From the IMG/VR virus record IMGVR_UViG_3300035661_000264, positions 1-29,649 of that record: a DNA stretch of 29,649 nt. One strand, given 5' to 3'. Positions 1-29,649 of this stretch are shown here, piece after piece (positions within the stretch are counted from its first letter, which is position 1; each line of letters opens with the position of its first letter). The notes below the pieces were generated by a model, which made no database searches, was not told the DNA's origin, and saw only the letters and a list, made by a program, of their open reading frames with translations. This stretch comes from a virus. The translations under genes were made by a program, and so were the position numbers.

Positions 1-1298
1 AGTATCTTGTTGACGTAGTCCATGGTCTCTGCTGGTACCTGACCGGCCCTGAGATAAGGCAGGTGCTTGTCGCCTGGGCCCCAGTTGTAGGCCGCGGTGG
101 CCTTGACGATGTCGCCTCCGAACATCTTCATAAGGTCAGACATGTAGCGAGCCGCGCCAGTGGCAGAGCTCTCAAAACTGTTGACATCGACCCCGTATTG
201 CTTAGCTGTGGAGTCGATGAATTGGAAGTCACCCTTGGCCTGGCCGTACTTCGTCATCCGACCTAGCTTGTTCTTGCCCCGGCCCGATTCAGCCGCCCAC
301 ATGCGGTCGAGGAAGCCATCAGGCAACCCGTACTGCCTCTCCAGGTTGCCTAGGATGGCCGGAACGCCCCCTTGCTGCGACGATCCGGCGCCAGGCAAGG
401 GCTCACTGCCCACCGTGCCCGTCGCGCGCCTCCCAGCCCCGCTCCCGCCGTTGACAAGATCCATGGCATCTCTTGCCGCCTGGCCACTCATCAAGAACTT
501 GAGGTGGTCCCACCAAGTCTGCCCGGCGTGCTCTTTCACGACGGCCGCCTTGCCCCAAAGATCGGCCAGCTTGGAGACCCCTACGAGAACCCGTTCAGTG
601 ATGCCAGCCAGGTCCTTGAAGGTAGGCAGCAGCTCTCGCATCGTGATCTGCTTCAGGATGCTGAAGCGTTCAGAGAGCCTGTCGAGCATGTTGGCGTACT
701 CTAGTCCTTCGTTCTTGGCCTGCTCAAGATCGAGGCCAGCTTCTTTGGCCATGTCCTTCTGTGATGCCGCCAGGGCGTCGAGCTTCTCCTGGCCCTTTGA
801 CCAGAGCAGGAACTCGTCGGGGCCGATGCCGAACATCTGAGCAATCTGCGCCCCTTGGTAGAACGGCAGCTTCGACCATGATTTGACGAGGTCGCGCGCC
901 ACATCAGAGACATCCCGTCCCTTGACAGTCACCCCGAAGCTCTCGGCAAAAGCAATCATGCCGGGATTCATCCGGAGCGACATGGCCACCTTTTCGATAG
1001 CCCCCTGCATCGCTTCGCTACTGATCCCGATCTGCTTGGCGCCGTAGGTGATGGCCGCCAGGCTGCTCGCCGTGCTATCCGCCTTGATCGAAGCGTAGTA
1101 CATCCGCTCCATCGACCTGGCGAACTGCGTCACCATGTTGTTGACGGCCTTTGCCGCGATCCAGGCCTGTGCGGCCAGACCGCCGACCTTCCCGGTCGAC
1201 TTGCCTACGGTCAGGTCAAACTTGTTGTGCCCGGCCTCGTCGATCTTGAAGCCGAGCAGCAGTAGGTACTCGCGGAGGATCTTGATGTCAGCAGCCAT
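1..1298 (-). CDS. Tail tape measure protein with lytic transglycosylase domain (3' end off the left edge)
   Basis: An open frame runs from ATG at 1298 to the left edge without a stop, giving 432 residues of an unfinished protein. Residues 1-290 are mostly helical in composition, as in tape measure proteins, which set tail length and occupy the tail lumen. Residues about 310-430 look like a soluble lytic transglycosylase (SLT) domain: the putative catalytic Glu337 in WAAESG, the GDFQF segment near 356-360, and AAYNWGPG at 402-409, which corresponds to the family's AYNAGxG motif. Such domains cleave peptidoglycan during DNA entry. The gene follows the tail tube and chaperone genes, the standard place for a tape measure. 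The start lies 6 bases after the stop of the chaperone extension, with only a weak Shine-Dalgarno (AAGGG), so coupling is likely. The protein is short before the SLT domain. How much follows it cannot be seen. Confidence 0.88.
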   Translation of the reverse strand, partial: MAADIKILREYLLLLGFKIDEAGHNKFDLTVGKSTGKVGGLAAQAWIAAKAVNNMVTQFARSMERMYYASIKADSTASSLAAITYGAKQIGISSEAMQGAIEKVAMSLRMNPGMIAFAESFGVTVKGRDVSDVARDLVKSWSKLPFYQGAQIAQMFGIGPDEFLLWSKGQEKLDALAASQKDMAKEAGLDLEQAKNEGLEYANMLDRLSERFSILKQITMRELLPTFKDLAGITERVLVGVSKLADLWGKAAVVKEHAGQTWWDHLKFLMSGQAARDAMDLVNGGSGAGRRATGTVGSEPLPGAGSSQQGGVPAILGNLERQYGLPDGFLDRMWAAESGRGKNKLGRMTKYGQAKGDFQFIDSTAKQYGVDVNSFESSATGAARYMSDLMKMFGGDIVKATAAYNWGPGDKHLPYLRAGQVPAETMDYVNKI

Positions 1299-1304
1299 GG
1301 TGCG

Positions 1305-1556
1305 TCAGCCCTTTTTCGGTTTACTGCGGAAGTGGTTCTCAGCCTCAACATCGAGGGCTTCATTAAGCAGGTCAACGTCTTCAAGGGTCAAGGTGCCGTC
1401 GAGCAGACTCTCGTACTTGCATAAACCACGAAGGACCGGGCGCAGCACCCAGTCCTCGTGATCAACCATAGCCACAAAATCAGGACCGGCCCCTTCGTAA
1501 GCCACCGCCAAACTACGGAAACTCTTCAGAGCTTCGCGGCGCTTGGCGGAGTTCCG
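1305..1556 (-). CDS. Tail assembly chaperone, -1 frameshift extension (GT-type second half)
   Basis: This is the -1 frame continuation of the upstream chaperone gene. From base 1556 the frame is open without interruption to TGA at 1305-1307, adding 83 residues (starting RNSAKRREAL) to the first 128 residues of the upstream protein, for a 211-residue fusion. The last 68 residues carry WVLRPVLRGLCKYESL and a DGTLTLEDVDLLNEALDV segment, which resembles small proteins found between the tail chaperone and tape measure in other phages. A separate start at TTG 1511 is possible but has no convincing ribosome binding site. The frameshift route fits the known G/GT arrangement of tailed phages, in which the fused form recruits tape measure and tube protein during tail assembly. 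Confidence 0.75.
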   Translation of the reverse strand, partial: RNSAKRREALKSFRSLAVAYEGAGPDFVAMVDHEDWVLRPVLRGLCKYESLLDGTLTLEDVDLLNEALDVEAENHFRSKPKKG

Positions 1557-1939
1557 AAAAAACCCTCCAGATTGCCCTTCAAGACTTCAATGGTCAGCCG
1601 GATCATCACAGTCATGTCGATGTCAGCGAACATCAAGTGCCCGTTGGCCGCTTGAACCGGGGCCCACGCTTCACCCTGCTGACGCTTCACCACCGCCAGG
1701 CAGGTGCGCACGATGTACTCGACATCTTCGTCGGGCATCTTGGAGATGATGTCCATCACAGGTCCCATGACGCCCACGATGCCGCCCGTCGCTTCCTCTT
1801 CACGCAACTGCGCGAGCATGGAAGCAGACATGCCCATCTCCGCGAGGATCGGGAGAAGACGCCGGGTGACGTGAAACTGCTTCATCGCGTCCAAACGCCC
1901 GGAGGTGTATGCCGCGCCATTGAGTTCAAACTGAGCCAT
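1526..1939 (-). CDS. Tail assembly chaperone (G-type first half)
   Basis: A protein of 137 residues beginning MAQFELNGAAYTSGRLDAM, with the FELNG and FHVTRRLLPILAE segments typical of phage tail assembly chaperones. These proteins bind the tape measure while tube subunits polymerise and are not part of the finished virion. ATG at 1939 has AGGA seven bases upstream. The gene sits between the tube protein and the tape measure, where chaperones are expected. Its 3' end carries the slippery heptamer, so a fraction of ribosomes should make the longer fusion. The normal product ends GTPPSAAKL after the slip site. Confidence 0.8.
   Translation of the reverse strand: MAQFELNGAAYTSGRLDAMKQFHVTRRLLPILAEMGMSASMLAQLREEEATGGIVGVMGPVMDIISKMPDEDVEYIVRTCLAVVKRQQGEAWAPVQAANGHLMFADIDMTVMIRLTIEVLKGNLEGFFGTPPSAAKL
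1556..1562 (-). other. Slippery heptamer for programmed -1 frameshift (T TTT TTC)
   Basis: On the minus strand the zero-frame codons read GGT TTT TTC, giving the canonical X XXY YYZ heptamer T TTT TTC. It lies nine codons before the zero-frame stop (1526-1528), and the -1 frame is open through the next ORF. A 7-bp stem (1529-1535 with 1518-1524, UGAA loop, one G-U pair) lies 20 bases downstream. That is farther than the usual 5-9 base spacing, so its role is unclear. Confidence 0.72.
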
Positions 1940-1969
1940 TTGTTGTCCTAGGGGTTAGCTGGAAGGGTC

Positions 1970-2407
1970 TCAGATACCGAGGGCCACGTCGATCTTGATG
2001 GCGTTGAAGTCCCACTCAACGAGCTGGGCCTCCTTGCCATAGGTGACCGCGGGCTGCTTCGTGAACGCGACCTGTTGGCAGGTGGTCGTTTCACCACGGG
2101 CCATGTCAACGATCGTGATCGTGTTCTGACCGTGCGTGGCCGCCGACGATCGCTGAAAGGCCAGCATCGCAGAGAGCAGACCGTTGGTCGGCGAGGTCTT
2201 CAACAGGCGCACCGTGATCTTGCCGGACTTGTCGGCGTGCAGAGAGTGCATGCCTTCACCATCGGCCCCGATCACCATCGTGTCGACCTCTGCGGTCGGA
2301 TCGACGCTGATGCCCTCGTCACTGACGCCGGCGCCATTGCCGAGCGGGATGACGCCACCAGGCCCCACGAGCGCGGCCTGGACTTCAAGAAAGCTGTAGG
2401 TCTTCAT
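1970..2407 (-). CDS. Tail tube protein, DUF3277 type
   Basis: A protein of 145 residues that resembles the DUF3277 family (MKTYSFLEVQAALVGPGG at the start; GEGMHSLHADKSGKITVRLLKT in the middle; YGKEAQLVEWDFNAIKID near the end). Proteins of this family follow a DUF3383 protein in myoviruses and are taken as the inner tail tube, polymerising inside the sheath. Start ATG 2407 is preceded by AAGGA at about ten bases. It lies directly after the sheath-like gene and before the chaperone, the classic sheath-tube-chaperone-tape measure order. The family match rests on recognition of sequence pattern and gene order, not a search. Confidence 0.83.
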   Translation of the reverse strand: MKTYSFLEVQAALVGPGGVIPLGNGAGVSDEGISVDPTAEVDTMVIGADGEGMHSLHADKSGKITVRLLKTSPTNGLLSAMLAFQRSSAATHGQNTITIVDMARGETTTCQQVAFTKQPAVTYGKEAQLVEWDFNAIKIDVALGI

Positions 2408-2419
2408 GATGGATGGTCC

Positions 2420-3904
2420 TTATTGGTTGACCGTGACGGAGACGTTGATGTCGTGAACTGCACCGGCGAGCTTGACCGCCACCTGGATCGGGACCGAGTG
2501 ACGCGCGGCGCGCAGAGCGGGGTCCTGCGCGGAGACCTTGGGTGCGTAGACGTAGAAGCCCTTGGGAAGATAGTCGCCCATCTTCAGCGAACCGAAGCCG
2601 CCAGAGTTCCACGAGCCAGGCGCAAGCATGCCGTTGATCACCGCCTGCGAGCAGACGCTCTCGACCGTGGTCACCATCATGTTCGTGCCGGTGTCGGTCT
2701 GTGGGATCTTCGTCGTGCTGGTGTAGAGCAGGTTGTAGAGCGCGGTCTGCAGTGCAATCGCCAGCCAGTCCGTCGAGGTGATCACGTCGATAAAGTCGCC
2801 TGAGGAGCAGACGCCGGTCTGGAAGATCGCGGTGTTGTTGTTGTATCCAACGAACACGTTGCAGTTCTTCGCGGTGAGTGCGTTCGCCTGAGTCGACGAC
2901 AGGGCCTCGGCCACGATCCCCGGCTCTTGTTTGTACATCAGGGTGATGACCGTGTTATTGCCGGTGTAGTCGGTCGTGAGGATCCGCGCCAGAGCGGAGA
3001 TCACCGCGTAGGGGTTCACCGACGAGAACTGCACTACCGTCTTCTTGTAGGCCAGGACCTGAAGCTGGGATGCGATGCTCGACGTATCACCGGCGACCAG
3101 GACCCCGGCCTCTTGCGTGGTGACGCCGTACAGATGCTTGGTGTTGGCCGCCTCGATGTAGCCGGCGATTGCCACATGGTCGGCATTGACCGCACCGATG
3201 ACCGTGACGGCGTACCAAGCCTGCCCGAAGTTCTGGTCGAACAGAGTGACCACGCTCAGGGCCGATTCGGCGGCGGCGCCGGTGTACGAATAGGCCCCCG
3301 AGTCGGCCGCGGTCATACCCATCACCGTCGAGATGTCGGTGCCAGCGCCAGGCGCCGTGAAGAAAGCCACGACAGAGGTCACACCCGTCAGGGTGGAGAC
3401 CGCCTCGAAACGAGACATCACCGCATTCCAGACCACCGTCATGCCACTCAATGCAGCCGTGATGATGGAGGCCACGTTGTTCAGGTTGGTGGCGCCACTG
3501 AAGTTCAGGCCAGAGACCGAAACCTGGGCCGAGCCGTTCTTTGAGTAGACGAAGCCGCCCGAGGTGATCAGGTTCCAGGCCGTGATCGACTGCTGCGCCA
3601 CGGAACGGAAGGCTCCTCGCAGGCCGCCCGTCGAGGCCACATTGGCCCAGCGGCCGATCTTCACAGAGCGGGGCTGGGGAGCCTGCTGGAACCAGAGGTT
3701 GGCGGCCTTGTATTCGGGCGTGGTGTTCCCGAAGTCAGCTGCCACCTCAGCCAGCGTGTCGTAGTCACGGTAGCGTTCGGTCGTGTCGATCACGGCCGTG
3801 GTGCCCAAGATGAGCAGGGTGGAAAGGTTCTGTGCGATGGCCCCGGCGGGAGTCAGCGTGACGCCGACATTGATCAGACGGGAAACCGGAAGTTGTTGCG
3901 TCAT
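2420..3904 (-). CDS. Tail sheath protein, DUF3383 family
   Basis: A protein of 494 residues that resembles DUF3383, a sheath-like family of contractile-tailed phages. Recognisable parts are VSRLINVGVTLTPAGAI and the LLILGTTAVIDTTERYRDY segment at the N-terminus, then FGNTTPEYKAANLWFQQ around residue 60-75, which is the usual family opening. The C-terminus (RHSVPIQVAVKLAGAVHDINV) resembles the terminal strands that join neighbouring sheath subunits. Start ATG 3904 has a good AAGGA six to seven bases upstream. The sheath contracts to drive the tube through the envelope. With the following DUF3277 gene this is the main evidence that the phage has a contractile tail. Confidence 0.87.
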   Translation of the reverse strand: MTQQLPVSRLINVGVTLTPAGAIAQNLSTLLILGTTAVIDTTERYRDYDTLAEVAADFGNTTPEYKAANLWFQQAPQPRSVKIGRWANVASTGGLRGAFRSVAQQSITAWNLITSGGFVYSKNGSAQVSVSGLNFSGATNLNNVASIITAALSGMTVVWNAVMSRFEAVSTLTGVTSVVAFFTAPGAGTDISTVMGMTAADSGAYSYTGAAAESALSVVTLFDQNFGQAWYAVTVIGAVNADHVAIAGYIEAANTKHLYGVTTQEAGVLVAGDTSSIASQLQVLAYKKTVVQFSSVNPYAVISALARILTTDYTGNNTVITLMYKQEPGIVAEALSSTQANALTAKNCNVFVGYNNNTAIFQTGVCSSGDFIDVITSTDWLAIALQTALYNLLYTSTTKIPQTDTGTNMMVTTVESVCSQAVINGMLAPGSWNSGGFGSLKMGDYLPKGFYVYAPKVSAQDPALRAARHSVPIQVAVKLAGAVHDINVSVTVNQ

Positions 3905-3914
3905 GGTGATTCCT

Positions 3915-4490
3915 TCACGGGTTGACGATGATGGGGGTCACGTAGGCTTCGTTGTCGAGGCCAAGTTGACCAGTGCTAATTGTAAGGACCGGGAATGTTC
4001 TCGAAGTGCGGCGCCGGTAGACCACCACCACATCGACCCTCTTAACCCAAACTGCCTTCAAGAGTGCTGGGATGTTCAAGGCCTCCTGTACTTCAACGAG
4101 TTCGATGCCAGCCGCGACGAGCTGGTCACGGTTCTGGGCTATGTCGAAGCTGTCACGGAAGCGATTGCAAAGCCCCATGCTCTTGGGACCGTAGAACGAA
4201 TGCAGGACGTACAAAAGTATGTCGCGCTCAACCACATGATTGAAGTCGTCATCCTGGCGTTGGTAGGAATACGTGTCGGGGGTCCAGCGCGTGATGCCGA
4301 ATGCCACCCAGTTGGCCGAGAAGGCCGGCTGCTGCGCGGGCTCGGGCTGCCAGCGAGGCCTGACCAAGTCGCCCGTGATGCCCGTGAGCCCCACGATGGC
4401 GTCGTGCATGATGTCTTCCAGATCATCGTCGTCGAGGGGCTCGGCGGACGGTGACAGGTAGCCAGCGACTGAGGAATTTGCAGAAGGCAT
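3915..4490 (-). CDS. Neck/tail-terminator protein, gp12-like
   Basis: A protein of 191 residues. The central part (VRPRWQPEPAQQP, NWVAFGIT, then RDILLYVLHSFYGP around 90-105 and a later FDIAQNRDQL segment) resembles the neck or tail-terminator family annotated in myophages upstream of the sheath. Such proteins cap the tail tube at the head end and receive the head-closure complex. Start ATG 4490 follows the TGA of the upstream gene by two bases, with no clear Shine-Dalgarno, so translation is probably coupled. The place between the small head-closure proteins and the sheath supports the call. The first 25 residues are acidic and variable. Confidence 0.65.
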   Translation of the reverse strand: MPSANSSVAGYLSPSAEPLDDDDLEDIMHDAIVGLTGITGDLVRPRWQPEPAQQPAFSANWVAFGITRWTPDTYSYQRQDDDFNHVVERDILLYVLHSFYGPKSMGLCNRFRDSFDIAQNRDQLVAAGIELVEVQEALNIPALLKAVWVKRVDVVVVYRRRTSRTFPVLTISTGQLGLDNEAYVTPIIVNP

Positions 4491-4492
4491 GG

Positions 4493-4876
4493 TCAGGGCG
4501 CCGGGTCAGCGGCGGATTGAGACTGAGCCACAGCCAGCACAAAGCCAGCCCCGAAGTGAGTCCATGGCACAAGTGCGTTGACGGTGAAGCGAACGCCTTG
4601 ATGGACGACGTGATCTGGCTGATGCCCATCCCCAGCCCCACGGAAGCGGAAGCGTGAGATCACGGAGATGGTCCGGCCGGTCATCTGCCCTTCTGGGGTT
4701 CTGACGACGTTGTGGGGGTCGCCTGGCACCACGGAGCCCACCTGATTGCGGTAGGTCGACTCGGAGATGGATGGACGACCGGTGGCCTCGTCAATCGTTT
4801 CGATGCGGCGCACGACATCGAAGCTGTCGGCGAGGTCCGGATCCTCAATGATGTCGGTGAAGTCGAGCAGTGGCAT
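4493..4876 (-). CDS. Head closure / tail connector protein
   Basis: A protein of 127 residues. The pattern VVRRIETIDEATGRPSI, GSVVPGDP, then SVISRFRFRG and QPDHVVHQGVRFTVNALVPW resembles small connector proteins found after the head-tail adaptor and before the tail terminator in many phages. It would bridge portal ring and tail. The start codon immediately follows the stop of the upstream gene (TGAATG), a coupled arrangement. Expression is expected together with its neighbours. Exact family naming is not possible from sequence alone. The connector role comes from gene order and general pattern. Confidence 0.6.
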   Translation of the reverse strand: MPLLDFTDIIEDPDLADSFDVVRRIETIDEATGRPSISESTYRNQVGSVVPGDPHNVVRTPEGQMTGRTISVISRFRFRGAGDGHQPDHVVHQGVRFTVNALVPWTHFGAGFVLAVAQSQSAADPAP

Positions 4877-5455
4877 TCACTTCCCCTTGCGTTTGCGGAT
4901 GACGTAGTTGATGGCGTTGCGAAGCTGCCCGGTGACTATCAGGGGCTTCGCTGTGTCTGTGCCTGGCTCGGCGCCTGCCTCGCGCCAGGCGAGTTCCCAG
5001 AGGCTACCCGCATCTCCCTTGGCCCCACGCTTGCGCAGCGTAGACTCAGCCAGAGGGGGCGGGATGCCTTCGTTGATCTTCCGCTTGAGCCCGGTCATTG
5101 CGATGACGCCGACGCGCTCCCAGCCCTTGATGACCTCGGAGGCAATTCGCTTGGTAAGAGCCTTCTTTGCCAGCGAGGTCAGTTGGTCAGCCACCTTGTC
5201 CTCGACCTCATTCATGCCTGGGATCATGAACGGGCGAGCAGGGATGTTCTGCTCGGGCATCCCGGTGTCATGAATGTAGCCAAGAGCCGCGTTGGTGATC
5301 TCCCGATTCCCAACCGACTCGTCCGTGCGTTGGGTGGTGTCTTCAGGGAAGCCCACCAGCACGGTCATCTCCGTCAGCGCCTTGAAGGTGGACTGCATCG
5401 ACTCAAGGTCGTCTGTCTTGATCTTCAAGAACGGATTCTTGCCACTTGTGGCCAT
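4877..5455 (-). CDS. Virion morphogenesis / tail completion protein (HK97 gp10-like)
   Basis: A protein of 192 residues. The segment LVGFPED, then NAALGYIHDTGMPEQN and IPARPFMIPGM (residues about 33-80), is the hallmark of tail-completion and virion-morphogenesis proteins of the HK97 gp10 kind. The remainder is helical and basic, ending in RKRKGK. It probably acts at the head-tail interface. The gene begins seven bases from the stop of the upstream adaptor gene and has no obvious Shine-Dalgarno, so coupled translation is likely. Neighbouring connector genes on both sides support the call. Confidence 0.7.
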   Translation of the reverse strand: MATSGKNPFLKIKTDDLESMQSTFKALTEMTVLVGFPEDTTQRTDESVGNREITNAALGYIHDTGMPEQNIPARPFMIPGMNEVEDKVADQLTSLAKKALTKRIASEVIKGWERVGVIAMTGLKRKINEGIPPPLAESTLRKRGAKGDAGSLWELAWREAGAEPGTDTAKPLIVTGQLRNAINYVIRKRKGK

Positions 5456-5461
5456 CGAGGA

Positions 5462-5917
5462 TCACCACGGCGGAAGCGTGACGCCAGGCCAGGCGATCGA
5501 GTTCTCAGAATCTTCCGTGCCTGGAACCCCCACCTGCACCGGGCCGGCGCCCATCATCCGGGCCAAGCGAATGTATCGGGTGCCGTAGGTGGTCATGTTC
5601 CAGTGGCCAGCGTCTTTCTCGGTAGCCGTTGAAACATCGTAGCTTGCGCTCACCCCTTGAGCCGACTTGGAACTCAGGACGCCGACCGAGGCCCCCGGCA
5701 TGCGGGCACCGGTGGCTGAGTTCACGGCCTGGGCTTCAAGCGCTAGGTAGTGGGCGGCCATCAGTTGCGCGCCAAGGTCGGCGAGGTCGCCCCACTTGGC
5801 CGCGTTGATGAGCTTGACCGCCGTCGACAACCACAGATCCACCATGCCTGCCGGGAACTTCACAGGGTTGGCGAAGGCAGGGAAGGCTACACGGAAAGAT
5901 GCTGCGGTGACGGTCAT
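5462..5917 (-). CDS. Head-tail adaptor, DUF4054 type
   Basis: A protein of 151 residues with the DUF4054 pattern: FRVAFPAFANPVKFPAGMV at residues 8-26, a helical stretch with LGAQLMAAHYLALEAQ (48-63), and GVLSSKSAQGVSASYD then TTYGTRYIRLARMM (about 80-122). Proteins of this family are placed at the portal exit as a ring adaptor between head and tail. Start ATG 5917 has AGGA upstream (CAGGAAAGTAAGCC). It lies between the small protein after the capsid gene and the tail-completion gene, the expected position. Confidence 0.78.
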   Translation of the reverse strand: MTVTAASFRVAFPAFANPVKFPAGMVDLWLSTAVKLINAAKWGDLADLGAQLMAAHYLALEAQAVNSATGARMPGASVGVLSSKSAQGVSASYDVSTATEKDAGHWNMTTYGTRYIRLARMMGAGPVQVGVPGTEDSENSIAWPGVTLPPW

Positions 5918-5920
5918 GGC

Positions 5921-6232
5921 TTACTTTCCTGGGGAGTAGACCTTGACGCCTTGAGCGCGCGAGAACCAGTGGGCTGCGTGCTCCACCGACATCTCTTGCG
6001 TGCCAGCGTGAAACGGCATCGGGGTCCCGTCGTCGAGCGTCAGGGTGAAGGCCTTGGGAACGATGACCGTGACCTTCTCGCCGTCGGCAGAGGTGTCGCG
6101 TTCACCGAGTGTGATCTTTTCGCCGGTGGTCTTCTCCACCACCTCGGCGGGGTCGGAGATCGAAGTCTTGCTGGAATCTGGCACCAGCACGGCGCGGCGG
6201 GACTTCTTGGCTTGTTGCTGCTTCGTGGCCAT
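5921..6232 (-). CDS. Small protein after the capsid gene, unknown function
   Basis: A protein of 103 residues starting MATKQQQAKKSRRAVLV. I chose ATG 6232 because it has a strong AGGAG five bases upstream. An extension to 6292 would read through a hairpin and lacks a ribosome binding site. The N-terminus is basic and probably disordered. The C-terminal half (VPKAFTLTLDDGTPMPFHAGTQEM, then EHAAHWFSRAQGV) resembles short proteins that follow capsid genes in several phages. Its place between capsid protein and DUF4054 adaptor suggests a head completion or connector role, but I do not recognise a named family. Confidence 0.65.
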   Translation of the reverse strand: MATKQQQAKKSRRAVLVPDSSKTSISDPAEVVEKTTGEKITLGERDTSADGEKVTVIVPKAFTLTLDDGTPMPFHAGTQEMSVEHAAHWFSRAQGVKVYSPGK

Positions 6233-6258
6233 GTAGGCTCCTGTGTTTGATGGCAAGA

Positions 6259-6286
6259 GAGCCGGGCTCAGTGAAGGGCCCGGCTC
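6259..6286 (-). terminator. Terminator-like hairpin after the major capsid gene
   Basis: A perfect 9-bp GC-rich inverted repeat (GAGCCGGGC at 6259-6267, GCCCGGCTC at 6278-6286) with a 10-base loop lies in the 86-base gap between the capsid stop (6319) and the next start (6232). On the minus strand the stem is followed by TCTTGCC, so the U-tract is poor. It may be a weak terminator or a 3' end stabiliser that raises capsid mRNA relative to the genes downstream. Confidence 0.55.
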
Positions 6287-6318
6287 AGTCACTCAGGGGG
6301 TTGGACGAGCGCGATGGC

Positions 6319-7449
6319 TTACAGGCCGTCGCGATAGCCAATGGTCTCGGGGTAGACCACTTCGAGGACGCCTAGACGGCAGTAGTACGTCGTCTTGTGG
6401 TAGATCGAGTCGTACTGGATCGGCGTCTTTTGCAGCATGGTCATCGGATAGCGCAGGTAGTCCTTCTGCTGCGTGTAGCAGACCATGCGGTCGACGGTGC
6501 CCGCGGTGCCCAGGGTGCCCCCCGCCCCGGCGCCGATCAACCACTTGGCCGGCTGGATCTCCAGCTCGCCTTGGCCCGAGGCCTTCAGGACGTTGTTCTC
6601 CAACACGTACTTCAGGATGGAGACGTTACCGGCCGACGAGACCTTGGCAGTCGAGATGTAGCCGAACTGGGTGGGCGGCAGCAGGATCTTGGAGGGCATG
6701 ACCTTCCAGCCCGACGCGGCCCAGACCGAGGTGATCACCGCGTTCACGTCGGCCAGGATTTCATCCGGCGTCTTGCTCGACCACAGCGGGCTGGCGCTGG
6801 CGCCGTTCGGCACATTGCTGACGTTGGTCACCAGCGTGTGATTGACCAGACCCCCAGCGACCAGCGAAGAGTCACCGGCGTAGACCATCTCGTCGATGTC
6901 CATCTGGTGCTTCAGCTTCAGGCCGGCCAGCTTCTGCTCGTCGATGGGACGGCCGGCCTTGGCCGCCGACTCAAGTTCGAGGATGGAGAACTTGACCTCC
7001 AGGCCCCACGGGGTCAGGGGTTGGGGGTACTTGCCGATGTCGACCGACACGCCGCCGATCTGGTCCGTGGCCTTGCCGATCCAGGCCTTGCCGTTGCGGA
7101 TGCTGTTGCCAGCGCCCAGCGAGCCAGCGGAGGCGAACGTCGACAGGGTGAACGACGAGTTCTCGTCGGCGATCGAGACATCCTCGCGGAGGTCCACGTC
7201 GCGCGACCAGCTCACGGCCACCAGCGGCATGTGCAGGGTCTGGTCCAGACGTTCCAGCTCGCCCACCAGGAATGCGCCCGTCGAGTCAACGGTGCGACCG
7301 TCGTGGGTGCGGTAGGTGTGATCCAGAACCACGCCGCGCTGATTGCCACGCAGGTCGATGGTGCCCGCGGGGGCGTTGTCGAACGTCATCGCGTGGTCGA
7401 CGGTGCGGGCGCGAACGATGGTCCGCTTCGGCACAAAGATTTTGTTCAT
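6319..7449 (-). CDS. Major capsid protein, DUF2184 family
   Basis: A protein of 376 residues that resembles the DUF2184 major capsid family (HK97 fold). The order of conserved parts is visible: the N-terminal DHAMTFDNAP segment, GNQRGVVLDHTY, AWIGKATDQIGGVSVDIGKYPQPLTPWGLEVKFSIL in the middle as several blocks, the MDIDEMVYAGD segment, WKVMPSKILLPPTQFGYIST, and a C-terminus with YCRLGVLEVVYPETIGY. It forms the icosahedral shell. ATG 7449 has AAGGA about eleven bases upstream. The gene lies after the cement-like gene and before a terminator-like hairpin. No cleavage site is obvious at the N-terminus, though a protease gene is nearby. Confidence 0.9.
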   Translation of the reverse strand: MNKIFVPKRTIVRARTVDHAMTFDNAPAGTIDLRGNQRGVVLDHTYRTHDGRTVDSTGAFLVGELERLDQTLHMPLVAVSWSRDVDLREDVSIADENSSFTLSTFASAGSLGAGNSIRNGKAWIGKATDQIGGVSVDIGKYPQPLTPWGLEVKFSILELESAAKAGRPIDEQKLAGLKLKHQMDIDEMVYAGDSSLVAGGLVNHTLVTNVSNVPNGASASPLWSSKTPDEILADVNAVITSVWAASGWKVMPSKILLPPTQFGYISTAKVSSAGNVSILKYVLENNVLKASGQGELEIQPAKWLIGAGAGGTLGTAGTVDRMVCYTQQKDYLRYPMTMLQKTPIQYDSIYHKTTYYCRLGVLEVVYPETIGYRDGL

Positions 7450-7484
7450 GATGCTTGGTTTCCTTGGTAAGTTGGCCGAAGGGA

Positions 7485-8093
7485 TTACAGAGCCATCACG
7501 CGGATTTCAACGTTGCCACTAGAGTCGGCGGGGCCGTTGAACTTCGCGTTGATGACCGGGACGGTGTTGCCAGCCGAGGCGGCGCCTTCACAGGCTCCTT
7601 GGACGTGGTTGCCGGAGTTGGCAGCGCACCAGACGTAGACGGTGCCGTTCTTGGTCACGGTCACGCCGGGCGGGATCTTGACCATGATGTAGCCATCTTC
7701 ACAGATGTCGATGACACCCGTGGTCGGAGCCGCTGCCGTGCCGATAGCCGACGACATACCACCCGAGGATTGCTGCATCGGGTAGGGTCTCACGATCACG
7801 CCTTGGAAAGCCAGCGGGGTTGCCGACTGGTCACCAGAGACCACGCCCCTGTAGGAGTTGGTCGCGGTATCGACCAGCACCGGGTCGCCGTAGTTGCGCG
7901 GGGGCGTGGTGACGTTGGCCAGGCCAGGCATGATGCTGAACGGGTGGGTGCGGTTGATGTCGCCGGGGAAGCCAGCGCCCATGCGGTACGTGAAGGCCAC
8001 GTCACAGGTACGGAGGCGAAACGACGGCGGGCCAAACAGGATGGCCAGAACGAAGGCAGCGATCGAGGCCACCAGAGACTTGATGCGGTTCAT
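7485..8093 (-). CDS. Capsid cement/decoration-like protein with hydrophobic N-terminus
   Basis: A protein of 202 residues. I chose ATG 8093, which has AAAGGA about seven bases upstream, over the longer frame that overlaps the protease gene. From residue about 36 (RMGAGFPGDINRTHPFSIMPG, then PPRNYGDPVLVD) the sequence resembles structural cement proteins that sit on the capsid surface. A later VYVWCAANSGNHVQGACEG segment and the terminal VEIRVMAL look like beta strands. Unusual is the N-terminus: a short basic start (MNRIK) then about 16 hydrophobic residues (LVASIAAFVLAILFGP), like a signal peptide or membrane anchor. Position before the capsid gene supports the cement role. Whether the hydrophobic part is cut, buried or membrane-bound is unknown. 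Confidence 0.7.
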   Translation of the reverse strand: MNRIKSLVASIAAFVLAILFGPPSFRLRTCDVAFTYRMGAGFPGDINRTHPFSIMPGLANVTTPPRNYGDPVLVDTATNSYRGVVSGDQSATPLAFQGVIVRPYPMQQSSGGMSSAIGTAAAPTTGVIDICEDGYIMVKIPPGVTVTKNGTVYVWCAANSGNHVQGACEGAASAGNTVPVINAKFNGPADSSGNVEIRVMAL

Positions 8094-8125
8094 GTTGATG
8101 ATTCCTTTGGAAAGGTGGGGGCGGA

Positions 8126-9067
8126 TCACTTCTTGCCCTGGGAGGCCCAGAACGCTTTGTTCTGGGCATTCAGCGAAGACAACGAGGTTGCCTGCGACGG
8201 TGCACCAGAGGGGGTCGGAACGCGGTGAGCGGTGTCGCCCACAGAGGTCCGGTTGTTGAGGAGTTTCTTGGCCCCGGCCGCGGCGCGGAAGAGCACTGCA
8301 GTCTGGGCGCAATCCTGCTTGCTGAGGTTCACGTCAGCGACCCCGGCCACGGAGTCGACCAGCGCCTTGCCGTCAGCGGTGATGTAGACCGAGCTCAGCA
8401 CTTGCTTGCGCAGAGCGCACATGTTGTCGACGGTCTTCTGGCGCGTGGTCTTCGCGTCGAAGGTCGGCATGCGGAAGCCAGGCAGCAGGATCTCGGCGTC
8501 GCTCAAGAGCTGACGGAACGAAGTCTCCAGGCCGGCCGAGTCGTTGGTGGCCTTGCGATCACCGGTCTTGACGTTCGACATGTCGCCCGCTTCGCCGGAG
8601 TCACCGGAGTCGGGCAGCTTGACGGTGCCGGTGTTGCCCATCTCGTCTTGCGTCACGTCTTCAGGCGCTGCGGGAGACCGTTCGCCTTCCGCCGGAAGCT
8701 GTTCGCCACCTTCGTCACCGCCTTGAAGGATGGCGAGGATCTGGGCCATCTGACCTTCCAGGACCGTCAAGCGCTCCTCGGGGGTCCTACCACTAGCGGG
8801 GGCACCACTAGCGGGGGCACCACTAGCGGGGGCACCACTAGCGGGGGCACCACTAGCGGGGGTGCCGCCAGCTTCACCCGAATGGATGTGGATGTGGGTG
8901 TGGTTGCCGTCGGTCTCATCACCGTCGGGCTCTTCGCCGGGTTCGTCGCCGTCAGGAATGCCGGAGTTGCCGAGCTGTTCCAGGGCCGCTTCTTCCGCGT
9001 CCTTGAAAGAGCGCCGCACGGCTTCTTTGACCGCATCGGAAACAATCCGCCGCGTCTTATGCTTCAT
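8126..9067 (-). CDS. Nested in-frame scaffold protein (internal start in the protease gene)
   Basis: ATG 9067 lies in frame inside the protease gene and is preceded by a very good Shine-Dalgarno, GAAGGAG, six bases upstream. The product would be 313 residues starting MKHKTRRIVSDAVKEAVRR, containing only the acidic, low-complexity and coiled-coil part and lacking the protease domain. Phage lambda (C and Nu3) and Mu make their scaffold in this way from an internal start in the protease gene. The sequence shows the start and ribosome site. That the product is made is inference. Confidence 0.6.
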   Translation of the reverse strand: MKHKTRRIVSDAVKEAVRRSFKDAEEAALEQLGNSGIPDGDEPGEEPDGDETDGNHTHIHIHSGEAGGTPASGAPASGAPASGAPASGAPASGRTPEERLTVLEGQMAQILAILQGGDEGGEQLPAEGERSPAAPEDVTQDEMGNTGTVKLPDSGDSGEAGDMSNVKTGDRKATNDSAGLETSFRQLLSDAEILLPGFRMPTFDAKTTRQKTVDNMCALRKQVLSSVYITADGKALVDSVAGVADVNLSKQDCAQTAVLFRAAAGAKKLLNNRTSVGDTAHRVPTPSGAPSQATSLSSLNAQNKAFWASQGKK

Positions 9068-9673
9068 TGAGTTCTCCTTCAAGGAGGTTGGATGATGGTC
9101 GCCGATTGCACAGCGCGGGCCACAGCGACCTCTTTCGACCAGCGCAACATGATTGCCGATTATATTGGTCTGACGACCTTGACCCTCCCCGGTCTGTTCG
9201 TAGTCAGCCTCGTAACCAGCAGACACTTCTCGCTTGCCGGCCAGCACGTCACGGATCGTGTCAGCGTCCGTAATCAACAGGTCGGCTAGCATCACATCGG
9301 AGTCGTCTCCAACTCCTCGACGTGGGTTCATACAGATGCCCACAGCGAACGTCTTCCAGTTGGAAGGGTTCACGTCGACATCGGGGTGATCGTTGACCAC
9401 GGGCTTGCCTTGGTAACTCGACACGGCCGACTTGGAGAACAGAGCCTCTGCGTCGCGAGTGATCGTAGCCCGGCCATCCTTACCCGCCGCGATGGGCGTT
9501 TCCTGAGGCCCGTAGACCATGTCGCCGATCCTGGCGATAGGCACGTCCTCGCAGAGCAGGAAGCCTTCCGGAGTCTTCGACTGCTTGGCTCCTAGCTTCT
9601 GGGTCGTGAAGACCTCAGTCGCCGTGTCAGCGCGATCCCGCGTGAGACGGCGGCGGTTCCATTTGATGCCCAT
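8126..9673 (-). CDS. Prohead protease, DUF2213 type, with fused scaffold-like region
   Basis: A protein of 515 residues. ATG 9673 was chosen for its GAAGAGG site and because it follows the MuF-type gene by 13 bases. Residues 1-195 match the pattern of DUF2213 proteins: KTPEGFLLCEDVPIARIG, the PVVNDHP segment (His96), DVMLADLLITDAD, then REVSAGYEADYE (Ser151) and NHVALVERGR. This family is regarded as capsid maturation protease; His96 and Ser151 are plausible catalytic residues. Residues 203-515 are acidic, helical and of low complexity, with five GAPAS repeats and a LTVLEGQMAQILAIL coiled-coil-like stretch, as in scaffold proteins. The C-terminus is conserved-looking (LPGFRMPTFDAKTTRQKTV). 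It would line the prohead and be degraded on maturation. Confidence 0.82.
   Translation of the reverse strand: MGIKWNRRRLTRDRADTATEVFTTQKLGAKQSKTPEGFLLCEDVPIARIGDMVYGPQETPIAAGKDGRATITRDAEALFSKSAVSSYQGKPVVNDHPDVDVNPSNWKTFAVGICMNPRRGVGDDSDVMLADLLITDADTIRDVLAGKREVSAGYEADYEQTGEGQGRQTNIIGNHVALVERGRCGPRCAIGDHHPTSLKENSMKHKTRRIVSDAVKEAVRRSFKDAEEAALEQLGNSGIPDGDEPGEEPDGDETDGNHTHIHIHSGEAGGTPASGAPASGAPASGAPASGAPASGRTPEERLTVLEGQMAQILAILQGGDEGGEQLPAEGERSPAAPEDVTQDEMGNTGTVKLPDSGDSGEAGDMSNVKTGDRKATNDSAGLETSFRQLLSDAEILLPGFRMPTFDAKTTRQKTVDNMCALRKQVLSSVYITADGKALVDSVAGVADVNLSKQDCAQTAVLFRAAAGAKKLLNNRTSVGDTAHRVPTPSGAPSQATSLSSLNAQNKAFWASQGKK
8789..8863 (-). repeat. Tandem 15-bp repeat, five copies, encoding GAPAS units
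   Basis: Five head-to-tail 15-bp units (plus strand ACCACTAGCGGGGGC, last copy ending T) run through 8789-8863. They encode APASG five times in the linker of the protease/scaffold protein. Copies are identical except the final base, so they probably arose by recent slippage and keep the reading frame because the unit is a multiple of three. Confidence 0.93.
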
Positions 9674-9686
9674 GAATCGGCCCTCT

Positions 9687-10433
9687 TCAATCGTTAGGAA
9701 AGATCGGCTCGGCGAAGCAGCGGCAGTTAGGCAGAGTGCCTGCGTGGCCCACAAGACCATCGAGCGTAGGCGGGTTCGACCAACGTACATACTTGCCTTC
9801 CATCTTGTCGTGCGACTCGCGCACATTCATGTCACCCGACGTTCTCCAAATGTAGCCGTCAGATCCTGCGTACTGAGACCTAGCCTGCGTTAGGTTCGAT
9901 GCAGCGCGGGCCACTTCGGTCCTTGCTATCAGCCTGGCTCGGCCTTCCGTGACCGATTCAGTTCGCATGATCTCGGCTGCTACTTCAGAAGCTCGACGAG
10001 ATTCAATGAGGGATTGTAGTGAAAGCGAGTGGACGCGCTCCGCCGCTTCTAGTGGCAGAGACTTGATGAGTGCGACCTGTTCAGCCTGGAGGCCCGCAAG
10101 AGCCTGGCTCACGGGCGCGTCGCTGGTCAACAGCTGGCGCATCTCCGTGCCCATCTCCTGTGAAGTCTTGAACCACATCTGCTTGTCACGCCGGGCCACA
10201 TCAGCAAGCATCATTCCTGCCACGGAACCGGCCCAAGGCTCGATTAGTTTCGCGTAGTCGGTCAAAGCCTTGAGCAGAGGTTTTACGTTCGTCAAAACGC
10301 CTTTGGGGGCCATGCCCTTGACGATGGCCCCCACCTGCTTCGCAACTGACCTAAGTGCGGAGTTGTACGCGCGCTCGCCGTTGCGTGCCTTGGTCCACTT
10401 GGCCCTCTTGCCCTTGCGGTCCAGCTTGGCCAT
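9687..10433 (-). CDS. MuF-type head morphogenesis protein (SPP1 gp7 family)
   Basis: A protein of 248 residues. The C-terminal half has the MuF signature: ARTEVARA (170-177), YIWRTSGDMNVRESHDKMEGK (a little past 194), and GHAGTLPNCRCFAEPIF (229-245) with His208, His230, Cys237 and Cys239. The N-terminal half is helical and basic. MuF proteins are minor head proteins next to the portal and are needed for correct head assembly or DNA ejection. ATG 10433 has GGAG seven bases upstream and follows the portal stop by ten bases. The gene lies between portal and protease, its usual place. Unlike many MuF proteins it carries no extra C-terminal toxin domain. Confidence 0.88.
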   Translation of the reverse strand: MAKLDRKGKRAKWTKARNGERAYNSALRSVAKQVGAIVKGMAPKGVLTNVKPLLKALTDYAKLIEPWAGSVAGMMLADVARRDKQMWFKTSQEMGTEMRQLLTSDAPVSQALAGLQAEQVALIKSLPLEAAERVHSLSLQSLIESRRASEVAAEIMRTESVTEGRARLIARTEVARAASNLTQARSQYAGSDGYIWRTSGDMNVRESHDKMEGKYVRWSNPPTLDGLVGHAGTLPNCRCFAEPIFPND

Positions 10434-10443
10434 CTACTTTCTC

Positions 10444-11976
10444 CTATTGCGCCTGGAAGCCCGGCTTTTCTTCTGGGGTGGGGGTAGGCCCACCTGCATC
10501 CGGGGAGGCCATTGGCGGGGCTCCTGATGCGCCTGGCATGGCGTCTTCTGCTGGCGGGGGAGCGACTTGGTCGTCGGCCTCGTCGATCATGCGTCGAGTG
10601 ACGTTAGTGAAGACCCCGGTCTGCCTCGACGCCTGGCGCAGTTCCTTCAGCGCGGTCTGCGGGCTGATCACGCCAGCCTCAAGGACGGCATTCACCGTGT
10701 CGGCGTTGGTCTTCGCAATGTTGGCCTTCTCTTCGTCCTTCAGCTGCCACAGAGACTTGAAGCCAAGTTGAAAGTTCTGCGGAAGTTCAAATCCTTCCGA
10801 CCGAGCGATCAGCTTGTAGATCGTGGTAACCCCTTCGTGCAGGTCCGACATCTGAAGCTGGTTGATGTGGTCGTAGTACATGCGCAGGTCCGACTCGCCG
10901 GTCGAGTTCAAGCCCGCGGGCGATTGGCCGAAGAGCCGCACCAGCGGGATCTGCAACGCGCCGGAGAGCTGCTGCCCGAACTGAACAAGGGCATCAGACA
11001 GGCCGGAGAAGGCCTGCGAGGTCTGCACCTCGAACTTGTCTTCTGCGTCGATGACCGTGATGCCCTCGATGCCCTGGAAGCGGCGCATCATGTCGACGTA
11101 GGAGGTGAGGCCCGTCAAAGGAGCCCCACCAGCGGCGACGATGTCACGCAGACCAGCGACGGAGAGCGTGCGCAGGTACGACTTGTAGACCAGCTGCGCG
11201 GCGCCCGTCGAGGCCGAGTCGAACGCGATCATGCGATCGTAGAGCCGTTCGATGACTGACAGGCCCCACAGGTTCTCCATCAACCGCTGCTGGTACGGCA
11301 GGCTCACACCGACGTGCCTCACCATCACGCGTGAGTGATGAACGGCCGCGCCCCGCAGAGCAGGAGCCGCCTGATTCACCCGGTAGTACTTCGGCATGCC
11401 GAGATTCGGCCCGAAGTCAGTGACGAGGTCTTCAAGCGTTGGTTCGACCATCCACCGGTCAAGCGCGAGCAGGCCCTTGTATTGACGAGGGCCCACAGTG
11501 TCGATTCGCAGAGGGGTGCGCATGTCTTGCCCGTCGATCAGCGCGACCGCAATGCAGCCACCATACAAGCGGCCCCACTTGATCGTCTCGTTGATCTGGT
11601 GCCAGGTTCCGGAGCTTGTGGCCTTGCGGTCCATGCGCTCACTCTGTTCAGGATCGAGCTCGGTGATGTACTCGATGCCGGCACGGGTCATGTCATCTGC
11701 AACCACGTCGACGGCCAGGCCACCAAGCCACGATCCCCGGTGAATCCACTCAAGCTGGGTCTTCAGCCGCGTGATGGGGTTGAAGCCGTAGGCTGAACTT
11801 GAGAGCGAGTTGTCGGCGCCAACACCCAGCTTCATGGAGAAGTTGACGAACGAGTCGTTGGTGGCCGCTCCGAGGGATGGGGCTCCGTCCTTGGTGGGCG
11901 TGGCAAGCTTGATTCGGGTCTTGGCGTCTTCACGCAGCGCGGCCTTGGCCACGCCTTTGACTGATACGCGGGCCAT
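10444..11976 (-). CDS. Portal protein, DUF1073 family
   Basis: A protein of 510 residues that resembles the DUF1073 portal family (also called the anti-CBASS Acb1-like portal group by name of the domain entry). Recognisable parts: SAYGFNPITRLKTQLEWIHRGSWLGGLAVDVVADDMTRAG as several blocks near residues 62-100, KWGRLYGGCIAV, the ENLWGLSVIERLYDRM segment, IPLVRLFGQSPAGLNSTGESD near 345-365, then YYDHINQLQ. The last 45 residues are Pro/Ala/Gly-rich and probably disordered. Twelve portal subunits form the channel for DNA entry and exit and the docking site for terminase and connector. ATG 11976 follows the upstream stop by three bases, with GAGG about ten bases upstream. Confidence 0.9.
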   Translation of the reverse strand: MARVSVKGVAKAALREDAKTRIKLATPTKDGAPSLGAATNDSFVNFSMKLGVGADNSLSSSAYGFNPITRLKTQLEWIHRGSWLGGLAVDVVADDMTRAGIEYITELDPEQSERMDRKATSSGTWHQINETIKWGRLYGGCIAVALIDGQDMRTPLRIDTVGPRQYKGLLALDRWMVEPTLEDLVTDFGPNLGMPKYYRVNQAAPALRGAAVHHSRVMVRHVGVSLPYQQRLMENLWGLSVIERLYDRMIAFDSASTGAAQLVYKSYLRTLSVAGLRDIVAAGGAPLTGLTSYVDMMRRFQGIEGITVIDAEDKFEVQTSQAFSGLSDALVQFGQQLSGALQIPLVRLFGQSPAGLNSTGESDLRMYYDHINQLQMSDLHEGVTTIYKLIARSEGFELPQNFQLGFKSLWQLKDEEKANIAKTNADTVNAVLEAGVISPQTALKELRQASRQTGVFTNVTRRMIDEADDQVAPPPAEDAMPGASGAPPMASPDAGGPTPTPEEKPGFQAQ

Positions 11977-11979
11977 TGG

Positions 11980-12726
11980 TTATTCGTCCTCTTTGGTGGG
12001 GATCCAGACCTGCGTCTGTTGGCCCTTGGAGTTGTAGGCCGATCCCCAAGCACCCGCGAGCTTCTGCTTCATGGCCGGTGAGGCTTTCAGTGGGCCCCGC
12101 GCGCCTGGGATTGAAACAGTGGTCTTCTCCCCCTTGGCGTTGTAAGCCGGAGCCATCACACCAGGGCTGGCGGCCGGCTTGAGCTTGCCGGCCAACTTGA
12201 CCTTCATGGCTGGTGAGATGTTCAGTTGGCCAGGCGCAGGAGTGGCGGGCTTCGGTTGGGGCACCGCGAGCGGGGATCCGGCGACCGCGTCAGCCTGGGC
12301 CTGCATCGCCTCAAGTTGCTTCACGGCGTCGGCACGAGCAGCCAGAGGCTTGGAGGGATCAGCGGCCACGGCCTTCAGTTGCTCGGCATTGGCAGCCCCT
12401 CCGGCATTGGCTTCAGCCTGCTCTGCGGCCTTGGTCGCGTTGTGTGCCTTCTGGGCGTTGTGCTCCTGCCAGCCGGTCTGCGCGGCGATGTGCTGGGCGG
12501 CCAGCGTGTGAGCCTGAGCAGCGTCCGCGTGGGCCTTGGCCACCTGCTTATCGGGGTGCTTGGCCGCGGTCGCGCTGTGCTGGCTTGCCGCGGCCTGATG
12601 CTGCTGCGCCGAGAACTTGCCGCCTTCGTCGCGCTTGACGCTCGACTCGTCAAAGCCTGCGTCCTTGGCCTTGAAGGCCTTGCCGCCGCCACGGCCGCCC
12701 ATGTAGATGTGAACTCGTTTGGTCAT
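11980..12726 (-). CDS. Ala-rich low-complexity protein with C-terminal duplication, unknown function
   Basis: A protein of 248 residues. I chose ATG 12726, which begins MTKRVHIYMGGRGGGKAF; the longer frame to 12978 overlaps the upstream gene. Residues 25-40 (DESSVKRDEGGKFSAQ) resemble a short tag seen at ends of phage head proteins. Residues 45-150 are Ala/His/Gln-rich and probably helical. Residues about 170-245 contain two copies of a motif: SPAMKVKLAG and SPAMKQKLAG, each followed by a Gly/Pro-containing stretch and by YNAKGEKTTV or YNSKGQQTQV ending in IP. It lies just upstream of the portal. A packaged internal head protein or scaffold is possible. No enzyme motif is seen. Confidence 0.68.
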   Translation of the reverse strand: MTKRVHIYMGGRGGGKAFKAKDAGFDESSVKRDEGGKFSAQQHQAAASQHSATAAKHPDKQVAKAHADAAQAHTLAAQHIAAQTGWQEHNAQKAHNATKAAEQAEANAGGAANAEQLKAVAADPSKPLAARADAVKQLEAMQAQADAVAGSPLAVPQPKPATPAPGQLNISPAMKVKLAGKLKPAASPGVMAPAYNAKGEKTTVSIPGARGPLKASPAMKQKLAGAWGSAYNSKGQQTQVWIPTKEDE

Positions 12727-12733
12727 GTCAGGC

Positions 12734-12997
12734 CTAGTTGTGTGGTTCGACGTGGTCAGCCATCCACTCATCGTCCATGATGAGGCCGGCCGCAACAGCA
12801 TGATTGTAGACGGGGCTCTTTCTGAACGACGCGAGGTCGGGGAATAGAGCCATGAACTCAGGCGACTTATAAGGAGGCAGGTCCCAGCTCTGTTTGGTCC
12901 AGTCTGCGCTAGCCAGGTCGGCGTCAATGCTGACGGTCTCGGGCTCGTTGGAATCGCGAGTGACCACGCGGTTGCCATGGTGCTTGTAGCGGGTCAT
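12734..12997 (-). CDS. Small conserved-looking phage protein, unknown function
   Basis: A protein of 87 residues starting MTRYKHHGNRVVTRD. ATG 12997 overlaps the stop of the ADP-ribosyltransferase gene by four bases (ATGA), so translation is coupled to it. The C-terminal part (PPYKSPEFMALFPDLASFRKSPVYNHAV, then AGLIMDDEWMADHV) looks like a compact helical domain. No metal or catalytic motif is visible. The coupling makes a partner, chaperone or loading role for the large protein upstream conceivable, but nothing in the sequence proves it. Confidence 0.68.
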   Translation of the reverse strand: MTRYKHHGNRVVTRDSNEPETVSIDADLASADWTKQSWDLPPYKSPEFMALFPDLASFRKSPVYNHAVAAGLIMDDEWMADHVEPHN

Positions 12998-15432
12998 AGG
13001 GGCTCTCCGTATTGGTTCACGTGGGCTTTCTTGTAGGTCGACAGGACCTGCTCGTTGGTATAGCCGGCTTTCTTCAACGCGTCATACAGCACGCCGGTGT
13101 GCATTGGGTGGTTGAATACAGACTCCTTCAACTTCTTGTAGTAGTGCGCGTTCTTCTTGACCCCCTCTGCAGTCACCGGGGTGGGTTTGGAGACCTTGAG
13201 CTGCTTCGCCTCCATCTTCGCGATCAACTCCTTGGTGTACTTCTTGGTCTTCGGGACGCCGGTCTTATCGGCCATGCTGGCCAAGTGCGCCTTGAGCCCG
13301 GCAAGGTCCCCGGCCTCGGCGTACAGGAACGCCTTCTTTGCGAGTGTTCCGGTGCCAACGGGCTGCGGCGGCACAGAGCCAGAGTATGCAGAAGGAGTTG
13401 GGGCGGCGGGTGGGGCAGCGGCCTTCTGGCTCTCGTGAATGGCCTTCTCCGCCTTGCCGACAGGTCCCGGGGTGCCGTTGATATTGTGGGCGTATTGATT
13501 GATGTGCGACGACATCTGCGTGGCGGTAGGGCCGACGAGCGATCCAATCTGGATGGCCTTCAAGTTCTCGTGGTTGAGCACGACCACCTCAGACTCGTCC
13601 GTGCAGCCGTAGCCCGTGCAGAAGGATCCCAGCACCTGACTCGCCGGCACCTTGACCACGAACAACGAGTGACCCCCGGAGAAGCCATCGGCTGTGCTAT
13701 GCTCCGTGCTGAACGACGAGGCGGGCTGCAGCTTGAGGTTGACCATCTTGGCCGGATCGCCGCCAGCCCCGAACTTCATGCCCCGAATGAGGTGCAGCTC
13801 CTTAACGCCCAGCTTCGCCAGGTGGTCCTGCGTCTCGTGATACTGGGCCAGCATGAAGTCCTGCATGCCCTTCTTGTACGACTCCAACTTGACCGGGGTC
13901 GATACGTCGATCCCATACTCATTGGCCGCCTTCTTGTGCACTGCATCTTCGTCGCCGTTGAAGTACTGCAGTGAGCCAAAGGCCTTGGTCTCGGTCTTGC
14001 TTGGGTCCATGCCGAATACATCACGGCAGGCCAGCTGCGCAGAGACAGCCCGGTCGTCGGAGTCTCCTGAGCTACCAGCCCAACACGAGATGATGGCTGC
14101 TTCGAGTGAACCACCAAAAGCGTGCGTGCTGACGTATTGCTGCTGCATGTTCTGGAAGTGAGGCGAAGCCTTCAACCTCTTTTCCAACCTATGCTGCACC
14201 GCGATCTTGTTGCTGACCGGATCGGAGGCACTCGCATGCAGCTTCTCGTGAAGTTCTGCGATGCCTTTCACGTAACCAGACTCCGATTGGCCTGGCTGAG
14301 TGACAAAGTCGTCGGTGGTGATTCCCTTGTGGCCTTCTGGTACGAAAGACTTCGGGGCCTCAAACGACAACGGCCCGGCAAGGGCCTCAGACGTGATCTT
14401 GGCGGCCGGCGCCTCTGGCTCCTTTGCCTTGACGGCGGCCTTGGGGGCCTCAACCGCGGCAGCCTGCGTGGCCGCCTTGCCTAACTTGGCCACGTGGGTG
14501 TTCTGCTTCCACTTGGCCATCGCTTCCGCGACCTTCTGCTGCACCAGTGCTGGCTTGGCCTCATAGGCGAGGGCCAGGTCGTAGACGAGGTCTTCATCCT
14601 CCTTGAAGACCTCGACAGGGAGTGGCTTCTGGTCGACCCCAGTCGTATCGGCCTTCCACTGGGCCATCGCCTTGGCCTTCGACTTCTTCCAGAACTCCGC
14701 GGCTTCCTTCGACGGGGGGCCGCCGCTCGATACCATGCTCGCGGCCTCCTCATGGATAGCCGTCATCTGGTCGTTGTAGGCCTTATCGGCTTCGGCCTTG
14801 GTCATCTTGGTCGCCGGAGCCTTCGCAACCCCTGTCAGAGGCGACATGGGAGGGGCGGAAGCAGGGCTAGGAGCGATCGGAGGAGCCTCGGCAGGGGGAT
14901 TGGATAGGGTGGCTTCTTTCGGCGCCTCCTGGGCCTTCTCTTCCGGATCCTTGAACGGCGCCGGGACCAGCTTGGCGTCCGGGTCGACCTTGGGCAGCGC
15001 CTTGGCCACCTCACCGTTGGGCTTCACCACTTGGTACTGGCCCGGCCCGATCTTGACGATGCCGAGAGCCCCGGCTGCGTGCTTGCCGGCCTTCAGCTCG
15101 TTGATTGCGTTGTGCAGCTGCTGGTCGAGCTTGGCCCCGGTCGCCGCCTTCAGCTCCTCAAACGAAAAGGGATGGCCCGACGTGAGCAGCTCGTGAACGA
15201 TGTTCTTGACGCCCTTTGACTTCGCCTCTGTCGGCTTCGGCCCCAGAACCACGTCGGTGTACTGGTTACCGTAGAACGGGTGGCCAGGCTGGGCGTCATC
15301 GTGAGTCGACTGGCGCTCCATGATATCCATGAGCCGGGCCACCAGTTGCTTGTACTGCTCCTTCAAGCTGGGTGGGGTCATATCAACCGTGCGAACCCGA
15401 CCGCCTTTGTGAATGTGGAGATAGAGCGCCAT
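12994..15432 (-). CDS. Probable virion-associated ADP-ribosyltransferase (R-S-E class)
   Basis: A protein of 812 residues. Residues 390-630 carry the three marks of an R-S-E mono-ADP-ribosyltransferase: Arg550 in HLIRGM, the SSFST segment at 572-576 in place of the STS motif, and Glu613-Ser-Glu615 (ExE) in TDESEVVVL. A preceding SCWAGSSGDSDDRA segment (449-462) and QLACRDVFG are typical of the helical part of such domains in phage proteins. ExE enzymes move ADP-ribose from NAD to protein targets, often arginine. The N-terminus has a GHPFYGNQYTD tag (50-60) found in phage head proteins, followed by long Ala/Pro/Lys-rich linkers. The C-terminus (residues 690-812) is basic and helical. Encoded among head genes beside portal and MuF, it is probably packaged and injected, as T4 Alt is. 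Target unknown. No clear Shine-Dalgarno precedes ATG 15432. Confidence 0.72.
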   Translation of the reverse strand: MALYLHIHKGGRVRTVDMTPPSLKEQYKQLVARLMDIMERQSTHDDAQPGHPFYGNQYTDVVLGPKPTEAKSKGVKNIVHELLTSGHPFSFEELKAATGAKLDQQLHNAINELKAGKHAAGALGIVKIGPGQYQVVKPNGEVAKALPKVDPDAKLVPAPFKDPEEKAQEAPKEATLSNPPAEAPPIAPSPASAPPMSPLTGVAKAPATKMTKAEADKAYNDQMTAIHEEAASMVSSGGPPSKEAAEFWKKSKAKAMAQWKADTTGVDQKPLPVEVFKEDEDLVYDLALAYEAKPALVQQKVAEAMAKWKQNTHVAKLGKAATQAAAVEAPKAAVKAKEPEAPAAKITSEALAGPLSFEAPKSFVPEGHKGITTDDFVTQPGQSESGYVKGIAELHEKLHASASDPVSNKIAVQHRLEKRLKASPHFQNMQQQYVSTHAFGGSLEAAIISCWAGSSGDSDDRAVSAQLACRDVFGMDPSKTETKAFGSLQYFNGDEDAVHKKAANEYGIDVSTPVKLESYKKGMQDFMLAQYHETQDHLAKLGVKELHLIRGMKFGAGGDPAKMVNLKLQPASSFSTEHSTADGFSGGHSLFVVKVPASQVLGSFCTGYGCTDESEVVVLNHENLKAIQIGSLVGPTATQMSSHINQYAHNINGTPGPVGKAEKAIHESQKAAAPPAAPTPSAYSGSVPPQPVGTGTLAKKAFLYAEAGDLAGLKAHLASMADKTGVPKTKKYTKELIAKMEAKQLKVSKPTPVTAEGVKKNAHYYKKLKESVFNHPMHTGVLYDALKKAGYTNEQVLSTYKKAHVNQYGEPL

Positions 15433-15437
15433 GGTGA

Positions 15438-15854
15438 TCAGAAGGTCAGTTGGCCCACCAGCGTGAAGCCGATGTCTGCCAGAGTCGTATCAGCAACAGC
15501 CGGGCCGATCAACGCGAGCACATCACCAGCTGCAAACGATTGAGCGACGCCCGACGCCGTCACGAAGGTGCCGACCGCGGCGCCCAGAGCGAACGTGAGC
15601 GTGCCGCACGAGACTCCGTTCTTCTGGATGTCGATGGCGGTCGACGCAGTTGCGTTGGCAGAGGCCTTGGCCACGGAGCCGGCGAAGTTGATCGGGAAGA
15701 TGACGGCGTGGGCCAGGGGAATGCGCAGCAGCTTGCCGGAGTTGGCCGGCTTGCCAGCCAGGAAGCCGTAGACGCGCTCGTCGTTGGCGGTAGCATCGTT
15801 CAGCGCCAGCATGCGTGCCGCTGGCAACTCGAAGGGCGGGGCGTAGTTCGTCAT
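15438..15854 (-). CDS. Phage tail/appendage structural protein (beta-rich)
   Basis: A protein of 138 residues. The segment VIFPINFAGSVAKASANATAS, then IDIQKNGVSCGTLTFALGA and FAAGDVLALIGPAVADTTLADIGFTL (residues about 50-135, in separate parts), is a recurring domain of phage fibre and appendage proteins with alternating strands. ATG 15854 has AAAGGA about eight bases upstream. It closes the block of fibre-type genes before the ADP-ribosyltransferase gene. Function at the level of binding partner is unknown. It may be a trimerising or decorative domain. Confidence 0.6.
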   Translation of the reverse strand: MTNYAPPFELPAARMLALNDATANDERVYGFLAGKPANSGKLLRIPLAHAVIFPINFAGSVAKASANATASTAIDIQKNGVSCGTLTFALGAAVGTFVTASGVAQSFAAGDVLALIGPAVADTTLADIGFTLVGQLTF

Positions 15855-15867
15855 GATCGTGTTCCTT

Positions 15868-16188
15868 TCAGTAGAACTTCAGGTTGTTGACCGCGTAGTC
15901 ATACTCGGCGGTGGCTTGGTCATTGCTCGACCCGTACTCAGCGATGACCGTCACGCGCTTCACCTCTTGTGCGTTCGAGATGTTGCGGATCAGCGTGTCT
16001 CCCGAGGTGAGTGCGATCTCCATCTGACCGGCAAACGGCGGGCTCATCGGCGTCGAGGCCCTGACGTTGGTTTTCGTGGTCATGCAATCGACGCGGTATG
16101 TAACGGCAGTAGGGGCTGCGAGAGCCCCCAACTTGTCCTTGAACTGAATCGTCAGCCATGCCGACGACCCTTCATTGACTGTCTGCAT
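15868..16188 (-). CDS. Small Ig-like structural protein
   Basis: A protein of 106 residues that reads as a single beta-sandwich: VNEGSSAWLTIQFKDKLG, PTAVTYRVDCMTT, a MEIALTSGDTLI strand, then EVKRVTVIAEYGSS and a terminal YDYAVNNLKFY. Similar short proteins occur in phage structural clusters. ATG 16188 lies 12 bases after the upstream stop, with GGAATGAG as a weak ribosome site. Probably a small appendage or decoration component. No specific role can be assigned. Confidence 0.6.
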   Translation of the reverse strand: MQTVNEGSSAWLTIQFKDKLGALAAPTAVTYRVDCMTTKTNVRASTPMSPPFAGQMEIALTSGDTLIRNISNAQEVKRVTVIAEYGSSNDQATAEYDYAVNNLKFY

Positions 16189-16200
16189 GGCTCATTCCGA

Positions 16201-16683
16201 TCAGGAGAAAGTCACGGCCACGTCGAGGGTCCAGGTCTGGCCTGAAGCCTTGGTGCCTTGCGAGCTCACCTTGCGGTTGAGCGTCTTCAGCGCGCTGCCG
16301 CCGTTGTCGATGACGAACTCGTTCCACGCATAGTTCGCGTCGGCGCTGGCGAAGACCGCACGGAAGGTAACGGTCTGGGCACTGATCTGCGGGTAGCTGG
16401 ACTGCATCGCCTTGTAAGTCTTGTTCGCGGCGGCCTGGAGGTCAGTCTGCGAGGCGGCTTCCGCGGTGCTGCTATCGCCGACCCCGAGCCGCGCGTTGGC
16501 GTTGTTGAATGCGGTCTCAGCGCCGCCCGTGAGCAACAGGAGCAAAGCCCCGATGCCCTCGTTGAGCAGCATGTTGCCGTCGATGACCTCAACCGCGAAG
16601 GGCAAGCCGTGCTGGAAGGCCAGGTCGGATGCGAACTTGGTCAAGGTCCATTGAGTCTTGTAGACCGGCTTCTCGTGGATCAT
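16201..16683 (-). CDS. Phage structural protein of the fibre cluster
   Basis: A protein of 160 residues. The LLNEGIGALLLLLTGG segment (about 40-55), NANARLGVGDSSTAE (61-75), YKAMQSSYPQ, ANYAWNEFVIDNGG and the terminal TWTLDVAVTFS form a pattern I have seen in widespread phage structural proteins of unknown detail. ATG 16683 has AGGA seven bases upstream. It lies between the repeat protein and the small Ig-like protein. It is likely a virion component of the appendage, as its neighbours are, but no enzymatic or binding site is recognisable. Confidence 0.62.
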   Translation of the reverse strand: MIHEKPVYKTQWTLTKFASDLAFQHGLPFAVEVIDGNMLLNEGIGALLLLLTGGAETAFNNANARLGVGDSSTAEAASQTDLQAAANKTYKAMQSSYPQISAQTVTFRAVFASADANYAWNEFVIDNGGSALKTLNRKVSSQGTKASGQTWTLDVAVTFS

Positions 16684-16691
16684 GTTGAATC

Positions 16692-17468
16692 CTATGTAGT
16701 GAAGGTGAACAGGGTCCTGCGAGGCGCTAGGCTGAACAGAACGGAGCGTGATGAGAACGCGACCAGAGCGAGTCGCTTTCTCATTGTAAGGACGAGGGAG
16801 ACGATGCGAGTGTCGTCGAACGTACTGGCGCTGACCGAATCGACCCCGACCGCTTGATCGAGCAGAGCGAGGATCGCGGCCACCATGACGGCGTCACTCC
16901 CCAGCCCGGCGTCGGACAAGTTGAGGTTGACCGAGATACTGGTGATCGAGTCAAGACCCGATGCCGCGTCGACGATGGAGATCAGCGTCGATGGCAACGA
17001 GGCCAGGGCTACGTCAACCCCTGACCCGAAGTCGGCCAGGCTCAGGGTCACGGTAAGGGAGAGTCCCTCCGTGCCGAGGCCAGTGTCAGCAAGCGCCAGG
17101 AGCGCGCCGATGCTCAGGGTATCCGTTCCTGCCCCTGAGTCGGCGATCGCGGTGCCAATCGCTGCGGAGAGGGCTTCTGCACCGTATCCCGTGTCAGTGA
17201 TGGGGACAGATGCAGAGAAGGTCAGGGCCTCAGTCCCCGACCCAACATCGGTGAGGGTGAGCGCGATGGTCATCGACGAGCTGTCGGCGCCGTGACCTGT
17301 GTCTGTGAGGGGGACGGAGGCGGAGCCCCCGAATGAGTCAGCGCCGGCGCCCACGTCAGTCAAGGCGGCCGCCACAGAGATCGAGGCCAACGCGTCAGCG
17401 CCGACCCCGGTGTCTGTCAAGCTGACGATGGTGGGAGCAGGCCCGAGTAGGGCCAGCAGCAGCGACAT
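16692..17468 (-). CDS. Repeat protein with eleven 18-residue GxGxD/E repeats
   Basis: A protein of 258 residues. Residues 17-218 consist of eleven repeats. The first Asp of each falls at 19, 38, 56, 74, 92, 110, 128, 146, 167, 186 and 204, so the period is 18 with three exceptions (19, 21, 19). Each repeat has the form (T/A)DxGxGx(D/E)xLx followed by a hydrophobic strand. The GxGx(D/E)xL part resembles the RTX nonapeptide of calcium-binding beta-rolls, but here only every second nonamer carries it. The C-terminal 40 residues are basic and hydrophobic without the motif. ATG 17468 follows the upstream stop by three bases. A beta-solenoid appendage protein is the best guess. Calcium binding is inference. 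Confidence 0.7.
   Translation of the reverse strand: MSLLLALLGPAPTIVSLTDTGVGADALASISVAAALTDVGAGADSFGGSASVPLTDTGHGADSSSMTIALTLTDVGSGTEALTFSASVPITDTGYGAEALSAAIGTAIADSGAGTDTLSIGALLALADTGLGTEGLSLTVTLSLADFGSGVDVALASLPSTLISIVDAASGLDSITSISVNLNLSDAGLGSDAVMVAAILALLDQAVGVDSVSASTFDDTRIVSLVLTMRKRLALVAFSSRSVLFSLAPRRTLFTFTT
16845..17418 (-). repeat. Coding tandem repeat, about 54-bp period, eleven units
   Basis: The DNA counterpart of the eleven protein repeats has an average period of 54 bp. Units are diverged, with codon choice differing between copies, so the array is old or under selection for the amino acids and not a recent expansion. Compare the nearly identical GAPAS array at 8789-8863. Confidence 0.8.
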
Positions 17469-17471
17469 GGA

Positions 17472-18962
17472 TTACTCGAAGTTGCCGTCAAAGGTGACGC
17501 AGTAGGTGATGGTCTGCGAGGCGGTTGCCGTTCCGACCACGATCTTCATGAGCGTGGCAATGAACTCGCCAGGACGCACAACGATCGGGGAGTCAAAGGA
17601 CATGTAGATGTCCGGGGCATATAGCGCACCAATGGCCGCTGCAATGGCCGCCGACTGGAAGCCCAGAGCGACGCGACGCGGGGCGTGAGCGGTGGCCGTA
17701 GCGAAGGAGCCACTCTCAGTAGTGTTCATCGTCACCGAGTTGTGCCCGAACGCCAGCGACCACTGGATAGTCGTCGGCGTGGTGGCCACCGCGGCGCCCG
17801 TGTTGATCGTGCTGATGCGCACGCCCCTGATGATGAGGTTGCGGCCCGTGATGTTGATGGTGGGCGCTGGGTTCTGGTAGCTGGTGCAGATAAAGTCGGT
17901 GGCCGCCGCTGCTGCCGCATTGATTGCACCCACGCCACCCAGGCCAACGGAGTTCGCTGCCGTGTTGGAACCTGCCACGCTGGTGGGCAGCATAGGGCTC
18001 GAACCGGTGGTGATGGTGCCCACGAATTGCGTGTTGCCCATCGTGTGCCCGTTCTGGCCCACATAGGCGTTCTGGCCCATGACCGAGTTAGTCACCGACC
18101 ACGGACGCGCCGTGTCAATGTCCATCAGCGTGACCCCAACGCGAGCGACCCGGATGGTGTTGGTGTTGCTGACGGTGCCCGTGTTGTACTTCATCAGGAA
18201 CACCGGGGCCGAAGCCGCGACGAACGGGGTGCCGTTGGAACTGGGGAGGGGCTGCTCGCCAAGGAAGATGTCGTTCAGCCAGTACTCCACCCCGTTCTCA
18301 CCGACAACGACAGTTGACTTGTAATTGGTGCCCACCACCAACGAGGCGAACGGGTAGAGGATGCCGGATTCAACTTCCGTGCCGTTGTAAGCAATGACGC
18401 CCACAAGGCCAGCCGTAGTCAACTTGAGCCACACGCCATCCGTCGGGCGGGCCACAGCGGAGGAGGGGAGGCCGAGACCTTGCAGCCAGACTTCGCCGGC
18501 GACCATGGCCGCCGTCGTTTGCTGCCAGTAGAACTCCATGGCCAGAGGTGAGGTGTTGATCAGCGGGAAGTACTGCCACGAGCGCATGAACGCGCCGTGC
18601 GCCGAGGTGGTGCCCTGCACGGCAGAGAAGTTGACCGTGCCCGCGCCCGGCTGCGCTGCCGTCAAAGTGGCAGAGGTGTAGGCCCAGAGGTTCGTATTCT
18701 GGGCCGATGAGTTGAAGTTGTCGGTGAACAGAACCGAGTCCCGTCCCATGCGCAGCCGGTAGTCTGGCGAGGTCTCCGGAGACTTGAGGTAGGGCGTGCC
18801 GGTCTGGGCGCCCGGATCGTTCTCCGAGAAGAGTCGCATCCCGCCGACATTGCCTGGATTGGAGGCCGCATTGGTCTCAGGCACGACCATGAGTTGCTTG
18901 GAGGCATTGACATCGGCGCCAGTGCCCGAAGTAACGCCACGAATGACTGCGTCGAGTGACAT
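17472..18962 (-). CDS. Large phage structural protein of the fibre cluster
   Basis: A protein of 496 residues. ATG 18962 is chosen because AAAGGA lies seven bases upstream; an extra ten residues are possible upstream but lack this site. The N-terminus (LDAVIRGVTSGTGADVNASKQL) and the SPDYRLRMGRDSVLFTDNFNSS segment near residue 60-85 recur in phage structural proteins. Residues 85-280 read as a jelly-roll-like domain (WQYFPLINTSPLAMEFYWQQ, VEYWLNDIFLGEQPLP). The C-terminal half (VGLGGVGAINAAAAAATDFI and FGHNSVTMNTTES) is a second beta-rich domain. Probably an appendage or fibre protein. No enzyme motif seen. Confidence 0.65.
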   Translation of the reverse strand: MSLDAVIRGVTSGTGADVNASKQLMVVPETNAASNPGNVGGMRLFSENDPGAQTGTPYLKSPETSPDYRLRMGRDSVLFTDNFNSSAQNTNLWAYTSATLTAAQPGAGTVNFSAVQGTTSAHGAFMRSWQYFPLINTSPLAMEFYWQQTTAAMVAGEVWLQGLGLPSSAVARPTDGVWLKLTTAGLVGVIAYNGTEVESGILYPFASLVVGTNYKSTVVVGENGVEYWLNDIFLGEQPLPSSNGTPFVAASAPVFLMKYNTGTVSNTNTIRVARVGVTLMDIDTARPWSVTNSVMGQNAYVGQNGHTMGNTQFVGTITTGSSPMLPTSVAGSNTAANSVGLGGVGAINAAAAAATDFICTSYQNPAPTINITGRNLIIRGVRISTINTGAAVATTPTTIQWSLAFGHNSVTMNTTESGSFATATAHAPRRVALGFQSAAIAAAIGALYAPDIYMSFDSPIVVRPGEFIATLMKIVVGTATASQTITYCVTFDGNFE

Positions 18963-18973
18963 GCTGTTTTCCT

Positions 18974-19264
18974 TTAGTCTGCCCAGACCCAATTGAGCTG
19001 GAAGGTGCCCGTCAACTTCTCAGTCGACCGTGCGTAGATGGTGAAGCCGGTGGCGAGTGTGGGGGTGCCACAGGTGAGGCCCATAAGAGCCGCCGCGTAC
19101 CGGTGGTCGTTGGCCGTGTGGTCCGACGTGGTGTTGTCGGCCATGATGAACGCTTCAGCCTTGCTCGTGGTCAGGATGGATCCTTGGCCCGTGACGTTGA
19201 CTGAAGCCTCGTTGGAGCCAGGAACGGCCCCGAAGTCGATTGTTGCCGTTCCTTGGGCTGCCAT
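18974..19264 (-). CDS. Small phage structural protein
   Basis: A protein of 96 residues: GTATIDFGAVPGSNEASVNVTGQ, EAFIMADNTTSDHTANDHRY and TGFTIYARSTEKLTGTFQLNWVW in order. It recurs as a small beta-rich protein in phage tail-appendage clusters. The start directly follows the upstream stop (TAAATG), with AGGA eight bases upstream, so it is translated together with the adaptor-like gene before it. A minor virion part is likely; no more can be said. Confidence 0.66.
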   Translation of the reverse strand: MAAQGTATIDFGAVPGSNEASVNVTGQGSILTTSKAEAFIMADNTTSDHTANDHRYAAALMGLTCGTPTLATGFTIYARSTEKLTGTFQLNWVWAD

Positions 19265-20233
19265 TTAGCGGTCCTGGATCTGGAAGTAAATGGTGCGTTG
19301 ATCATGTCGGCCGCCAAGAGTCTGGAAGTCGAACATCACCGCGTTGGGAGCCCCGATTGTGCCTCCCCCGATCATTGCGGCCATCACGCCACCGACCATC
19401 CCTTCAGCGTGAACGGAAACATCAGAGCCCTCGGTAGGCGCCGCGTTGAACCCGGCGAGGGTGTCCTGGGAGTCAGCCAGCCAGGCAGTGATGTCGATCC
19501 CGTAGTCCAACACGGCTTGCGGATCCTTGATGAACACCGCCGCGGGGTGAGTCGCATCACTGTCGAGGTCGACCGCCGTCAAGCGTGATGGGGCGATCGT
19601 GTCAGGCAACTGGTAGCCGGTGAAGACCAGAGCAGAGATCGACGGGGTGACAGTGATATCCAGGGTGGCCGTGACCGGGAGCGTTCCCCCGAATGCCGCA
19701 GCTGCCAACAGACCAGGATACGTCTGGAGCGTCAAAGTGGCCGTAGCCGTGATTTGCTGCGAGCTGCCCGCGGTCGTGGCAAGGTCGGGGGTTGTGGTGA
19801 CTCCAAGCGTGGCCGTCGCGCTGAGGACCCCGGAGACAGTCGCCGCAGCGGCCATCACCGGAGTTGTCTTCACAGCCAGAGCGGCCGCAGCATTGAGCAG
19901 CGTGTTGCCGATGTTGACCGTGAGCACCGTGGCCGGGGCATTCTGGTCGACATCATCGACGATTAGGACGCCAGTTGCCGTGTAGATGCCATCTGCCGAG
20001 ACGGTGAACGTATACGAGCTGTCATCGTAGACGTAGAACGTGTCGAAGTTGTGAGACGTGATCCAGATCCGAACTGCGTTGGTCTGCAGCGAGTCAGAGA
20101 TCACGTCGTTGTAGAGGAGGGCCGGCACGCCATTCGAGCCGGTGCTCGGGATGGTGGCCCCCAGAACGCCTACCCAGGGCGTGTCCAGGATGCGCTTGCC
20201 ATCCCGGACTTGGTTCAGGTCGCGGAGCATCAT
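19265..20233 (-). CDS. Protein with fibre-tail adaptor-like C-terminus
   Basis: A protein of 322 residues. The last 85 (LDYGIDITAWLADSQDTLAG, then a Gly-rich stretch, then DFQTLGGRHDQRTIYFQIQDR) resemble phage fibre-tail adaptor proteins, which have a D(W)xxWL opening and a terminal GRxDxRTIxxxV strand and connect fibres to the tail. Residues 100-215 hold loosely repeated strands of the type ATATLxVTTTPxL. The N-terminus (DLNQVRDGKRILDTPWVGVLG, FDTFYVYDDSSYTFTVSADG) is a further beta domain. Two ATG codons lie in tandem (20233 and 20230). No strong Shine-Dalgarno precedes either. The call suggests that its neighbours form a receptor-binding appendage. Confidence 0.66.
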   Translation of the reverse strand: MMLRDLNQVRDGKRILDTPWVGVLGATIPSTGSNGVPALLYNDVISDSLQTNAVRIWITSHNFDTFYVYDDSSYTFTVSADGIYTATGVLIVDDVDQNAPATVLTVNIGNTLLNAAAALAVKTTPVMAAAATVSGVLSATATLGVTTTPDLATTAGSSQQITATATLTLQTYPGLLAAAAFGGTLPVTATLDITVTPSISALVFTGYQLPDTIAPSRLTAVDLDSDATHPAAVFIKDPQAVLDYGIDITAWLADSQDTLAGFNAAPTEGSDVSVHAEGMVGGVMAAMIGGGTIGAPNAVMFDFQTLGGRHDQRTIYFQIQDR

Positions 20234-20239
20234 GATGGT

Positions 20240-21709
20240 TTACGCCGGGGTGCCAGCTTGGTAGTAGACCGAATCGGTGAGGGCGTCGGCCCCCTGCTTG
20301 ACGATGAATCCGCAGCCCGCCACCTTGGCCAGCGTTGCCGTAGTGGTGGCCAGACCACCGGAGCCCAGCGTGATGTCCATCTCCACTGGCGTGATGCCAG
20401 AAAGCACGCCGACGCGGCCGCCCGGATACCACGTGAGCTTGACCGCGGTGCCAGAGGGCCACAGGCTGCCGGCGTTGTTCGACATCGGGCCAAAGGTCAT
20501 CGAGCCCGTGGCGACTGCGACGGTGATGGTGAAGACGTTCGACTCGACGAACTGGCTTGCCGTGTCGGTGGCCCTCACCTTGCAAGTCGCGTAAGTGCCC
20601 AGAGCCGAGGAGGTCCCCGAGATAACGCCGGTCGATGCGTTGACCGTGATACCCACTGGCCAGATTCCTTGAGCGCTGTAGGTCAGCGTATCGCTATCGC
20701 TAAACTTGCTGGCCGTCGAGACTGGGGTGATCGCCACCGCATTAACTGCGGAGATGTTGGAGATGTTCGGGCCGGGGAAGGTCGGCGGCGGGTTGGCCAC
20801 CGCATTCGACGTGTAGCTGAGGTTCGACGGGGCGATGAGGCCAGAGGTCGAGATCGAGATCGTCTTGACCCCGGTGGAGGCCGGCGTGTAGGTGAAGGTG
20901 GCCGACTGGGTCGCGCTGTTCAAGGTCACCGTGGTTGGGCTGAACGTCCCGCCATCGCCGCCATCACTCGGCGTGCAGACGAAGCTGCCCGAGGTGATCG
21001 TGCTGTCGGTGCCCACGGTGAAGTTGGTCGACGCGACGGAGACTGTGCCACTCGACGGGCCGGTCAGCGTCAGGATCGTCGGGGCGGAGATCGTGCCCGT
21101 CATGTCCCAGGCGAATCCGCCCCAGCCCGTTGTAGAAGAGCAGGTGGTGTTGATGTTGATGGATGAGCCGGAGGCCACCAGCGCATCAACGGTGATGCCC
21201 GCATAAGGGCCGTAGCCGACCTCCTGGTATTGCGACACGGCGGGGGCGTTGGCCGTATGCGGGACATTGGCCGCGTCCGCCCGGTAGGTCATCGACACCA
21301 CGTGGCCTACCGCGGTGGCTACCGTCATCAGCGGGTTGGTGCTGACGTTGCTGGCGAAGGTTGGCGGGGTGGTCAGTGCCGTGACGTTGTCATACAGCGC
21401 GTAGGAGACGCTCAGGTGGACCGCCGAGCTGGGCGTCACCGTCAGGGTCTGCGTGCCAGTAGGCATCGAGGCCCCCTGCAACCAGAAGGCGCGCAGGTAG
21501 CCGGTGAGTGAGCCACTGAACTGAGGAGTGCCGGCCGTCAGGGAGACGCCGCCCAGGTCGGCGGTCATCGGCATCTCAGACGAGGCCCCCCAGACCGTTG
21601 CAACAACGAGGATGGCTCGATTGCTCCCGGAGCCACAGGCCACCGTGAATGTCTCGGGGCCGAACTGGTCGTCCCGATAGTCTGCTGCGATTACTGTGGG
21701 TCTGGTCAT
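20240..21709 (-). CDS. Ig-like domain structural protein (tail appendage)
   Basis: A protein of 489 residues. Residues 1-210 form a beta domain (QFGPETFTVACGSGSNRAILVV, then SVSYALYDNVTALTTPP). Residues about 225-300 look like an Ig-like strand set (TNFTVGTDSTITSGSFVCTP, ATFTYTPASTGVKTISIS). Residues about 335-400 match putative Ig domains of the cadherin-like He_PIG type: DTLTYSAQGIWPVGITVNAS, TGVISGTSSALGTYATCKVRA, NVFTITVAVA. The C-terminal 85 residues are an additional domain. ATG 21709 has AAGGA six to seven bases upstream. Such Ig chains are frequent in phage appendages and aid binding to cell surface sugars. The exact part is unknown. Confidence 0.68.
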   Translation of the reverse strand: MTRPTVIAADYRDDQFGPETFTVACGSGSNRAILVVATVWGASSEMPMTADLGGVSLTAGTPQFSGSLTGYLRAFWLQGASMPTGTQTLTVTPSSAVHLSVSYALYDNVTALTTPPTFASNVSTNPLMTVATAVGHVVSMTYRADAANVPHTANAPAVSQYQEVGYGPYAGITVDALVASGSSININTTCSSTTGWGGFAWDMTGTISAPTILTLTGPSSGTVSVASTNFTVGTDSTITSGSFVCTPSDGGDGGTFSPTTVTLNSATQSATFTYTPASTGVKTISISTSGLIAPSNLSYTSNAVANPPPTFPGPNISNISAVNAVAITPVSTASKFSDSDTLTYSAQGIWPVGITVNASTGVISGTSSALGTYATCKVRATDTASQFVESNVFTITVAVATGSMTFGPMSNNAGSLWPSGTAVKLTWYPGGRVGVLSGITPVEMDITLGSGGLATTTATLAKVAGCGFIVKQGADALTDSVYYQAGTPA

Positions 21710-21718
21710 GGTCGGTCC

Positions 21719-22138
21719 TTATTCCGTGGTGGCTGAGTGAGCGCGTGAGAGCAGTTTGGCCAGCACGCTGTTGAATGTCTTACCACGCCAAAGCGTGGAC
21801 ATGTGAATCCTGATCGGGGCTGGATCACGGTCGTGGTGGGCAAGCCGGCCCTCCAGAGGCTTCAATCCGAGGTCGTGGAGTTCACACTCGCCGTCAGTGT
21901 AGAAGGTGCAGGCGGCTCCCGTGTCAGGCAGAGCCCTGGCCCCCTCCTTGCCCTTGGGAGCTGGCCCAACGAAGACCAGCTGCGTCGGATCAGGGCAGAG
22001 CTGGTAGGTGGCCAGGCGTGGCCCGTAGCCCCTCTTGATGAGAATGCGGGCCTCTTCAGGCGTGGGCAGGCAGACCGAGTGAGCGCACATGGCCTGGCAC
22101 TTCTCACAAGAGCACTGGGTTGTCTTCGGGATGATCAC
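21719..22138 (-). CDS. Cysteine-rich protein, YkgJ/zinc-iron chelating-like
   Basis: A protein of 139 residues starting with GTG at 22138, which overlaps the stop of the upstream gene by four bases (GTGA), with GAGG six bases upstream. It contains Cys9, 11, 14, 18, 23, 48, 77 and 85 and a FYTDGECELHDLGLKPLEGR segment (79-98) followed by HH at 101-102. This looks like the cysteine cluster of the YkgJ-type metal-chelating family, which binds zinc or an iron-sulphur centre. It is the one likely metal protein in the fibre block and may modify or assist folding of a fibre, or be carried along. Function is unknown. Confidence 0.66.
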   Translation of the reverse strand: MIIPKTTQCSCEKCQAMCAHSVCLPTPEEARILIKRGYGPRLATYQLCPDPTQLVFVGPAPKGKEGARALPDTGAACTFYTDGECELHDLGLKPLEGRLAHHDRDPAPIRIHMSTLWRGKTFNSVLAKLLSRAHSATTE

Positions 22139-23502
22139 AGAGACCTCACGAGCGCCATCCTGGCGGAAGTGTTGTTGGACTGGTAGGCAAACGCCTTCTT
22201 GCTCGGAATGTAGTGCATCGTGGCGTAGTCGGTGCTAGAGACCACGAGAGCATCACCGGTGAGAGTCTGCGGGGTGATGACCCACGTGCCGGTAATCGGG
22301 TCGGCTGGCGGGGTCATTTTCCAGAATCGGTGAGGATCCCCGCCCTTGTTGATGCAGTAGAAGCAGCCGTCGTCACTGTTATACATCCATGCGTTGGTCT
22401 GCGAGTTGATCGGCCCGTTGACGCCGCTCGGGATGTTCAGCGTCACCGGATAGCCGCTAGGCGCAGAGATGTTGAGTGGCCACACGTTTGGGATGCTGGC
22501 CGAGCCAGCAATAAGGTTCAGGTCCACCGCGTAGAGCTTCATTGGCGGGTTGGGATTGCTGATGGACTCAATCACGCAGACCACGAACCAGTTCTGGTAG
22601 ATGAACTGACTGCTGTCAAACTGCACGTAAGGCCGGGTGGGATCGGTGATGTAGCGGCGGGTCCAGACTCTAGTAGCGCAGTCAAGCACATCAACGAAGT
22701 CCATCCAATGGCTGAACTCCCAGACGCAGCAGACTATCTTGTCGTGCACCGCGTCGTACTGCGCCTCGAATGGGGTGCCGTAGGCCCGCTTGGTGGCTCG
22801 GCTCCAGAGGCCCGTGTCGAGGTCAAACACGAAGCAGCCCATGGAGGCCCCCAGCGGCAACCCGCCCGTCACGCCAGAGGAGAAGCACGTTGCCCAGATT
22901 TCCCCCTGACTGTTGCCTGCTGCGCTGGCTGGGCGATAGACGAGCCCTGCGCGTGTGTGGGCACCCTCTGGTGGATTAAAGCCAGGCTGACGCCAGGCGA
23001 CCGGCCAATCGGTGCTAGCACCGATCCAATCCCCCCAATCGCTATTCCAGCGGGTGGCAGGGGGTATGCCGCTGAAGGTGTTGGTGCCAGGCAGAAAGAC
23101 TTGAGTCAGCGAGTCAGTCTGCAACGCCTTGCCAATGAGCGACCACGTAGCCGTGGCGATATCGTAGCGAGCCCAAATGCAAGGCCCGCCAGCGGCGTGA
23201 CCAGCGGAGCCGTAGTTCATCAAGCTGCCCTCAGCGCCGTAGCCAGAGCAGTAGACGAGGCCACTGTAGTCGGTGCAGCGCCCCCATCCCGTCGCCGAAT
23301 AGCACCACGAAGCAAAGCCAGCGACATAGGCCGGGACCAAGTTCGCCCCGCCGTAGTTCGCGTTCTGCGTGGCATCCAGGTTGGGGTCAAGTGACTGCAG
23401 GGTGTTGGACCCCACATTGAGCACTGACCCGGGTGAGATGAGGCCGGTGCCAGGGTCGTAGCTGACCAAGGAGATCAAGCCGGAGTCAACGAAGGTGGTC
23501 AT
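22135..23502 (-). CDS. Propeller-like tail appendage protein
   Basis: A protein of 455 residues. Start ATG 23502 overlaps the upstream stop by four bases (ATGA) and begins MTTFVDSGLISLVSYD, nearly the same as the upstream protein. The middle has repeated Trp/Tyr blades of kelch-like type: ARYDIATATWSLIGKAL, MGCFVFDLDTGLWSRATKR, AQYDAVHDKIVCCVWEF, VLDCATRVWTRRYI, then GCFYCINKGGDPHRFWKM and TDYATMHYIPSKKAFAY. A beta-propeller would suit ligand binding by a tail tip or fibre. Coupled translation with the upstream gene suggests equal amounts. No catalytic motif is recognisable. Confidence 0.65.
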   Translation of the reverse strand: MTTFVDSGLISLVSYDPGTGLISPGSVLNVGSNTLQSLDPNLDATQNANYGGANLVPAYVAGFASWCYSATGWGRCTDYSGLVYCSGYGAEGSLMNYGSAGHAAGGPCIWARYDIATATWSLIGKALQTDSLTQVFLPGTNTFSGIPPATRWNSDWGDWIGASTDWPVAWRQPGFNPPEGAHTRAGLVYRPASAAGNSQGEIWATCFSSGVTGGLPLGASMGCFVFDLDTGLWSRATKRAYGTPFEAQYDAVHDKIVCCVWEFSHWMDFVDVLDCATRVWTRRYITDPTRPYVQFDSSQFIYQNWFVVCVIESISNPNPPMKLYAVDLNLIAGSASIPNVWPLNISAPSGYPVTLNIPSGVNGPINSQTNAWMYNSDDGCFYCINKGGDPHRFWKMTPPADPITGTWVITPQTLTGDALVVSSTDYATMHYIPSKKAFAYQSNNTSARMALVRSL

Positions 23503-25541
23503 GCAAGCCTCATGGGTCCGATGTAGCTCTTGCCGAAGGCAAGGCCAGCGTAGAAAGCGACGTAGTCTGTTGGTGCCCGCAGCACGCCGCCGTGGAACCA
23601 GTTGATCCACACCCAGCGATGTCCGAGGTTGCCAGTTGGCCGGGCCTGTGTAGAGGGGTTCCAAGTTCCTCCGGTTCTGGCCTCCCAGAGAGCCGGCGTG
23701 TCAATCGGGGCGGAGCGCATGACTAGGCCCGTATTGAGCAGCACGCGAATGCCATCCAACCAGACCTCGATCTCCCCGTCGGGGGTCCAGTATTGCTGAA
23801 CCCCGTCGACGTAGTGGGGGCTGCCGTCAGCGAGGACGCCTGGCTGGTCAATGCTGTTGAGCTTGGTGCGCATCTCGATGCAATACCACTTGCCCGCATA
23901 CATCATGGAGCCCAGACCGCCGCGTTGGCTCCAGCCGGAGTTCTGCGGACTTTGGCTACCCATCGCATAGCCGGGAGGATTCGGGGGCGCGTAGGAGAAG
24001 TCGTAGGTGTGCACGCCGACGCGCCAGCCCCCTTCACATGGGCCACCATACATCTCGTCGACCTCTGCCCAGGCATGCCGCATCTGCCATCCACGAGGAC
24101 CGCCAGCACTGGAAGACAGGCCACCGAGCCAGGAGATATGCATCGGAGTGAAGCCGAACTTGCCACCACGATCGCACCACTGCGGAGAGGTTAGATTGGT
24201 CAAGTCACCGCTGTTCTGGTAGACGTTATACCGCTCTGCCGGGTCTGCCACATAAGGCAGGCCACGGGGAGCGCCAATCATGTGGTAGTAGCGTGTGTAG
24301 ATTTCCTGCTGGTAGCCGAACTCCTCAGGTGGCAGGGGGATGATGCACCCGGAGGCCCCGGACCCACTCGATCCGCAATGCGAGGCGTCAGCGAGTGGCA
24401 AGCCCGTGAAGATGTCCGCGGCCTTGTACATTTTCATCCTCAGCGCCCCCATACCCGGCGCAATCGGTGTGAATCCTTCACCCGTGTAGGTGCTGTCGAC
24501 ACTCTGCCACTCACTGGAAAGTACCGACCACCCGTGTGGGCTATCTTCTCTTTCTTGGTAGAGCCTGTGGTCCGGGCTGATCACGTCATGGGGAACGTTG
24601 TTGATCTTGCCCTGCCCAATGTTCGGGAACTTGCTCAGGTCTGGCGCGCCGCCCCAGAGCGCCGGGTCGTAGACGTTGTCAGAGGTGTAGTTGACCGAGT
24701 TAACACCGACAACTTGCTGCAGGTTCCAGCCATCCATGAATCGCACCGCGAACTGCACCCCAGGCTCATTGGCTAGGTTGGCGTCAAGCACCGAGTTGTT
24801 GGCCACACCAAGCTGAACCCCGTCAGTGTTGCGCGGTGGATCCAGTAGGTTGACGCGGATCGGCTGGGATCCGCTGAAGTGCCCGTCGATGTAGAAGTAG
24901 AGCGAGGCCGAAGTAACCGGCTTCTTCGGCCGGCGGAACTCCATGCAGCCGGGTAGCATCCATTGCAGTGAGCTGGTCACCGGGACGCTGCTGCCACCGA
25001 AGGAGGCCATCAACCAGATATCGAGGACCTCGGAGGTGCCATCCGAGTAGTTGTAGGTGATCTTCGGGGGATTAGCGCCGAGGTTCGCGCAGATCATGCG
25101 TTGTGAGTCGCATTGCATGACCAGAGCCATCCATCGGTCGTTGGTCCAGCAATACTGGGCCAGGCTCGTGACATCCATCGTGTAGGGCGCCGAGGAGGCA
25201 AGGCCACTGCCTCCGGGCGATGCAATCGAGGACCAGCCCACGGCGCTCTGTGGCGTCAGTGTCGGAGGCGGCCCAAGCCAATCCCCACCACGGTTCTTCC
25301 AGGCCCACGAGACCTGCCCGTTGAAGGCGCAGACGTGATCCCGAGTCGGGCCGACCATCTCGCGGTTGAGGTTGAACGGAGCCGAGCCGGCCGGGCCGGG
25401 GATGCGCTGCACAATCGTGTTAGTAGCGATGGGTTGCCACAGGTAGGGCTGGTCTGTGTAGTACTTGCCCGTCGGGGCCGGCGCAGGCACCACGATAGAC
25501 GAGACGACGTTGATCAGCCCGGAGTCAACGAAGGTGCTCAT
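23499..25541 (-). CDS. Putative tailspike or fibre with jelly-roll (polysaccharide lyase-like) domain
   Basis: A protein of 680 residues. ATG 25541 overlaps the upstream stop by four bases (ATGA), and the protein starts MSTFVDSGLINVVSS. The C-terminal half has the look of a concanavalin-type jelly roll related to polysaccharide lyases: EIYTRYYHMIGAP, KFGFTPMHISWLGG, WCDRGG, KWYCIEMRTKLNS, then DGEIEVWLDGIRVLLNTGLV and HRWVWINWFHGG, ending FYAGLAFGKSYIGPMRLA. These could be the strands of a sugar-binding or sugar-cleaving spike. The N-terminal part (residues 100-300) includes a SLYFYIDGHFSGSQPIRV beta segment. A depolymerase role is inferred from pattern and from the surrounding fibre genes. 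It could equally be a binding-only fibre. Confidence 0.62.
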   Translation of the reverse strand: MSTFVDSGLINVVSSIVVPAPAPTGKYYTDQPYLWQPIATNTIVQRIPGPAGSAPFNLNREMVGPTRDHVCAFNGQVSWAWKNRGGDWLGPPPTLTPQSAVGWSSIASPGGSGLASSAPYTMDVTSLAQYCWTNDRWMALVMQCDSQRMICANLGANPPKITYNYSDGTSEVLDIWLMASFGGSSVPVTSSLQWMLPGCMEFRRPKKPVTSASLYFYIDGHFSGSQPIRVNLLDPPRNTDGVQLGVANNSVLDANLANEPGVQFAVRFMDGWNLQQVVGVNSVNYTSDNVYDPALWGGAPDLSKFPNIGQGKINNVPHDVISPDHRLYQEREDSPHGWSVLSSEWQSVDSTYTGEGFTPIAPGMGALRMKMYKAADIFTGLPLADASHCGSSGSGASGCIIPLPPEEFGYQQEIYTRYYHMIGAPRGLPYVADPAERYNVYQNSGDLTNLTSPQWCDRGGKFGFTPMHISWLGGLSSSAGGPRGWQMRHAWAEVDEMYGGPCEGGWRVGVHTYDFSYAPPNPPGYAMGSQSPQNSGWSQRGGLGSMMYAGKWYCIEMRTKLNSIDQPGVLADGSPHYVDGVQQYWTPDGEIEVWLDGIRVLLNTGLVMRSAPIDTPALWEARTGGTWNPSTQARPTGNLGHRWVWINWFHGGVLRAPTDYVAFYAGLAFGKSYIGPMRLA

Positions 25542-25858
25542 GGTGCTGTGGCCCGGATCTTGAACGTGTAGGTGCCGGTGGCCAGGCTCGCGTCGAAGTC
25601 GATGCGGCACTGAGTCGGCGAGACGGTGACTAGGGTTGCGCCAGCCGGGAGCGAGTAGCCCGGCGTGACGGAGAAGGTGCAGGCGGTCGACGCTGTGCCG
25701 GTGATAGAGTTCGCTACCCCGAACGTGTGGTTGACGGTCTGGGCCCCATTGAACGCCCCCAGCCAGGTCGGCGCAGCGATAGGAGAGCCAATGCCCCCGC
25801 TACCACTACGCACGCCGCTAGCGAGTGCGACTACGTCTGGCTGTTGAGCGAACGGCAT
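25538..25858 (-). CDS. Small Ig-like appendage protein
   Basis: A protein of 106 residues. The C-terminal half (SLPAGATLVTVSPTQCRIDF, then LATGTYTFKIRATAP) matches the ending of a putative Ig (He_PIG) domain, and the middle (TVNHTFGVANSITGT) is strand-rich. ATG 25858 follows the upstream stop by two bases with no obvious Shine-Dalgarno. Its stop overlaps the next start (ATGA), so it appears to be translated as a unit with the large spike-like protein downstream. It may cap or attach that protein. Function unproved. Confidence 0.62.
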   Translation of the reverse strand: MPFAQQPDVVALASGVRSGSGGIGSPIAAPTWLGAFNGAQTVNHTFGVANSITGTASTACTFSVTPGYSLPAGATLVTVSPTQCRIDFDASLATGTYTFKIRATAP

Positions 25859-25860
25859 GA

Positions 25861-26229
25861 TCAGGAGTCGGTCAGGGTGCAGGACTGAACGGCCACGGTG
25901 TCGCCCGAGGCGGGCGTCATCTTGTTCACGATGACCTGAGCACCAGAGCCAGCCAGGCCGACGGTGAAGCCGGTGGCCACGTCAGCGAGAGCTGCGTTGC
26001 GCAGACGGGCCGAAGCGATGGCCGTGCCGGTGATGCCAGGGGTGGCGGTCTTGGGGAAGCCGGAGAAGGTCAGGGTGGTGCCGACCACAGCGCCGGCCGT
26101 GGAGTTGAACTGGACGGAAGCAATGAGCTCACTCGAAGCGCCGAGGAGGTCGAGCCAGCCAGAGGCCAAGCGCGTGTTGCGTTGCTGGAGTGCGGCGTTG
26201 ATCTCGGCGGCGGAGTATGCAGCGGGCAT
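25861..26229 (-). CDS. Small structural protein, first gene of the appendage block
   Basis: A protein of 122 residues. The N-terminus (PAAYSAAEINAALQQRNTRLAS) is helical; the rest (SGWLDLLGASSELIASVQFN, then GTTLTFSGFPKTATPGITGT, SARLRNAALADVATGFTVGL) is beta-rich, like short phage tail or decoration proteins. ATG 26229 has AAGGA eight bases upstream. It is the first gene after the terminase and after a candidate promoter and hairpin at 26255-26296. I do not recognise a named family. Confidence 0.62.
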   Translation of the reverse strand: MPAAYSAAEINAALQQRNTRLASGWLDLLGASSELIASVQFNSTAGAVVGTTLTFSGFPKTATPGITGTAIASARLRNAALADVATGFTVGLAGSGAQVIVNKMTPASGDTVAVQSCTLTDS

Positions 26230-26254
26230 GGTGAAAGTCCTTCAGGTGGTTGGT

Positions 26255-26275
26255 GTGATCGAAAAGTCGAATCAC
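26255..26275 (-). other. Imperfect hairpin in the leader after the terminase gene
   Basis: GTGATCGA at 26255-26262 faces TCGAATCAC at 26267-26275 with an AAAG loop and one bulged base. It lies between the terminase stop and the next gene and has no U-tract, so it is not a standard terminator. A leader stem or operator is possible. Confidence 0.35.
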
Positions 26276-26290
26276 TGGGGAAGCGAGTTG

Positions 26291-26296
26291 ATTATA
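26291..26296 (-). promoter_or_regulatory. Perfect -10 hexamer (TATAAT), candidate promoter for the appendage block
   Basis: The minus strand reads TATAAT at 26296-26291, just after the terminase stop and 62 bases before the next start. No good -35 is found at 16-18 bases, where I see TGGGTC to CCTGGG. It could be an activator-dependent promoter or chance. Confidence 0.28.
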
Positions 26297-26301
26297 GAAA
26301 G

Positions 26302-27729
26302 CTAGGCCATTTGACCCAGGCGTTCCCAGACGCCCACTGCTCCGGATCGCTGGATGTACCCATCGAGCCCGTAGCGAATGCCGTCCCAGGTGTGGTTGTG
26401 CTTGTCGACAACGATCGGCAAGACTTGGGGGTTGCCGTTGGGGTCGACGATCTTGGGATCGACCTTGTAGCGCCAGAGCCGGGCCTCCCTGGCGGTCTCT
26501 ATGCAGCGAGGATGAATGATGATCTGGTCGAAGCCACGCAGATGCGCAATGCCGTCCTTAACTGAGCCATCCCACTTCTCAGCAGCAGAGATGTTGAAGC
26601 CTTTGCGTCGGAGGTGGGAGATGGTCTCAGGGCGAGCGCAGTCAGCTTTGATCGGCCAATCACGTGAGCCAGGCACTGAGTCGTAGAACTCCGGCATCTC
26701 GTCTAGTTCGACGTGAGTGCCGTAGGCCTCGTACTCGATGTAGAGCTTGCGCTTCTTGGTGGCCTCGCTCTCGATCGTGAAATAGCGATTGAGGGTTGAG
26801 GGATCGTTAGCGAATCCGAAGTCGGCCCCGAAGTGAAGTCTAGGGGCTGACTGCCAGAGGTCGTCGTCAAAGGCCCGTACCGTGTACTTCTTGTTGAGGA
26901 TGACTGCATCACTGATCTTGAGCGGCAGGCCCAACCAGATATGCTCGTACATATGGAAGTCACGAGCTTTGTCGTCTTCCATATCTTGCCGGCTTTTGGC
27001 CGACAGGTACGGATTGTCGTAGTAGAGGATCTTGTGAACGATCGCGCCGGTGGGCGGATGCTCGACGAAACGCTGGTAGGTTGCGTCAGCTTCGTCGACT
27101 AGGTTGAAGCTCACCCATAGTTCGACGCCGTCCTTACGTAGAGTAGGAATCAGCGAACGCCAGCTTGACTCCGAGACTGCTTGCGCCTCTTCGACCCAGC
27201 AGATGTCGATGCCCTCCGTAGAACGAATGCCGTTCTCGTTGTTGCGCAGGCCCTTGAAGATGAACTCTGCACCGCTACGTGACTTGATCGAGTCAGCAGT
27301 GACGGTGAACCAACTAGTCATGCCTAGTCGGTCGATCATGTCCTTCAGTAGCTTGTGGGCTGAGTCCTTGATCGTGTTCTGGATCTCACGCGTGCAGAGC
27401 ACACGCACAGACGCTGCGCTGGCTTTGCGTATGAGCGCCTCGGCTATGCCCCACGACTTCGCGGCGCCACGACCGCCCCAAAAAATCTTGTAGGGGGCGG
27501 TCTGGTGAAGTAAGCAGTAGAGCTTGTGGTTCGGATCTAGGACGAGGCTCGCGTAGTTCTGGGTGAACGGAGGCGGCGACCTATCGTCAGTCCCCGATGA
27601 TTCGTACGCGAGTGCGAGGGCGTGTTGACGCTCCTCCTTCTGCTTCATCCTCCTCGCTTTCTCCATCAAAGCCAATGCTAACACCTGCCTCGGCGGCAGC
27701 GCGCGCAATGATGCTGTCGAGATCCTCAT
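26302..27729 (-). CDS. terL: Terminase large subunit, Terminase_3 type
   Basis: A protein of 475 residues. ATG 27729 is chosen because AAGGAG lies six bases upstream; in-frame TTG and GTG just before lack this spacing. The ATPase domain shows Walker A GGRGAAKS (85-92), with Walker [10 protein letters not shown] (174-182, Glu180/181) and the coupling region LWVSFNL (204-210). The nuclease domain has [10 protein letters not shown] (Asp303), KADCARPE (Asp362) and WDGIRYGLD (Asp449). The enzyme cuts concatemeric DNA and pumps it through the portal. The order matches the PBSX-like Terminase_3 family and the length is usual. The gene overlaps the 3' end of the small subunit gene by 143 bases in another frame. 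Confidence 0.95.
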
Positions 27730-28033
27730 CACCAACTCCTTGAATCACTTCCACGGTACTGATCTTCGGTGCGAAGTACGGAGCCGCTGCCTTCGCTGCA
27801 TCTACGCGCATCTCCATCGGAGCAGGGGGCAGATGCTTAACGATGATCTCCCCCGTCTCCTGGTCGGTCCAGCTCTCCTTCTGAGGATTGCCGCGAGCGA
27901 TGTCAAGTAGGATCTCGTGGGGTAGGAGGCCAGTACGTTCGGCCTTGAGCCTGGCATCACGTGCGAGCTTGCTCATTGAACCTAGTGGCCGTCCGCCCTT
28001 GTTACGTGGTTTGGGGTCTTCGTCGGTTTGCAT
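27587..28033 (-). CDS. Terminase small subunit
   Basis: A protein of 148 residues. The N-terminus [24 protein letters not shown] (given here in two parts: KGGRPLGS and [14 protein letters not shown]) with [14 protein letters not shown], and the [18 protein letters not shown] segment (78-95), recur in proteins directly upstream of phage terminases and are regarded as small subunit. It would bind the packaging site and guide the large subunit. The last 48 residues are acidic ([10 protein letters not shown]) and then basic, and they overlap the terL coding region in another frame. ATG 28033 has only a weak ribosome site; an internal ATG at codon 19 is possible. No clear helix-turn-helix was identified. 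Confidence 0.72.
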
Positions 28034-28079
28034 GGTTTTCTACGTAGGTGCTAATATGTTGTGGGATGGGGTTACTAGC

Positions 28080-28103
28080 TGGGAGACTTCTAGTGGTCTC
28101 CCA
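28080..28103 (-). other. 8-bp perfect hairpin between the small gene and terminase
   Basis: TGGGAGAC (28080-28087) and GTCTCCCA (28096-28103) form an 8-bp stem with an 8-base loop in the gap after the stop of the 97-residue gene. The minus strand continues GCTAGTAACC, without a U-run, so it is not a clear intrinsic terminator. An RNA processing or stabilising element is possible. Confidence 0.4.
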
Positions 28104-28111
28104 TGCTTCGT

Positions 28112-28405
28112 TCAGATGGGCAGCTTGTTGACCAGAGCAACGCCGATGCTGAGGTTGGCCCCGTAGCACTGGGTCACGTCGGATCCGACCCACTGGCCGG
28201 TGAGCGAGCCGCTCATCGCCACATTGATGTCTTGGTCGATCGTGGGTTCGTCGAGCAACGTGAGTTGAGCGCCGAGAGCGGCGAGGTGGATTGCCTTGTC
28301 ACGGTTGTGGCAAACCTGATTGCGGGCGACGATGTCGAGTTGCTCTTTGACCTTGTTGTGCGCTTCGATCTTGTTGGTAGCGCGGAGTTGGAACGTGTAG
28401 CTCAT
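28112..28405 (-). CDS. Small phage protein, unknown function
   Basis: A protein of 97 residues starting MSYTFQLRATNKIEAHNKV, a helical N-terminus (KVKEQLDIVARNQVCHNRDKA) and a C-terminus with SGSLTGQWVGSDVTQCYGA. I do not recognise it. The start codon lies 11 bases after the stop of the C1 peptidase gene, so it is probably co-transcribed and may work with it. No signal peptide, membrane segment or known motif is visible. The ribosome site is weak. Confidence 0.6.
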   Translation of the reverse strand: MSYTFQLRATNKIEAHNKVKEQLDIVARNQVCHNRDKAIHLAALGAQLTLLDEPTIDQDINVAMSGSLTGQWVGSDVTQCYGANLSIGVALVNKLPI

Positions 28406-28416
28406 CTTGGTTTACT

Positions 28417-29166
28417 TCAGAGGGTGATGGCCCACATGTCGTCGGCCAGTTTGGGGTTGGTGATGTAGTCGTATGGCATCGTGAAGTAGCCGTTGATGCC
28501 CCAACTTGATCCCCACGAGTTGCGGACGATCATGCGACGTGAGTCATCGTCATAGCCGACACAGAGCACTGCGTGGCCGCCTAGTAGGCGTTCGCCTGGC
28601 GTGGGCATCTCTAGCCGACCTGAGTCGGCCACGGCTTGAGACTCGAAGCTCTCGTAGACTGCGAAGCCGAACACGAATGGCTTGTTGTCGTAGGCCAGGC
28701 ACGTCCTCATTGATTGAAGCGAGGTGATGCGGGCATACGAGCTAACCTTCTTGTTCAGCGCGTCGGCAAAGGCTGCCTTGGGTGGCTTCTGCTTGAATTT
28801 GCTGATGTCGTAGGGCCAGTCGAGTTCAGGGCAGACGCCAAGCTGGTTGACTGACTTGATGCCGTCGCGAATCATGGCCCCGGCATCTTGACGGACCGTG
28901 CCTTCTTTGACGCGTTCGTTATAGTAGATGAATAAGCGACTCGGCATCAGACCACCGGGGCCATTGGCGTAGTCGATGGCTCCTGCGATGGCGTTGCCGG
29001 TGCAGGATCCGAGCTGGCCTTGATCGTAGACCGCTGGCATGGCGCCGCGGAGATCAATAGAGGGCGGCAGCTGGGCTGGCTTGCCGATCATCATGTAAAG
29101 ATGGTCGCGGCCGTCGTGTTGATCCGGCCGCCAGCCATGAATGAACTTGCGTCGCTTGTTGGTCAT
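28417..29166 (-). CDS. Papain-like C1 family cysteine peptidase
   Basis: A protein of 249 residues. I chose ATG 29166 with AAAGGA about eight bases upstream, so a 36-residue upstream extension is excluded. The opening GWRPDQHDGRDHLY (11-24) resembles the usual start of bacterial and phage C1 peptidases. The active site is Cys55 in QGQLGSCTGNA with oxyanion Gln49, His198 in GGHAVLCVGYDD and Asn216 in NSWGSSWGINGYF. There is no signal peptide and no obvious prodomain, so it probably acts in the cytosol or the virion. It lies first in the operon, before terminase. The substrate is unknown; a host protein, or a virion precursor, is possible. The catalytic triad is intact. Confidence 0.88.
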   Translation of the reverse strand: MTNKRRKFIHGWRPDQHDGRDHLYMMIGKPAQLPPSIDLRGAMPAVYDQGQLGSCTGNAIAGAIDYANGPGGLMPSRLFIYYNERVKEGTVRQDAGAMIRDGIKSVNQLGVCPELDWPYDISKFKQKPPKAAFADALNKKVSSYARITSLQSMRTCLAYDNKPFVFGFAVYESFESQAVADSGRLEMPTPGERLLGGHAVLCVGYDDDSRRMIVRNSWGSSWGINGYFTMPYDYITNPKLADDMWAITL

Positions 29167-29366
29167 GGTATTAGTTCCTTTGGCCTGGGTGAAAAAGAAC
29201 CCCAATGCCGAACAAGCCTGAACTTCAGCACCGGGGGATCCAGCAAATCTCGTCACGAGATGGAAGCAGCTCAACCCCAGAAGAGCGCCAGGAAGCCCCC
29301 TAGGACCTCCCAGGATCGACGCAAAATGCCCTGAAGCGCCTACCCTGCCACTTGCCCCATCACGAG

Positions 29367-29394
29367 CGCACAGAGCCTGGATCTGCTCTGTGCG
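29367..29394 (-). promoter_or_regulatory. Perfect 10-bp inverted repeat in the leader
   Basis: CGCACAGAGC (29367-29376) and GCTCTGTGCG (29385-29394) are exact complements with an 8-base spacer. The repeat lies about 26 bases downstream of the candidate -10. It could be an operator for a repressor or activator, or a hairpin in the mRNA. There is no U-tract after it. Confidence 0.5.
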
Positions 29395-29419
29395 TAATCA
29401 AGGAGCTCTGGGTGGTTAA

Positions 29420-29447
29420 AGTATAAGGGGTGGCCCAAGCATGAAAA
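29420..29447 (-). promoter_or_regulatory. Candidate promoter for the packaging/head operon
   Basis: The minus strand has TTTTCA (29447-29442; four of six matches to TTGACA), a 16-base spacer, and TATACT (29425-29420; five of six matches to TATAAT). It sits just after the terminator and 250 bases before the first gene of the long operon, with the inverted repeat between. The -35 overlaps the terminator's T-run. Confidence 0.42.
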
Positions 29448-29471
29448 AAGCCAGCGCGGAGGCTGGCTTTT
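29444..29471. terminator. Bidirectional intrinsic terminator
   Basis: AAAAGCCAGC (29446-29455) and GCTGGCTTTT (29462-29471) form a stem with a 6-base loop. The minus-strand transcript ends in six T residues (29449-29444) and the plus-strand in four. It lies 16 bases after the stop of the upstream gene and fits a strong terminator for it. Confidence 0.85.
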
Positions 29472-29486
29472 GGTGGGATCGTCGGA

Positions 29487-29649
29487 TCAGTATGGCAATG
29501 GCGGAAGAGGCTGCCACCAGATCACCTTGACGACGTGATCATCGGCGTCCTCGTCGGCTCGGCATTGGTGGGTGACGGTGAACTTGTCTAGGGCCGGCCA
29601 ATAGGCGACCACATCAGCGACCATCGTCTCTCCGGCGATGGTGAAGTTG
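29487..29649 (-). CDS. C-terminus of a DUF551-like protein (5' end off the right edge)
   Basis: Minus-strand codons from the right edge to TGA at 29487-29489 give 53 residues (AGETMVADVVAYWPALDK, then TVTHQCRADEDADDHVVKV and WWQPLPPLPY). The ending WWxPLPxLP resembles the C-terminus of DUF551 proteins, small phage proteins of unknown function that end in HWMPLPPxP. The start is outside the window. The gene is followed by the terminator and so belongs to the transcript before the late operon. Confidence 0.55.
   Translation of the reverse strand, partial: NFTIAGETMVADVVAYWPALDKFTVTHQCRADEDADDHVVKVIWWQPLPPLPY

Follow-up and report, generated by a model that had tools for sequence, protein, structure and literature searches.

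The question raised by this locus is whether two consecutive open reading frames of an uncultured virus, G and T, are translated separately or are joined by programmed -1 frameshifting of the ribosome, as in G/GT systems, which is what a sequence-only reading proposed. The window, that is, the whole stretch of DNA analysed, takes up the entire length of a virus record of 29,649 bases, and its minus strand is the one that carries G and T. The analysis described below makes such a frameshift, predicted from sequence, highly probable.

Organization of the locus and reading frames at the predicted slip site

G and T are flanked by the tail tube and sheath genes on one side and by the tape measure gene on the other (Table 1). 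The sheath belongs to the DUF3383 family, therefore indicating a contractile tail. The PF21822 profile matched G in 57/57 members of an alignment made of every second one of the 112 other family representatives (see below) plus the window; for the T extension, DUF6889 and phrog_4364 matched 57/57 members each. Both of these entries are labelled 'unknown function' in their databases, and a limited literature search returned no mention of DUF6889. The assignment of the pair to the G/GT-type tail chaperones is supported by the Phage_TAC_15 profile of G, by its place between the tube and sheath genes and the tape measure gene, and by relatives annotated as frameshifted.

Table 1. Features of the G/T locus and of its neighbourhood in the window.
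Feature	Position	Strand	Evidence or remark
G, tail assembly chaperone, short form, 137 aa	1526..1939	-	PF21822 Phage_TAC_15 4.9e-27; phrog_1688 tail assembly chaperone 2.9e-35
T, -1 extension, slip to fusion stop	1305..1556	-	PF21829 DUF6889 2.8e-12; phrog_4364 2.3e-16
T as standalone ORF, TTG start	1305-1511	-	
Slip heptamer T_TTT_TTC (sequence-only reading)	1556..1562	-	in zero frame
Overlapping slip heptamer G_GGT_TTT	1559..1565	-	in zero frame; contains NNT_TTY, the pair conserved in the family
Predicted hairpin, 45 nt, 18 pairs, three stem parts	1505..1549	-	possible stimulator
SD-like AAGGG upstream of the slip	1575..1579	-	-4.5 kcal/mol
Tape measure protein, truncated by window end	3..1298	-	phrog_2276 and phrog_12506 tail length tape measure; SLT domain
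Tail tube-type protein (KPP10_Orf10; DUF3277 in relatives' records)	1970..2407	-	PF11681 1.7e-49; relatives' annotation
Tail sheath (DUF3383)	2420..3904	-	phrog_205 tail sheath 2.8e-114; PF11863 2.5e-125

The anatomy of the locus, its reading frames, the slip motif and the conservation of all of them are matters of observation. On the minus strand, the zero frame of G ends in GAG GGT TTT TTC GGA ACT CCG CCA AGC GCC GCG AAG CTC TGA; the slip stretch is GGTTTTTTC, of which GGCTTCTTC would be a synonymous version. T_TTT_TTC was found in the correct frame, as proposed, with nine sense codons between its TTC and the stop of G (1528-1526), and it is overlapped one codon upstream by G_GGT_TTT, both heptamers leading to the identical fusion. 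In the -1 frame, nothing interrupts the reading from 19 codons ahead of the end of G, across the overlap, until the stop at 1307-1305. Spliced reading after a -1 slip gave a G-T fusion of 211 aa, the length anticipated, with the predicted junction peptide ...NLEGFFRNSAK.... Only three heptamers of the type X_XXY_YYZ (Y = A or T) appeared in the 8,899 in-frame positions of the 31 listed minus-strand ORFs, and two of them are G_GGT_TTT and T_TTT_TTC at the G/T site. TTT accounts for 42/277 Phe codons in the same ORFs, and the G+C content of the window is 61.5%.

In the remainder of the record, an ORF for a papain-family cysteine protease (Peptidase_C1, PF00112, 9.8e-13) was located at 28417-29274 (minus strand), close to phage packaging genes. 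A perfect 15-bp tandem repeat of 4.9 copies (8789-8862) codes for a GAPAS repeat in a DUF2213 ORF (8126-9826, minus strand). Rfam and tRNA scans of the whole window gave no matches, nor did a plasmid search, and two weak NCBIfam matches to MerC, far under the cut-offs, were dismissed as chance.

Conservation of the frame relation and of the slip motif

A total of 222 loci was compared, comprising 14 named phages (of 37 matched records), 80 viral-contig loci obtained by G, 80 obtained by T, 47 loci from genomes and the window. The viral-contig loci were the best 80 of 546 confirmed with the G query and the best 80 of 400 confirmed with the T query; scanning the viral contigs with a single window protein as query detected no relative, whereas an alignment query did. 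The loci are partly redundant, with some contigs included twice, and 113 representatives were left at 80% nucleotide identity. The nearest named phages by G among the 37 matched records were Edwardsiella phage ZHS and Bordetella phage IFTN9 (around 41% identity, tblastn).

Both G and T were present at every one of the 222 loci, even at those found by G or T alone, and T was in the -1 frame relative to G in 222/222 loci and 113/113 representatives, from isolates, metagenomes and genomes. Neighbouring gene pairs used all three frames: same, +1 and -1 frames occurred in 9, 155 and 54 cases, respectively, for the tape measure gene with respect to T (218 pairs), and in 94, 23 and 95 cases for G with respect to its upstream gene (212 pairs). 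The possibility that one gene was split by an indel, through sequencing error or decay, might be considered given that the window is a single virus contig; however, the identical -1 split at all 222 loci, of such varied origin, renders it negligible. In one prophage locus (L067, 1805-2624) T is truncated and fused in frame to a gene lying downstream, still in the -1 frame; the truncation apparently resulted from a deletion that took out the tape measure gene. A match with the same length and contig position was obtained for L185, from Izhakiella australiensis.

When the last 40 codons of G were searched, within the part where the -1 frame stays open, an in-frame X_XXY_YYZ heptamer (Y = A or T) appeared in 107/113 representatives, as compared to 30/113 and 4/113 for the same search out of frame and to a mean of 22.3 (sd 3.6, maximum 30; 200 trials) expected from synonymous shuffling. 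In the remaining six (L004, L032, L050, L121, L176, and L193), which lack a canonical heptamer, the site still reads NNT_TTT, and the codon pair NNT_TTY, with the Phe codon on T_TTY, was present within the overlap in 113/113. The commonest P-A codon pairs were AAT_TTT (39), GGT_TTT (29), CCT_TTT (14), GAT_TTT (9), and AGT_TTT (9), in a tally whose site rule also scored the -1 residues and differed from a plain first match at 7/113 sites only. Phe at the slip was encoded by TTT in 105/113 cases vs. 217/556 elsewhere in G. The usual context of the site was NL(G/S)xF in the zero frame followed by (F/Y)xR in the -1 frame, the third -1 residue being Arg in 94/113 representatives and Asn in the window phage, a departure that weighs against the frameshift there. 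Directly past the slip, the -1 frame was better conserved than the zero frame (third residue: entropy of 1.16 vs. 2.51 bits).

Transcriptional slippage at the T run, in place of ribosomal slippage, would agree with the runs of 6-8 T found at the slip in 75/113 representatives, the run of the window having six T. Runs of six are, however, short for polymerase slippage, and the same -1 arrangement is kept in 38/113 representatives with only 3-5 T (e.g., CCCTTTTA), so that we regard this explanation as very improbable.

As to the exact position of the programmed ribosomal slip, in E. coli assays the tetramers U_UU.C and U_UU.U rank with the shift-prone ones, and heptamers of the form R_RR.U_UU.Y are described as shifty (PMC4066793). 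Because the relatives keep the NNT_TTY pair most consistently, the slip may take place one codon earlier than T_TTT_TTC, the actual slip codon then corresponding to G_GGT_TTT with no change in the fusion. Thus, of the slip placement originally put forward, the presence of T_TTT_TTC in frame stands, whereas the precise codon may have to be moved. A tentative generalization, which we consider possible although somewhat less than probable, is that the slip signal of TAC_15/DUF6889 chaperones combines a constant A-site Phe codon on T_TTY with a P-site half that drifts. The family would then offer a natural series of sites slipping mainly by the A-site tRNA, if the six non-canonical loci frameshift, and DUF6889/phrog_4364 would be halves of a frameshifted chaperone.

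Start codons of T and candidate stimulators

The second ORF had been described as having no good start of its own, in agreement with what was obtained: its first start is a TTG at 1511, with an anti-SD energy of -2.4 kcal/mol and located within a predicted stem. A GTG placed 80 nt past the end of G is preceded by a better SD (-5.9); its position, however, falls within the conserved T domain. Among the representatives, SD energies averaged -1.4 kcal/mol for T-frame starts (-6 or better in 5/113) vs. -6.2 kcal/mol for G starts (-6 or better in 67/113). Relatives lacking the heptamer and provided with a strong T start, the situation that the sequence-only reading had named as contrary to its proposal, were looked for; the relatives keep the heptamer and the T_TTY codon at the frequencies given above, and their T starts are mostly SD-less.

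ATG, GTG or TTG occurred between the slip and the T core in 92/113 representatives, so the absence of starts is not by itself sufficient to dismiss a separate translation of T. These T-frame start codons, together with some records that carry T as a separate CDS and with the fact that translational coupling works without a strong SD, would speak for an independent translation of T by reinitiation or coupling past the G stop (at the TTG 17 nt or a GTG 23 nt downstream), with no frameshift. Independent translation would, however, put no constraint on the frame of T with respect to G, whereas T is in the -1 frame in 113/113. The 21/113 representatives with none of these codons, the absence of SD in the T frame and the -1 frame conserved immediately past the slip, with the TTG of the window sitting in a stem, point in the same direction, and we judge this explanation as improbable as transcriptional slippage. 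From these comparisons separate translation of T appears unlikely, and the fixed -1 frame is a stronger argument than the start codons.

Regarding possible stimulators of the frameshift, the predicted hairpin of the window begins 6 nt after TTC (9 nt after TTT) and its 3' arm contains the TTG start of T. The 59 nt holding it had an MFE of -27.7 and a z of -3.48, equalled by 2/200 shuffles; the hairpin alone (-26.0) ranked 5 among the 113 representatives, and by energy the hairpin region ranked 71 of 5,918 sequence segments. Hairpins of the family starting 3-12 nt downstream were not enriched over upstream controls (medians of -14.3 vs. -14.2; p 0.47), and the mean z of the family was -0.56 for the 60 nt downstream vs. 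-0.31 upstream. A downstream structure shared across the family was rejected for lack of enrichment over the upstream controls in the 113 representatives, and for this reason a stimulatory role of the hairpin is plausible for the window phage only.

Upstream of the slip, the AAGGG of the window, a weak candidate, is placed at a dnaX-like spacing, and its pairing was no stronger than that of the gene's own synonymous shuffles (-4.5 vs. -4.9). At the family level, an SD-like element was most marked where 7-mers began 18-19 nt ahead of the A-site codon, and was stronger than in synonymous shuffles (mean of -3.47 vs. -2.67 ± 0.17); at codon -5, GAG and GAA were found in a proportion of 23:2, vs. 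315:395 elsewhere. A GGAGG (1564-1568, minus strand; anti-SD energy about -9.5) is also found immediately upstream of the slip, nearer to it than the usual spacing of -1 stimulators.

Proposed decoding of G and GT and relation to known systems

The AlphaFold model of G had a pLDDT of 86.9, and its best viral structural matches, which are predicted structures, include named tail assembly chaperones. Foldseek of the model against PDB gave no match at E <= 0.001, and sequence searches against solved structures yielded nothing credible. In a second structural comparison, covering 66 chains, only 5ir0 was retrieved (Z 8.1, 94 aligned, rmsd 3.2). HK97 gp13 (2OB9), a solved tail assembly chaperone fold (PMC9603447), was absent among the matches in those 66 chains, which excludes nothing. 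The protein in 5ir0 is ORF19 from a PICI-like element of Vibrio cholerae; judging from the model, a chaperone-like fold in this phage satellite protein would fit an interference with helper tail assembly, and a title listing of the literature on ORF19 in helper tail interference returned nothing obvious.

What we infer is that the slip takes place, how often it does so, and what G and GT do. Most ribosomes would finish G at its stop, giving the 137-aa chaperone. In a minority, GGT/TTT (or TTT/TTC) would occupy the P and A sites when the ribosome moves one base backwards; from there, reading would go on in the -1 frame and yield the 211-aa GT fusion bearing the DUF6889 domain. The hairpin 6-9 nt downstream and the upstream SD-like stretch may perhaps raise the slip rate. 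By analogy with phage lambda, the tape measure protein would be covered by many copies of G and few of GT, T being the part that recruits the tube subunit.

What has been confirmed in this uncultured contractile-tailed phage is the sequence signature of a textbook recoding site. For annotation, the gain is concrete: DUF6889/phrog_4364, often a separate CDS or missed, is the T domain of the Phage_TAC_15 chaperones, made in all probability by frameshifting.

Several known systems resemble this locus. The slip heptamer of phage lambda is G_GGA_AAG. In that phage, G/GT consists of a short chaperone and a rare -1 fusion, with the tape measure gene downstream (PMC5009743); short chaperone, -1 fusion (in the window a predicted one) and position upstream of the tape measure gene are shared with the window. 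In the myovirus P2, E/E+E' uses a T6G slip in the -1 direction and E' is described as lacking a ribosome binding site (PMC3931495). The myovirus type and the direction of the slip, predicted in the case of the window, are common to P2 and the window, whereas Pfam assigned the window's G to TAC_15 only, and the P2 family was not among its Pfam/PHROG matches at E <= 0.01. The TAC-N/TAC-NC of Vandenendeviridae/Andersonviridae (phage Adele), also myoviruses, present a conserved GTTTTT and an open -1 frame, and a comparable conservation argument is already in print for Vandenendeviridae (PMC12846349); no Pseudomonas phage appeared among the 37 records matched by the window's G (tblastn). The closest counterparts are Klebsiella phage Mulock (MN098327) and Burkholderia phage Magia (NC_070954), with the same G/T families, gene place and -1 frame as the window, and with G proteins 35 and 31% identical to that of the window, respectively (tblastn). 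Their heptamers differ from those of the window, being A_AAT_TTT plus T_TTT_TTG in Mulock and C_CCT_TTT in Magia. Both records annotate the tape measure chaperone as a joined 'frameshift product' CDS, and the Magia frameshift is stated in print (PMC7883833). The kind of frameshift proposed here is thus an already known one, since it is annotated in Mulock and Magia, printed for the latter, and reviewed for G/GT.

What the first reader, a model, noticed from the sequence alone, without database searches (positions are those of the whole stretch)
12994..15432. Head-region ADP-ribosyltransferase, a candidate injected effector
Seen: Arg550 in HLIRGM, SSFST at 572-576 and ESE at 613-615 in the right order, in an 812-residue protein with long Ala/Pro/Lys linkers, encoded just before the portal. 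Known: R-S-E enzymes with ExE modify proteins, and T4 Alt is an ART packaged in the head and injected. Inferred: this is a virion effector with an unknown host target. The linkers and large size suggest a packaged multidomain protein.
Basis: partly seen in the sequence, partly recalled or inferred. Interest (0 to 1): 0.82.

Follow-up and report, generated by a model that had tools for sequence, protein, structure and literature searches.

The report
Phage head-region ADP-ribosyltransferase with partner protein
This phage gene encodes an uncatalogued kind of ADP-ribosyltransferase, an enzyme that tags other molecules using NAD, which is made with the virus head proteins, probably rides into the next cell with the DNA, and nearly always has the same small partner gene beside it.

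Summary
The ORF is real: minus strand, 15432-12994, 812 aa, with R550, S573-F-S575 and E613-x-E615 where reported. Alone that motif means little, since a loose R-S-E pattern occurs in 30% of shuffles. But 59 aligned relatives, mostly environmental phages, keep R550, E613 and E615 in 59/59 and S573 in 56/59. AlphaFold (pLDDT 87.6) gives R-S-E topology, and the best solved-structure matches are all ARTs. Pfam, PHROGs and NCBIfam do not recognise the window protein; some relatives reach Pfam DRAT.

Head association is supported: 10 of 50 relatives are MuF-ART fusions, one is a portal-ART fusion, and the order terL-ART-partner-portal-MuF recurs in L111. Packaging and injection remain inferred.

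Two things were missed. (1) The next gene, 87 aa with core DWTKQSWDL, is a conserved partner: directly adjacent or fused in 41 of 59 ART loci, and an independent search with it alone found an adjacent or fused ART in 15 of 18 loci. It resembles toxin-immunity arrangements such as Bxa/Bsi but is better conserved than the enzyme. (2) Residues 50-59, GHPFYGNQYT, belong to a recurrent peptide between domains of phage multidomain proteins, up to 17 copies per phage.

Verdict: head-encoded ART effector module; new family of a predicted class.

The parts
12994..15432 (-). 812-aa multidomain ORF carrying the ART domain
13513..14268 (-). ART domain, about residues 389-640: helical N-terminal lobe, then R-S-E core
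   Evidence: alignment A5, AlphaFold pLDDT 87.6 / pTM 0.86, structural matches all ARTs
13783..13785 (-). R550, end of core strand 1
   Evidence: 59/59; strand 175-182 of the model
13708..13716 (-). S573-F574-S575, STS-like motif on the second core strand
   Evidence: S573 56/59, F/W/Y 59/59, S/T 57/59; strand 201-205 of the model
13588..13596 (-). E613-S614-E615, ExE motif at the fifth core strand
   Evidence: 59/59 for both Glu; strand 245-249 of the model
15256..15285 (-). GHPFYGNQYT element (residues 50-59), recurrent peptide of phage multidomain proteins
14479..14820 (-). about residues 205-318: two helical repeat-like segments each ending in (A)QWKA/AKWKQ..T, kept in the close relatives L018 and L041; function unknown
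   Evidence: read from sequences
12734..12997 (-). 87-aa partner protein; start codon overlaps the ART stop (ATGA). Core ADWTKQSWDLPPYKS
11980..12726 (-). about 248-aa protein with an IHIY start and RDEGGKFS motif; possible counterpart of ZHS_5 (IHIHLHR..KHPRASNGKF) before the portal in Edwardsiella phage vB_EpM_ZHS
   Evidence: weak similarity, inferred
10444..11976 (-). portal (DUF1073)
9687..10433 (-). MuF minor head protein

Best explanation
A late, head-cluster two-gene effector module. Gene 1 is a multidomain protein whose residues 389-640 form an R-S-E ADP-ribosyltransferase of a family not recognised by Pfam, PHROGs or NCBIfam. It is most likely incorporated in the virion head with the portal/MuF complex and delivered with the DNA, where it transfers ADP-ribose from NAD to a host macromolecule early in infection (packaging, delivery and target inferred). 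Gene 2, the 87-aa DWTK-motif protein whose start codon overlaps the ART stop, most likely binds the ART and keeps it inactive in the producing cell, like the Bxa/Bsi pair (inferred). Shown: family, predicted fold, conserved catalytic residues, head-gene fusions in relatives and the tight genetic link to the partner. Not shown: activity, virion location, target, partner function.
For: R550, E613, E615 59/59 and S573 56/59 in 59 divergent members. AlphaFold model with R on strand 1, SFS on strand 2 followed by a helix, ExE at strand 5. Rows 1-42 of the structural alignment are all R-S-E-type ARTs, Z 4.7-6.2; a second member (L019) gives ART-fold proteins in rows 1-37, Z 6.1 down to 3.5, first unrelated row Z 3.5. 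Pfam DRAT found weakly in relatives, above its cut-off in L138 (26.1 vs 25 bits). MuF and ART in one ORF in 10 of 50 relatives, MuF elsewhere in the record in 17 more; portal + pentapeptide repeats + ART + partner in one 1142-aa ORF in L112; window order terL-ART-partner-portal-MuF repeated in L111. Partner: 41 of 59 ART-derived nonredundant loci directly adjacent or fused; 15 of 18 loci found by the partner alone carry an ART directly upstream or in the same ORF. Precedents: MuF-ART Bxa with immunity proteins Bsi and BAH (PMC11699363); 89.4% of MuF toxin genes followed by a small ORF (PMC5576092); head-packaged ARTs predicted (PMC9503650).
Against: No Z reaches 8 and Foldseek has no PDB hit below E 0.07. 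PF03496 does not match the window. SP-15 has the pair in a region of hypothetical genes, not among annotated head genes, and Rhodococcus/Euzebya plasmids carry the ART too, so head linkage is not universal. In four loci the partner is fused to the ART, and it is better conserved than the enzyme (mean 42% vs 34%); both are unusual for an immunity protein. 17 of 68 loci have no detectable partner; some contigs are truncated.
Confidence: 0.62

Rival explanations
1. Same ART, but the small DWTK protein is an activator, folding or packaging partner (or substrate adaptor) rather than an inhibitor.
For: It is better conserved than the ART in 80% of paired comparisons, is fused C-terminally to the ART in four loci, one of them a portal fusion, and follows even 2800-3200-aa ART-bearing proteins by 15 nt. 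It is predicted to fold as a small helical domain (pLDDT about 90).
Against: Next-gene-downstream, overlapping order is the usual toxin-immunity layout (PMC5576092); the AlphaFold model gives no confident docking either way (pTM 0.74).
Confidence: 0.3
2. The ART acts in the infected or producing cell (late host takeover, superinfection exclusion, or toxin-antitoxin stabilisation) and is not injected.
For: SP-15 and Rhodococcus/Euzebya plasmid copies are not in head clusters; a small partner next to it resembles a toxin-antitoxin pair.
Against: MuF fusions in 10 of 50 and a portal fusion place the enzyme physically on head proteins in phages.
Confidence: 0.2
3. ART fold retained but catalytically inert or only an NADase; structural role in the head.
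For: Only fold and residues were shown; the ART superfamily includes NADases (PMC9503650).
Against: R, S, ExE and the flanking TGxG, RG and TQ residues are conserved across very divergent members, as expected for a working active site.
Confidence: 0.15
4. Not an ART: chance R-S-E motif in a low-complexity phage protein.
For: A loose motif occurs in 30% of shuffles; no direct Pfam, PHROGs or NCBIfam hit.
Against: Conservation in 59 relatives, ART topology, structural matches of two members all ARTs, DRAT hit above cut-off in a relative.
Confidence: 0.03

Closest known systems
Bxa of Bacteroides stercoris prophage PhiBxa with Bsi and BAH (PMC11699363)
   Same: ART tied to the phage head through MuF, antibacterial, small neighbouring gene that blocks the enzyme.
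   Different: In the window MuF is a separate gene; the partner carries a conserved DWTKQSWDL core and is fused in some phages; no ADP-ribosylhydrolase neighbour was noticed. Homology of Bsi to the partner was not tested.
MuF polymorphic toxins (PMC5576092)
   Same: Head-cluster toxins next to the portal, followed by small ORFs; MuF fusion in 10 of 50 relatives.
   Different: Window protein lacks MuF; the family also occurs as a portal fusion and in giant multidomain proteins.
Phage T4 Alt
   Same: Idea of a head-packaged, injected ART (PMC5512222, PMC9503650).
   Different: Sequence relation to Alt not tested; the phage is not T4-like; here there is a conserved partner gene.
Polyvalent-protein ARTs, Pfam ART-PolyVal PF18760 (H-Y-D type)
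   Same: ART inside large phage multidomain proteins; same GHPFxGNQYT element between domains (L031).
   Different: Different active-site residues (R-S-E here) and no Pfam match of the window to PF18760.
DraT, Pfam DRAT PF07357
   Same: Only Pfam ART family reached by relatives, aligned over the S..ExE part.
   Different: Window itself gives no DRAT match; DraT regulates nitrogenase reductase in cells (general knowledge).
Bacillus phage SP-15 SP15_258 and SP15_257
   Same: Only isolate phage in the collection with both the ART (30.6%) and the partner (58%) next to each other.
   Different: Partner lies upstream; not in an annotated head region; both annotated hypothetical.

Membership tests
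R-S-E ADP-ribosyltransferases | Arg on strand 1, S-x-S on strand 2, ExE at strand 5 | tested here: met
R-S-E ADP-ribosyltransferases | ART fold | tested here: met
   Two members modelled; top 42 and top 37 aligned structures are ART-fold proteins, Z up to 6.2, first unrelated row Z 3.5 for the second. Each Z is below 8.
R-S-E ADP-ribosyltransferases | NAD-dependent transferase activity | not testable with these tools
   needs an assay
Pfam PF03496 ADPrib_exo_Tox (VIP2-like) | profile match over cut-off | tested here: not met
   no match at E<=10
Pfam PF07357 DRAT | profile match over cut-off | tested here: inconclusive
   window none; relatives 0.0003-0.009; L138 26.1 bits vs cut-off 25
Pfam PF18760 ART-PolyVal | profile match and H-Y-D active site | tested here: not met
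   no match; residues are R-S-E
MuF polymorphic toxin | MuF domain in the same protein | tested here: not met
   window MuF is a separate gene; fused in 10 of 50 relatives
MuF polymorphic toxin | small ORF directly downstream | tested here: met
   87-aa partner, ATGA overlap
MuF polymorphic toxin | downstream protein confers immunity | not testable with these tools
   needs co-expression
Head-packaged injected effector (T4 Alt-like) | protein present in virion and injected | not testable with these tools
   no virion data; main text of the SP-15 genome paper has no virion proteomics

The most novel reading that the evidence does not exclude
GHPFxGNQYT (with HPRxxxGKF and HPAGxxGGQF forms) is a general, unreported address or cleavage element: it marks each cargo domain of head-encoded multidomain phage proteins for loading into the capsid, or is cut by the prohead protease to release separate effectors, of which this ART with its DWTK partner is one.
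Probability: 0.25. Interest if true: 0.88.

Novelty: new variant of a known kind. Interest (0 to 1): 0.66.

Why it matters
Head-packaged ARTs have been predicted widely but few are characterised. This family is unnamed, occurs in about a hundred environmental phage contigs, has one culturable representative (SP-15) and comes with a conserved partner, so activity, virion location and neutralisation can be tested directly. The recurrent peptide could give a sequence handle for finding head cargo in phage genomes.

Tried and rejected
Whole-protein searches of Pfam, PHROGs, NCBIfam, PDB sequences and PADLOC: nothing significant for the ART or partner. First viral scan with the whole protein found nothing because patterns fell outside the ART core; the ART-core profile worked. 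First profile scan of genome contigs found nothing. Partner searches in phage and plasmid collections: only SP-15 significant. Full-text search for the GHPFxGNQYT and DWTKQS peptides: no paper prints them, limited to open-licence PMC. Docking of the partner on the active site: the model gives a folded helical domain but no reliable placement. Spread in cells: 1 of 200 genomes in the order of the Rhodococcus hit, and that one was the query genome.

Full report
OBSERVATION. The ORF at 15432-12994 on the minus strand encodes 812 aa. R550, SSFST 572-576 and ESE 613-615 are where stated. The window is a 29.6-kb IMG/VR record with terL, DUF1073 portal, MuF, DUF2213, major capsid and DUF3383 sheath genes. 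Two genes lie between the ORF and the portal.

IS IT AN ART? The window protein matches no Pfam, PHROGs, NCBIfam or PDB sequence model convincingly, and a loose R-S-E pattern occurs in 30% of shuffles. Relatives decide it. tblastn found Bacillus phage SP-15 gp258 (30.6%, 4e-19) and Rhodococcus and Euzebya plasmid proteins. Profile searches then found 108 viral relatives, of which 80 were kept. In a 59-sequence alignment W451, Q466, T534, Q535, R550, G551, F584, G607, G609, E613 and E615 are invariant, and S573 is 56/59. ExE was in a search pattern, so its conservation is partly ascertained; R550 and S573 were not in any pattern. The AlphaFold model (pLDDT 87.6, pTM 0.86) places R at the first core strand, SFS on the second followed by a helix, and ExE at the fifth. 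Structural alignment returns only R-S-E-type ARTs in the first 42 rows (for example iota Ia, C2-I, CDTa, C3, ExoS, ART2.2, Vis; Z 4.7-6.2). A model of a second member, L019, gives ART-fold proteins in the first 37 rows with the first unrelated row at Z 3.5. Z values are modest, Foldseek alone gives no significant PDB match, and I rely on the agreement of fold, residues and conservation. Pfam DRAT, itself an ART family, is reached by several relatives, above its curated cut-off in L138, which holds two ART copies.

HEAD ASSOCIATION. In 10 of 50 ART records the open frame that holds MuF is the ART ORF itself, judged by identical frame length: L114, L117, L119, L126, L130, L137, L142, L144, L153 and L023. 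In L112 one 1142-aa ORF holds portal (3.7e-109), pentapeptide repeats, the ART and the partner. L111 repeats the window's order terL - ART - partner - portal - MuF. The viral structure library also lists head-morphogenesis proteins among the closest folds. Prior work predicted head-packaged ARTs and MuF-ART fusions (PMC9503650; PMC5512222). This supports but does not show packaging and injection.

THE PARTNER GENE. The 87-aa gene that overlaps the ART stop codon has homologues beside ARTs across the family. In 68 nonredundant ART loci it is the next gene downstream in 44, fused in 4, directly upstream in 1 (SP-15), farther in 2 and undetected in 17; leaving out loci found through the partner, 41 of 59 are adjacent or fused. 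Searched alone, the partner led to 18 loci, 15 of which have an ART directly upstream or in the same ORF; L183 and L184 have it some kilobases away and L185 is a short contig end. Several of these contigs are near-duplicates. It follows even 2824- and 3240-aa ART-bearing proteins by 15 nt. The core consensus is NADWTKQSWDLP; the first W is kept in all 41 sequences of the final profile. Small genes after the Rhodococcus plasmid and chromosomal ARTs (WDVR..LVTT..AMP) look like the divergent phage versions by eye. The arrangement is that of toxin and immunity genes (PMC5576092, PMC11699363), but the partner is better conserved than the enzyme and can be fused to it, so an accessory role stays open.

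THE REPEATED PEPTIDE. Residues 50-59, GHPFYGNQYT, belong to a peptide found in 78 stretches of viral contigs. In 46 of those records a degenerate DNA pattern finds 182 copies, up to 17 per record, always on one strand within a record; the reversed control pattern finds none. The records were chosen for having one copy, and some are near-duplicates. Outside this set, one further record (G050, home of L138) has one copy on the other strand. Copies sit between domains: L031 has ART-PolyVal at 302-443 between copies at 267 and 456, L100 has MuF 44-152 then a copy near 170, L091 has MuF, InPase, then a copy. L138, an ART relative, has seven in one protein. Where MuF is detectable, copies lie closer to it than under random circular shifts (p about 0.003-0.016). 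No paper in the searched library prints the peptide. Targeting, cleavage or mere linker are all possible.

NOVELTY. The class (head-encoded ART effector with a small neighbour) is known or predicted; this family, its partner and the peptide appear undescribed in the resources searched, which are limited to open-licence PMC papers and the listed libraries.

Noticed in passing
window 15256-15285 and many loci (L025-L102): Recurrent peptide GH[PEAD]FxGNQ[YWHF]T between domains of phage multidomain proteins, up to 17 copies per record on one strand; possible relation to HPRxxxGKF and HPAGxxGGQF motifs.
   Followed up: partly
L112:2762-6187: Portal protein fused to pentapeptide repeats, ART and DWTK partner in one ORF.
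   Followed up: partly
L006:3813-5622, L103-L105: Rhodococcus/Prescottella plasmid and chromosomal copies of the ART with a small downstream gene, near Abi and type I restriction genes on pSID.
   Followed up: partly
window 15438-25610: Between terL and the ART lie several tail-fibre or appendage-like genes (e.g. 15854-15438 matches a PHROG tail fiber family), unlike the compact terL-portal order of Edwardsiella phage ZHS.
   Followed up: no
window 8126-9826: DUF2213 protein contains a GAPAS repeat stretch (GAPASGAPASGAPASGAPASGR).
   Followed up: no
L150, L174, L175: Multiple copies of the ART in one locus.
   Followed up: no
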